NCBI GenBank assembly: GCA_949128115.1
Contig: OX421965.1
Location: 29,631,681 to 29,695,680, forward strand
From: Anaspis maculata
Lineage: Eukaryota; Arthropoda; Insecta; Coleoptera; Scraptiidae
Length of the DNA: 64,000 nucleotides
Direction of reading: 5' to 3'
Made by a program: the position numbers and the translations under genes. Positions 1 to 64,000 of this stretch are shown here, in pieces. The notes beneath the pieces are model-generated. The model did not search any database, was not told where the DNA came from, and saw only the letters and a program-made list of their open reading frames with translations. Every line of letters starts with the position of its first letter. Position 1 is the stretch's first letter.

Positions 1-77
1 CCCCCTTGTGTCTTGAAGTGTCCTTCAGAGCCCCAATAAGCCTGGTCATGCGCGGGCGCAATGCTTCATGTCGGCGA

Positions 78-194
78 GTTGTCCTGTCGACGAGTTGTCC
101 TGTCGACGAGTTATCCTGTCGGCGAGTTGTCCTGTCGAAGAGTTGTCTTGTCGATGAGTTGTCTTGTCGGCGAGTTGTTTTGTCGATGAGTTGA
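78..194. repeat. 16-bp minisatellite, about 7 copies
   Basis: Seven head-to-tail copies of a 16-bp unit, consensus GTTGTCCTGTCGACGA, with substitutions mostly at positions 7 and 13-14. An open frame runs through it only because the repeat has no stop in that frame. It is not coding. Confidence 0.9.
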
Positions 195-2689
195 ACGGCA
201 CCCTTCTAAACTAATATGATCCGCGATTCGGGACTGTAAACGTTGTCAGGTGCTTCCTCCCTTTATCCATGGGGATCTGCGAATATGCATTGCACACGTC
301 AAAAGTACACAAGTATCTCGCGTATCACAGCTTGTTCAAGAGAATAGCGTAGGCGTCCGGTATAATGAATCTGGACGTATAGTTCCTATCGTTATGAGAC
401 TAAGAAAAAAGTTGAAAAAAGGTAGCAAAGTGCTACAGCGCCATCTCTAGAAGATCTCTAGCTGCTATTGCAAATATCGTTTCAGTGCCTGTTTGCATCT
501 CAGCTGATTTCTTGATTGCTGGATGATAGCAACATCACTGGGTGGATTCCTGTTTGCCACCCAAGCACTCCTGCAAGTTCAAGGATAAGAAGTTTGGTCA
601 GAACGCATGCATGGAGAATATGATGAGATAGTTAAATTTGCACGGATTATTGTTAGATTCTTCTGGTCGATGAGTTATATAGTTGGCTACGAGAAACGCC
701 GATTACGACAATCATTCTTCTTTTATCTTTTTTCACAGTTGGGATTTCTATTTGTCCATTAGCTAGATTAGACCAAGATAAATACACTTGATCGTTAGTT
801 AACTGGATTAGGCTTATTGGAGTTGGTGGCGAGATTATTCTCTCCAGGAACTATTAACAACTCTGTCTACTTATCAAAGTGACTCTTTGTAATAAAAGGA
901 CTATACATAAATGCCTGCGCATCGACATGCCCTGCTGTGCATTCTCTGGTTCTGCTCGGATAGTGTTATTCATTTCGTCTTTATGGCACAGCGCGAAAAT
1001 GTGCATCGGTTGATTGGTCTGAAACTGCTTTACTTCTTCGACAAATTCTTCTTCCATTTGGGAATGGTTCGGGAACCAAAGCCGGCAAAAACATAAATCC
1101 TTGCTGGGTGGCGTCATGCATGGATATTTATGCAAAGAAGGAAGCGGCGCAGCTGCGTAATATTTCACATGTGCATATCAAGCGAACAGCTCCAGGACTC
1201 CCGGCCATTGCCGCTCTTGTTTCCATAAGGAGCGACGCGTATTTATCCCGTCGAATATCCCGTCGTCGGCTATGCAGTTTTCCCAGAAAGAAAGATGTAT
1301 TTCGCCTTCATTTTCGGAATTGGAGGAGGCGCCCTCCCGCTGATTTACACTGGAGTTTATCGGTCAGGCCGTGGCGCGGGACAACAAAACCACATCCGTA
1401 GGGACTATGTCATCCCTCGGACAGATATATGCGACTGCTCCTCTGCTGCACAGCCCAGATTTCAAGAAATTGGGTCGTAAATATACAAAAAAAGAACCGA
1501 CTGCGCTTATCTCTGCTGTTGGAATTCAACGTGTCATAATAAGAATCGCAGAGCATTTGAACCGTCCACGTATATATCCACTAATCCCCTTTGCGCTCGG
1601 AGGTGTTTTGTTGTGCTTTCGGGTCGTAAGCCTTTATCAGCTCGGTTGTGTGTTGCAGAGGAGTGTGGAGTACTTACACTCCACCGCCAGAAAGCAGTTT
1701 CTGGCTTAATACGGTTGTATTGATACAGTCGCGTTCCTTCCTATTTCCTCTGGCATCGGGGCGGATATTATGCGCGCTGTCTGGTCGGTGCATTGATGGA
1801 ATGGTGTTCTCTGGACTCCGGGACGCATTCGAGTTCCGGTAATGCGGCAAATTCGCGTTCATGATCCCGCCGTTCGCTTTTATGTTTATTTCGTCTGCGC
1901 CGGGGACCCTTAAAGAAAGTGAATCCCGCCGTAAAAGAGCGATGGCAGTATCCAATTCCAATATTTGTTGTTTGCGGCAATCAGTCCGAGTTACACGACG
2001 TTAATTCCGATGGAAAACAATCTCCTCCTGCTCCCCTCGTCCTCCCGTATACTATAACTATACTCCTTTCTGGAGGAGTAGGGCGAGACGGCCAAACTTC
2101 GAAATTGGTAACCCAAAACCTCACCGATATGGTTTTGGAGAGTCGAGTGGCCAGCCAGCGAATGGAACGCTCTGTCCGTTATAATCCCCCCGGCACAAAA
2201 CACAAACACAACACCATTGATACAGTGCTGCGGGTATTATCGAATTCACCGAAACGTTGCAGGTTCTGAATATTGGCTGTTCTTCAGAACCCACACAGTA
2301 TACCTCTAAGCTGTGAACTAGTTTTTTTTTTTGCGCTTTGTCTTTTTTCCGATACTAATTGTTCATTGTGGAAAAGGTTAGGGCCGTTACTTGGGTTTCA
2401 ACCCATTCGTACGGCATAGTGCACTTTCCACACGATTCTAGCAAATTTTGCTACATCGATGTACTGCGGATTGCCTGAAAGTCCCTGGGAGTTTCTCCCA
2501 CTATTTTAAGAATATCAACCCTGGATACGACAGATCCACGGTAACCCTTGTCATGACATCGGTTCAGTCGTTGATGATGATATGACAGTTTGTCCTGGCT
2601 ACCGACCTTACGTGGATGCCTTGTGTCCTGACATCAGTTCAGTCGTGGATATGTCAAAACAAAGCTGTTCCGAATACCTCCATTATAAA
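195..2689. other. Unique non-coding sequence, no gene seen
   Basis: Only short frames with no recognisable protein. About 1.1-2.3 kb is more GC-rich than its surroundings. Two loosely similar stretches containing GACATCRGTTCAGTCGT sit near 2555 and 2630. I see no intact gene or transposon end here. Confidence 0.5.
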
Positions 2690-4190
2690 GGAGGTACTTG
2701 ATCAAGGAACTTGATATTCTGGGAGTACTCTGGAGAATTCCGAGGAATTTTGAGAGGGCCCAAAGTAATTTTGAAAAAGCTCAACAGAGGAGCTGTGAAG
2801 GGGATTCAGTAGCAAAAACTCCTGTTTTCTGGACTAGGGAAACTCAGCAGAGAAACTCTGAAGAATTAAATCGCAAAAAAGGTTTCTCCCGTACAAATGG
2901 AAGAACCTCAAGGAATTCAATATCCTGAAATGGAACTGTACGGAACTTTCAGGAATTCTGAAAAGATCCATCGGAATTCTAGATAAACTTAGCGGTCTCG
3001 TTAGCGGTTAACTGCGAGAAATTCATTTGCAGAAATGATCTTTTTGTACAAAGCAGAGAAAATTAGAAGAACTCAATATTCTCAAAAAAACTTTAAGGAG
3101 CTCTAAAGAATTCAAGTGAGTCCAAATGAAAGTGACTCTTAAGGAACTCAGCAGGAAAATAACAGAGAATTCAGTCGCAAAGGAAACATGATTTGTGCAA
3201 GATGGGTAATTTTACTCTTAGGATTAAAATACTTTGTAAAAAGGGCTCCTGATAAATCTATCTTATCCTATCTTCTCGTATCTTATCTTATCTAAATATA
3301 CAGGGTATTTTTTTATGGATGTCATCATTTGAATGGCTTCTGACAGGCGAAGTAAGAAACTTATCAACAGGGGCATGGCAGCATTTTGTAACTTATATTT
3401 TCAAGTTCTGTTTGACACTACAATCACAGTTGTCAGCCATCAACTTTGTCTGCACGGTGCGACAGAACAAAATGTTGTGCTTAGCCATAGAAGGAAACAG
3501 TGTTAAAAAGTCGCTTTGTTTTTTCTTTGAAGGCATTCTCAAAGACCAGGTATTCACTGACGTAATCAGGGACATTCAATATCTTGAGAAGAGAATAAAA
3601 AATATCTGGACTGAAGTTACGAAACTTCGGGTAACTCGGGTAACTCCATCGAAGTCTGGGAAGAACCTATAGAATTCAAGTGGAACTTAGCAGCAGAGGT
3701 CCAGGAAGTTGAGTAGCAAAAGTGATCTCTTCTATATAGGAGAACCTCAAGTGAAAATGAATATTCTTGAAGATCTCTGTGTGAATTCCGAGGAACTATA
3801 AGGAATTTCGAAAAATTCTGGAAAACTCACCAGATACTCTGCAGGAACTTCCGGAATTTCGTCGTAAAAGTCTTCTGTACAAGTTGGGGAACCTCAATGG
3901 TGATTGGATATTATAGGGAAGCTTTAAAAAAGTGAAAAATCTCAGAGGAATTTTGGAGGAGCTCAGCAGAAGAAATGGGGGAAACTCGGTGACAAACGCC
4001 ATTTTTTTCTGTGAGAATTAGGGGACACTGTAGAAAATTGAATGATCTAGGGAACTCTGGGAACTCCTAAGAATTTTTGCCGAGCAGTTCTAGAGGAGCC
4101 CAGCAGAGAAAACAAGTTAAAAACCTTGAAGTAGATATATTATGGAAACTCTACGAGCTCCCAAAGATGTGCGCTTACGCGTAAAGAATT

Positions 4191-4388
4191 TTTATTCACG
4201 TTTACTTGTAAATGATACGTGAATAATAGGGAGTTTGCGATCTCACGGAACGTACGACGTAACGCAACGTAGAACGTGCAAATTCTCCTGTAACTAAGAA
4301 ATTGCAACTAACAAATTCGTCTATTTTCACGTTGAAAGTTACGTTACGTGTGCGCGTAAACTCCCCATCGTAAATAAACGTGAATAAA
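4191..4388. mobile_element. MITE family 1, copy 1 (about 198 bp)
   Basis: Imperfect terminal inverted repeats: TTTATTCACGTTTA at the left and TAAACGTGAATAAA at the right. The interior (ATAGGGAGTTTGCGA, AACGCAACGTAGAACGTG, TTTTCACGTTGAAAGTTA) is shared with a second copy at 5054-5250. It sits in the decayed satellite. There is no coding capacity. The superfamily cannot be named from the ends alone. Confidence 0.65.
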
Positions 4389-5053
4389 GTGATCAATAGA
4401 TTTCATAATGGGAATAATCGATTTTAAACTGGCAATGATCAATTTCAGATTGGTACAAGACAACCTTTGAATTGAGAGCGACCATTATTTCAATTCTAAG
4501 AAGAAATAAGGATGTTAATCAAATTATTCTTTTTGCCATAACTCACTTGAAAAAGCATTTCCTCTCCGTCTCGAAATATATTGTTCTGAATGCATCTTTT
4601 CTTCTTCAAATTGAATAAATCATTGGTCTCAATTTGAAGTTGTTCAGTGCCAATTTAAAATTGATTATTCCCAATTTGAAACTTATCATACCCTATTTGA
4701 AATTGATTGTTATCAATGTGATATGGACAGTCAAAATTTGAAGTAGAAATAGTATAGGAAAACGAACGCAATTTCAACCTACTTACAAAAATTTTGTCAA
4801 ACAAAACCAATCAAGTGGAATCAAGTTATGTTTGCTGTTTTCGGAAGTTGTTTTTTTTTTTTCAACTAATTACCTACAATTGGTATCTATACAGGTACTT
4901 GAATTTATCCGAATGCTCGTGGTCACGTTTCAAGAAGGCTATTTTTTGTTTCCTCTGATGAAAATTGATCTAAAACAAGACAGAATTTTTCAATCACTTT
5001 ACTTTCATCATTTACTTGATTTGCGATTGTTCAAGGCACGTGGATAAGTCTAA

Positions 5054-5250
5054 TTGTTTACGCGTAAATAATAGGGAGTTTGCGATTCCAAGGAACGTAC
5101 AACGTAACGCAACGTAGAACGTGAGAATTCTCCTGTAACTAAGGAATTACAAACAACAACCTCGTCAATTTTCACGTTGAAAGTTATGTCACGTCGTACG
5201 TACGTGCGTGCACGCAAACACCCCAATGACATCATTTACGTGGCGTAATT
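5054..5250. mobile_element. MITE family 1, copy 2 (about 195 bp)
   Basis: Shares its whole body with 4191-4388, including AATAGGGAGTTTGCGA and CACGTTGAAAGTTA, in the same orientation. Its termini are more diverged (GTTTACGCGTAAAT left, ATTTACGTGGCGTAATT right). Exact ends are uncertain by about 10 bp. Confidence 0.6.
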
Positions 5251-5769
5251 ATCTCGTCCATCTCTGGGAACTATGAAATTTCTTAAAAACCCTAAGGAAT
5301 TCTGGATGCACTTGGAAAGGAACTTTGGGAAGGTTTTTTTTTGCAAGTTGAAAAAGTTCAAAAACAAGAGCTATCTTCCCTATGAAGAATAAGGGAGATG
5401 AACAATGATCTGGGAATCTCTGGAGGACACAGTTTCTTGCCAAACCAGAGGAACTCTCGAGGAGCTCAGTAGAGGCACTCCTACGAATTCAATGGCAACA
5501 ATGATTTCATTTGTACCAGTTGAAGAATTGCAAGATGGAATAAAATAAATATTCTAGGGCAACTTTGGGGAACTCCAAAGTATTTTGGAAAAACTCAGAT
5601 GAACTCCAGCAAACTCAGCCACAAAGGCTACTTTTTGTGCTAGTTTGGAGATATTAAGGGCTCTAAATAATCAAGGGATCTCTTCTAGAAATCTAGAATA
5701 GCCCAGGTGGAATCTGGAGGTATTGAATACTAGGAATTCGTGAAATTCAGTCGCAATTTTTTTTTTGTA

Positions 5770-6531
5770 CAGGCTGTTCACTATAAAATTCACCTCCCCC
5801 TTAGGAGATTCTCATTTGAAATACTCTGCAAAACTGAAAACTTTTTCTCCACAATTTTTCCCAGGGACCCTAAATCGATTCTCTGGAAGTTTCTAGTTGG
5901 TACCGTATATAGGGTGTGACATGAAACTTTTTTATTCGAAATGCAGCACGTCATATTTTAGGTATTTCTTCAATCGATGGAGCCTTTCTTGTTCACAAAT
6001 ATATTTAACACTAATGATTTATTTTGACAAGTGAGCTGGCGAACAAAAAAATCAAACAGGTATTCAAATAATTTTGTTTCGCAGTGAGATGGTTCTGGTT
6101 TATACAGTTCACTGCAAAATTAAGGCTGATTTTCGCATCAGATTTGTTGTGCAATTTTGAAGTGAACTGTAGAAACCAAAGCTATCTTACCACGAAACAA
6201 ACGTATTTACGAAATAAACGAATACCTATTTTATTGTTTTTTTTGACAGTTTACTTGTCAAAATAAATCATAATGTTATATATGTATATGTATACATATT
6301 TGTAATCAGAAGAATAGGCTTCATCGAATGACGCAAAAAATATAGGGTGTTGCAATTAAAAATGGAAAAGTTAGATGTCACACCCTGTATACGGTGTACC
6401 AATTAGAAACTTTTAGAGGATCGATTCAAGGTCCCTGGAAAAAATTGTCGAGGGAAAGTTTTCAGTTTTTTCAGAATATCTCAAAGGGGAACCTCTTAGA
6501 GGGGGAGATAAATTTTATCGTGAACACCCTG
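5770..6531. mobile_element. CAGGGTG-type MITE family 2, copy 1 (762 bp)
   Basis: Long inverted arms: 'AAAATTCACCTCCCCCT...GGAGATTCTCATTTGAAATA' at the left returns reversed at 6480-6531. A homologous element lies at 22919-23647. The right end reads GTGAACACCCTG. The left flank is TA; the right TA appears mutated. Arms, a TA target and CAGGGTG ends fit a Tc1/mariner-type non-autonomous element, by analogy with known families. No coding sequence. Confidence 0.7.
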
Positions 6532-6538
6532 AAGAACA

Positions 6539-6784
6539 AGGGCCGTATTCATACCTCGTTTTTAAGCTATAAAAGCGATATTAGAGCGATGCGCATTTAG
6601 GGGCATTTCTCATATTTCAGTGTTCACAAATACAAATTAACTCGCAAATTGATTGCAATTAAGTACATACAATCGCTCCCAATCGCAATAATGTATTTTT
6701 GAACACTGAAATATGAGAAATGTCCCTAAATGCGCATCGCTCTAATAGCGCTTTTAGCTTAAAAGCGAGGTATGAATACGGCCC
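6539..6784. mobile_element. MITE with GGCCGTATTCATACCTCG inverted ends (about 246 bp)
   Basis: About 97-bp inverted arms run from GGCCGTATTCATACCTCG at 6541 to its reverse complement ending at 6782. The arms carry GCGATGCGCATTTAGGG and TCTCATATTTCAGTGTT in opposite orientation. It nearly abuts the end of the previous MITE. A short AAG flank may be a 3-bp duplication (inference). No coding capacity. Confidence 0.8.
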
Positions 6785-7103
6785 CAAGTGGAAGTTAAGA
6801 ACCTCAAGGAGAGCTAAATATCCTCAAATAAACTCTGATGAAACTCTGAAGAATACTGGAAAATTCCATCAGAGGAGAACTCCAGGGAATTAAGTCGTAA
6901 AAGGGACTTCTTTCCACAAGCTAGAGAACCTCAATTTGAATTAAGCAGTCTGAAGGAACTCTGAGGGATTTCAAGGAATTCTGAAAATATCTATAATAAC
7001 TCTGAAAAAGCTACTCAAAGAAACTTCACCAATGCAGTCTTAAAACTGACCTCTTTTGTCCAATTTAAAGAACCTCAGGGATAGCAGAGGAGTGAATCAC
7101 CGT

Positions 7104-7332
7104 CGGCAGTCCTGGTACAAATTGCGGGAAGTCAAGCTGGCAGCAAGGCAGTCAACAGGCAGTCACAGCAGTCAAGTGGGCAGTCATGGCAATCTAGGCA
7201 GATTTTCTCGGCAGTCAGTAGGCCGTCACGGCAGTCAAACTAGCAGTCAACAGGAAGTCACGGCAGTCAATAAGTCGGCAGTCACGACAGTCGAGAAGGC
7301 AGTCACGGCAGTCTTGGCAGTCCTAGTACTAA
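7104..7332. repeat. Minisatellite of GGCAGTCA-type units
   Basis: Irregular tandem repeats of 8-10-bp units (GGCAGTCA, CGGCAGTCAA) over about 230 bp. A frame passes through it but is repeat-driven. It lies just before the hAT-like MITE at 7350. Confidence 0.85.
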
Positions 7333-7349
7333 TTTTCGCGTGGTGGTTC

Positions 7350-7789
7350 CAGTGGCGTATTAAGCCAGTTAGGCGCCCAAAGCCTAAAAAAAACTTGCGC
7401 CCTCCCTCCTCTTCCTCATCGATTTTTGTTTTGCTTTACCGAAACTCTTCTAGTGTTTATCATGGCAATTTCTTCTTCGTTTGTTTTTTTTTTTCAATTT
7501 AATTTTGATAATGGCCGCATTCGTAAGTCACAACAGTTGTGGAGCACTTCTACGCCATTGGCCAAAATCAAAATCGACGTTCAGGTCATAATCCTGAAAA
7601 ATCTGTCAACTGTCGTCCACTTTAAAAATCCGCAACGGTAGTATTCGTTTTATAATTATTTCATCTCGACCGACCCGTGATTTTAATATTTCCTTGGAAA
7701 AAAACTCCCTTCCCCAGAGTTTTGCGCCCCTTGAATTTTTTGCGCCGCAAGCCCGGGCTTCTCAGGCTTCTGCTATTTATACGCCTCTG
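7350..7789. mobile_element. hAT-like non-autonomous element (440 bp) with 8-bp duplication
   Basis: Ends CAGTGGCGTAT and, reversed, CAGAGGCGTAT. A perfect 8-bp direct repeat GGTGGTTC flanks it at 7342-7349 and 7790-7797. An 8-bp target duplication with CAGNGGCGTA ends is typical of hAT-superfamily elements (established knowledge). The interior has no recognisable transposase. Confidence 0.85.
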
Positions 7790-8353
7790 GGTGGTTCACC
7801 TCTCGGGAAAAGCTAAAAATTCAGAAAAAAATTCCTGGGAATTCAAAAAAATTACAAATAAAACCGAGAGAAGCTCAAAACCCACCTTTTGTGTGCAATT
7901 CAGGGGACATAAGAAGGAACTGACATAATCTAGGGAAACTCCTAAGATATCTGAAAAGCCCAACCGAACTCTGGACGAAATCAACAAAGAAACTTCGGGT
8001 AACCCAGTCCTACATAGAACCTTTTTCGTCCAAATATCTACAGCTGTATTATCTCTCGGACTCTTCTGAAAAATGAGGACTGGCTGGTCACCCGAGAGGA
8101 ACAAACCTTACCTAATCTGAATCTATGCGAGAACGTTGACCACCTTCCCTTGATCTACCAAGGTGCATCCAGAGATCATAATTCATAACTCTCTTGAACT
8201 CAGTAGGACCGATTACAGCTGCATCAGAATTTAATATTTTTCTGCTGATTTTTGTTGCCTGTGTTCAATTAGGATTTGGCTGTTTGGTAACAATAGCAGC
8301 TATGAGCAATTTTGTTCCTGCCAGAGTGAGCTGGGATGGGTGGGGATTTTATC

Positions 8354-8454
8354 TACCGTATGTTCGTTAAAATCATTAATCAGGGCAGGCTCTGAACTTT
8401 ACGTTTATACTTCCATAGCCTGTCCTAATTCATGATTTTAACGAACATACGGTA
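8354..8454. repeat. Hairpin-forming inverted repeat (101 bp)
   Basis: TACCGTATGTTCGTTAAAAT at the left pairs with ATTTTAACGAACATACGGTA at the right. The inner part (CAGGGCAGGCT versus AGCCTGTCCT) also pairs, giving arms of about 38 bp around a short loop. It could be a tiny MITE or a structured RNA; there is no direct evidence of transcription. Confidence 0.75.
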
Positions 8455-8460
8455 CCTATG

Positions 8461-11045
8461 TAGAATAACGTCAACGTGAACAAAAAAGCCAAAAAGCTTT
8501 GTCAATGGAATCAAGTGTCATTATGAATTAGACTTTTTGGAGTGACACTACTGACACTGACTATCGGCTAGGTTAGGGGGTTTCTGATGCCACTACGATT
8601 GAAATATACTTGCCCAATCCAAAAATTATCTAGACATAGTGGCGATTCTGTATCAAACTCTTCAAAATTTGAAATCCGTAATAAAAAAGAGCCAATCGTA
8701 AAGTCGATTTTTGTCATGTCTAGGTGACCAGGCCTCTTTAAAATTTCAAGAAATGGTTGAGTTTAACAGAATTGTCACTTATTACAGGCATCCACCGTGT
8801 CGGTTACGGTTATATCGAAATGATGTTGCTTGTCGCCCACACCGCCCGCTGGCGTGATAAGGAAAGATCAAGCCTTGCGAATAAGCGCCGAAAATCGTAA
8901 AAAACCGGCGCTAACTTCAATTAGGTCAACTTCCGGCGGAAACAAAACGCCGGAGCAGTTATGTGGCAACGCCATAAAAGCACAGCAGCGCCACCCTGGG
9001 AGTTCGGACGGTAAATAACAAGGATGTTTCGCGCTTGATGCCGTCCAATTCATCGGTTGTTCCAGAGCTTAACATTGTGTGAAGTAGGTTTTTGACGCAA
9101 AGCGTAAAATAAGATGCCGCTGTTATTAAATTTAATGCGATATTTTAAAAGCTCGCCATCGCAGCCATAAATCAAATTTTCCATTAACCCTGGGACGTCA
9201 AGAAGAAGAGGGTGACGTAATGAAGAGCAGGGTTCAGGTGTGCAAAAATGTAAGTTACCTACTGATACACCGACAGCAAGCGGATTTTGTCTTCAGCATC
9301 GCAACTTTCGAACTCACGCGCAAAAAGAAAAGCGCGCTGCTAACAAAATTTGCGCCCTAATTAGTTCGTTGGGGATCTCTGGCAACGTTGTAGATTTTCA
9401 TGTATTCCATGGCACACTCTGGTTGCGCGCTTATCAAGTATTTATGATTATATTAAAGTTCGCTACGTCTTGCGGAACTGATTAATTTCTAACGGGCGTT
9501 AACTCTACACCGTCACCGCGCGTCTGCCGATTTATTATCCCGCCGGCAAGGATAACGCGAGACAGGACGAATCCGCTGAAACATCGTTTCTGTTGTTTGA
9601 AGGGTGTGTGTCTCATGCCAGACCGAGTCGATATAAATCCCTTCAATAGGACATTGATAAGTGTGGCCGTCAAAACAAGTCGGTCTGTTTGATTCAGCCG
9701 CGTGAACCGTGAAGCGCTGAATTTTTCAGGATGACGACGCGACTCCGTCATCAGACGGAATCCCGCAAAAAACGATGATCGCTCTATTTATGCGACAAAT
9801 CAAACAGCTTTCAACTTCCGGTGGCGTTATAGGTAGGTAGGTACACTGACGGGTCCGTGGCAGAGCCGCCAGTGCCAGTGTATCCGGCGATGACCACGAG
9901 ACTTGGGTTGGGGTTGGATTCCCCATACACAGCATAGGTCTGGGGTGTTGTGTTTGTATAAATTGGATTTTTCTGCATTGCGATAATTTTAATAAATGGC
10001 AAAAAATTTCTATAACCGCAGTAAGATTTGGAAAAAATTTTTTTTGAATTTATTTATTGGTACGTGTAGCTACTTTTTCCACGGATTTTTCTCAATAACT
10101 TTTGACGTCTCATACTGTCAATGACAGAAAGATCGTTTGTGTCACCTGTCACCCTAGATATTTTTCCAGACTATAGGCGATTGACCTTACTGGGGAAAAT
10201 GGCCTCTTCGTGGAGGAAGTTTTAGAGAATTAATTATTTGAGGAGGTCCAAGTGTCGGCTGTTACGTCAATTGGTGGCACGTCAAAACTGTCACTTTGCT
10301 GTCTTGTGCAGTCCACTAGACACAAGTACACTTTTGTTCCTGTGAACCCTTGGGACCCCGTAGGCTGTTCATTGGACCCCATGTTGATGACCAGCGTCGT
10401 CGCAGACTTTTCTCTAAATCATCCTTAGCTTCCGCCCAAGGAAGAGCAACAGACTGTCACATCCGCACGCAGGGCCCAACCCCCCATTGGAAATAAAAGT
10501 CGCCAAATCTCCATATTTTCCATTTTATAGTCATCAGTCGGCAAATCTGGGCATTTTCCAATTTTCTATTATGAATCGGCAAATCTCATTTTTGCAGCTA
10601 TGTACAGGTAACTATACAGTCGTGCGATTATTAGTTTTTAGTTCAGCATACGGCCGTGTTACCAGATAGGCGGTGTCTAGCCGTCGAGACATCACGTGAA
10701 GCTGAATATTCCAGCATTCTCCTACTTGAAAATTGGACTGTAAGTCGAGCTCGGCAATATTTAAAAAAAATGGTCTCCTCTAAAACAAACAAGGATCAAT
10801 ATTCAATATCTGTTTATTAAAATACAATTCATCAAATGCTTCGAGATGTGTTTCTGTGATCAGCTCCCAAAAACATCACTTGGGTGAGTTAATAAACATC
10901 TGAATGCTTCAGCCAAGTCTACCACTAAAATTCTCTTGCTATCATCATTGTTTTACAAAAAAGCGATATATCGTAAAACTTTTGCAATATATTGCTCATG
11001 CATGTTTGCTGCCTTTGAAGCCACCACATTTCTCTCATTGATATT
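8461..11045. other. Unique region, no gene recognised
   Basis: Between about 8.79 and 9.93 kb the sequence is more GC- and CpG-rich than its neighbours, and short frames occur on both strands. None shows a family motif, a compositional coding signal I can trust, or convincing splice structure. It may be regulatory or intronic unique DNA. I see no transposon ends. Confidence 0.4.
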
Positions 11046-11567
11046 GTTACTAACGCCGACTCTCGCATGCAGTCTCCAGCACACCTGATCTTTCTAGACT
11101 GTTCTGTTCTGCCTTTGAGATTGCACTGTACAAGTGCGAAGCTCAAGACATTCCAGAACATACGGCATGGCTTGACCATTGAAATTACATGGGAGACTTC
11201 AACAGCCGAGTAGGAAACATCAGCCGAAATGGCGGAGGTGCCGCCATAACGGAACACGTGGGGAGCACGCGAAAGGTGTGAGATCTTCCGGGAGTCACCG
11301 CGAAACCATATCCCAAGTCATTGTGGAATTTGCTGGAGGACCAATGAAAGATTCCAGAACAATGGTCGGAGCTATATAAAGCACGATCTTCGGCCTACGG
11401 ACCAGTTTTCAGGGCGATAACAATGAGAAGTCAAAGCGATCTTCTCAAGTGCAAGCAGTAGGTAATTGTTGGCGTAAATTTATTGTGGTAGGTAGGCAGT
11501 AATCAACAGGATGTGTTTTAAGACGATCGTCCCAATTATAAACGAACTTGAACGCGAAATACGTATT
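11046..11567 (+). repeat. Degenerate Gypsy-like LTR (plus orientation)
   Basis: Starts TGTTACTAACGCC and ends near GCGAAATACG. It aligns along its length with the reverse complement of 12387-12893: shared blocks include CTTTCTAGACT, TGTACAAGTGCG, GAGCACGCGAAAGGTGTG, TGTGGAATTTGCTG and a TATA box in GAGCTATATAAAGCACGATC. It is older and more diverged than its partner and inverted relative to it. No primer-binding site or gag follows it, so it is probably a solo or broken LTR. Confidence 0.7.
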
Positions 11568-11689
11568 ATTATAAATTTTTTACGACATTTTGGCACCTTT
11601 TTCGATTGACGCCATTGACGCTTTCAGGTGGTCTAGATTTGTTCGTATGATCCATGATTGTATGCAGTGATTTTTGTATATTCTTCCCT

Positions 11690-11690
11690 T

Positions 11691-11721
<31 letters not shown>
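11690..11721. repeat. Poly-T tract
   Basis: An almost uninterrupted run of about 30 T. It may mark a retroposed poly-A tail on the minus strand or simple slippage. Short lysine or phenylalanine frames across it are artefacts. Confidence 0.85.
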
Positions 11722-11722
<1 letters not shown>

Positions 11723-12099
11723 GGCCTGAGTTTATTACATTTTCCCATGAAAAAGGTACCTATTATTGTCATTATTATTACTCGAAAAAAATCGCCTGCG
11801 GTGCATTACCAGGCAGTCGGCATTTTTGCCTATATACACTCCTCCACTGAGGGAGACCTCGGTTGAGCCCTGTCCGCACGGAGGGAAACACACAACAAGC
11901 CAGCCTGCCAGCCAAGAAAAAGTCACCTCGGGCTGGCCATGCAGAGTAAACCACCTCCTACCTTTTTCCCTCACTTTTTCCAAAGATTTTCTGCTTGGAC
12001 TTCAACTGGAAATCCGCATTTTTCATTCTGATAAGCTTGCCGCAGTTACCTTCGCCAAAGCTGCCACCAGGGCCACCATATACTTACGGCGGCGGCGGT

Positions 12100-12385
12100 A
12101 CTCTGGACACGTCGTTCTAGCTGCACCATGCTTGCCGTCGAGGTATCGCATGAGCTGTTCCATAGCCGCCATCAGCTCTTCTTGATCCTTCTTCTCTTTT
12201 CATTTCTCTTTAATACGCTTTTTTTTCTGCTCCTCCAGGACATTCCCAATTTCTATGAAGATAGCCGCAATGTCTTCGGCTACTCTTTTTGACATGCCTC
12301 TCGTCTCCGGCATAATTCCACTATTTCCGAAAACCTTGTAGTCGTAGGCCAAATTACTTTCGATTATACCGTTTTCAGACACCAA
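12100..12385 (-). pseudogene. Remnant of a retrotransposon gag, next to a Gypsy-like LTR
   Basis: Read on the minus strand, directly after the LTR at 12387-12893, an open stretch of about 61 codons (12385 down to 12200) starts VSENGIIESNLAYDY. It is charged and probably helical (VLEEQKKKRIKEK). After one stop it continues as KEKKDQEELMAAMEQLMRYL into an arginine-rich segment near 12100. Position just inside an LTR and a charged helical character fit a gag start (inference). It is disrupted, with no protease or polymerase downstream, so the copy is dead. Confidence 0.5.
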
Positions 12386-12386
12386 A

Positions 12387-12893
12387 TGTTACGTATTTCG
12401 CGTACGTTTATAAGTGAGACGTTCATTTCAAAACACACACTGTTCATTACTGCGTACTACAAAAAATACACGCCAACAGTTATTCACTCGGGAATATTGC
12501 AGATTACTAGGTACTCAGCTTCTGTCGCACTCGATCGCTTCTCATTCATAACTGGTACGTAGGGCAAGGACGGTGCTTTTATATCCCTCCGACTAGCGTT
12601 CTCGAACTTCCCATCGTCCTTCAGCAAATTCCACAGTGACCCAGCATACCATTTCTATGCGACTCTCGATAAATCACACACCTTTCGCGTGCTTCCCGTG
12701 TGTTTTAGTATGTGGGACCTCCGCCAAAATGGACAGATGTGTCTTGACCCACCGATGAAAGTTCCATCAAGTTCCACGGGCAAAAGCCTACACGCGTGTT
12801 CTGGAATGCACCAGAGCTCCGCACTTGTACACTGCGACCCAATGGGAAGAGTCTAGAAAGATCGCGCGCTCTACAGAGCCAACGCTCGTAACA
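12387..12893 (-). repeat. Gypsy-like LTR (507 bp), 5' LTR of a minus-strand remnant
   Basis: On the plus strand it begins TGTTACGTATTTCGCG and ends GCTCGTAACA, so it is bounded by TGTTACG and its inverse. On the minus strand it contains GGATATAAAAGCACCGTCC, a good TATA box. It is related to 11046-11567 and to 61331-62442. The minus-strand sequence right after it, TTTGGTGTCTGAAAACGG, resembles a primer-binding site, and a gag remnant follows. This sets transcription on the minus strand. Confidence 0.75.
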
Positions 12894-13372
12894 ATACCTA
12901 CAAACTTGTACGCATAAAGAAAAGTGGAACCGAACAAAACGAAACCGACCAAGGGCTTCTAATCAACATTCCTGGTTGACTTCAACTGAAGGGTGAATCT
13001 GTTCTATTGAACTTCACGTTATCCTCAGGGTAGGACTAATCCATGATGGAAATTGTGCGAGCGAATGAGATAAGATTAAAATGACGTGGAAAAAAAAAAG
13101 AAAACAAAATAAACTCAGAATTTTCAAACAAACGGTGTTTGGACCACACCAATAAAATGGCAAGAAGTTGAGAAAAAAAAGAAATCTGCTCTGCACCTGA
13201 CCTGACTTGACCCATAAGTTTTCAGTCATTGATACAATTTGAAACCCCTTTGAGGTGATAATAAGAAACTGCAGAGCTGTGTAGAGTTTCCTACGCGCTG
13301 TGCGGTAACCTCTCGTCGAGTGCCGTTATATTTCAGTGTTGACTCACTGCCAAAGAGCTTATATGATATACC

Positions 13373-13881
13373 CAAGAGAGCTTACAATCGAGCTTTGAGA
13401 TTGCTGCAGCCATATCAACGGTAGCGATTTGGTTTTCAGTTCGTATAAGCCTCTCATTAAACGGCGCTGATTATTATGTGGCGCACATAATTTGCGCTTA
13501 TCGTAATAAGCTACTCCGATGCTACCACCACTAAATACAACAAAATCGCCGTATTTCAGTGGATGACGTTTGCGGAGATACCAGAGCTTCACAGAGGCTC
13601 CAACCAAACAGATCCATATCTTCACGGACAGCTGAATACATTAACATAACTCCCATCGCGTCCGTGAAACTACTACGAGCACTGGCTTTGGTGCTGAACT
13701 TCCTGATTCCTGTTAGCAATAGGAGCGGGAATCCATGCACTCCGTCTTTCGCTTTCCGATCATCCCGTACAAAGAGAGTGAAGCTATTGAAGCCACCCGC
13801 ATTTGGCAAGCCGAAAATAATCTGGTGGATAATAAATCGAAGCCGTGGAAGTCGAAGAATTATGCGAATATTCAGAGTCAA
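13373..13881 (-). pseudogene. Frameshifted fragment, weakly TMEM135-like
   Basis: The minus strand holds two overlapping open frames that together look like one broken coding region. The upstream frame (13881 to about 13580) includes AMGVMLMYSAVRED and DLFGWSLCEAL. The downstream frame (to 13373) includes RHPLKYGDFVVFSG and SIGVAYYDKR. The spacing of a small-residue/aromatic patch, a WKLE-like helix and a later serine-rich membrane segment recalls the C-terminal half of TMEM135, a peroxisome/mitochondria-associated membrane protein. The match is from memory and weak. A frameshift near 13560-13600 suggests a pseudogene, although an exon with sequence error cannot be excluded. No flanking exons were found. 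Confidence 0.3.
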
Positions 13882-13924
13882 CTGTTTATCAAAAGATGTC
13901 GTTAGTTATTTGATTCATACGTGA

Positions 13925-14355
13925 GAACCGAGCGAGGTTCTACAACACGATTCACTTCATACAGCTCGCCACTCAAAAATTCCTCCCCTGCACGACGTCC
14001 AAGAAAACGGTGAAAACATTATGCGGTAGTATCCAAGCGCACCCGCCGACAGACCTGGTCCGCTCGCCGCGCCGGCCTGCTAGTCCTGCTACATCGACGT
14101 GGCCGGGTCACCCGATACTCTAGTGATAGCGGTCCAGCGTGCTATATCAAATTACCTGATATGAAATGTTACGACTATACGTCGTTCGCGGTAGATTTGG
14201 ATGCGATGAATTTATTTCGAATTTCTGGGAATGGAGGAGCATCGATGGAGATTGGCCGTGGTACCTGGACCGATCCGCCTAGGTTGCCGTCCGCTCCTGA
14301 CTTGTCATGTCCGTTGCCGAGTGCTTCTGCGGGTCTGTTAGAGAAGGCTTTTAAT
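13925..14355. other. No gene seen
   Basis: Moderately GC-rich unique sequence between the TMEM135-like fragment and a degenerate minisatellite. Short frames only. Confidence 0.4.
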
Positions 14356-14359
14356 CCAC

Positions 14360-14905
14360 TTCGAGAAAGCTGAGCTAAATCCCGTTGATGTTGCGTCGCG
14401 ACCCATCTAGAGGCCGTAGAGTCGAAGCCCTTCGATGATGAGTCCCTACCCACTTGGACGATGCTGAGTCGAAACCCCGGCTGATGCGCCTCAGCCCACC
14501 TGGAGAATGTTGAGTTGGAATCCCTCGGAAATGCGTTCTGATCCCCTTGGGGAAGTTGAGTTGAGATCCTTCCAGGAGAAGTTTTTATCCGCCTAGAGGC
14601 TGACGAGTTGTTATTCTTTGAGTTGCAACCCACCTCTAGGATGTGTTGTCAAAGCCCTTGGATGTTGTGTCTCGATCTGCCTTCGGGAGTCGAGTCGAAA
14701 CCCTTCGATAACGAGTTTCAATCCATCATCAAATAGTTGTGCTGAGGCCCCTCCGGGGCCGAGTTTCGATCCATCTCCAAGTCGTAAAGTTGAGATCCGT
14801 TGATGGTGTGTTTCGTTTCTCCTCCAGGATGCTGAGTTGCGATCCTTCGAGATCGAGGATGTAGAGTTGAAACCCCCAAATGATCCAGCCCCGATAGAAG
14901 CGAGT
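14360..14905. repeat. Degenerate minisatellite, unit roughly 45-55 bp
   Basis: Repeated theme 'GAGTYGARAYCCYTYSGATGATG...AATCCAYCTCCAAG' about ten times with substitutions and small indels. An uninterrupted minus-strand frame of about 150 codons exists only because the unit lacks stops in that frame; its residues repeat with the DNA period. Unit length is estimated by eye. Confidence 0.7.
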
Positions 14906-15010
14906 TCTCTCGTTTCGGTATCTCTTGTAGCGGACTGATGACCTCGACGAGCGGAGGGCTAGTCTTGGTGAGTTGGGATTGGTGCTTACGATTGAGCTTT
15001 GTATGATGGG

Positions 15011-16153
15011 TAGGGTTTCACGAGACCGGCCTTGGTCTTGGTCTTGGTCTTGGTCTTGGTCTCGAATTCAAGACCAAGACCAAGACCAAGACCATCATTT
15101 TATTGTCGAGACCAAGACCAAGACTTGGCCCCCAAGACCAAGACCAAGACCAAGACTTTTCAAGTCTTGGTCTCGAGTCTCGACTTTTTTTCCGTATTTT
15201 GACTAATTCAAAGAAAAAAAATCTAGCTAGATGCGAGCAACAGTATATACCATATTATGCAAGTCTGTGGTCGGGTTCATTTTTAAGAATGTTAAATATT
15301 ATGTGATTGACTTAAGAACACTGCCTCGATTAGAACTTTTACTTTTATTATTAGTTATTGCATGAAGGTAATTTATTGTGGATGTGCGAGGTGCCGCGAG
15401 GTGCCGTGGCTAAGTTCAACAGTTTTTATGGTTCAACTCGTAAATAGTGTATAGTTGTGACAAAGTGCTTGATTTATGGTACCTACTAATACGGGATACT
15501 ATTCCATTTGGCAGGCAACACATACCTACCCCAGGCCCTGAAGTGAAGTCATAAAAGTAAAATCTAACAAATTAGTAGGACGTATTGAATAACCAGCCCA
15601 AATAAAAATACATCGTTTTCTATATGTATACCTACCCACAATTACAACCCGGCATAGCCTCTTTGCTTTTCTCTGTTTCCCATATAGTAGGTACTTGCGG
15701 GGGTTTTCAAAACTACTTTGTTTGAGGGTGTTTCTTAAAAATACAAAGAATCCAAAGTTTATGTATTGTGTTTTATTTAAAGAACAAACAAAAATTTTCT
15801 AATTCCATCTTAATCTTCGCTTGGAGACGCTTGGAGTTCTAGTTAAAATTCGTTCAAGGCATTGTAGCTTTGGAAATTGTTGATAAAAAATAATAATTTA
15901 GTTTGATAGGGTTCGTAATAGTCGAGGCAATAGTTTTTTAAATTATTGTTCTTGTTGTTGTATTTTTATTTTGGACTTGGGGATTGGGGAATCGAGACTC
16001 GAGACCAAGACCAAGACCTCCACGTCAAGACCAAGACTCTTGCTGTCAAGACCAAGACCAAGACCAAGACCAAGACCAGATTTTCAGACATTTTCGAGAC
16101 CAAGACCAAGACCAAGCGGGTCTTGGTCTTGGTCTTGGTCTCGTGAAACCCTA
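15011..16153. mobile_element. hAT-like element with CTTGGT hexamer arms (1,143 bp)
   Basis: Ends TAGGGTTTCACGAGACC and its reverse complement (GGTCTCGTGAAACCCTA). A perfect 8-bp duplication ATGATGGG lies at 15003-15010 and 16154-16161. Next to each end are arrays of the hexamer CTTGGT or its complement ACCAAG, inverted with respect to each other, so the terminal arms are built from a microsatellite. The 8-bp duplication points to the hAT superfamily. The interior (about 15.2-15.95 kb) has no transposase, so the element is non-autonomous. Confidence 0.85.
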
Positions 16154-16698
16154 ATGATGGGGCTTACGCGTGCGTTCTGGATCTGCCTGCATGTGCTGGT
16201 ATCGGTACAGCCACCATAAAGCTTCGTCCTTTGTTGGATACCTTCACAGAAACAGAAAGGTATTCGAGCCCTTGGACCCTCTGGACTTTGCGTTGTGACT
16301 GCGGTACTCAGAGCACAGGACCTAGTGGGTTAGATCTGGAAACTCGCGGCTGAGTCTCCTTTGCGTTTCTGAAGCTCCTAGTTATTCGGAAAATGTAAAT
16401 TTTGAGATCAAGTAACTGGAATAAAATAGAATCGCGTTTGTATCGGGGCTCAAACCCTGCCGTAGAGTCGTTCTTTTTTTGCCCTGCATCAACTACTAGG
16501 CTATTAACAGTTTTTCTGTGGGGGTTTTTCAGTAACGATAACAGTATCCACGATAACAACGAAGATATTTTTGGAACAGTGGGGATTAACCAGTGTGATT
16601 TTTGTTTCGATGACTTTCTTGTTTCATCCCTTTTCTCGGGGCATCACCGCACGATAGTAGATGCCCCAGTACTAGGAAACACGTGAAAAAGTCCATCT

Positions 16699-16775
16699 GG
16701 CCCAGTGCGGATTTGAACCCGGGACCTTCGCCTTTGAAAGCGGGGTCGAGCTCACCGTGCTACCAACTGGGAGAG
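16699..16775 (-). other. tRNA-like sequence (SINE head or tRNA pseudogene)
   Basis: On the minus strand CCCAGTTGGTAGCACGGTG looks like an acceptor start and A box, and GGGTTCAAATCC is a near-consensus B box. CCCAGT at the 5' side pairs with ACTGGG at the 3' side. The anticodon and T arms do not fold cleanly, so I do not call a functional tRNA. Polymerase III promoter boxes in this spacing are typical of tRNA-derived SINEs. Confidence 0.55.
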
Positions 16776-16998
16776 AGTCGTAATTGTTGATCGGAATTAG
16801 TTATTGATGAAAGCCCCCCCCCTCCTTGAAACTAATAGCTTTGTTTTAGCGCCACAACAGTTGCTGGTATTTCTCACTTTTAAATACAAGAGAATAATTA
16901 TGCTCTGGAGAGGAATGCTCCTTTGAGGAATACACGGTTTGATATCGCGAAAATAATCATTTCTGTTGCAGCAATCGTCTGAAATTATAGATTATATA

Positions 16999-17744
16999 CA
17001 GGGTGTCCCGAAAATATACCGACAACGTTCTAGGGCAGCTTCCTCTCATCAAAACAAGAAAAAAAGTCCCTATGAACATGGGTCCGGAAACGCTTCCTAA
17101 GGGAGCTACAGGCCCCTAAACGTAGGACCCTGAAGATGGTTTTCATTCAATATATCCGAAACCGTTCAAGGGAAATCAATCAAACTTGACACATCCACTA
17201 CCCTTCTTAGGCCCAACAAAATGAGTCGAGATTAATTCCAAAATAATTTACCAGGGGTGGGTTAGGCGGAGGTGAGGGGGCAAAAATAACCCTAACTTTC
17301 TTGAATGTTAATTGTTTCCAAATTCAACAAAAAAATTATGGAATATTGGAGTTTTCTGCCAAAAAAACGTCCCATTGTTCAACCGTGATAGATGCACCGT
17401 TTACGAGATATTTGAGTTTGAATGTATGAAAACGTGGTCAGAAATGCTGATTTTTAATTACGATATTCAAGGCGAAAGAAAAATTATTTCAAAGCAATTT
17501 CATTTCCGTTGGGCATACAAATTTTGTTGGGCATAAGAAGGTTATTAAATGGTCAAGTTTGATTGATTTTCCTTGAACGGTTTCGGTAATATTAAATAAA
17601 CAACCATCTTCAGGGTCCCATCTTCAGTGGGCTGTAGCTCCCTTATGAAGCATTTCCGGACCCATGTTCATGGGAACTTTTCTTCTTATTTTGATGAGAG
17701 GAAGCTGCCCTAGAACGTTGTCGGTGTATTTTCGGGACACCCTG
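16999..17744. mobile_element. CAGGGTG-type MITE family 3 (746 bp)
   Basis: Begins CAGGGTGTCCCGAAAATA and ends with the complement, flanked by TA on both sides. Inverted arms are about 200 bp, including AACGTTCTAGGGCAGCTTCC and its reverse complement. The interior is AT-rich with no transposase. TA target and CAGGGTG ends suggest Tc1/mariner-type mobilisation. Confidence 0.85.
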
Positions 17745-17839
17745 TATAAGCTTGTTACTGGAATGATGAATGAAGACGTTCTTATTCGAAACGAGTGAGT
17801 TTAATCCAGTACCCAACGACGCCACCGACCGTTCAGATA

Positions 17840-20286
17840 TAGTCCTAGCGGTACACGTAAAAATGGCTCTAATTGTGACAAAAGTGTGAAATTTGATATG
17901 TGGACTCCTAAAAGCATTTAAAAGGTTTTTAGAAGGGGAGCCAAGAAAAATTTTGATTTTGAATTTTCAATTTTTTGTGACGTCATTTTTTTTATTTTTT
18001 TTCAAATTTTTGCAACTATTTGAGATTTTTTCACTTTTGTTTCCATATTATAGTAAGTATTTGCCTAATCCAAGAAACAAAAGAAAAAATTTGCAAAAAA
18101 AATTATTGGAACTGAAATGATGACGTTTTTTGTGAAAATTACATTTTTCCATTTTATTTGAAAACTATCATGAATATGTGAAAAATGAAAAAAGACAATT
18201 ATCCCTCAATAAAAGCTTAATCGGAAGTTTCCGGAGTTCTTCTCCAAATTCCAAGCCGTTTTCAAGATTTTTGGAAAATTGTTATTTCTTGCGACTGTTT
18301 CTTCGTATTAGCTCCTATCACATCAAATACATCACATGGTTTTTTTTTCTTGGAAATATACTTCAGAATGATCAGACGGAAGATTTCTTAGTAGTTTATT
18401 GTAGATTGTAATTTTTCCAGTGGCGTAGATCACGGAAACTCGAATTATTTCTAACCTCCAACCGTACTTTCTACACTACTTGATTATTTAGAGAATATGT
18501 GACATTTTGGCATTATGATCATCTAAGATCACCTGGTATGACACTTCTTTTAAAAGCAAGATAAGGTCGAAGATCTTGAGTACCTACACAATTTTTCTGC
18601 TGATCAGATCGACTGCCAAACATTGCATCTTGTATCACCTCCTCCAACCTACCATACCAACCTACTTATTTGTGAAACAAAACGTCGGGAAACAAAAATA
18701 CAGACCTTAATTCAACTATAAAGAGTATAAACCTGTGAGGCGGAAGTCCATAATAAGTCAACCACATCCCCATGCGTAGTGGAAATGTGCCCGTATTTCC
18801 CGATTATTTGTAACAAGTAAGAAGTAAATAAGTAAATATAGGTATGTACAGTTGGGAGCGAAATGATTCATACGGCACCGCTGGGAAGTCGGCTGGATTT
18901 CAGAAATGTTAGCTGCTTGGATCGTTCGTAAATGCCAGTTTTGATTATGACCAATCTCTGATCAAAACTGGCATTCAAGAAGAATTCAACCAGCCAACAT
19001 TTCTGAAATCCAGCCGACTTCCTAGCAGAACTGTATGAATCATTTCGCTCCCAACTGTGCCTGTGTTCGGGACAGCATTGATTGCAAAGTTGAGACAATA
19101 TCTTTTCTTTCGATGTTATTGATGGTCACTGAACCAACAACCAACTTCAATGTTGATAAAATGGACAATTATCAGTCTATAGAAAGAGGCAATCAACTCT
19201 ATAACGTACATTATGTGAAAAAATTACGATGAAGATTGCAATGTTTGGCAGTAGACCTGAGCAGCGAAAAAGTCGTGTGATCTTTGATCTCATCGAGTTT
19301 TTGAACGGGATCTCATAACAGCTAGGTGGCTTCAGATGATCATCTTGTCAAACATAATACAAATATTCGTAATTTTACAACCTATTTACAAATGAATAGG
19401 TAGGTCCTATGTTCCAAATCGCAATAATCACAAAATGGATGAGATGACATTTATGCCTTCGACGCCAGTGATGACCACCCAACCAACTTTACCGTTGATA
19501 AAGTGGTTTTCGTTCTCATGTAGTTTTCAAAAGAAGTGTCATATTAGGTGATCTTGAATGATCATAATGCCAAAATGCCATATATTTTCTAAATAATCGA
19601 GTGGTGTAGAAAGTACGGTGGAGGGGTAGAAATGGTTCGAATTTCCATGATGTACGCCACTGGAAAAATAACAATTTACAAAAAACTACTGAGGAATCTT
19701 CTGTCTGATCATGCCGAAGTATATTTTCAAGAAAAAAGAACCTTGTGATGTGTTGGATGTAACAGGAGCTAATACGAAGAAACAGTCGCAAGAAATAACA
19801 TTTTTCCAAATATCTCGGAAACGGCTTAGAATTTGGAGGAACACTTCGGGAACTTCTGGTAGGATTTTCTTTGAGGGATAATTGCTTCTTTCTATTTTCC
19901 ACATGTATCCATCCATGTGGATCTATTTTCCACATCCATTTTCGACAATATTTTTCGAAAAAAATGGAAAAGTTTGATTTTCACAAAAAACGTCATCATT
20001 TCAGTTCAGTCAATTTTTTTCGCAAATTTCCCCTTTCGTTTCTTGGATTAAGCAATTACTCACCATAATACAATAGCAAAAGTCAAAAATCTCGAGAAAA
20101 GTTCCAAAAATAAAAAAAATTATAAAAAAATGACGTCACAAAAAATTGAAAATTGAAAATCAAAATTTTTCTTGGCTCCCCTTCTAAAAACCTTTTAAAT
20201 GCATTTAGGAGTCCACACACCAAATTTCATACTTTTGTCACAATTAGAGCCATTTTTATGGAATTTTGCTTATACCGCTAGGACTA
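17840..20286. mobile_element. Large inverted-arm transposon (2,447 bp, arms about 0.7 kb)
   Basis: TAGTCCTAGCGGTA at the left and TACCGCTAGGACTA at the right. The left arm (to about 18.56 kb) and right arm (from about 19.53 kb) are inverted copies with moderate divergence; for example GGAGCCAAGAAAAATTTTGA returns as its complement near 20165-20185. Frames within each arm encode similar peptides only because of this symmetry. The centre holds a smaller nested MITE. No transposase is seen. Confidence 0.85.
18849..19057. mobile_element. Nested hairpin MITE (209 bp)
   Basis: CAGTTGGGAGCGAAATGATT and its complement form the ends. Inverted arms are about 95 bp around a short loop near 18950 (CCAGTTTTGATTATGACCAA). 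It lies in the spacer of the element at 17840-20286. Left flank is TA; the right is TG. Confidence 0.85.
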
Positions 20287-22916
20287 ATAGGGATTTTGTA
20301 AAAATGAATTGTTATTAGAGCTCGACCAGCTAAAGATTATTTCGACGCCTCTCCGCATCGGCTTTTCGGCGAACACCCTGTATAGTCAATTGTCTGCGTT
20401 TCATTCCTCCCGACGCGGCATTTTCTCACGGACTGGAAAACCACAACAAACTAGCGCATATACGGGGCGTGCTCAAAAAGTTTTTCTTAATTAAGTTTTT
20501 ACCCTTGACATGAGTGATTGTTTCACGCACACTATCGGTTCTAAAGTTTTTGGAAGGGTGAAATTCGGTTCAATATTTCCGGTTATAGGCACTCTCGATC
20601 ACGGGAATCTTTCTGAGCGTTAGGGACAATTCACGGCGGAAACAGGTTCAAAGCCTCCACAGAGGCCAGCCATATCCAATTCTTTCCAAACGGGCAAAAA
20701 AGAACCATAGCCCAAAAAGAGCGTTAGCCTTTGGAAAGAGGTTCCACAAAAAGAGGGCCACCGCACACACCGGCCCACAAATCTTAGATTGCATTCGTGG
20801 TCGTAGTCACTCTTCTCTTTGCAGTGTCTAGAAGCCGGGCCTAACCCTAACATAAGCTCTAACACTAACATGAATGTTGAATCTGATTGAACCACAAATA
20901 GAACTTTGAACCACGAAAACTAGTCAAAAGTGAATGTTGGTCAAGGTGTAGAATCAGGTGTTCTCGGAGGGCTGGGGCTGGGATGTTGAGACGTCTGAAT
21001 TAATTAGGGGAAACTCACCTTTTCGGGAACAGCTTAGATCTTTTAGATATTTCAGCCTGCAGTGAAGGTAGGACTAGGATAGGAGCGAGCCATTATTTTA
21101 ATATTTTGACTCATACATAGAGGTAGAGGTCAATAGATTGATGTTATGTAAAAACTTATACTGTGCCTTATTGTGTTCAAACTTGTAGTCGGACCTGTCT
21201 CGAAAATCTCGAGAGCTCTACCAGGATGTCGTCCTGTTACTAGATGATCACTATTATTGAAGTGGCTCTTCCGCGCGGGAGCTTTCCATCTCGGGCACTT
21301 TGGCCGCGCGTTTAAAATATGCCGCCGAAAGCCACCAGTCTCGATAACTGCGTTAATCAAATTTTATTGGGCTGTAACGTGAACTGCCATTCCGGCGATA
21401 TGATTATTGCCTGTCATCCTTTTACTTTATTAGTTCGTTGCGAGTTTTAGTCGGCGGATTATTGGAGAACTTTTGAATCGAATTTACTTCGACAACTTTT
21501 CAAATAACATACAAAATATAGACGCTCCGGCTGTACAGATCTTCCGCTGGCGGGATGTTCCACTTCGCGTTTTCCGCACCGCACACAGGTTTCCCCATCG
21601 ATAATTTATGGCCGCGGTGCGGTGGTGCGGGCGCGGTGCAGCAGAAAGTGGAAATTCATAATTTTTTGCTGTCAACTTTTCCTGCGTCCGGATGGGAAAG
21701 CAAACAATTCCGGTGACGGTGCGGAGGTTACGATATTTTTTTCCTATGGATAGTAAGTTTGGCAAGAGTGGGCGAGCGTGAAAATAACCACGCTACTGAG
21801 CGCTGGATTACAACCATTTTTCATTTTGTTTTGTTTTCTCCGTCAAGTTTCTAGTCTGTGAATGGAATAGAGCACAAGAAGTCGAGACGGCGTAAGCGAA
21901 AAAACTATCATGCTTTGATGCACCCTTCATAAATCATTCGCGATACTCGAGGGGTTGGTTAACTTCTTATTATCCACACAACTAGCTAGTAATATTTTAT
22001 AAATGAATGTGGAAATACCTATAGGTATAGTTTCTAGAATTTGAGTTTTTCCAAGAAAACATCACGGATAATAAATTGCCTATTCGCAGTCTAATTAACA
22101 AAAATTGCGTGTTTTATAGCCGTGGCGCATTTCAAAATGAAGCCGTCGTCTATTTTTATTGCGCGTTTCACTTCTGAACCAATTAAAATGGACTCCTGAA
22201 AGGATACACTATCAAAATAAACGATAATTCAGCCACGGTGCGTTGGATTTTTATTTAGAAAAAATGATTTATCTTCATATCGGTTAAGTAACTATAAAGT
22301 AATTTGGCGCGAAGCCACGAGCCGATAAAACGTATAAAAAATGCGACCGCGCAGAGCTGGAAAACTGTATAATCTCCGAATTATGACTATAAGCCCGAGA
22401 CCAAAACGGAATTATCAACTTTACAAAGACCCCGATTTTTTCCGCTCCGAAAACTCACCCCGAGGAAATAAGCCGCGAGAAATCCACGCGAAAAAGCTAT
22501 ATAGAGTGTCAATTTGAAAAAGTCGCACCCCCGATTTCTCTACAAAAAAATTCCTTAAAGAGACCCAAAGGTCGATTTTATATTAAAGGAGAATGTTCAC
22601 ACTTGGGTATATCGTTCTATTAAATTTGCCGGTCACTCAATGTTGTCGCTGTAAATGGAAATCTGGTGTCGGTCGGCTTATCTGCTCTTATTTACTCCGA
22701 TTGTTACTTTTGAGAACATTCTACACGTTCTGCGACATAATCCAGCATTGACCAGCGCCGCCAGTTGATTAGCGACGGTTGTAAAAATGTCCAGTGCGCA
22801 CACACCAGCAAGCTCTCGATTGCGGCACTCCGCCCACTGTGCTAATGTGTCTCACTTGCTTATTGGCATCTCCAGCTTGATCGAACATCCAAAAACATCG
22901 CATTTGCTTTCGATTG
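20287..22916. other. Unique region, no gene recognised
   Basis: 21.2-22.5 kb is relatively GC-rich with CpGs; no frame carries a recognisable domain. A GAACACCCTG motif near 20369 may be a fragment of a family 2 MITE end. No complete transposon or RNA gene is visible. Confidence 0.4.
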
Positions 22917-22918
22917 TA

Positions 22919-23647
22919 CAGGGTGTTCACGATAAAATTCACCCCCCCCCCCTCTAGGAGATTCCCCTTTGAGATATTTTAAAAAACTAAAAAAAAATTC
23001 GCAACGATTTTTCCCGGAGATCTTAAATCGATCGTCCAAAAGTTTTCAGTTGGTACCGTATACAGGGTGTGATATGTAACTTTTTTATTTCAAATGCAAC
23101 ACCCTATATTTTATTACGTCATTTGATAAAGCTTTTTCTTTCTGATTACACATAGGTATATAACATTTATGATTTATTTTGAAGAGAAAGCTGTCAAAAA
23201 AATAATAAAATAGGTAGTCAAATGAATTAAAAATTGAAAATTACGCGACACCCTGTATCAGGAACGAATCAGACCATTTATTTATGCAGAGTTGAATTCT
23301 GCAGACAAAATGCTGCGAGAATAACTTTTTTTCAAGCAATCTTGCCGCGAAACAATATTATTTGACTTCCTGTTTTATTATTTTTCCGACAACTTACTTG
23401 TCAAAATAAATCATAAGTATCATATATATTAGTAATCAGAGAAAAAGTTTCCACCAAATAACGGAATAAAATATAGGGTGTTGTATGAGAAATAAAAAAA
23501 AGTTACATATCACACCCTGTATACGGTACTAACTAGAAAATTTTAGAGGATCGATTTAAGGTCCCTGGGAAAAATCTTTTTAGTTCTTCGAAATATCTTG
23601 AAGGGGAATCTACTAGAGGGGGGGTGAATTTTATCGTGAACACCCTG
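22919..23647. mobile_element. CAGGGTG-type MITE family 2, copy 2 (729 bp)
   Basis: Starts CAGGGTGTTCACGATAAAAT, ends with the complement, and is flanked by TA both sides. It is homologous to 5770-6531 through arms and centre but younger-looking. Arms exceed 150 bp and contain the internal motif ACAGGGTGTGATATGTAACT, itself a CAGGGTG sequence. No coding sequence. Confidence 0.85.
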
Positions 23648-23649
23648 TA

Positions 23650-24135
23650 CGTACTGCAATCACACGAAAGCAGTGTTACTCGACCCTTCTTATCCGCTAT
23701 GTGCATTCAATCGTGTAGCGCCATCTTGCGGCCGAGAACAAAACAAATAGGCATTACTCAGTTTCGTAAATGGCCACCTTGAACGCTGATGTCGACTCCT
23801 CCCACTTTTTTGGCGAACGCACATAGCGGATACCCATTTAATTTTTTTCACTGATAGTCGCCCTACCCTAGAGAGTTTTGCAAACGGTCGATTCGATTTG
23901 GAAATAATTTTTTCCACCTTTATTAAACGTCGGCTGATATCCGCAACGAGGCCTAACACCGACGCCGGTGAATGCTTTCCTCCACTATACCGGAAATTTG
24001 GCCAAACTCCTGTGTGCTCCAACACAGGATAGGGATTTTTAACAACCACCAACATCGCATGAGGTCGGCACTATTGTTCATATTTCACGTGCTATACAAC
24101 GCTTTAGCGAGCCTTCCAACTGAATCAATAAGTTT
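23650..24135. other. No supported gene
   Basis: A 121-codon minus-strand frame (24055-23690) has no recognisable domain or start context. It lies between a MITE and a tRNA-like sequence and is probably spurious. Confidence 0.4.
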
Positions 24136-24150
24136 GTGACGAAAATCCGA

Positions 24151-24228
24151 CCGCCCACAGTGGGAATCGAACCTACGACCTCTGAGGTGGTATAGTCGAA
24201 CGCACTGACCACTACACTACAAGCTGCT
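24151..24228 (-). other. tRNA-like sequence (SINE head or tRNA pseudogene)
   Basis: On the minus strand, TAGTGTAGTGGTCAGTGCG resembles an A box and GGTTCGATTCC matches the B-box consensus at suitable spacing. The cloverleaf is not convincing, so a tRNA-derived SINE or pseudogene is preferred. The DNA is unrelated to the one at 16699-16775 apart from the boxes. Confidence 0.5.
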
Positions 24229-24284
24229 CTGTAATATATAAACCCTATACCCAACGGTAACAGGGTGATTTCGACAATATTTAA

Positions 24285-24612
24285 TTAGAGGTTAAACGAC
24301 TTACCTGTAAGGAAGTTCAATCCTCAATTATACGAGATGGCCCCGTCCGAAGAGATCACACATGTAGTTTATGTTTCGGCGCTCGTTTTGGCGTAATGTT
24401 TCAAGAAATATGAAATAACTGTTTCATAACCATGCCCTCCTCATGCCACCTCTTATATCATAGCCCACTCACTCGTCATTATGTTTTGTCCCTCATCAGA
24501 TCGCGTCCTTTTCGGGGTTGTTGAGGAGCGGGCGGGTGTGATCTCTTCGGACGGGGCCATCTCGTATAATTGAGGATTGAACTTCCTTACAGGTAAGTCG
24601 TTTAACCTCTAA
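24285..24612. mobile_element. Compound palindromic MITE (328 bp)
   Basis: A 242-bp unit (24328-24569) with TTATACGAGATGGCCCCG ends is flanked on both sides by a 43-bp sequence in inverted orientation. The right copy of that sequence contains TTACAGGTAAGT, an abutting splice-acceptor-like and donor-like motif. The left half of the unit (24352-24487) is also the reverse complement of 36800-36936, the right end of the next element, so the two are one family. Confidence 0.75.
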
Positions 24613-25145
24613 TTATACTTCGATGGCCCCGTCCTCAAGATCACACATGTAGATGTTTAAAGTTTAGGACGCGACCTGCATCCTGCATCACTGTGGTTTC
24701 TTAAAACCTTGCGCGATGCCATCTTAAGTAAGGTCTCTAGATGTATTGCAGCAACAATTTCTCATTTCACATTTTGAAAAATCCATTTTTACTAATACCT
24801 TTCAAGAAATTTAAGAATTATCATGATAAAACAAGCTTCAATCACTCAAGTAATTCAACAAAAACTCAAGCGTATAGAGTCTTGAGTTAGCACATATCAG
24901 CAATAATTTTATGCAATAATAAATACAAATTTAGTTTGGGGTTATAACTTCTGAATCATGAACATATGTCAGTACCTATTGTAATAGGCAGTTCCTATAC
25001 ATTCTGGAAAACTACACTTTTGCCAAAATGGCATTAGTTCGTGTTAGCTTTCAACAGTGCTGCTATTGTTCTGATAAATTGAAAGTTTCGAGGATTGTGC
25101 GTTCTCTATCATTGGTTTATTTAGACTTTAACCCGAGCTTTTGAA

Positions 25146-28100
25146 TTATACATCAAGGTCTCGTTTGCAAACGGCCAATGTGGAGACATGTCGGGTAGAA
25201 TGAGACTTGGAGGTTGCTGATTTAGGTGCATCCCTAATGTTTGATGCTATGCAGTTTTTAGTTTTTCGTGGAAATACGTTGCAATTATTTTGGCTTGATA
25301 TTTTGTGGGAGCTGATGTTTTCATTAGATCCACTGACACTGATTTTATTCAGATTAGATCCAAGACAGGATTTGGATTCCATGTTATTATATCTGGGAAC
25401 CATCACCGTCCTTTATTTATTTATTTATTTTTTCTCTTTTGCTGGATGATTTTATTTTGCGAAAGAGTGTTTTTTAAGCAGGTTTATGTTGATTGCGGGT
25501 GTTGTAATTTCCTCCTCCTGCTGATTATTTGTTTTAAGAAACGATAACTTTCTGTAATTTGCGGCCCCACATTAGTGGCATTAGTGCATTATGACCATAA
25601 TTTTTTATCCGTTACATTGTCAGTATTAGGTACTTTTACTGCATCTCGATGACCATTTCTGGGATTTATCTTTTCCAGGTAAGTATAAAGGCTTGGTGGA
25701 CTATCTTGTGGCCACCAAGGATTGAAGGTCTTCCTGATCTTTTTTTTTTTTTTTTTTTTTTCCAAAGAGGCAGCAAGTTTTGACTTGAGGGGAATGCAGT
25801 CGGTTCCGAGATCATGAGTTATTCCAATGCCGGATAACATCAATATTGCGTTTTCCAAATGGGAATTGATATAATTCCTTCACATCTTTTGACAAGTCTT
25901 ACGGTAGCAAGATCTAAAAATATGTTCACATCAATTGATGATGAACAGGTCTGCAGCACTACACTGCAACTTAGTGTTGGTGAGCAATAAATTTTTGTTA
26001 TGTCTTTTTGGTAAGCTTCGAGCAAATAGCTCGGTCTGAGGAGAGCCAAACTTCTTGAAGTTACGTCCCGTACTTGAAGTACGGATGTAAGCAGAACTGA
26101 GTTTAAATGTTCTTTTGACAAGATTTTCAACGGCGATCCTGTTGAATTTTGTGTTGATGTATGTCGCGAAAATCGAAATTTTACTCGTTTTGCAGCCTTC
26201 CCAAATTTGTCGAGTTATATCGGATATCGTTCAGATCGGAGTATTTTATACCATCTGTTCTAACAATGTGCGACATCGCGGTTGTGCCATCTATTCATAG
26301 AGATTTGTCATTGCTGCTACTTCTACCCTTGGAGGCTTCAGGTATTGAAATGCTGTCAGTATTTTTTGGTATTACTATTATCAACTTATTTTTCTAGATT
26401 TTCGCTCCTTGACAGTTCCATAGACCTCTTACTATTCAAAGCCAAGGTATGCAATTGCTTCTGATAGGCTCCTTTTTCTAGTTGGAAGATTATTTGACCA
26501 CCATGGAAATTCGTTTTGAAGGTATTCTGGTATGGTCATAGTTTTATCATAATTTCCATGGAATTTTAGTAAGGCTGTTACTTTTTTGAGTTCACAGTTT
26601 TTGATTGTCTATACATGGGAGCGGTCGGCCAAATTTGATACTAAAATAGGTATATTTTATACTCATTAACTTGGCAATTTCTCCTATCTTGACTCCTGAA
26701 TTTTTCCATTTAAGGATTTTTGTTTGTTACAGCAAACATGTTTCCAATTTGAATTTTAGGTAGGTGCCTATCTAGACATTATCATTTTTGTGGCGTTAAA
26801 CATCAAAACTGCGTAATTTGAGTATAGGTTGATTGACACTGCTCTCATAATTGATCCAAAATCACAGTGGGAATAGTAACGGAGTAGTAAATATTGTCGA
26901 TATTACGAATACATTCAGTTTTGATCTGCCCAAATCATGAAAAATCGTCCACATATGACCGCAGTTAGTCCAGCTGCACTTAAAAGGGTCCATCACAGGA
27001 TTCACAGGTTTGAATAATTTTATAAAAACCTACAGACAAGAGCAACAGGCAACAGGACTGTTGTAAGCTATTTGGGAGACGTGTGAACATGAACCCATGA
27101 AGCTATTTTGATACAAACATCACAGGTAATTCACGATCTATTTGTTTATTGGCCATAAAAAGTGGCGTCGTCTGAGTCTATAGATCCTTCTTTGAAAGTT
27201 TTCAAATAGCAGGTTTTTCACTCAAGTATCTACTACGGAAATCTTGAAATTTGAAATGTGAACGTGTCAGGTAAGAATCCAATTTTTTGATATTACAATA
27301 AATCTATTTTTGCAATTTGACTTTTTCCTCAAAAAGCATGACGATCTGAATTTTTCTTCTTGACGTCTACTTTTTTGCAATTGCCTCAATTTTAAAAGGT
27401 TGTACTCTCCTCAAAATCTAGGGAACAGTTTGATTTTGGAGATTCTTTCTGGTTGCGATAGTTTTTTGTGGAGAAAATCAAAATATGCTTTTCCTCCAAT
27501 CAGATTCAACACACTTCTATTTTGGGTGATCAATTCCCAATTTTCAGTGAAAAGCTTTACTCCTGTTGCGTACTTTACGTCTGCTTCATCTCGCGGTAGT
27601 ATTTGCTGTCCCTCCTATTCTTTCTTGGTAACGTGTCCCTCTTCGGTGTCGTTAATCTTCGTTTGTACTCGTTGTAACACCTGTGTTCCTCCCCTCCTTC
27701 TTTTTCCAATTTTTCTTTTAGGCTCTTTAGCCAATACAAGTATAATTGTGGTTTGATGTTGATGCTTGTTGCTAACTAGGTGCCACATTGTTCTCTGGAT
27801 GTCATTTCTATATTCCAGCGACTCACATTTTTCGGCGAAATTGGAACCAGACAGGCAATTTTGTCTAGTAGCTGCTGCATCGCAATTTTTGTATGAAGTC
27901 GTTCAATTTCTAAGTATGGCTGTTTTTCCTTTGTTGATATCGGGTAGAACATGTCAGGCAACAGCTCTCCGAGTCTCTAATAGCTCATAGCATAGCTTAC
28001 GTTGCCATGGCCTTTTGTCCTAGAATTTTTGCAATAGCATTGCAACTGACGGGCATGGATAATGCCCTTTCTTATGGTGTCTTGCAAATTCTGTTGAAAT

Positions 28101-28349
28101 TTGATTTTTCTGTCGTTTTCACTTGATGAATACTGGTGAATGGATTTCTGGGTAAAGTGAGCAGAGTAAGCTCGCGTACATTCGGGTACTTGCAACTACT
28201 AAGAGTATTGCATTAGTTTTTTCCCAGCATTTTCGTTCAATTCCTAAGAAACGTGAGGCTCTCAACGTGCAGCCAAGTCTGCAGCTACCTCCTGTCCTTG
28301 TATTTTGTGGATCTGACCCGAGTAGATTTTCCAGATAGTCCACCGGCAT
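25146..28349 (-). pseudogene. Decayed minus-strand coding remnants, unidentified
   Basis: A chain of minus-strand frames of 60-96 codons separated by stops and frameshifts. From 5' to 3' on that strand they contain DYLENLLGSDPQ (about 28.34 kb), KIKFQQNLQDTIRKG (about 28.1 kb), EIERLHTKIAMQQLLDK (about 27.9 kb), LEAYQKDITKIYCSP (about 26.0 kb) and ISSQNNCNVFPRKTKN (about 25.3 kb). A poly-A/T tract near 25740-25760 interrupts it. Their placement in the TTATAC-ended transposon suggests the element's former gene. I recognise no family and assign no function. Confidence 0.35.
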
Positions 28350-28489
28350 ATTATTGTCCTGTGCAGGTTAGTTAGCGGCTGAGAGATTTTGGCTTTTAGC
28401 TGAATGCAAACGGAACTTTCCAGAGCCGGATTCACTCATTGCTTTTGCGGAATTTTCCCAGTCGCTGTCTGCTCCTGTTGCACAAAAAT

Positions 28490-28908
28490 TATTTCTTTGC
28501 AACTGTCCGTGAAGGAACGGATCTGGCGTGGAGAACATTTGGCAGACGTCGATTCTTTCTCACATTTTGCGGTGACTATGATGGACGGATATTACTCACG
28601 TCTTTAGTTTTTATTGAATTATTCCGCTTTATTCCTTCGCAACTGTCCATGTAGAAACGGCCCTGGCGTGGAGAATATTTGGCAGACGTCGATTCCTTTT
28701 CCCATTTTGCGGTGACTACGAACGGATATTACTCACGTCTTCAGTCATTATTGAATTATTCCGCTTTATTCCTTCGCAACTGTCCATGTAGAAACGGACC
28801 TGGCGTGGAGAACATTTAGCAGACGTCGATTCCTTTTCCCATTTTGCGGTGACTACGAACGGATATTACTCACGTCTTGAGTCATTATTGAATTATTCCG
28901 CTTTTTCC
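28490..28908. repeat. Tandem repeat, three copies of about 137 bp
   Basis: Three successive copies starting TTCGCAACTGTCCATG, containing CTGGCGTGGAGAA, CAGACGTCGATTC and CGGATATTACTCACGTCTT, and ending TGAATTATTCCGCTTT. Copies 2 and 3 are more alike than either is to copy 1. It lies inside the degenerate transposon, just left of the BEL insertion. Confidence 0.85.
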
Positions 28909-28911
28909 GCG

Positions 28912-29030
28912 TGTGCCTACATTCTTAATCAAGTTATTACACTGATTAGAAGTGGTTCGCACTTTCGCGTGTGCCTACATTCTTAATCAAGTTATTACAC
29001 TGATAAGAAGTGGCTCGCAATTTTCCACCA
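28912..29030. repeat. Two-copy tandem repeat of about 58 bp
   Basis: CGCGTGTGCCTACATTCTTA...GAAGTGGTTCGCA occurs twice with a few substitutions, directly after the 137-bp repeats. Confidence 0.8.
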
Positions 29031-29148
29031 AATCCCAGTCAGATTTTACTCTTATCTGGATGTTTGGGTACTGTTTGCTTTTTTGGGCTGACACCTGGTG
29101 TTTTTTGGCGTGGTCGAAACACTGTAACATAATAAAAAGTATTATAAG

Positions 29149-30106
29149 TGTCTCGGCCCCGTTCATTGAAAACTGCATTCGTGTGCATTGAGGGTATGCA
29201 ACCCAAAATATCCCTGTGTCGTCCAAGTCCTCACCCCTCACCCCCTGTTCGGTGTGCCTGGCACTTGGCTGTCAGGCGCAAGCGTAAACGAGCTCCAGCA
29301 CTTTCTTCGGCCGTCTTCGGCATTCTTTCCGCTCGTGCCTTTGCCGCTTCGTTCGAAGCGGCGTCGATCTCCGTACGTCGAGCGGGAAGCCACGCCGTCT
29401 TTTTTTTGGTCATCGTTCTCGCGGCCATCTTGTCGTGCCATCGGCGTACATTCGTACTCGACCAGAAGCCCATCCAAGGCCCATCGCGTCCGATAGTGAC
29501 TCCTGGAGGATCTCTGCAGCATCTCCAAGTCCAGAAAGCGGCAGTTTTCACCGCTTTCACCGGGGAGCGGCTTGGACCAGCCAGCCGCACACAAAGCTCC
29601 AGTTTCGGACGGGATCGAGTCGTTCGTCCGCCATTTTGGTGACGAACACGGGCACTCGTGCATTTCAAAAGGAAATCCACCACCAGAACGGCCATCCACC
29701 ACGACGCCGCCTTCGGACTCCGCCAGGACGACGCCGCCACCGAATAAGATCCCGTAAGTTCCATATTTTCCATTGTTTTTACCATTTACCGTTTATTCCC
29801 GTTTGCCGGGGTGTATACCTTCAGTGCAGTTCGTCTCGTTTTCAGGACGCCACTCGGCGCCCGCGAATCTGCCCCCGATCAGAACCACTCGGATTTTTCA
29901 TTTCATTTAATTCACATTGTTTTTTTTTTATTGTTTTGTAATTCTGTCTGTTTGTGTTTTTTTTTCTTTTGTTTTGCATTAAAGTTTTTGATGGTTGTTG
30001 TGAATTTTATTTCTGACTGTCGCTTGCTGCTTTCCTAATCCAAGAGTTATTGTTTTAATGCAGCCTTCATCGGAAGGCTGCCGTCTTTATGTGTACCGCG
30101 CTAACA
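29149..30106 (+). repeat. 5' LTR of the BEL/Pao element (958 bp)
   Basis: Bounded by TG and CA. It contains ATTAAA at 29978-29983, a plausible poly-A signal, and CCCGTAAGTTCC near 29753, which looks like a splice donor. Several 150-180-codon frames on both strands lie wholly inside the LTR and recur in the 3' copy; they are incidental. Confidence 0.97.
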
Positions 30107-30113
30107 TATAAAT

Positions 30114-30131
30114 TGGTCCTTCGTAGCCGGA
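30114..30131 (+). promoter_or_regulatory. Primer-binding site
   Basis: TGGTCCTTCGTAGCCGGA begins 7 bp after the 5' LTR. It would pair with a tRNA 3' end reading TCCGGCTACGAAGGACCA, which is one base from the arthropod tRNA-Tyr 3' end as I remember it. The tRNA identity is therefore tentative. Confidence 0.75.
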
Positions 30132-30355
30132 TACAGGCTAAGCATGGTACAGTCAGGAATTTAATTCACCTCACTATTGAAACTTTAAAGTCACGGGTCA
30201 AACCCACGTGACACTTGTGCGTTGGTCCAGCGTGTTGATCAATTCGTTTTTCGCCCGTCTCATTCGCACTTTTTCACCTGGGTTGGGTTCGCCATTCAGG
30301 TACGCCAACCTAAGGGTCAGTTGCTTTGTTTTCATTTTTCTTTGTGTCGTACACA

Positions 30356-33300
30356 ATGGACGCAACTTTATCGTCCATCGCGATAGCTATTGCGCGCCTT
30401 GAGCCCCTTCTGGAACAAGGCGTCACAGCTACCACCGAGCCAAGCCTCCAACCGGCATTTTTAGCCACGTTTGACATTGCGGCGGAAATTTACAACGGTT
30501 TCAAGAGCACGGTCAACACTGCCCCTCTCCCCAGTGCCTCCGAGGAGCAGAAGGCTACATTTCTTGAACGTACACTCCGGGCAGACAGCTTGTATGGCAA
30601 ACTTGCTGCGGTAAAAGCCTCGTTTGCGAATTCAGAGCCGACTTCCTCGCTCTCTCGCCAAGCCTCGCAAACTTGGTTCGAGACAGGCCGGAGCAATGTC
30701 CGATTGCCAAAAATCGCGTTGCCGTTGTTCGACGGAAAGTTAAAATCATGGCCACCATACTATGATCTATTCACGGCGTTAATACACAGAAACCAGTCTC
30801 TCTCAGATATTGAACGGTTTCAGTATCTGATCTCGTCTTTATCTGGTGAACCTCTCTCAATGGTTAAACACCTGCCATTGACGGGAGATAATTACATAAT
30901 TGCGTTCGACTCGTTGGTTGAGAGATACCAGAACGACCGCGTGCTAGTCACTTTTTACTGGCAGTCGATGATGAACGCCTCCTCCGTCACATCTGACTCC
31001 GCGCAAGCGCTTCGCCATCTTGTGAACACGTTCAACGAAAATTTAGTGGCGCTCGAGCAGTATCCGCATATCGACCTGTGGGATTTCACCCTGTCGAGCA
31101 TGCTGCTCCAGAAACTCGATGAGTCGACGCGAAAACGTTTCGAGGTGCAGTCAGCTGGCACCCCCTTCCCCAAATACGAAGACGTCAAGTCTTTCGTGCT
31201 CGACCAATGCAAGGCTTTCGAGGCAACTGCCTTAAATTCTAAAACGCAATCGAACTCCCGCTCCACACGGGCAAACACCGTTACCGTGAAGCCCGAGGTC
31301 AGCCGCAAGTCGTGGGCCTCACATACGTTGGTGTCTCAGACTTCATCTGCCCCAGCGACGTCGCATGAGTCAGCATGTTCTCATTGTGGGGCGAGAAGTC
31401 ATAGAGTCACCGCGTGCAAGACTTTTCTGTCCATGTCCCCAAATGACAGATATTTGGCGGTCAAACAGAAAAGGCTCTGTCTCAACTGCTTGAGCACCAA
31501 TCACGGCGCTCCAAAATGTCCATCGTCGTATTCGTGTCGGCAGTGCCACGCAAGGCATCACACCTTGCTGCACTTCCCCAAGCCACATAGAACTGCAGGT
31601 CATGAGTCACCCAGTTCTTTATCGAATCCAGTTGAATTACCGCAAATCGTTTCCCCTGGTCTTCCAGAAAATGTCGCGAATTCGGTGACGAATCTCGCCT
31701 CAAGCCTCAAGGCAGCTCATGTTTTGTTGGCCACGGCAATCGTTCACGTTCGTGACCGGTGGGGAGGCTACCAAAGCCTCCGTGCGCTCATAGACCCTGC
31801 CAGTCAGGCATCGTTTATTTTGGACTCCTGCGTGCGCAAATTGGGTCTATCCCCATCAAATCACAATGTGCCCGTTTTTGGCTTGGGTCTCACCCCCGCC
31901 AATTCGACGTGTGGCACAGTCACTTGCCAGGTCAAGGCTGATGATGAGTCTCTCCCAATCCCTGAATTGGAGTTAATTGTCCTGCGCAGGATTTGTGGTA
32001 ACCTGCCAGACACCGCTTTGAACCCGGATCAATTCCACTTGAACTTATCGAATCTGGCGGATCCCACATGGTTCAAGCCAGGCCCCATTCAAGTGTTGTT
32101 GGGCGCCGACGTTTATCCGTCAGTCGTGAAAGAGGGAATCGTCTCGTCAGGTCCGTCACAGCCTGTTGCCATAAACACCATTTTTGGCTGGGCTCTTCTC
32201 GGTCCCTTTCAAACCCCGTCAAAACCTCTGCATTCCTTTTTGGTCTGCACTCCAACTGGAATCGACGAGTCTCTGCACAAATTTTGGGAAGTAGAGGAAA
32301 TCTCGTCACCATCGTCCAAAACACGTTTGTCCCCAGATGATGGACGTGCAGAAATTTGTTTCCGGGACTCTGTCTACCGTTGTCCGTCAGGTCGTTTTGG
32401 GGTTTCGCTTCCCTTCAAAAGGGAGTCCCCCACCTTTGAACATTGCAGGTCTATGGCTGACCGCCGTTGGTTAGCTATCGAACGTCGCCTGGTCCGTCAG
32501 GACACACTCCGTGATCTGTACATAGCATTCATGCGCGACTACCTCGACCTAGGTCACATGACCTTGCTGGACGCAGAACCTCCAGATTCTGAGGCGTATT
32601 ACATCCCTCATCATCCGATCGTCAAGATCGAAGACGACAAGCCGAAAATTCGCGTCGTTTTTGATGCTTCGGCGCAAGCGCCGAATCATTTATCTCTCAA
32701 CGAGACGCTTCTCGTCGGTCCTAAGTTACAACAGGACATAGCAGCTTTGCTACTGCAGTTTCGGTGTGAGCCGATCGTTTTTACTTGTGACATCCGTCAG
32801 ATGTATCGGCAGATACTTATCTCGCCCGAACATCGCAAGTATCAACTCATTCGCTTTCGTTTCTCCCCTGATCGACCCATTGAAACGTACCAATTGAACA
32901 CCATTACATATGGTGTTTCTTCGGCACCGTTTCTAGCGGTTCGCACGTTGCTTCACTTGGCAGAACAAAGCGCCTCGAAGTTTCCATTGGCTTCGCAGGC
33001 AATTCGCCGTAATTTGTATGTAGACGATCTACTTTGCGGTGCGAACTCCGTGGAATCAGCACGGGAATTACAAACGCAGCTAATCAACCTGCTCCAATCG
33101 GGTTGCTTTGAATTGCGCAAGTGGGCAAGCAATCACCCTGATGTGCTGCAAGACATACCACTTGATCACGTTCGAACTCAGCCGTCCACTTTCAGTGACG
33201 TTGCTGACAATACTGTAAAAATTCTTGGCCTCCAGTGGCAAGCGGCAACAGACACCTTTTCATTCACGGTTCATCCAAATGAACTACCGTGCACAAAACG

Positions 33301-35554
33301 GTCCATCTTGTCGGAGGTGGCTCGGATTTACGATCCGCTCGGCTTTCTGTGCCTTGTTGCATTTTTCGCCAAACATTTAATCCAACGGTTATGGAAACTT
33401 GGCCTTGATTGGGACGACACCCCTCCAGACATCGTATGTCAGCAGTGGTTGCGTTTTCAATCCGAGCTATCGCAACTTTCGCGGTTGCAAATTCCACGGC
33501 ATACTTTTCCTTCGCCTGCAGACAGGTGCCAGTTGCACGCCTTTTGCGACGCATCTGAATCTGGGTACGCGAGCGTGTTGTACGTTCGTTACCTTCGAAA
33601 TGGTGTTCCCACCATTCGTCTCCTAACCGCCAAATCAAAGGTGGCTCCAGTCAAATTGCTGACCGTACCCCGTCTCGAATTGTGTGCAGCGGTCCTACTT
33701 TCCAATCTCGTTGCCTTCACCGTTGCAGCGCTCGCAGGAACCGTACAGTTCGATGCCATATTTGCGTGGACCGATTCTACGGTTGTTCTCAGCTGGCTGC
33801 GTTCCTCTTCGCACCGCTGGAAAACATTTGTTGCTCACCGTGTTGAGCATATTCAACAGCGTGTCCCGCCTCAGTGTTGGAGACATGTCTCAACATCGGA
33901 CAATCCCGCCGACCCAGCTTCGCGCGGATTGTTTCCCGAAGACATGCTTTCGTGCTCCCTCTGGTGGTCTGGCCCACCTTTTCTGTCATCAGCGGATGAC
34001 ACATGGCCGGATGACAAATTCTCCGTGTCCTCCCCAGACATTGCGTCTGAAGAGCGAAAGCTCGCTTTGGTCGTGCGTGTGCCGCAGCCGCCGCCGATTG
34101 ACATCGACGACCTCTTTTTGCGCATATCCTCCTTACGGAAGATTCAGGGCGCTGTCGCCTATTTCTATCGGTTCTGCAAATGCAAGTCCGATGAGAAGTT
34201 CACAGGACCTCTCTCGGATACAGAACTCCATTTTGCCTTGTTGTACATTGTCAAACATGTACAGCAGAAGGTATTTGCCGTCGAAATCGCGTCGTTACGC
34301 AACGGCAAACCCTGTTCAAGACCCTTTCGAAAACTTTCACCCTTTCTCGATCGTGACGATGTTCTCCGCGTCGGCGGACGTTTGAAGCATTGTCATGAGT
34401 TGCCATTTGCAACCAGACACCCTGCTCTTCTTCCATCTCGTCACGTCTTGACAGGACTCGTCATTCGACAAGTTCATTCCCGACATTGCCACCCGGGACT
34501 CAACAATACCTGCTATCTCCTGCAGCAAAATTTTTGGATATTGTCCACGCGACGCGCGGTACGGCACTATCTTGCATCGTGTTACCGGTGCTTCCGGACT
34601 AAGCCGCAAACTTTTTCTCCCACCATGGGCGACCTCCCCTCGGCGCGAATTTCTCAGCTAAAACCTTTTAGCTGCGTCGGGCTCGACTATGGTGGCCCTT
34701 TTCCAATCCTCATGTCACGCGCTCGCGGTGTCAGAACTACGAAGGCGTACATCTGTCTTTTCGTGTGCTTCGCCACCAAGGCATTGCACGTCGAGGTTGC
34801 CTCCGATCTCTCAACAGATGCTTTCCTCGCTGCCTTGCGCAGATTCATTGCCCGGCGCGGTCGTTGCTCTACCATCTATAGCGACAATGGCACAAACTTT
34901 GTCGGAGCTCATAGGCAATTGACGATGTCAATGCAACTCGCCGCGGAATCCGAAGCCATCACTTGGCGCTTCATTCCTCCCTCCAGTCCCCACTTTGGCG
35001 GGCTGTGGGAAAGCGGCATAAAAGCTGTCAAAACTCATCTATCTCGCGTGATAGGTGATCAAATACTCACCTTTGAAGAGCTGACCACGTTGGTCACCCA
35101 AGTTGAAGCGTTGCTCAACTCACGGCCACTTTCGGAGCTGAGCTCGGATCCAAATGATCTGTGCCCATTGACGCCTGGTCATTTTTTGACGCTCGAGCCG
35201 TTAACGGCCCCACCTGACCCAGATTTGTCCCACCTCAAGATCAGCAGGTTGTCGCGATGGCAGTTGGTCCAATCCATGCAACAGCGTTTCTGGGCGCGTT
35301 GGCGCGACGAATATCTACACACGCTGTACCAACGCGGCAAGTGGCACAAGTCACGTCACCTTGAATCCGCAGATGTGGGGTCTTTAGTCCTCATCAAGGA
35401 CGAAAGCGCTCCCCCTCTGAAGTGGAGGTTAGGCAGAATTTCAAAACTCTTCCCCGGCAAAGATGGCATTTGTCGTGTCGCAGATGTCCGTACTCAACGC
35501 GACGTTCTGCGACGCCCAATGGTCAAACTTTGTCCCCTCCCTTCAGGACAGTGA
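30356..35554 (+). CDS. BEL/Pao gag-pol polyprotein (1,732 aa)
   Basis: Encodes structural protein, protease, reverse transcriptase/RNase H and integrase for retrotransposition. I start at the ATG at 30356 (MDATLSS); the frame is open upstream without an ATG. Residues about 110-290 are the BEL gag region. Zinc knuckles: C341/C344/H349/C354, C375/C378/H383/C388 and C394/C397/H402/H406. The aspartic protease has D480 in IDPASQASF, where the usual S/T-G after D is P-A. Reverse transcriptase: D812 in FTCDIRQMY and YVDD at 888-891. RNase H acidic residues: D1065, E1108, D1140, D1186. The integrase has an H/C zinc site, then D1444, D1510 and E1552. All catalytic residues except the protease variant are canonical, and no stop or frameshift is seen, so the copy may be functional. 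Confidence 0.97.
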   Translation: MDATLSSIAIAIARLEPLLEQGVTATTEPSLQPAFLATFDIAAEIYNGFKSTVNTAPLPSASEEQKATFLERTLRADSLYGKLAAVKASFANSEPTSSLSRQASQTWFETGRSNVRLPKIALPLFDGKLKSWPPYYDLFTALIHRNQSLSDIERFQYLISSLSGEPLSMVKHLPLTGDNYIIAFDSLVERYQNDRVLVTFYWQSMMNASSVTSDSAQALRHLVNTFNENLVALEQYPHIDLWDFTLSSMLLQKLDESTRKRFEVQSAGTPFPKYEDVKSFVLDQCKAFEATALNSKTQSNSRSTRANTVTVKPEVSRKSWASHTLVSQTSSAPATSHESACSHCGARSHRVTACKTFLSMSPNDRYLAVKQKRLCLNCLSTNHGAPKCPSSYSCRQCHARHHTLLHFPKPHRTAGHESPSSLSNPVELPQIVSPGLPENVANSVTNLASSLKAAHVLLATAIVHVRDRWGGYQSLRALIDPASQASFILDSCVRKLGLSPSNHNVPVFGLGLTPANSTCGTVTCQVKADDESLPIPELELIVLRRICGNLPDTALNPDQFHLNLSNLADPTWFKPGPIQVLLGADVYPSVVKEGIVSSGPSQPVAINTIFGWALLGPFQTPSKPLHSFLVCTPTGIDESLHKFWEVEEISSPSSKTRLSPDDGRAEICFRDSVYRCPSGRFGVSLPFKRESPTFEHCRSMADRRWLAIERRLVRQDTLRDLYIAFMRDYLDLGHMTLLDAEPPDSEAYYIPHHPIVKIEDDKPKIRVVFDASAQAPNHLSLNETLLVGPKLQQDIAALLLQFRCEPIVFTCDIRQMYRQILISPEHRKYQLIRFRFSPDRPIETYQLNTITYGVSSAPFLAVRTLLHLAEQSASKFPLASQAIRRNLYVDDLLCGANSVESARELQTQLINLLQSGCFELRKWASNHPDVLQDIPLDHVRTQPSTFSDVADNTVKILGLQWQAATDTFSFTVHPNELPCTKRSILSEVARIYDPLGFLCLVAFFAKHLIQRLWKLGLDWDDTPPDIVCQQWLRFQSELSQLSRLQIPRHTFPSPADRCQLHAFCDASESGYASVLYVRYLRNGVPTIRLLTAKSKVAPVKLLTVPRLELCAAVLLSNLVAFTVAALAGTVQFDAIFAWTDSTVVLSWLRSSSHRWKTFVAHRVEHIQQRVPPQCWRHVSTSDNPADPASRGLFPEDMLSCSLWWSGPPFLSSADDTWPDDKFSVSSPDIASEERKLALVVRVPQPPPIDIDDLFLRISSLRKIQGAVAYFYRFCKCKSDEKFTGPLSDTELHFALLYIVKHVQQKVFAVEIASLRNGKPCSRPFRKLSPFLDRDDVLRVGGRLKHCHELPFATRHPALLPSRHVLTGLVIRQVHSRHCHPGLNNTCYLLQQNFWILSTRRAVRHYLASCYRCFRTKPQTFSPTMGDLPSARISQLKPFSCVGLDYGGPFPILMSRARGVRTTKAYICLFVCFATKALHVEVASDLSTDAFLAALRRFIARRGRCSTIYSDNGTNFVGAHRQLTMSMQLAAESEAITWRFIPPSSPHFGGLWESGIKAVKTHLSRVIGDQILTFEELTTLVTQVEALLNSRPLSELSSDPNDLCPLTPGHFLTLEPLTAPPDPDLSHLKISRLSRWQLVQSMQQRFWARWRDEYLHTLYQRGKWHKSRHLESADVGSLVLIKDESAPPLKWRLGRISKLFPGKDGICRVADVRTQRDVLRRPMVKLCPLPSGQ

Positions 35555-35659
35555 GCATTCTGTGTTTTCACTTCCGTCATTGTTTTCACTATGCTCTTTC
35601 TTTTTGTATCATGTTTGATTTCATTAATTTTTGAACTTTGAAAATACCCCGAGTGGTAT

Positions 35660-35673
35660 TTTGGTGGGGAGTA
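35660..35673 (+). promoter_or_regulatory. Polypurine tract
   Basis: The purine-rich stretch TTTGGTGGGGAGTA directly precedes the 3' LTR, where plus-strand priming is expected. Confidence 0.7.
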
Positions 35674-36632
35674 TGTCTCGGCCCCGTTCATTGAAAACTG
35701 CATTCGTGTGCATTGAGGGTATGCAACCCAAAATATCCCTGTGTCGTCCAAGTCCTCACCCCTCACCCCCTGTTCGGTGTGCCTGGCACTTGGCTGTCAG
35801 GCGCAAGCGTAAACGAGCTCCAGCACTTTCTTCGGCCGTCTTCGGCATTCTTTCCGCTCGTGCCTTTGCCGCTTCGTTCGAAGCGGCGTCGATCTCCGTA
35901 CGTCGAGCGGGAAGCCACGCCGTCTTTTTTTTGGTCATCGTTCTCGCGGCCATCTTGTCGTGCCATCGGCGTACATTCGTACTCGACCAGAAGCCCATCC
36001 AAGGCCCATCGCGTCCGATAGTGACTCCTGGAGGATCTCTGCAGCATCTCCAAGTCCAGAAAGCGGCAGTTTTCACCGCTTTCACCGGGGAGCGGCTTGG
36101 ACCAGCCAGCCGCACACAAAGCTCCAGTTTCGGACGGGATCGAGTCGTTCGTCCGCCATTTTGGTGACGAACACGGGCACTCGTGCATTTCAAAAGGAAA
36201 TCCACCACCAGAACGGCCATCCACCACGACGCCGCCTTCGGACTCCGCCAGGACGACGCCGCCACCGAATAAGATCCCGTAAGTTCCATATTTTCCATTG
36301 TTTTTACCATTTACCGTTTATTCCCGTTTGCCGGGGTGTATACCTTCAGTGCAGTTCGTCTCGTTTTCAGGACGCCACTCGGCGCCCGCGAATCTGCCCC
36401 CGATCAGAACCACTCGGATTTTTCATTTCATTTAATTCACATTGTTTTTTTTTTATTGTTTTGTAATTCTGTCTGTTTGTGTTTTTTTTTTCTTTTGTTT
36501 TGCATTAAAGTTTTTGATGGTTGTTGTGAATTTTATTTCTGACTGTCGCTTGCTGCTTTCCTAATCCAAGAGTTATTGTTTTAATGCAGCCTTCATCGGA
36601 AGGCTGCCGTCTTTATGTGTACCGCGCTAACA
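35674..36632 (+). repeat. 3' LTR of the BEL/Pao element (959 bp)
   Basis: Matches 29149-30106 throughout, with one extra T in the run near 36482-36491. It ends CTAACA, followed by the duplication ATAAG. Confidence 0.97.
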
Positions 36633-36962
36633 ATAAGTGTGTCACTTACTTGTGTTAAAATTTTCCAGCATTCTTTGAAGCCTTCTCATTTCATTTTAGG
36701 TAGTCTTTGACTCCAACGATTTTCCTTATTCTTGAATTCGGCATTGCACTTTTGTCGATTCAAGCGCGCCCGAAAAACATCCGCACCTTCCGAGCGTAAG
36801 AAACATAATGACGAGTGAGTGGGCTATGATATAAGAGGTGGCATGAGGAGGGCATGGTTATGAAACAGTTATTTCATATTTCTTGAAACATTACGCCAAA
36901 ACGAGCGCCGAAACATAAACTACATGTGTGATCTTGAGGACGGGGCCATCGAAGTATAATAA

Positions 36963-37390
36963 AATAAAGAGAATCGAAAGCTAGACCCCTATTATTCCTA
37001 TTTGAGATTTAACGTCCCTGACCCACCAATCCACCATTCAACGAGAAGGGAAAGTATCGTGAACGCGTAAAAATTTGTCCTGCTTATTATTTTCAATTTT
37101 TCTGTGATGCCAGTTTCAGATCCTTCACCTCCATCCATGTATCAATGCGTTTGACTGCCTCACTCGCTTTTCTTTCTACATAATTTGGTTTCTTCTGAAA
37201 AACTGCAAATTTCTATAACTTTTTAGCTTGTGAACATATTCATGCCAACTTTTTTAAAACAAAAGGTAAGTGATTCTTGAACATTTTCAGGCCATATTTC
37301 TGTTGAAATTCACCAAGTTTTTCGAGAGTTTTCCACTTTAAAATGAGTAATCGGCCTGGCTTATGGAGACCGGACTCAAATGATAAAGCC
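36963..37390. other. Spacer between two large transposons, no gene
   Basis: About 430 bp of AT-rich sequence separates the TTATAC-ended transposon from the Polinton-like element. It contains a donor-like AAGGTAAGTG near 37264 but no coding frame. Confidence 0.5.
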
Positions 37391-37396
37391 CTTGTT

Positions 37397-38020
37397 AGTA
37401 GATAGAGAAGAGGGCGACCGAATCAAGTCTCATTACTTGTAATTACAGAGGATGTAATTACGACGTCGGTAATTAGACCGGTCCTACCGCTCTACAGTAC
37501 ACTCTTTAGGGTACGACGCCGGGTGCTATAGAGACGTGATATGGGTGGGGATCCTGAAACCGAGCTCATTAATTATTGAGGTAATTACTAGAGAGGTAAT
37601 AACACCGCGAGAGTATGTGCATACCAGCTTTACCGGTTCGAGCTTGGACCCGCGGTTTACCTCGACCGTCGCTTTAGTCCTCCTCCTCTTCATGCCTACC
37701 GCTGCAGGTGCAAAGCAGAACAGTGGCAGGTGCATGTGCCATCGTGTCTTCTCAGTCGAACCTCCTCCGACACCGTTTGCGCTATATTGGTAAGAGCGAG
37801 ATGAAGCGCTGCCATCCTCTTAACACAGCTCGACCAAGCGCACAGCGGTAGGTCTTCTCCTCTCGCGCTCGGTTCTACCTGCTCCCCATGGCACAAAACC
37901 GCCGGATCGTGTTTTATGGCTGCTTCCAATCGAACATGCGAAGGAGTCGCAAAGGTAGGTCCTTCGCAAGGTCCTGATGGTCGGAGGTCCTTGCACATAT
38001 TGGGGGCATGAGCGCTGCAT

Positions 38021-38099
<79 letters not shown>

Positions 38100-38945
38100 A
38101 TTTCGCTCCCACATCTCTGTCTATCATCCTATGCAGTGGTGGCCCGGCCAAACGCAGAGGTTTGAGAGAGAACCGTGTGCTGTGCTCTTACTTACCTACA
38201 GAGAGGCGCACAACGTTTTAAAAAAATTAGATGAACTACCTAATTTTTCTGAGATGAGGTACCTAATTTTTCTATTTGCTCGCGCTTCGGTGTACGGTTT
38301 CATTTATCGACGCTCACAACATGGGAACGAAGGGATGCACGACGCTTTAAAAAAAAAAACACTGAGAGGAGATACCTAATTTTTCTATATGACCGCTACG
38401 TCGCAATGTTTTAATCATAGCAAGGAGGGAGAATATGAAATAGATAGCTCTTACTTACCTACAGAGAGGCGCACAACGTTTTAAAAAAATTAGATGAGGT
38501 ACCTAATTTTTCTGAGATGAGGTACCTAATTTTTCTATTTGCTCGCTACGTCGGAATACATTATCCATAACAAATCGAGATGCTCTGGACAGATGAGCCG
38601 ATACAAAACTAGCTGTTGTACTAAACATCATGATGTTTTTGATGGTAGGGGGTAATATATACCTCGGTACATCATCTAGCTGTGTTTTAACCCGCGATTT
38701 CGAGATAGCTAAATTAGTTTTGCATGACTAGGTACGGCCATTTCTACCTTCTTCACAATTCAAAAATTCAAATATTCAAATCCAGTATTGGTATGATATC
38801 CCCTGCCAGAGGGTGGAGGGTAGGGAGCGGCGGGTGGCAACCGGAATTGTTCGATAAGGTGAACGAAACTGGTGGTTAGATTTTGCTCGCTTATGGTTTG
38901 TAAATCACCGAATTAAGGTCCTTTTTCTCGCAAGAGGACTGTGGG
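37397..38945 (+). repeat. Left terminal inverted repeat (about 1.55 kb)
   Basis: Pairs with about 46215-47874 reversed. Shared landmarks are the AGTAGATAG end, the AATTACGACGTCGGTAATTA block, a GA microsatellite, a block containing GAGAGGCGCACAACGTTTT, and the inner end near CGAATTAAGGTCCTTTTTCTC. Repeat differences include a longer GA tract here and an extra copy of the GAGAGGCGC block near 38461-38540. Frames within it mirror those in the right repeat and are not supported as genes. Confidence 0.85.
38018..38097. repeat. GA microsatellite in the left TIR
   Basis: About 80 bp of uninterrupted GA dinucleotides. The matching CT tract in the right repeat (47202-47248) is about 47 bp. Confidence 0.95.
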
Positions 38946-39540
38946 AGTTGGTCAGAACCCACCTGCCTCCGAGCTATGCAGAGCGGTCGCATATACATGC
39001 CCGATTTATTAAGGGTCTTATGAAATGCAGTCTATCGCCGCAGGTGTTTTCGTCGAGTTTCTAAGGGTATCTGTGATGCAAGACCAGCCCTCCCTAACAT
39101 CGTTTCCATGCTCCGGCATTCCTGCATATGAATCTCCGAATTAGGAAATTTTTTATTGCTAGAGGACCGCGGGACTTAATTAAAACCTACCTGACCGTTC
39201 GATGTGCCAGAGGCGGTCAGGACGACGGAGAAAAAAAAAACCATTCTCCGACGTTAGCTGCCAGGCCACGAAGGAAATAATTTTTATCTTCGCGGGGGCC
39301 TGAAGGGTTGGACTCAGTAACACGGCGACCAATCGGGTTTAAACACAAAACCCTTTCTCTCGATATGCATATGGGAAAAACATCGTCCAGCAGGCGTTCG
39401 TGGTCTAGCAGGCGATCGGGCCTCAACCAATCGGGTAATTTTTCCCAAATTTCATGCATAGGAGGGATGGAGCGAGTCGTCTGAAGGGTTAACCCGGAAA
39501 TTTCATATAGCTAGTTTTCTACCGTACTCGCGTCAGTAAA
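38946..39540. other. Element interior before the first gene
   Basis: A diverged duplication: the stretch near 38905-39000 (CACCGAATTAAGGTCC...AGAGCGGTCGCAT) recurs near 39130-39220 (CTCCGAATTAGGAAATT...AGAGGCGGTCAGG). An 80-codon minus-strand frame (39459-39217) has no support. A TCAGT initiator-like motif lies at 39532-39536, upstream of the first gene. Confidence 0.45.
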
Positions 39541-39605
39541 GTTCGACTCTGAAATCCTCCCGGCTAAATTTTTTGCTAGTGAGTATCTTGCATTTTAAAA
39601 AAATA

Positions 39606-39950
39606 ATGGAATTAGTAAACCAGCTGAATAATATTGCGCGGGGTGCTGCTTATAAGCCTCTCATTAAGGCTAAAGAGCTAACAGTCGGAGAGCCCAATAA
39701 GATTATTGATATAAAAAGTGTGACGACACGGTACGGTGAAAGGCGCGTGTGTCATCTTGAAAACGTTCAATTCTTCTTGCCCACGCGGTTTAACACGTTT
39801 TTCACACCGCAAAAAATTGCGGAAACGATCGAGCTGGATATGTCGATCATATTCAGAGGGATGAAAGGCTCTGGAGCCATGGAGACGCCAGTCTTCGAAT
39901 TTGCATCAGCGCAAGGTGAGATAGCGATCTCGCGAAAGTATGAGACCTAG
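39606..39950 (+). CDS. 114-aa orphan, possibly nucleic-acid binding
   Basis: The first ATG in frame is at 39606 (MELVNQLNNIARG), in A-rich context. The central segment, DIKSVTTRYGERRV followed by NVQFFLPTRFNTFF, has a pattern of 'I.xV.TrYG..V' strand, turn, then 'FLP.R' that I recall from small arthropod and virus-associated orphans thought to adopt an OB-like fold. This is inference. A strong donor, GCAAG|GTGAGA, lies at 39915/39916 with an acceptor, TTATTCCAG, at 39997. Splicing would end the protein right after SAQV, giving 104 residues. The function is unknown; single-strand DNA binding is a testable guess given the element type. Confidence 0.6.
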   Translation: MELVNQLNNIARGAAYKPLIKAKELTVGEPNKIIDIKSVTTRYGERRVCHLENVQFFLPTRFNTFFTPQKIAETIELDMSIIFRGMKGSGAMETPVFEFASAQGEIAISRKYET

Positions 39951-39997
39951 GTCATATAATTTCATTTTTTTTTATTTATTTATTTATTTTATTCCAG
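39916..39997 (+). other. Candidate 82-bp intron
   Basis: GTGAGATAG donor and a T-rich tract ending TTATTCCAG. Using it changes only the last residues of the 114-aa orphan, and joins it to the non-coding ATC-rich leader of the next gene. Confidence 0.4.
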
Positions 39998-40027
39998 TAT
40001 AGAGAAGGTTGATCAACATTACCATCA

Positions 40028-40032
40028 CCAGT

Positions 40033-40063
<31 letters not shown>

Positions 40064-40080
40064 ATCATCATCGTCATCAA
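40028..40080. repeat. ATC microsatellite
   Basis: A run of ATC trinucleotides, with a related weaker run near 40150-40170. Two diverged copies of a segment containing CCGATCATAGATG follow at 40085 and 40168. Confidence 0.85.
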
Positions 40081-40382
40081 CCCCCCGATCATAGATGTTA
40101 GCGTTCGCAATCGTCGTCTCATCTCCTTTCAACAACGTGATCATCGTCAAACATCATCATCATCAACCCGATCATAGATGCTAACGTTCGCATTAATCAT
40201 CTCAACTCTTTAATCATCGAACTAGGATCCCGAGAACTAGAAGAGTTCGCACCCTCCATACCTAAAGCAACCGCCCTATACTAAAGCAGACGTAAAAACA
40301 TCACCCGCGAGCGAGCGTAATCATCGTCAGGTCGATCCCTACAAGTCAAGTACTGTGGAGCTTCAATACCATCTCTGCAAAC

Positions 40383-40449
40383 GTAAGCTATTTTCACCTC
40401 AAAATAATTTCAAATCATCCGTTAACTTGGCTTCTCTCTCTCTCATTAG
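40383..40449 (+). other. Candidate 67-bp intron upstream of the second orphan
   Basis: The donor AAAC|GTAAGCT at 40383 and the pyrimidine-rich acceptor CTCTCTCTCATTAG at 40449 lie one base before the ATG at 40451. The size and signals are typical of insect introns. Confidence 0.5.
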
Positions 40450-40450
40450 C

Positions 40451-40762
40451 ATGTGGCAACTTCGACGTGATCCCCCAACAGACGTTAAAGAGAGTGTGAA
40501 GAGCATGCAGCGGTACCTAGACGAAGAAGAGCTGGAGGCCGACAGGGCGCTGAACCGGGTATATTGTCCGAACAAGTTGGCAAGATACGAAAACCTTTCG
40601 AACACGTCTCGCGCGGGTGGAGAAATCTGTGAACGTTTCATACAATCACAGATTTCTCTGGATCATTTTTGCGAACTAATTCAAGATATAGGGCTGGGGC
40701 CACGATTAAAGCGGCTTAGGCCGTTTATCACCGAAGAGCTGCTGCAGAAATATTGCAACTAG
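40451..40762 (+). CDS. 103-aa orphan protein
   Basis: ATG at 40451 starts MWQLRRDPPTDVKESVKSMQ. The protein is charged and predicted helical (RYLDEEELEADRALNRV, then SLDHFCELIQDIGLGPRLKR). It has no signal peptide, membrane segment or recognisable domain. The start is chosen over an upstream GTG-opened frame because the preceding bases look like an intron. An AATAAA at 40963-40968 fits as poly-A signal. The function is unknown. Confidence 0.55.
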   Translation: MWQLRRDPPTDVKESVKSMQRYLDEEELEADRALNRVYCPNKLARYENLSNTSRAGGEICERFIQSQISLDHFCELIQDIGLGPRLKRLRPFITEELLQKYCN

Positions 40763-40769
40763 TGTCCCC

Positions 40770-41647
40770 GGCGCCGGATATTTCTACAGCATTATTGTAC
40801 CCGAACCTGTTAAATTAGATAAGTTTATAATGTAACATTTTATTTTTCAATAGTCAATTTCGTCCATATTTAGGTTAGCCTAATTAGAGCATAGCAGTGT
40901 TGATGATTTTAATTTTAATGATAATGTAATGATGGTAATGATGTAAACGTATTAAAGCTTTAAATAAAAATGAGAAAAAAAAAATTCTTGCATTTTCAAT
41001 AAAAAAGAAAAAACCTTTCAACATATGAAACGTAAAAGCAGGGATATGAGATTTGAGAAACAGTCTCAAAATAAGATATAAAAAAAAAATCGAAAAAAAA
41101 AAAAAACCCCGCTGGATGTGGGAATATAGGAAAAAAATATTTAACCAATGGCAGGAGAGCCATCCCCCCACAACCTCCGCCGCGGATGACGAAAGCTCAG
41201 AAAAAACAATGGCGTGCCCAGGAACGTATCTGGCAACAGCAACCACCATCCAGCGTGCGTCATGAGCAGGAATAAATATAGGTTAGCAGAGCATTTATTC
41301 TAATTAGATTTGTATTTTTTTTTTTTTTGAGGCTAATAAAATCGTATTAAGAACCTATCGCAGCACTGCTTTCATCCAGGGCTTCCTAGCTAATCATAGT
41401 AATCTCTCTCTGCGACGAGTTTTTGCGATCCATGATCGTATGATATAGAAAACTCTATATCTTAGAAAAAATCTTTATCCGGAAAAATAGAGTTCCGGGT
41501 TATGTGGTGATCGGCCGTCTACGATGCAGCGCTGCTAAGAGAAATATTCATATCGGTATGTGGTATAAACAAAACAAACACAAGGTTGGTTCCATAATAT
41601 TTTTATTACTAAAAAGTTCTGGAAATTGTCGGAATAGTGAATATATA
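40770..41647. other. AT-rich intergenic part of the element
   Basis: Contains A-rich tracts near 40975-41105 and poly-A signals. Frames on either strand are low-complexity lysine or phenylalanine runs and are not supported. Nothing recognisable precedes the iteron array. Confidence 0.5.
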
Positions 41648-42281
41648 TTATGGCATGACGCGGTGGTGGTTAAAGCATGACGTCACTGTTGACAGCTCAT
41701 GCCGACTTATGGCATGACGCGGTGGTGGTTAAAGCATGACGTCACTGTTGACAGCTCATGCCGACTTATGGTATGACGCGGTGGTGGTTAAAGCATGACG
41801 TCGCTGTTGACAGCTCATGCCGACTTATGGCATGACGCGCTGGTGGTTAAAGCATGACGTCACTGTTGACAGCTCATGCCGCCTTATGGCATGACGCGCT
41901 GGTGGTTAAGGCATGACGCGCTGGTGGTTAAAGCATGACGTCACTGTTGACAGCTCATGCCGACTTATGGCATGACGCGGTGGTGGTTAAAGCATGACGT
42001 CACTGTTGACAGCTCATGCCGACTTATGGCATGACGCGCTGGTGGTTAAAGCATGACGTCACTGTTGACAGCTCATGCCGCCTTATGGCATGACGCGCTG
42101 GTGGTTAAGGCATGACGCGCTGGTGGTTAAAGCATGACGTCACTGTTGACAGCTCATGACGACTTATGGCATGACGCGCTGGTGGTTAAAGCATGACGTC
42201 ACTGTTGACAGCTCATGCCGACTTATGGCATGACGTGCTGATGGTTGAAGCATGACGCCACTGCTGACAACTCATGCCGAC
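41648..42281 (+). repeat. Iteron-like array: ten 59/81-bp units with TGACGTCA palindromes
   Basis: Ten tandem units starting TTATGGCATGACGCG and ending AGCTCATGCCGAC. Eight units are 59 bp; units 5 (41884-41964) and 8 (42083-42163) are 81 bp because of the same internal 22-bp duplication. Eight of ten contain the perfect CRE/ATF palindrome TGACGTCA; unit 3 has TGACGTCG and unit 10 TGACGCCA. Each also has GGCATGAC near its start and the inverted TCATGCC near its end, so half-sites occur in both orientations. Unit-to-unit identity is very high except for unit 10, implying recent amplification. It lies about 450 bp upstream of the helix-turn-helix gene. Confidence 0.93.
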
Positions 42282-42630
42282 CCGATGCTTAAATGATTCT
42301 ATTAATCTATCCATCTATAATATACCTCAATAGATCATCCAGCTGAACCTTGCCTAATTCCGCATGGTCGTCGGTTAAAACATCACGAGCTGATTATGGC
42401 ATGACGAGCTGTTGGGTAAGGCATGACGTCATTGCTAGCAGCCCATGCCGACCCGACGCTTAAAACGTGATGATCTAGGTGATATGGCATGACGACTGAT
42501 GGTTAATGCACAGCGCTTTGACTCTCAGACCATGCCGTCTCTACGGATAAAACATGTCGACTAGTGCTGCTGGCACATGTCAAATTATCTAGCAGAGCAT
42601 GCCGACTTGTTATGGTTGAAACATTGCACC
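42282..42630 (+). repeat. Degenerate continuation of the iteron array
   Basis: At least three diverged units: one near 42395-42460 with GCATGACGTCATTG and CCCATGCCGAC, one near 42484-42540 with ATGGCATGACGAC and ACCATGCCG, and a last one near 42595-42630. This looks like the older edge of the array. Confidence 0.7.
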
Positions 42631-42644
42631 ATAGCGGTTATAGC

Positions 42645-42700
42645 TATAAAACCTCGAACACCTCCGATTAATAGCCAGTCGCGAGCGATCTTTGTTCAGT
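42645..42700 (+). promoter_or_regulatory. Core promoter of the helix-turn-helix gene
   Basis: TATAAA at 42645-42650 with an initiator-like CCAGTC about 30 bp downstream, and a consensus arthropod initiator TCAGT at 42696-42700. The ATG follows at 42729. The array lies directly upstream, so it could act as enhancer or operator. Confidence 0.6.
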
Positions 42701-42728
42701 GAATGAAGCTGCTGATCCTGAAAGAAAC

Positions 42729-44096
42729 ATGAGAAATCAAATTAGTTCTGAAACAATTCAAAAGGCTGTAGCCGAAGTCCGACGTGGTGGCTCGCGCAGA
42801 GCGATCGCTAGGTCATTATGTATTCCCGCATCTACACTGGGGCGGCTGTTGCGACGGGTTAAGAAAGTGAACGGCGTGTATGTCTATAATCCAAATATCG
42901 GGAATAGGAGAATCTTCTCAAAAGATGAGGAGTTGATGCTCGCTGACTATATCAAAGCAGCATCGAAAATGCCACATGGCGTGACACGCAAGCACGTGTG
43001 TAAATTCGCTCTAGAACAGGCTAGGCTGCTAAACAAGAGCTATCCACAACGCTGGGATAAACAACAAGCAGCATCTTTTGATTGGTGCAGAGGATTCATG
43101 AAACGGCATCCAGACATTTCACTTAGAGGCTGCAGGGAACGCAATTTGCAGCAAGTGGTAGATCCTGACAAAGCGGCTGAGACCGTCTCTTGTAAAAATC
43201 TCGAGACTTTTGACGTCAGCTCGAATAATTCGACTATGGTTATGAAGTATCCAACCAAAGCTTCCTCGAATACGTCGCTACAGCTCCTAGCATCATCAGG
43301 GCCTCAACCGGGACCTTCGCCAGTGCTGTCATCATCAGCCAGCATGATATCGGAACCATCAGATGTGTATGATGACGAGGATGCAGATGGTTATGAAAGA
43401 GCAAATGAGGACTCCACTACCAAGTTCTCCGGTAATAAAGAAGATTTTCACAGCTCTCAGGTTGGGACGTCCAAAGCCTATAATTATGTTAGCGTGTTCA
43501 GACCACGTTTTTCATCGGGAGATCAAGTCAAATCACGTCTCGCTTCTAAATATGCGAACACTGCTAAATCCTCGGAGGACTCTGTCTTGAAAGCTGATAG
43601 TGACGATGTGTTATACGATAGCTCTGGTGATTTCAACGCTGCCAAAGAACTTTCTTCGAGTTCGCTTATCAATCCGCGTACGGGGTATAAAAATGCATAT
43701 GAGCGCCGTTTTTCATCTGAGGACGAGGATCAAAACATGTGGTGTAAGAGCTTCAGTAATACAAAAGAAGTTTCTTCAAGGGCGCGACTTACACCGAGTG
43801 GCGGATATCAGAATGCGTACAAGCACTGTTTTTCATCTAAGGATGAAGATAAGAGGTGTTCGGGGAGCGACTTCGAGAACATTGATGATCGTGCGGGGAA
43901 TGGCTCCTTTATGAATGATATGGGACGACGGCGATTTGCGAAGAGGTCCCTAGTAGGTGAATATTTCACTGACATAAATGGCGTTATAGATCGATTAGTA
44001 ACATTGAGTGCACAGCGGAACACCGGGGACGTCGGAGTCGTCCGAGAAATAGTATCGCTGGAAAAAATTCTCCGAGATGCTGAAGTAATATACTAA
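42729..44096 (+). CDS. Psq/CENP-B-type helix-turn-helix protein (455 aa), no transposase domain
   Basis: Starts at the ATG at 42729 (MRNQISSETIQKAVAEVRRG); the open frame extends upstream without an ATG. Residues about 4-45 are a Pipsqueak-type helix-turn-helix (SRRAIARSLCIPASTLGRLL). Residues about 57-135 resemble the second DNA-binding half of CENP-B/pogo proteins (FSKDEELMLADYIKAA, then FDWCRGFMKRHPDISLR). These domains normally precede a DDE domain in pogo transposases; here the rest is a serine- and acid-rich region instead. It holds two clear copies and one weaker copy of a motif like GYKNAYERRFSSEDED (about residues 320-390) and a short helical C-terminus (about 420-455). AATAAA at 44247 can end the mRNA. 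A nuclear DNA-binding role is well supported; binding to the adjacent array is inference. Confidence 0.8.
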   Translation: MRNQISSETIQKAVAEVRRGGSRRAIARSLCIPASTLGRLLRRVKKVNGVYVYNPNIGNRRIFSKDEELMLADYIKAASKMPHGVTRKHVCKFALEQARLLNKSYPQRWDKQQAASFDWCRGFMKRHPDISLRGCRERNLQQVVDPDKAAETVSCKNLETFDVSSNNSTMVMKYPTKASSNTSLQLLASSGPQPGPSPVLSSSASMISEPSDVYDDEDADGYERANEDSTTKFSGNKEDFHSSQVGTSKAYNYVSVFRPRFSSGDQVKSRLASKYANTAKSSEDSVLKADSDDVLYDSSGDFNAAKELSSSSLINPRTGYKNAYERRFSSEDEDQNMWCKSFSNTKEVSSRARLTPSGGYQNAYKHCFSSKDEDKRCSGSDFENIDDRAGNGSFMNDMGRRRFAKRSLVGEYFTDINGVIDRLVTLSAQRNTGDVGVVREIVSLEKILRDAEVIY

Positions 44097-44279
44097 CTTT
44101 TTTTTTTTGGATACCCTCATTAGCGTAAAAATGTCCATATTTTATTCACGATCGAATGGGACATTGATCGGAAATTTGTATCAACTAATACCTAATACCT
44201 ACCTACCTACCTAGCCATTTAAAGATGTAGTGAATATTTCCGTGGAAATAAAGATATTGAACACTTTTGAATAGAGCAT

Positions 44280-46200
44280 ATTTCTTTCACTGTCATAATC
44301 ACCAATCCTATATGCCTGGTTGTGATGCCCATACTTGTCTCAATAGCGAATCATAAGGTGAGGGTTTGCGGAATGCCTGCCTCATGGACACATTCATATT
44401 TATCAAAAAAAAAAGAAAAGAAAAGAAAAAAGAATTCAGAGATGTCAAATAAATAGAGTGAGCTCGCGCGAAAGAATAGTCTCGACTGTAGAAACCCTCC
44501 AAAGCTCTTGTACTTTTTATCCCACCCGATTCAGTCCGGGCAGAGTCCAATTCCGGCTCTGTTAGAAGTCTATAATCTCTCATTCAATATATAAAAATGG
44601 TGCATTCCTTGATGCTAGAACATGGTATGCAAGGTGAGACATCCTTTTTGGCTCCCTTTTACTTCTCCTGAGCCACATCAATTCGGATGATAGCCTTACC
44701 CACTTCGAAGGAACGTCTACCGTATTTGGCGAGACAAATCAAAAATTTATATTTTTGCAATCACTGCGGGTACTAGCTACTGTAGCATCATGCATTTTTG
44801 CAGATTTTGGCCATGCAATGAGTTGCTAGAGACAAATTTCCCTGGCAACTCCCTGCACAAAAGAGGCGAAGCAGCACCTAATTCGAGCTGTATATCAAGT
44901 CAGGGAGATATTATAAATACAAATTTTTTATATGGTTTGCGGAAATCTCTGAGCTTTCGAGTAAACTAGATAATATTATCCTATCCAATTTTATTCAGAA
45001 AATCAGATAAAACATATAAAACATGTTTCACCCTCTAGCTTATCGTCAAAACCGATGAATTATTCTCGGAAATGCTTGCAAATACCTTCAAACATGTGAA
45101 TGAAAATTTCTATGCTCTTGCTAGTACGATAAAATCCATCGTGTTTAACACTTGGGGGATATGGAAGATGCCGGTTCTCCGGTCATTTGGTTGGATTTTT
45201 TCCAACATTCCCATCTCAGATGGGGGGTTTTTTCGAGTCGAACTTTGCGGTCGAGGATGGATTACGAGAGCAGATGTTGTTTGAACCGTCAACCTCGTCG
45301 ATCACGCTTATCATCAGAGAGCCTGCGAAGTAAGCTATCTGGAGCGTAGTGTTCCGACCATCGTATTATTTAAAATTATCGTAGCGAGAATAATCCAGCT
45401 TATTATACATGATTTTCTCTTAAATCAATGCTTTCATACGTATATCATATTCTTTTCTTTCCGTATGTGGTTATTTTGAAGCGAACTTGGGTATTTAGGC
45501 AAATACTTATCACTCTATACTCTACTATTTTCACGCAAGCATCCTGGGTTGAAAAAAATTATTCAGTGCTGATATTTTCCAACTCATGGCACTATGGCAT
45601 GCAAAAGAAAGAAGTAGCTTTCAATTAAGTTTCTACATAAATATTTACTATATAATTAACTCCATTAATAGGTCTGAAAGAGCGTGCGCCCGAAGCTTCT
45701 CCTATAATACCTGCATATGGCCAGGACTATGTAGGTACCTACATCAAAACAGGTGGCATGGCTGGGATTTCTTCGCGAGCTCCGAGATTCTTCTATGGTC
45801 CTCATTATGCTCATTCACAGCTGGGTTTATAAAAAAAAGCGAGTGCACTCGTAGTTTTCATTCAAGTGGCACTGCTTCCCCATGCTTTAGAAAGTGGTAT
45901 AGAAGCCGTCTCGTTGTGTTGCTATATGGTTTTTCCAAAGTGCTCGTAGAATTATCTCCATACACCACCATCATATCACCATTTTCCTCGAAACTATGAT
46001 GGCACATAATTCTATAATATACCCCGAGCTTTGAGAGCATGAATTTTTTAAAGAACAGGTACCTACCGGTTTTGTATGATAATAGCACTTTATACCTGCA
46101 GACCCTCGGTCGGAAACCTCACCTTATGCATCTAACAGGCCTCGAATATATCCATATCGATGTGGGATGATAGACAGGGATGGAGCCGATATAGCGCGCT
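44280..46200. other. Right interior of the element, no gene recognised
   Basis: About 1.9 kb with short frames only on both strands. No polymerase, integrase or capsid-like frame was found, nor any clear repeat. If the element once held Polinton core genes, none survive recognisably here. Confidence 0.5.
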
Positions 46201-46214
46201 TTGTCACATGCGGC

Positions 46215-47199
46215 GCTTAGGTCTTCTCGCGAGAAAAAGCCCTTAATTCGGCAATTTACAAAACCATAAACGAGCAATATCTATCTAACCAGCAGTTTCG
46301 TTCACCTTATCGAACAATCCCGGTTGCCACCCGCCGCTCCCTACCCTCCACCCTCTGGCAGGGGATATCATACCAATACTGGATTTGAATATTTGAATTT
46401 TTGAATTGTGAAGAAGGTAGAAATGGCCGTACCTAGTCATGCGAAACTAATTTAGCTATCTCGAAATCACGGGTTAAAACACATCTAGATGATGTACCGA
46501 GGTATCTATTACCCCCCGCCATCAAAAAAAAGTAAAAATTTTTGAATTGTGAAGAAGGTAGAAATGGCCGTACCTAGTCATGCGAAACTAATTTAGCTAA
46601 CTCGAAATCACGGGTTAAAACATATCTAGATGATGTACCGAGGTATCTATTACACCCTACCATCAAAAACATCATGATGTTTAGTACAACAGTTGACTAT
46701 GTATCGGTTCATCTATCCAGTGCATGTCGAGCTGTTTTGGTTAATACATTCCGACGTAGCGAGCATATAGAAAAATTAGATATCTCAGAAAAATTAGGTA
46801 CCTCATCTAATTTTTTTAAAACGTTGTGCGCCTCTCTGTAGGTAAGTAAGAGCTATCTATTTCATATTCTCCCTCCTTGCTATGATTAAAACATTGCGAC
46901 GTAGCGGTCATATAGAAAAATTAGGTATCTCCTCTCAGTGTTTTTTTTTTAAAGCGTCGTGCATCCCTTCGTTCCCATGTTGTGAGCGTCGATAAATGAA
47001 ACCGTACACCGAAGCGCGAGCAAATAGAAAAATTAGGTACCTCATCTCAGAAAAATTAGGTAGCTCATCTAATTTTTTTAAAACGTTGTGCGCCTCTCTG
47101 TAGGTAAGTAAGAGCACAGCACACGGTTCTCTCTCAAACCTCTGCGTTTGGCCGGGCCACCACTGCATAGGATGATAGACAGAGATGTGGGAGCGAAAT

Positions 47200-47250
<51 letters not shown>

Positions 47251-47874
47251 ATGCAGCGCTCATGCCCCCAATATGTGCAAGGACCTCCGACCATCAGGAC
47301 CTTGCGAAGGACCTACCTTTGCGACTCCTTCGCATGTTCGATTGGAAGCAGCCATAAAACACGATCCGGCGGTTTTGTGCCATGCGGAGCAGGTAGAACC
47401 GAGCGCGAGAGGAGAAGACCTACCGCTGTGCGCTTGGTCGAGCTGTGTTAAGAGGATGGCAGCGCTTCATCTCGCTCTTACCAATATAGCGCAAACGGTG
47501 TCGGAGGAGGTTCGACTGAGAAGACACGATGGCACATGCACCTGCCACTGTTCTGCTTTGCACCTGCAGCGGTAGGCATGAAGAGGAGGAGGACTAAAGC
47601 GACGGTCGAGGTAAACCGCGGGTCCAAGCTCGAACCGGTAGAGCTGGTATGCAGATACTCTCGCGGTGTTATTACCTCTCTAGTAATTACCTCAATAATT
47701 AATGAGCTCGGTTTCAGGATCCTCACCCATATCACGTCTCTATAGCACCCGGCGTCGTACCCTAAAGAGTGTACTGTAGAGCGGTAGGACCGGTCTAATT
47801 ACCGACGTCGTAATTACATCCTCTGTAATTACAAGTAATGAGACTTGATTCGGTCGCCCTCTTCTCTATCTACT
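46215..47874 (-). repeat. Right terminal inverted repeat (about 1.66 kb)
   Basis: Reverse complement of 37397-38945. It carries an extra tandem duplication of about 147 bp near 46395-46680 (TTTTGAATTGTGAAGAAGGT...GATGTACCGAGGTATC, twice) that the left copy lacks, and a shorter CT tract (47202-47248). Such differences show that the two repeats have begun to drift. Confidence 0.85.
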
Positions 47875-47880
47875 CTTGTT

Positions 47881-49763
47881 AGAGAAAATATCTCACTTCT
47901 TCAATCTTTTTCCCAAATTCTAACTTCCCTCTGGAAGGAACGTTTCATAATGAAATTTCTATCCGTTCTTTGCTACTCGTCTGGGAGTTTTGGGGTGACA
48001 CAACCGATTTTTCCAAAGGGTAGCCACCCTGTTTTAGTCCAGAACGTAGCTGTTGTTGTGTGGAGAGTTTGTGTCTACAGAATTCTTCTTCTGGGATGAT
48101 TAACAGGTGTCTTAGTGAATGGCGGGTTCACCTGCTACAGCGCATCAAAAATGACGGAGGCGCCTAGTAACCTTAACTTTCATATCTTTGGTAATCAGCA
48201 ATACTGGTCCGATTTACATGAGATTTGAACGAATATAATTTACCGATCACTAGCCAGATGACAAGTATTCAATGTTCGTCCGCTCGGCGGTTTGTCGGTC
48301 GACTTATCCTTTTATCGGCCAGAAAATTTTCTTGTCGTCCGATTCATTTTTGAACCGTTCAACCGATTACCCCCGAATTTGATATGCGCTTGAGGTATAA
48401 TTATGGTCTAAACGGAAAAATGAGGTTGGCAATATAGCATTTCTAAAGAAAAATTCTCTAGACACGAATATTCTCACAGAACCATATAGCAGTGGTCAGC
48501 TCACAGCTTTACTGTAAAATGTTTTGAAGGCCCTCTGAAATCATCAAAATATTGAATATTTACAGTACCAAGGAATGTATATAACAGTATAATATATACT
48601 AAGGGACCAAAGTGAATTTCTAATTTGGGGATTTGAACCCAAAGGGCCCTCAAGCAACAAACTTTACCCAAGGGATCAAAAATTCACTTTGGTTCCTTGG
48701 TATATAATATACTATACTCTTGACACGAATATTCTCACAGAACCATATAGCTAGATCCTGGACTATCTAAGGGGATGAAGAAGTAAAATTTAATTTTTGC
48801 TAGTCATTTGCCCCTTTCGAATATAAAATCGACCTGTCTCGGGATCTCGTTCGAAAAAATTATTCAGATGAGGAATCGGGAGTGAGAAGTTTTCAAATAG
48901 GCACGCTGTATATTGTATACAGAATCTGAAGCGTGTTTATTTTTTCTCTGTGTTTGGATTAAACGCCAACCACTTTTATTAAAGTTGTATTTTCTATATT
49001 TTACTACGCCGGATTTGTTTGTCTAGTCTCTCCAGAAAATTGTGGCAGGCTTGTTAATTCCGCTTAGTTTATCGTCTCACTCCCAGTTTGTAAATCTCGC
49101 ATTTTTTCACGAGTCCATTGCCTTTGGCAAATTTACAGTGTACTAAAATAAAATTTACCTAATTGGACAGTTATATAATAAATCTCTGTGAGAATTAACC
49201 GAAATATAGCGACACAGGAAAGTATAAGTTGGGGAAAAGTTTTGATCTGGATCGAAGAACGAGATTCTTAGCAGAGACCCGCGCGTATGGCTTCAATCCA
49301 ATCAAGCAGATCATCACAATTACCTAAAGTTATAAGCGGCGCAGTTCCTTCGATTTTCTTCGTGTCATTGCCTGCTTATTCTTATGCACTTTTGGCTGAT
49401 TAGTCTGGGAGCGGATGAACGCAACATGATTACAATTTTCACATACTGGCTTTATGGTTGAGGCCCGCAGGTGACCCTCATATTATTCGAATAAATTCAT
49501 TCCATGCATCCCCTTGGAATAAGGTGTATAATGAATTATCAATCAAACAGCTGTCTCTCGAATTCCCAAGAAATATCTCTGCGCCAATTTTGAAGTGTTT
49601 TGTGTTGAAATGTGGGTGCAATTTGCTGTTTTCTTGAAAAGCATTCGAATATTTCAAACACCTACCTCCCTGGCATTGAAGAAAGAAAGATAACTGATCC
49701 AGCCAAACTCGAACCTTGGGATGCCGACAGCTTCGACATAGCATGAAAGATCTAAGGTACCTA
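47881..49763. other. Unique region, no gene recognised
   Basis: Near 48461 and 48722 a 30-bp segment beginning GACACGAATATTCTCACAG is repeated directly, and between the two copies lies an inverted repeat (48598-48707: GGGACCAAAGTGAATTTCTA versus its near complement). No coding frame has recognisable features. Confidence 0.45.
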
Positions 49764-50692
49764 GGGGAGAATGGGGCACAGGGGACCATCTAAGCAAAAA
49801 GAAATCGTATCTTTTCAAGGTTGATTGATAATGAATTGCTTTCATGATATGACGAGCAATACTTACCTGGCTTTCGACTGATCTTTACAGTTTTAGTCTA
49901 GTCTGTTTTTTGTAGGTTCTATTGCAAAAAGTTTAGACCATTGCACTCGGACCTGTGTGCCCCACCCCTCGGGGCACATCGGACCACCGTGCTAAACATA
50001 TGGAGAAAATGTAAACATGTTGTTAAAAGCTGAATAAGCTATTTTGATCAAGGTACTTCTACGAACAAGTACGAAACTTGAAGTATGTAATATAGAAACA
50101 CAAAGATCACATACTGAAATAAGAAAAATCGAAACATGATGAAAAATATCTAAAGAACATTTCATAAACTTTGTAATGTAAGAAAAAAAACATTCAAAAA
50201 AGAAATCTACTTTGCAATATAAATTTTCAGCATTATCTCTGTCAGCCTAACATTTGATGCACAGGAAACTGTCATCATCTTCTAAGGTTCTTGCACGTAC
50301 CACGCACTGGTCCTCTCTGCCCCAAGTGCACATTTTTTAAACAAAAAATTGGTTAGGAAACCAAAACGTTTCATAATGCCCAACCATCAGGGGGTTTCTA
50401 AGCTTCATTTATAGCACTATCAAACTACTGCGAAAGATTGACTTAGACCCAACTCGTTTAACTTCTTGAGATGGAATTTAGATAAGTAAATTTTACAAGA
50501 CTGACCTCGAAAATCACATTTTCTGCCGGCTCCCCCACAGCTTTGATCACAATGGTGGAATGTCATTACCGACCGATGCAGATGCCTTTTGAGCTGCAAA
50601 CGCGATATTTGTCGTACAGATCGCAGCACATGTACCATAGTTATTCACGAAGACCTCTGTGCCCCGCCGGACTCCTGTGCCCCACTCTCCCC
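49764..50692. mobile_element. MITE with GGGGAGAATGGGGCACAGG ends (929 bp)
   Basis: Starts GGGGAGAATGGGGCACAGGG, ends CTGTGCCCCACTCTCCCC, and is flanked by TA on both sides. CCCCAC, TGTGCCCC and GGGGCACA motifs recur inside. No transposase. A TA target suggests the Tc1/mariner or pogo group. Confidence 0.8.
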
Positions 50693-50694
50693 TA

Positions 50695-51773
50695 CACAGG
50701 AAAAAAAATTAAGTGAAATTTCACTCAAAATCGGAGTAGAATCGCATCCACTCTCATTTTGAGTGAAAATTTGTACTCATTTGATCGAGTGAAGAGAAAT
50801 AGGTTTGAGTTCAAACTTTCACTCATAGCTTGAGTCTAGAGTTGGCAAAAGTTCACTCCGATTGTGAGTGAATTTCACTCAGATACTCACTCGATTGTGA
50901 GTAAATTTCTCTCGGATACTCACTCGATTGTGAGTGAATTTCACTCAGATAATCAATCGACTATTATTGCGGAAGTATCTAATTATAATAAAAATTGTCT
51001 GATTATTGTGATGATGATGTGCTTGGTAGTTGCTCTAGATTGGATTGGTGCTTCGGATGCAATATGGGCCTAATCGTCTTGAAATCCGATGACATCAAAA
51101 AATTTGATTAGTTTTTAGCTGTTCATGCACATTCGCGGAGGTGTAGGAGGATGCTTTGGTCACATCTAGAAGCAGGGCGAATTTTTGATACCATTTATTT
51201 CTTTTCAAGACAATTGAGGCATTCTTTGCAAAAAATACACCTGGAATTTTTCTACACTGATTTCACATAGATTTCGTCAGTGAATTGAGTCTAGCATGAT
51301 CCCAAATATCCGAAATTAAGTTCCATCAAAAAGTGACAAGTGGGGTTTTTGCAATGACCGCCCCAGTTAGAGTTGCCCATGTTGCAATCCAAAACAGTAA
51401 ACGCCAATCCAATCCACACCAACCACTAAACCACACCAATATCACAATAATTACACAATTACGGTTACTTCCGCAACAACAATAACTAATGACTAGTAAT
51501 AAGTAATGACTAGTTTTCTCAACACGCGCCTGCGTAGTAGTTTAAATGGCGCCAATCATATTATTCTGACGAAATAATTTAGTCAGCGATACTCCAGATT
51601 GAGTGAAATAATTTCGTGAAAACTTATTGAACCAATACCGGTGTGAAATTGAGCAAATAGTACTCGTAATTGAGTGAACAAATATTTTACTCAATAAATT
51701 GGAATCAATTTCACTCAAAAATTCTGTTCACTCATTTGGAAACCTGCTTCACTCAAACACATTTTTCACCGTG
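50695..51773. mobile_element. MITE with CACRGKGAAAAA ends and GAGTGAA-rich arms (1,079 bp)
   Basis: Starts CACAGGAAAAAAAATTAAGT and ends ATTTTTCACCGTG, with TA at both sides. The left TA is the same one that ends the previous MITE, so the two abut. Both arms are rich in TTTCACTCAA and TTGAGTGAA. A short minisatellite of GAGTGAATTTCACTCAGATA units lies at 50862-50955. No coding domain. Confidence 0.7.
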
Positions 51774-51775
51774 TA

Positions 51776-52380
51776 CATATGTCTTATTTTAGACTGTCGA
51801 TTGAGATAGATAGTATTGTAATTGCTGTTTATTCCGGAAAACCGAGTAAGACAGCATCATCATTAATGATTGCCACCAAAAGATGTATGTGATTTTTCAA
51901 ATGTGATTGATTTTTTTTTGGCAGTCGGTATATAATCGAAATGACTGCAGGGTGTTTCAGCCCAAGTGATGGGTAGGTCGCGGAGAATCAAAAATCTGCA
52001 GACTGGAACAGTTTCATGTCCTGATTAGCATACTGAGTTCTAAAATCCGACAAGCCGCCGTTAGCTCCTCCACATCTGAAAAATGGTGACGAAGGACTCA
52101 AAAAAACACTTTTCGCAATCCACTGTTCATCGTCGTCCCACTTACCGCAATGGAACTAAATATGATTCTATCGAAGCCCTTGGTAGCATTTGCTGTCATG
52201 TCATAGTCATTATTCTCGTGGTTGACAAAATGACGTCGGCGTCGAGTTTGAATCATCCTGTACATCGCTGTGCCTTGCTTGCTTAAGCTCTACTCGATAG
52301 AAGGAATCAGCTAGACAGGAGTCACTTAATATCAAAAGAATGAGAATGAGAATAAGAGACCAAAAGAATGACGTAAGTAT
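51776..52380. other. Short region with a possible CAGGGTG-ended fragment
   Basis: GCAGGGTGTTTCAGCCCAAG at about 51948 and GAATCATCCTGTACA at about 52248 may be the two ends of a roughly 310-bp element, but the ends match poorly. No gene. Confidence 0.3.
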
Positions 52381-53025
52381 GTAACGGGGGTTCTTTGGGT
52401 TCGCCCGTTATTTATGATGAGCGCTGATGCTCGGAGCGCTGATGCTCAGATTTCACTCAGGTAGTCAAGGGTTGTCAACTCTCCTTGCATAGGTTCAAGT
52501 TCCTCTCAGCTTAGATTGCTCGGGCGCCACCCTACTGACCGCAGGGAAAGTAAACTCGCATGTAGTTTAACAAGTATATTGAACACACAATTAATTTACG
52601 TACAAAAGGGTTTCACACAAAATGACAGTGATTGTTACACAAATATTTACAACAATTGTTACACAAATAATTACAGCCAAGAGATGGGAATAACAAAAAC
52701 CTATCCCGCAAAGGATCCTACCACAAAGCACGTGACGCGAGGGGAGGGTGTGACGTAGTACAGAGCGCAGTTCGGAGGGGAGTTTGATAACAATGCGGTG
52801 CGACGTGTGCAGCGTGCACCTGACTACCTTTCTCTCAAATTTACCCCCTCATTCACACATTCATTCGCACATACTGTGCTGGTAAGATCCGGCCAGGACA
52901 CTACCGGAGCTTTGTGTCCACGACCAGCCGATCTCCCAGCAACAATCGTAACTACTCACGCAATAACCCGGCCTGGACACGCCGGATCCACGACCTGCCG
53001 GTTACTCGGAGTAGCTCTGCTCATA
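52381..53025. other. LTR-like or repeat-associated sequence, unresolved
   Basis: Begins TGTAACGGGGGTTCTTTGGG near 52381, reminiscent of an LTR start, but no matching 3' end or second copy is in the window. The interior has a 12-bp duplication (GAGCGCTGATGCTC) and diverged precursors of the 77-bp repeat that follows (for example CCGGCCTGGACACGCCGG). Confidence 0.3.
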
Positions 53026-53492
53026 CAGTCATCCACGACTAGACTTGCTCCAGGACACGGGGTATCCACGAACGCCAGTAGCCAGGACGGACCTCATTCA
53101 CACAGTCATCCACGACTAGACTTGCTCCAGGACACGGGGTATCCACGAACGCCAGTAGCCAGGACAGACCCCATTCACACTCCAACCCCAAATTCACTCA
53201 GTCTATCCACGACTAGACTTGCTCCAGGACACTGAGTATCCACGAACGCCAGTAGCCAGGACAGACCTCTCACACAGTCTATCCACGACTAGACTTGCTC
53301 CATGACACGGGGTATCCACGAACGCCAGTAGCCAGGACAGACCTCATTCACACAGTCACCCACGACTAGACTTGCTCCAGGACACGGAGTATCCACAAAC
53401 GCCAGTAGCCAGGACAGACCTCATTCACACAGCCATCCACGACTAGACTTGCTCCAGGACACGGAGTATCCACGAACGCCAGTAGCCAGCAC
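53026..53492. repeat. Minisatellite, about six copies of a 77-bp unit
   Basis: Units start TCATCCACGACTAGACTTGC, contain CAGGACACGGGGTATCC and ACGAACGCCAGTAGCCAGGA, and end CCTCATTCACACAG. One unit has an extra 25-30-bp insertion near 53165-53195. Near-identity points to recent expansion. A frame passing through it is repeat-driven. Confidence 0.9.
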
Positions 53493-53759
53493 ATTCATAC
53501 TCCCCGGTCAGGTGCACACCAGCGAATCTTTAAGAAAAGACTCAGTGAACACCGTGGACATGGAGTTGGTACCTAGGTACAACGTTTGGAGATGTTAATT
53601 GTCATCTGGCTTCCCCACGACCTTTTTAGAGCGGTTATGCCCAATGAAGGACATGGTTGTTCTGCTTTGGAAGTGTTCGTCCAGTTGATTGCAACAACAC
53701 TCCAACGAGTCAGTAGAATGACTGGTACCTATTACCGGAATCGGCCGAAGCCATGGAAC

Positions 53760-54605
53760 TAGTGATGGGAAAAAATCCAGTATTCGTTACAAAGTATTCG
53801 TTACTGACGAGTACCCGTTGTAACGAGTACTCATTTCGAAAAGTATTCGTTCTTTTACTGATTTCGTTACTTTATTTATGCACTGCACACACATCCATAT
53901 TCCATATATACGCACGCAAAAGTGTGTTTATGTTATTATATATTATGGTAGAGTAGGTATAGGATAAAGGCGAGGGCCGCGCCAACCTGTCCTGCGGCTC
54001 ACTCTCTCGCTCTTAGTGTGTTAGGTTTCCATCATTCTCACTCGCGTCCAACGGTGTCCAACGCGAATTGCAATGTTTAATTTTTGGGCATCTCGATTTT
54101 TATTTTTCTCAGAACTTTTGTTTGAGAATTGCGGATTGGTAGGTATTACTGTATGCACTACAGATTCGGAGTTTACTTTCAGAATAACCCTAGCCCTAGC
54201 TAGCAATTGAAATCTAAAAACGTAGAAATAATTTTGTTTCTCCATTGTAATGAACATATCAAATAAGTACCTGTTGAATACCTAAGAAGTTTATTGTTTT
54301 GGTTTAAAATTGAGATGTTCTTTTGTTTATTCTTATATTGATTTTTATTATTGATAAGGATTTATTGTTTTGTTCCATTTTTTATATTTTTATATTTTTT
54401 TCAAAGAATAAATGCATTTATTTTAAAAATTAATTTCAATTATTACATAATATTACCTAGCAGCTAGCGTTGTTTTTTTTTATAAATTCCTACAATTTAT
54501 ACGAAGTAACGAAAGTAACGATAACGAATACTTAGTAACTAATACTAAACCCGTAAGTAACGAACTGTAACGAGTACTCAAAAGTAACGATACTTCCCAT
54601 CTCTA
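53760..54605. mobile_element. hAT non-autonomous element (846 bp) with 8-bp duplication
   Basis: Ends TAGTGATGGGAA and, reversed, TAGAGATGGGAAG. A perfect 8-bp duplication CATGGAAC lies at 53752-53759 and 54606-54613. The arms carry GTATTCGTTAC / GTAACGAATAC and repeated AAGTAACGA motifs. No transposase frame, so it depends on an autonomous hAT partner elsewhere. Confidence 0.9.
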
Positions 54606-54613
54606 CATGGAAC

Positions 54614-57600
54614 AAGGAATGGGAAAGGTTATGTGAACAGTATGGATGGGAACTGTTCGAGATGCCACGCATCAAAAATGTCTTTACGCGTGATGGCGAG
54701 GCTGGTAATTGTAGGCAAGAGCGCCTGCGTCATCTGTAAATGATTCGTTGAACGGTACTAAAACTCTCTTACGCTGAGCCGCGGGGTCAGCCGTAGTAGG
54801 TTGGAGCGCGCGCGCCCATCTCGTGGCGGAACGCGGAACTAGTCGCGCGCTTGCTCGGTGCTCTCTGTGGCGCGTTTAATCGCCGTTTTGGGGCGGTTTA
54901 TCACAAGTATTGATCAAGGAAGAAGGCAAGAGTGCCATGCTTCAACCACATGCTTCAAATGTTCTACATCTATTTTTTTGTCTTCTACTTTTGGTTTTTT
55001 GAAGTTTTTGAAGTGTAGGTGTCATTGATATCATGTATTAGATGTCATGTATAATGATTGTGTGTGACATCTTCCGTTTTCCATAGAAATATGAAATGCC
55101 AATAAATAACAGAAAAGATTTTTGATAAAAATAAATATATCTGAGAGTGTACAGTTAATTTTTATGAAATATAATGGTCCTTCGAGCCGGATCAATCAAC
55201 TGAAAATTCAAGAGGCAATTTTAAAGCTGTTCTTGAGTCAATTTGTTCATATGTCCTGCTTCAGCTGGAAGAGCTGTTCCTATTTCCATCCTCTGCTTTC
55301 TGAGATCTCACACAAAAGCTAAGCTACTCCTGCAGTTCCGACGGTGCAGCTCCTGTGTTATGGCGTAATCTTGATCTAAAACCTTATTTGTTGAAAAACA
55401 AAAGATGTCACACACAATAATTATACAAGACATTTAACACCATGTTTTACCTATCCGTGAAGGTAAAAGAGCAAAAAGTGAATCAATGAAGATTTTGAAG
55501 ACTAGAATTATCTCCAAGTCTCAAAGACCGTAACTTCTAAATTACGTCCACGAGTAAAGAAGAACTAATTCCAGTATCGTACTCACACAATATTTCTTGT
55601 TACAAAGTTCAATTCTTTTGGTCTAACTGTGAATCACCCGCGGTGTACCTATAATCATCTTGCAGGACATGATGCATCCAATAGCATTACTGATAATGAT
55701 AAGCGATGAATGGTCTGATGACTGAGTCTGAGTTGCGCTGAAACAAATCGAAGCTTTTTGCGCTCCATCCGCTCTGAATCTTGCACAAAACCTGTTCAGC
55801 AGGACGGTGCCGTGCCCAGATTGAAAAGTTAAATATTCGCCAAGTTAAATGTCCGCCCTTGGAGATTTGTGTTGCGTGGGGCCCGGAACAAATGTGCGGT
55901 CCTAAACAACAACGGCGGTAGGCTGGAAAAACGGGAAAATGCCCCTTCGCTAATCGCGGCTCTAATTGAGGTGCCTTGTATTATACGTTGTTAATATGGG
56001 TGCACCGACACATCAGCCCCGCACTTCTCCACCCTCTTCCTGACCTTTGGCGGCGCGGGTCACGGCTTCCCGACAAAGTGGCTTTATCGTAAATCCCAAC
56101 CTTCATCTTGTCCGCCGCCGGCCCCTATACACAACACTTGTCGCTTCCGTATATCCTTTCTCGGTGCGGTATAGTAAGTCCCGAATGGCCCCACAAATCG
56201 CGCACTCGGACTACCCCAGAATCGATTATGGCAATCCAAAGACAATAATAGTGGCGCGACAAACTTCACGGAGATCCGCACCACAATACTGGGATTAGGC
56301 CACCGCCAGACCGCAAACATCTTCAATATATAGCATTTCTTGACGGTAAAAGTACACGTAACGGAGAGGGTATGCCAATTGTCTTCTGTTTTGGAGAAAT
56401 TCTTAGGATAAGCGAGCTTTGTACGGGTCTAATAAGGGATCCCTTTTCCCTTGCCACCAATAGTTACTGATGATCCGATCACGGCATGCTTATCAAAACA
56501 GTAGTATAGTACAAAGGTATCATCAGCGACAAAAAATTCCGGAACGGCCATTCGTCGACATCCCATCAGACAGAGGAGGGTGCGACTCGTCCGCCGGTCC
56601 GACTCGTTCCCAAATAAATTACGCAAACGTCTTCATCGCTTCTTAGCGCGAGTTTCGTTGATTCCGCTCATCCGGAGCATTAGTGGGTCCCGTTGGCGCG
56701 CCTCCCCAAGAAATGATCCGGCAGTTACATCCTAATTACGCTCACCCCAGAAGCTTTAATTCACGACCCGCCATCGAAAGAGAGAGAGAGAGAGAGAGAG
56801 CGACAGCCAAAGGGACAGCAGGCTCTCGAACTTGAGCGACAATATTCGACGTAATTGCGCGCCCATGTTCTTCCTTTCCCGGTCGACTTGCGCGACGGAG
56901 GAAGAAGAAGGACAGTTCTTCGCCGGTTTCAAATTACCTTTAATAGGCTCGCGCGGCCGCATGTTCGTGGATCTTAATGGCGGGATATAAATCGCACCCA
57001 TCCGTCGCGATTAAACACTTTTTTCGCGGCGAACATAAAACTTAACGAACACAATAAAGTCAAAACGGGGAGGTCAATAAAGGTCCGCGTGCTGGCATGT
57101 TGATGCGTCAGTCGGGCAGGACGCGCCGATGGCACGGCCGAGAGGAACAGGACGACGGGCGAGCGATTGTGCGGTGCGTTGGGTCGCCTGAGCTGCTGCT
57201 CCTCTCGCAACCTCGGGCCGGCTCAATCGTAATTATAAATCAGCCCACGCACAGTGGAAATCTGCATAATCTGGAACGGGTTCGTTCAGTGACACGGCGC
57301 GACCGTCAAGACTCCGGTGCTGGCGGCCCCGAGGAATGTTTCCGCTCCTGGCGGTTAAAAATACATGACGCGTCCTGACGATCAGGAAATCCCGGTGGCG
57401 GCACGCGACCTTTGCTTCTTTGACCCAGAAACCGCCCTGCCGAGATTTTTCGCTATTTCATTAGGAAACGTAGACTACGCGGGGCCGGCAGTAGTTGATT
57501 CGCAGCACTGTTCTCTTCGTTAGTGAAGAGCTTACTCCGTCAGGCGTTGGCTTCAAGTCAACGTTATAGAGAGTTCCTAAGGATGTGATCCAGATCCTGC

Positions 57601-58273
57601 TTCAGGCAGCTTCAATCTGATTCTGGATTTAGTTATTTCACGTTTTATCAAAACAGCTCTTATCATACGTCATAGGTTAACAACTTGAGCACGGTATCGA
57701 CTGACATACCACTAAAATTATTCCCTCCTTTTTGTCGCTATAGGTACAAGATTCTCTTGCACGCAATGGTATTCACAGCATTAGTCTCATCTCTTGGTTA
57801 TTGCTGTTGATTATTTGAATCATTGCTGGTTCAAAATTATTTGGTGCAGATACTGAAGAAGGGATGTCTGTACACTTCATAGGCGGTAGTTTGTATAAGT
57901 CTTCAGTTGATGGGCCATCTCGTCGTGGGTTGAATTTACGTGCGATGCCTTGTAAGTTTTGTTTCTAATTAGTTAATGGAACCAACATCAAGTTACGAGA
58001 ATGGTGAATAGAACCCTGTTCACAGTGCTGATTCGCTTACTTCTTCTGTCGCTCTTGTTGGACGTCATAAACGTTACGGGTTTCATTCAAAATGTCTGCA
58101 ACGCAGCAAAGCGCAATAAAGTTAATTTTTGCAGGAATAAAAAACATTCTTTTGCGTTTGATCGGGAGCTTCCAAACTAAAATGGTTTTCACCCAACAAA
58201 ATAGCGAACTGACGCTTGGGGTTTTGATTCTTGTGTTCAACCATGGGCCTTTAATCCTGTAAATGATAAACAG
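54614..58273. other. Unique region, no gene recognised
   Basis: 54.7-54.9 kb and 55.8-57.5 kb are GC- and CpG-rich, with a GA microsatellite at about 56778-56801. No frame in them has a recognisable domain. They may be regulatory or intronic host DNA. Confidence 0.4.
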
Positions 58274-58597
58274 GTATTATATCGATGGGTCCTAATAAGA
58301 CTAGCTTTATTAGCAGAGCCGGATGTGAAGTAACGTTTCTCGCAGGGCATCTTTGTAACTAGCGCTATTGAAAAGAGGTCGTTGTAACTGGCGCATCTCA
58401 AATGAACGCAAGTGAACTGGCGCAACTTCTATTCGCGTACATAGAAGTTGCGCCAGTTCACTTGCGTTCATTTGAGATGCGCCAGTTACAACGACCTCTT
58501 TTCAATAGCGCTAGTTACAAAGATGCCCTGCCAGAAACGTTACTTCACATCCGGCTCTGCGAATAAAGCTAGTCTTATTAGGACCCATCGATATATA
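58274..58597. mobile_element. Near-perfect palindromic MITE (324 bp)
   Basis: The two halves (about 160 bp each, centre near 58436) are reverse complements with only a handful of differences. Outer ends read TATATCGATGGGTCCTAATA and its complement. Both strands therefore contain almost the same short frame (MRQFTCVHLRCASYND), which is symmetry rather than coding evidence. TA-type flanks. Confidence 0.9.
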
Positions 58598-58863
58598 CTT
58601 CATTTGATACTGATGAACTGGATTGATGAGATGATGATCAATTAATGGGATGAATTGGAGACCGTTGTCTAATATCAACTATCTTGATGTTGTTCTGATC
58701 GAACCTCAGTACTGTGATGGCCAGCTTGGAATCGCAAAAGAAAATTATCAATTCATATTTAAAAAGTCGAACCTCATCGGTTTATTCGGCTTGTGATTCG
58801 TCGAAGAAGCAAACGTCGCTATTCGCTTCTTGGCACAGCTGAATGAAATTGGTTTTGGTGAAA

Positions 58864-58889
58864 ATTTCAACTCCACGTGGAGTTGAAAT
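58864..58889. promoter_or_regulatory. Perfect 26-bp palindrome centred on CACGTG
   Basis: ATTTCAACTCCAC followed directly by its exact reverse complement, centred on the E-box CACGTG. It could bind a bHLH dimer, or be chance or a transposon scar. No gene is next to it. Confidence 0.6.
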
Positions 58890-59211
58890 CCGATTCCAAA
58901 ACATATCAATATAATTATCACCTTTTCTTTGCGCTTATTTAGTTAATGTTCGGGATCGTAAAATTTGAAAGCTATATGATTCCACGCTGGCCGCATGTCT
59001 TTTTGGTCGCATCTCTTCTCAACACAAGTTTCTGGCATCTTGCACTTCAATCGTAAAAACTGCCCTTCTGGGATTTCCCAAAAAACTAGACGTGATGTCA
59101 CAGATGTCAGTATATTATTTTATATTACAGAAAATACTATGTCGGCCACTGCCGGTTTGAAATAATTATATTGCCACTGCTAATCATGTCATTATTGGTA
59201 TTTAGTCGGAG

Positions 59212-61070
59212 CGCTATTGTATGGGGGCATAGGTCGTGCCGTGTGCAGCTTCGTGAAGATATATAGAGTTATGTCTAAATCGATTCCTGTGGGATCAAGG
59301 ACTATGAAAAATTATGGTGGAATGTTGGCATTTACTGCAGGCAAATATGGTGGAGGCGCCAAAATGGGCTTTATCTGGTAATAAGAAACTGGCTGTAGCT
59401 CGTTTGTTTTTCAACAGATTCCAGCATCTGGAACGTCATTTTGTAGACAAAAAAATTCTATTCTTATTTCATGCCTGAATTTACAAACGTCATTTCGGGA
59501 AACTGTCAAAATTGTCTTTATAAGAAATGCTAAATTCCGCAATTTTTTTAAGGTTATCCGATATTTTTGAAACCTGGCAGTATCGAAGATCTTGAGGTGC
59601 CCTTTCCGAATTTCTACTTTTCCAGTTCGTATCTTTGCCGTTTTGGCCGCCATATTGAAAAGATGCCGCCCAAAAAACAGTTTTTTGTCAATATCTCAAT
59701 TTCGACTGCCTCGAGATTAAAACGTGTATATGCGGAGGAAAGCCCATTCAAATCTCCACAATTTGACATATCAGTCATTTATGTGCGATTCCGGAAGCAT
59801 CAACTTTCGGCATTCAATCAGCATGTTAAATTGATACCACCGTCATGTAGTAAGCGAATTAACCATAAATAGCTCTTGGCCATTAACCATAAATGATCAA
59901 AATTTAGAAAATCGATCATGATGATGTTATTTGTGTAATTACAGGGTGAACTGTTAAAGTAAACTGACTTTAGAAAGAAATAGAAGTAATATAGCATTTG
60001 AAGGATGTCAGATACATTCGAAACTCATTATTATGATGAAATTTGGGGTCATCATTCAGAATATCCACTTTTCCACTTCGTATCTCTGCTGTTCTGGCCA
60101 TAATTTTGAAAAAATGGCGTCCAGAAAACATATTTACGGGAAATTTTTGGAAAATTCGTCATAAAATTTCAGGATTCATATCAAAAGTAAGGTCTATTGA
60201 ATTCTCTAAAATTTGACATCTGAATCACTCATGTGTGATTTACGGTTCTGAAGCTATACCTTTTCAATGTCAATTTTCTCTTAGAGTTCACCCTGTAGTT
60301 GCATAACAACCGTTACCATGATTGATTTTCTGGATATTAATGGTCTGTGGTTGACAACTTATCATTATTTATGATCAATTTGACTGCCACGTGGACCTAA
60401 GGTCAACTTGATATGCTGAGTGGATGACAGAAGTTGATGCTTCAGGGAGTTCTAGAAGCCATAACCCAAGAACCGAAAGTAGCACGTACACGAGTAAGAT
60501 GTCAAATTGTAGATAATTGGATAAGCTTCCATTCGCATACAAACGCTTCTACCTCACATAGACTGAAATGAAAATATTGACAAAAAACTGTTTTTGGGTG
60601 CCATCTTTTCAATATGGCGGCCAAAACGGCAAATATACGAAGAAGAAAAGTAGGAATTCGGAAAGGGCACCTCAAGATCTACAATACTGCCAAGTTTCAA
60701 AAATATCAGATAACCTTAAAAAAAGGCCGGAATTCAACATATCTTATAAAGACAATTTTGACAGTTTCCCGAAATGACGTTTGTAAATTCAGGCATGAAA
60801 TAAGAAGAGAATTTTTTTGTCTACAAAATGACGTTCCATGCCGATGCTGGAATCTGTTGAAAAACAAACGAGCTACAGCCAGTTTCTTATTACCAGATAA
60901 AGCCCATTTTGGCGCCTCCACCATATTTGCCTGCAGCAGATGTCAATATTCCATCATAATTTTTCATGGTCCTTGATCGTTCAGGAGTCGATTTGGACAT
61001 ATCTCTATATATCTTCACGAAGTTACACACGACCAAGCCTTTTTTGACCCTATGCCCCCCGACTATATTG
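59212..61070. mobile_element. Inverted-arm element (about 1.86 kb, arms about 0.65 kb)
   Basis: Left arm 59212-59860 and right arm 60400-61070 are inverted copies: GGAGGCGCCAAAATGGGCTT near 59350 returns reversed near 60900, and GGGGGCATAGG marks both outer ends. Mirror frames in the two arms give similar peptides (MAAKTAKIRTGKVEIRK and MAAKTANIRRRKVGIRK) by symmetry. A second MITE sits in its spacer. Exact ends are uncertain by a few bases. Confidence 0.8.
59942..60295. mobile_element. Nested CAGGGTG-type MITE (354 bp)
   Basis: Starts CAGGGTGAACTGTTAAAG, ends CTTAGAGTTCACCCTG, with TA on both sides. It lies in the spacer of the larger inverted-arm element. Confidence 0.8.
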
Positions 61071-61330
61071 CTTTTTTTCGGTATTAAGCAATGCCACTCG
61101 GTATGAATGGTGGTGTGGGTCTCTTGAAGCGATAAAAATCAAGATTAGCTAGCTGCCGCCGTAACTTTGGCCGCCGCTTTATACAGGGTGATATAGAGGA
61201 AAAAAAATAAATTCATATTCCATGAACCAAAAGATAGACAGCTGTGAAAATTTGCATAAACATGCTTTATTCAATTCTCAACAAATTGCCGCAAGCCATT
61301 TTGGAATCCCTTGGAAAATTTCCAAAGTAT

Positions 61331-62442
61331 TGTTACGTATTTCGCGTACGGGTTCGAATTTAATCGAGACGATCGTTTTAATATACTGCTATTTTCAACT
61401 GTTTATTACTGCGTACTTCAATAGATACACGTCAGCAATTATTTACGCTTGGAAATATCGCTGGGACTATCGCTTCTTATACGTTTGCTGTCTCTTCCAA
61501 TTCAATACTGCTCGTGAGACGACGATTGATGCCTTATACAGGGTGTTTTAGGGATGATAGCAAAAAATTTAACTGTGAGTAGATCTCATCAAAATATGAC
61601 GATAACCTTTATACCATTTTACAAAGCTAGGCCTAATGGCGAAGATACAGCTTTCCAAAGTTCACTTTTTTCGGATTTCAAAAACTTCTAACTCAGAAAC
61701 GCTTCAACAGATTCAGCTTTAATTCAGCATTAGCTGGTTTGTCATGATTATCTATCAACTTGCCAAATTTGGAAAGAATCCAATCAGTGCCATAGAAGTT
61801 ATGAGGGGTCACCTTAAGTCAACTTTTCTTCCGATGCTTCTAAATTGTTGACCCTCATAAGCATAACTCCTACGAGAACTCCTACAACACCGGTTGGATT
61901 CTCTCCAAATTTGGCAGGTTGATAGATGATTATGACAAACCAGCTGTTGCTGAATTAAAGCTGAATTTGTCGAAACGTTCCTGAGTTAAAAAAATTTGAA
62001 ATCCGAAAAAAGTGATCTTTGGAGGGCTGTATCTTCGTCATAAGGCGTTTTCGTTATATTTTGCCGAGGTCTACTCACAGTTAATTTTTTTGGTATCATC
62101 CCTGAAATACTCTGTATTTCCGGGACAATTCATCTCGAATGTTCCATGCATTCTTCAGCAGTTTCCACTAGTGATATGGCATATGGACTCTAGACGACTT
62201 CTGAATAATCACACACCCTTCGCGTGCTTCCCATGTGCTCCGGAATGTCTGCACCACAAAATGGATAGATGTGTCTAATCGAGCGTTGAAGGTTCCATGT
62301 ATCTCAATTACCAAGCCATCATGTATAATTATGCTGGAAACGTCCAGAACTCTGCGCTTGTATCTACACCGCGATCTAATGGATGGAAGAATGCAGAAAG
62401 ATCGCGTGTTTACCAGAATGCACGGAATCGCCGCTCGTAACA
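61331..62442 (-). repeat. Gypsy-like LTR, third copy, split by a MITE
   Basis: Begins TGTTACGTATTTCGCGTACG exactly as the LTR at 12387, and ends CGCTCGTAACA. Further matches are GCGCTTGTA, AGAAAGATCGCG and TTCCATGTGCTCC-like segments. Removing the MITE at 61539-62114 leaves about 536 bp, close to the 507 bp of the other copy. No gag or primer-binding site adjoins, so it is probably a solo LTR, transcribed if at all on the minus strand. Confidence 0.75.
61539..62114. mobile_element. CAGGGTG-type MITE nested in the LTR (576 bp)
   Basis: Starts CAGGGTGTTTTAGGGATGAT and ends ATCATCCCTGAAATACTCTG, with TA on both sides. Inverted arms exceed 200 bp (CTGTGAGTAGATCTCATCAA versus GAGGTCTACTCACAG). 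It inserted into the older LTR. Confidence 0.85.
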
Positions 62443-64000
62443 ATATCAACAATAAAATGAACACAAAATCAGATTAACAAAGCAAAACAAAAAATCATGA
62501 AACATGGCAAACTGTCAATTTGATCGCAAAGGAGAAGTGACGTATTCGCTGACAGGCACACCTGGGAAGAACACGTCAAAGAAACCCATGCGTATAGCCT
62601 GGTTGATTGCTGAAAAATCCCTTCCCAAATGATCTGAACAAAAGTCAAGTGTGAATGAGTCATGATGAAATGACAGAAAAGTCACTCCAGTTGCAGTGAT
62701 CAAGTCAGCGTGAATCGGTGCTTGAACCTCTTTGAAAGTTTGTTTCGTTTACAAGTTATTTACGTAACAACAAAAGGAAACTCGCTCTGCAATTAATGTT
62801 ACACTTTACAAACAAAAGAAGTCAAATTGATAGATAAGTAAACAATAAAGAAATGATCGGTGAACAAGTAAATAAATCAGCCAGAAACAAATGACATGTG
62901 AACAAGTGAATAAATCAGCAAGAAACAAATGATAAGTAATGGTGTAGGTAAATAAACAATAAACAAATAAGAGATAAATAGGTAGATAAACAAACAAGAA
63001 ACAGGTGAGAGGTGAATGAGTAGAGAAGTTGAAGTTGGTCATACTTTTAGCAAGCAAATGGAAGAAAGAAGTATCTATAACGCATTCGCCCGGAATTCCC
63101 CAGCAGTTACCCATCAAAAATCCCACAGATACATACATACATTCAAAACAGAACAATGGTTAGTAAACAGTAATCACATACAAGAAATAACAGTAAAAAC
63201 AGTAAATACAAGAAAATCGACTCGAGCCAACCTGTGGCCCTCTCTTCGTCGTGTTACATAATTTCCCCCCAAATAAGGAAAGGTTAGTAGACTCAACAAG
63301 ACAGATTCATACGAGTGGAGGACCCCCCTCCCAGGACACGGAGAAGCGGCAAGTCTCTCTTTCCTTCCTTTACTTTCATGTATAACCCGGCAATGAACAA
63401 TGAAATGAGAATGAATCATCAAAAGCACTGTTCTCTACTTAGTGGCTGATTTTGGGAGTAGCAGAGTTTCTTTTTGTCATCTTACTGTTTGTGACGTAAC
63501 TTGTGGAAAAGAAACAATCAATGGAACCTCGAATTACGCGCGCAGCGCAGTTCGCGGGCCTTGTCACGTCATGAGTGCGCCAAGTGCACACGCACTAGAT
63601 TTACGGCTTTTGCCATCAACATTGAGATCATTTGGGAGTAGATAAATTACACAAAATTCAAAGCTGTGCGAAGCACCTTGATTTCAAAGGGGAAAAACTG
63701 CGGGTTATGCCATCCCGTGGAGAACAAAGAGAATAAAGAATGTCGTGTTATTTACAATAATTGTGGGGCAAAATGTGTATCAAAATGCGTGATTTGGTGA
63801 GTGGGTGGAAGCCAAAATTACGGTACAATAATCAAAGCAAAACTGACCTTAAATACGTGAAAACGACACACACCGGACCACTTAAAATCACGTGTTCTTC
63901 GCCACAGCTGATTCTCTTCTCTCTCTGCCTGCGGCAGCCGTTCGCCCGGCCCCGCCTAGCGCAGCGCCATCCCCTCTCCCATCGGCCAACGCTACGAACG
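62443..64000. other. Right edge, no gene recognised
   Basis: 62820-63010 is A-rich with a loose tandem theme (GAACAAGTRAATAAATCAGC...AGAAACAAATGA). GTGTTACATAATTTCCCCCC near 63250 resembles a retroelement border but no partner is seen. The last 150 bp is GC-rich. Confidence 0.4.

What the first reader, a model, noticed from the sequence alone, without database searches (positions are those of the whole stretch)
37397..47874. Polinton-like element with hallmark ends but a completely non-canonical gene set
Seen: AGTAG...CTACT termini, a perfect 6-bp duplication CTTGTT, and about 1.6 kb inverted repeats enclosing three plus-strand genes. Known: Maverick/Polinton elements have AG/CT ends, 6-bp duplications and long inverted repeats, and normally encode polymerase B, retroviral-type integrase, ATPase, protease and capsid proteins. 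None is recognisable here. Inference: this is either a non-autonomous Polinton that kept or acquired its own regulatory genes, or a separate lineage of long-TIR element.
Basis: partly seen in the sequence, partly recalled or inferred. Interest (0 to 1): 0.88.

Follow-up and report, generated by a model that had tools for sequence, protein, structure and literature searches.

The report
Split-genome Polinton, one recombinant piece
The window holds one member of a virus-like jumping-element family whose genes are divided among several separately inserted pieces with the same ends, which would be a new genome layout for this group if the pieces really depend on each other.

Summary
In detail: element 37397-47874, AGTAG...CTACT ends, a 6-bp CTTGTT duplication, inverted repeats of about 1.5-1.65 kb. 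The host genome (758 Mb, unnamed) gave 25 further elements with these ends. All 15 elements with both ends read have a perfect 6-bp duplication, each of different sequence.
Different gene cargoes sit behind the same ends. A (9 elements): integrase, capsid, packaging ATPase. C (3): DNA polymerase B, ORF1, ORF2. B (12): ORF3. W (2, one being the window): a C-left/B-right recombinant with ORF1-ORF3.
None of the 26 was seen to carry polymerase with capsid. In the genome-wide lists, 21 polymerase loci and 48 capsid loci of this lineage never lie within 20 kb of each other (closest 746 kb). In related lineages of the same genome, 14 of 15 polymerase loci have a capsid gene 1.4-5.7 kb away.
So the window copy is non-autonomous. 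The best reading is a Polinton family split into complementing segments, a layout my paper searches did not find. Complementation is inferred, not shown; the chief rival is a set of defective derivatives of a lost one-piece element.

The parts
37391..37396 (.). left target-site duplication CTTGTT
47875..47880 (.). right target-site duplication CTTGTT
37397..38939 (+). left terminal inverted repeat, AGTAG end
   Evidence: shared with types A, B and C
46221..47874 (-). right terminal inverted repeat, CTACT end; holds a 141-bp duplication (46396-46669)
37439..37588 (.). three subterminal GTAATTAC sites per arm (37439, 37454, 37581; mirrored at 47683, 47810, 47825), candidate binding sites
   Evidence: 7 in the window against 0.87 expected; 6 of the 7 lie in the repeats
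39606..39950 (+). ORF1, 114 aa, unknown family; also on the three polymerase-bearing type C elements read
   Evidence: mostly synonymous change
40451..40762 (+). ORF2, 103 aa, helical by a low-confidence single-sequence model; also on the three type C elements read
41647..41649 (.). recombination junction: C-like sequence to the left, B-like to the right
   Evidence: L044 is collinear across it
41648..42281 (+). 59-bp tandem array upstream of ORF3, rich in GCATGAC (21 in the array, 3 in the degenerate stretch after it), candidate operator array
42729..44096 (+). ORF3, 455 aa: N-terminal helix-turn-helix plus Tc5/CENP-B-like DNA-binding part (Pfam scores below curated cut-offs), no DDE domain found; C-terminal part probably related to the 342-aa protein of type A
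   Evidence: TATAAA at 42645, AATAAA at 44247
45797..46528 (-). stretch matching the left arm of type A and B elements at and just inside their repeat (98% to L035 and L036)

Best explanation
The element is one of at least four kinds of element of a single Polinton (Maverick) family that has become multipartite. Shown: type A carries the integrase, double-jelly-roll capsid, PLA2-domain protein and packaging ATPase. Type C carries the polymerase B with ORF1 and ORF2. Type B carries ORF3, which has a DNA-binding-type N-terminus. Type W, the window, joins the left part of C to the right part of B at 41647-41649. They share about 1.5 kb of terminal repeat and, where both ends were read, 6-bp target duplications; the 16 elements of known length are 9.6-12.9 kb; none of the 26 was seen to hold polymerase and capsid together. 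Inferred: the type C polymerase replicates every piece from the shared AGTAG end by protein priming; the type A integrase, which would read the same ends, inserts each piece with a 6-bp stagger; the type A capsid and ATPase may package each piece separately. W is inserted in trans and contributes ORF1 to ORF3. ORF3 probably binds DNA, perhaps its own 59-bp upstream array, as a regulator of the family.
For: The first 600 bp of the repeat found 40 scored hits (of 362 candidates) that resolve into 26 elements: A 9, B 12, C 3, W 2 by tblastn with 15 proteins. Polymerase with capsid or whole integrase: 0 of 26. Genome-wide lists: 21 PolB loci (90% identity or more) and 48 MCP loci (97% or more) of this lineage, 0 pairs within 20 kb, closest 746 kb. 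Control in the same lists: 14 of 15 PolB loci at 53-61% identity have an MCP 1.4-5.7 kb away. Type A: rve integrase E 1.5e-14, DJR capsid E 2.8e-64, PLA2 E 2.5e-11, Pox_A32-like ATPase E 1e-4, just below the curated cut-off. Type C: DNA polymerase profile phrog_1907 E 4.1e-17 and motifs DVTSLY, KLQINANYG, YMDTDS. Perfect 6-bp TSD in 15 of 15 with both ends read: 4 A, 8 B, 2 C, 1 W. Identical ~550-bp ends between elements of different type: 11 pairs among 26 elements (A-B, B-C, B-W, A-W; none A-C). Integrase and capsid aligned over full length in 9 of 9 A; ORF3 in full in 12 of 12 B, six of these across my own cut between two stretches, where in two a single residue falls on the cut. The end AGTAGA matches the published vertebrate Maverick end motif (AGT)2 in 5 of 6 positions (PMC8097293 passages).
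Against: Complementation, packaging and virions are not shown. The genome lists score only the best candidates (46 of 342 for PolB, 102 of 265 for MCP), so a rare one-piece element could be missed, and another individual could carry one. Only 3 of the 21 PolB loci and 9 of the 48 MCP loci were read in elements with these ends; that the rest have the same ends is inferred from identity. Of the 21 PolB loci 14 are open over the whole query, 4 bear stops and 3 are partial. PolB loci are fewer than MCP loci (21 against 48). B carries a broken-off integrase C-terminus (residues 208-307), which fits a derivative of A as well as a true segment. One type A element (L023) has its 237-aa gene in two pieces. 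End haplotypes are not free of type: within-type distances are smaller than between-type (permutation p 0.015). ORF3 copies are too alike to show selection (4 synonymous-only and 4 amino-acid-changing codons in 8 copies), and ORF2 shows none. AGTAGA is not an exact published motif. The genome searches for integrase, ORF1 and ORF3 did not complete.
Confidence: 0.7

Rival explanations
1. Types A, B, C and W are all defective derivatives of a one-piece Polinton that is lost, or is missing from this assembly; they amplified while it was active and do not depend on each other now.
For: Related lineages in the same genome look one-piece by gene distance. B holds a C-terminal integrase remnant next to P219, as an internal deletion of A would leave. 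W is a plain recombinant. End haplotypes keep some structure by type.
Against: No listed pair of 21 PolB and 48 MCP loci is linked. 38 of the MCP loci are shown as 100% identical to the query and the 47 full-length ones have no stops; 14 of 21 PolB loci are open over the whole query, which is unexpected for inert leftovers. In the elements read, A and C each keep what the other lacks.
Confidence: 0.22
2. A and C form the real two-part element, while B and W are satellites that use its replication, insertion and perhaps packaging, in the manner of virophages or DNA satellites.
For: B and W lack both PolB and a whole integrase, yet B is the commonest type among the 26 elements, a sample picked by likeness to the window's end. 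ORF3 matches no core Polinton gene in Pfam.
Against: ORF1 and ORF2 of W come from the PolB element and the ORF3 C-terminus looks related to a type A protein, so the cargo looks like family genes. ORF3 is covered in full in 12 of 12 B and 2 of 2 W.
Confidence: 0.35
3. A separate long-TIR DNA transposon lineage such as IS3EU, GingerRoot or Dada.
For: IS3EU usually and GingerRoot also make 6-bp duplications (PMC10045372 passages).
Against: IS3EU ends are TA..TA, GingerRoot's mostly so and occasionally TG..CA; reading the boundary as TA..TA destroys the duplication (TGTTAG against CTCTTG). No RNA gene target (Dada's habit, recalled): Rfam at gathering scores and ARAGORN find none in the window. 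Elements with the same ends carry Polinton-type integrase, polymerase and capsid.
Confidence: 0.01

Closest known systems
Polintons/Mavericks and insect adintoviruses (for example Drosophila-associated adintoviruses)
   Same: 6-bp TSD, AG-type ends, long inverted repeats; rve integrase, PolB, DJR capsid and packaging ATPase exist in the family.
   Different: There the core genes sit in one element: Drosophila-associated adintovirus 1 (14.6 kb, PolB, integrase and capsid) and the near-complete adintovirus 2 (13.3 kb, almost identical gene set) (PMC8363768, passages); intact vertebrate Mavericks of 12.7-24.6 kb with repeats of 46-1447 bp (PMC8097293, passages). Here polymerase and capsid/integrase are on different elements, the 16 of known length being 9.6-12.9 kb, and the repeats are about 1.5 kb or longer.
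Drosophila Vesanto virus and bidnaviruses
   Same: Insect-associated DNA viruses with a PolB traced to Polintons (PMC11071308 passage) and a split genome, many of whose segments have similar terminal inverted repeats (PMC8363768, passages).
   Different: Reported as single-stranded DNA viruses with 3.3-5.8 kb segments; no insertion with 6-bp duplications is described in the passages seen. Here the pieces are about 10-13 kb and are integrated.
Non-autonomous Polintons (Repbase-style names, recalled)
   Same: Polinton ends and TSD without the core genes; describes the window copy taken alone.
   Different: The window copy keeps three open genes of the family, and no complete one-piece partner was found in the lists.

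Membership tests
Polinton/Maverick | 6-bp target-site duplication | tested here: met
   15 of 15 elements with both ends read
Polinton/Maverick | AG..CT or AGT-type end motif in terminal inverted repeats | tested here: met
   AGTAGA..TCTACT, 5 of 6 positions of (AGT)2, so a near match (vertebrate motifs from PMC8097293)
Polinton/Maverick | core genes (PolB, rve integrase, DJR capsid, ATPase) in the element itself | tested here: not met
   window copy: no Pfam match, no tblastn hit for those genes. Hence non-autonomous, not a complete Polinton
Polinton/Maverick | core genes in other elements with the same ends in the same genome | tested here: met
   type A and type C elements
Polinton/Maverick | core genes together in one autonomous element | tested here: not met
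   0 of 26 elements; closest own-lineage PolB-MCP pair in the capped genome lists 746 kb
multipartite virus or element | separate pieces with shared ends and complementary gene sets | tested here: met
multipartite virus or element | pieces replicate and move only when the others are present | not testable with these tools
   needs an experiment or co-segregation data
IS3EU/GingerRoot | TA..TA ends with 6-bp TSD | tested here: not met
Dada | insertion into RNA genes (recalled) | tested here: not met
   no RNA gene in the window by Rfam or ARAGORN

The most novel reading that the evidence does not exclude
An animal genome carries a multipartite Polinton: a virus-like integrating DNA element whose polymerase, capsid/integrase and regulator genes lie on separate 10-13 kb pieces with common ends that are replicated, inserted and perhaps packaged in trans and that recombine with each other. 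The window copy is such a recombinant piece that has itself spread to at least two loci.
Probability: 0.6. Interest if true: 0.93.

Novelty: new variant of a known kind. Interest (0 to 1): 0.86.

Why it matters
Polintons are held to be close to the origin of many eukaryotic DNA viruses (recalled) and the ones in the passages I saw are one-piece genomes. A lineage split into complementing integrated pieces, beside seemingly one-piece sister lineages in the same genome, would give a comparative case of how a DNA virus genome becomes segmented, a long-debated question. It would parallel the multi-segmented Vesanto/bidnavirus group, whose polymerase is traced to Polintons, and would change how non-autonomous Polintons are annotated: some may be segments, not junk.

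Tried and rejected
Looking for relatives outside the host genome led nowhere: protein database searches with ORF3 and ORF1, viral contigs, prokaryotic genome contigs, and the PDB by sequence (nothing or insignificant rows). ORF2 was not sent to the protein database. Single-sequence AlphaFold models of ORF1 (pLDDT 36) and ORF2 (pLDDT 61) gave no significant PDB fold match, so my impressions of an OB-like ORF1 and a SAM-like ORF2 stay unproven. Codon-usage scoring of ORF1 and ORF2 was inconclusive. IS3EU, GingerRoot, Dada and a separate transposon lineage were considered and rejected. Pfam's PolB model did not hit the type C polymerase; a PHROGs profile did.

The rows left out are six N-terminal pieces of PolB loci already counted and a second piece of the MCP locus C5:55766824. 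L031/32 printed a failed TSD because I had set its right end short of the element; it is not counted.

Full report
Observation. The element at 37397-47874 is real and bounded as described: AGTAG...CTACT ends, CTTGTT on both sides, long inverted repeats. The middle holds ORF1 (114 aa), ORF2 (103 aa) and ORF3 (455 aa), all on the plus strand. No Polinton core domain was detected in this copy.

The family. Once the host genome answered (757.8 Mb, 50 contigs; the window is C5:29631681-29695680), the first 600 bp of the repeat gave 40 scored hits out of 362 candidates. I followed all 40. They resolve into 26 elements, window included, which I read in halves or in stretches of at most 10 kb. They are a sample picked by likeness to the window's end, not the whole family. 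In all 15 elements with both ends read the duplication is 6 bp, perfect, and different each time.

Four cargoes behind the same ends. tblastn with 15 proteins sorts the 26 elements. Type A, 9 elements, 11.7-12.9 kb for the five of known length: rve integrase, double-jelly-roll capsid, a 237-aa protein (in two pieces in L023), a PLA2-domain protein, an A32-like ATPase, and proteins P164, P342, P117, P106 and P219 (Pfam). Type B, 12 elements, 9.6-10.6 kb for the eight of known length: ORF3, one or two P219 genes or parts of them, and in most a C-terminal integrase piece. Type C, 3 elements, 11.4-11.7 kb for the two of known length: ORF1, ORF2, a polymerase B (motifs) and a further 430-aa frame. 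Type W, 2 elements: ORF1, ORF2 and ORF3. Some genes of type A were not reached in the singly fetched elements (for example the ATPase in L035, L038 and L039), since up to about 3 kb at the far end of a singly fetched element was not read.

The window copy is a recombinant. Window 37397-41649 matches type C (92-98% by piece, with about 0.7-1 kb more in C at window 41168), 41647-45809 matches type B (95-98%), and 45797-47874 matches the A/B arm (97-98% to L035 and L036). The switch lies at 41647-41649, where the 59-bp array begins. L044, on contig C4, is collinear with the window across the switch (38287-45292, 96%), so this recombinant has itself spread.

No complete copy was found. I asked whether polymerase and capsid of this lineage are ever linked. 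The lists hold 21 PolB loci at 90% or more and 48 capsid loci at 97% or more. No pair lies within 20 kb and the closest is 746 kb apart. The same two searches contain their own control: among 15 PolB loci of related lineages (53-61% identity), 14 have a capsid gene 1.4-5.7 kb away and the fifteenth 15.4 kb away, so ordinary one-piece Polintons are seen where they exist (judged by distance; I did not read these loci). The lists hold only the best-scored candidates (46 of 342 and 102 of 265), so they are lower bounds. Only 3 of the 21 PolB and 9 of the 48 capsid loci were read in elements with these ends. Ten PolB loci at 47-48% have no listed capsid within 34 kb, which I cannot interpret because their capsids may be too divergent to be listed.

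Shared ends across types. Identical end sequences of about 550 bp occur in elements of different type (11 pairs among 26 elements: A-B, B-C, B-W, A-W, none A-C), and the tree of ends mixes types. There is still some structure by type (p 0.015). This is expected of pieces that share replication and insertion machinery and recombine, and also of recent derivatives of one ancestor.

Working model. Shown: same ends, same duplication length where tested, similar size, complementary gene sets, recombination between types. Inferred: the type C polymerase copies all types by protein priming from the shared end; the type A integrase inserts all of them; packaging by type A proteins is possible. ORF3 has an N-terminal DNA-binding part of transposase/CENP-B type (Pfam E 2.7e-4, just below the curated cut-off) and a C-terminal part that looks related to P342 of type A (50 bits against a shuffle maximum of 26.6; BLASTP E 2e-7 one way, 0.083 the other). 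Beside a 59-bp array rich in GCATGAC, it is most likely a regulator. ORF1 appears to be under purifying selection by a small count (10 synonymous-only against 3 amino-acid-changing codons, 5 copies); ORF2 and ORF3 counts do not decide.

Rivals. The strongest rival is that all types are defective leftovers of a lost one-piece Polinton. The many open, near-identical polymerase and capsid loci speak against pure leftovers, but only a census in other individuals can settle it. Whether B and W are true segments or satellites of an A plus C pair is open.

Novelty. The seven answered paper searches (PMC open-licence papers only) listed no title or abstract on a segmented or multipartite Polinton, and term look-ups in PMC11071308 and PMC12567637 found none. 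I saw listings and passages, not whole papers. The nearest print case seen is Vesanto virus, a multi-segmented bidna-like virus with similar terminal repeats across many segments (PMC8363768, passages).

Noticed in passing
29149-36636: BEL/Pao LTR retrotransposon with an open 1746-aa frame and 99.8% identical repeats, ending about 760 bp upstream of the element.
   Followed up: partly
host genome G000, PolB loci at 47-48% (for example C2:12206859, C2:5935111, C6:31848079): Ten PolB loci of another lineage have no listed capsid gene within 34 kb; possibly a second split lineage, or its capsid is too divergent to be listed.
   Followed up: no
host genome G000, MCP loci at 62-63% (C2:2734151, C4:62519535, C4:95090001, C4:4856252, C3:76825166, C3:77574380, C1:80065530, C5:46481737): Eight capsid loci of a related lineage have no PolB within 15 kb in the capped lists, judged by eye.
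   Followed up: no
L015, L019, L025, L028, L034, L036, L037, L041, L042, L045, L046: Eleven of the twelve type B elements show a C-terminal integrase piece (residues 208-307) beside P219, in four of them split in two; L017/18 showed none. Many have a second, whole or partial P219 in the opposite arm.
   Followed up: partly
L010:3191-4060: Type A carries a parvovirus-type phospholipase A2 domain (Pfam E 2.5e-11) with a weak adenovirus protein X match (E 0.025).
   Followed up: no
17840-20286 and 59240-61031: Two further inverted repeats with 0.75 kb arms (79-81% alike), probably other foldback-type elements.
   Followed up: no
53021-53493: 77-bp tandem repeat array.
   Followed up: no
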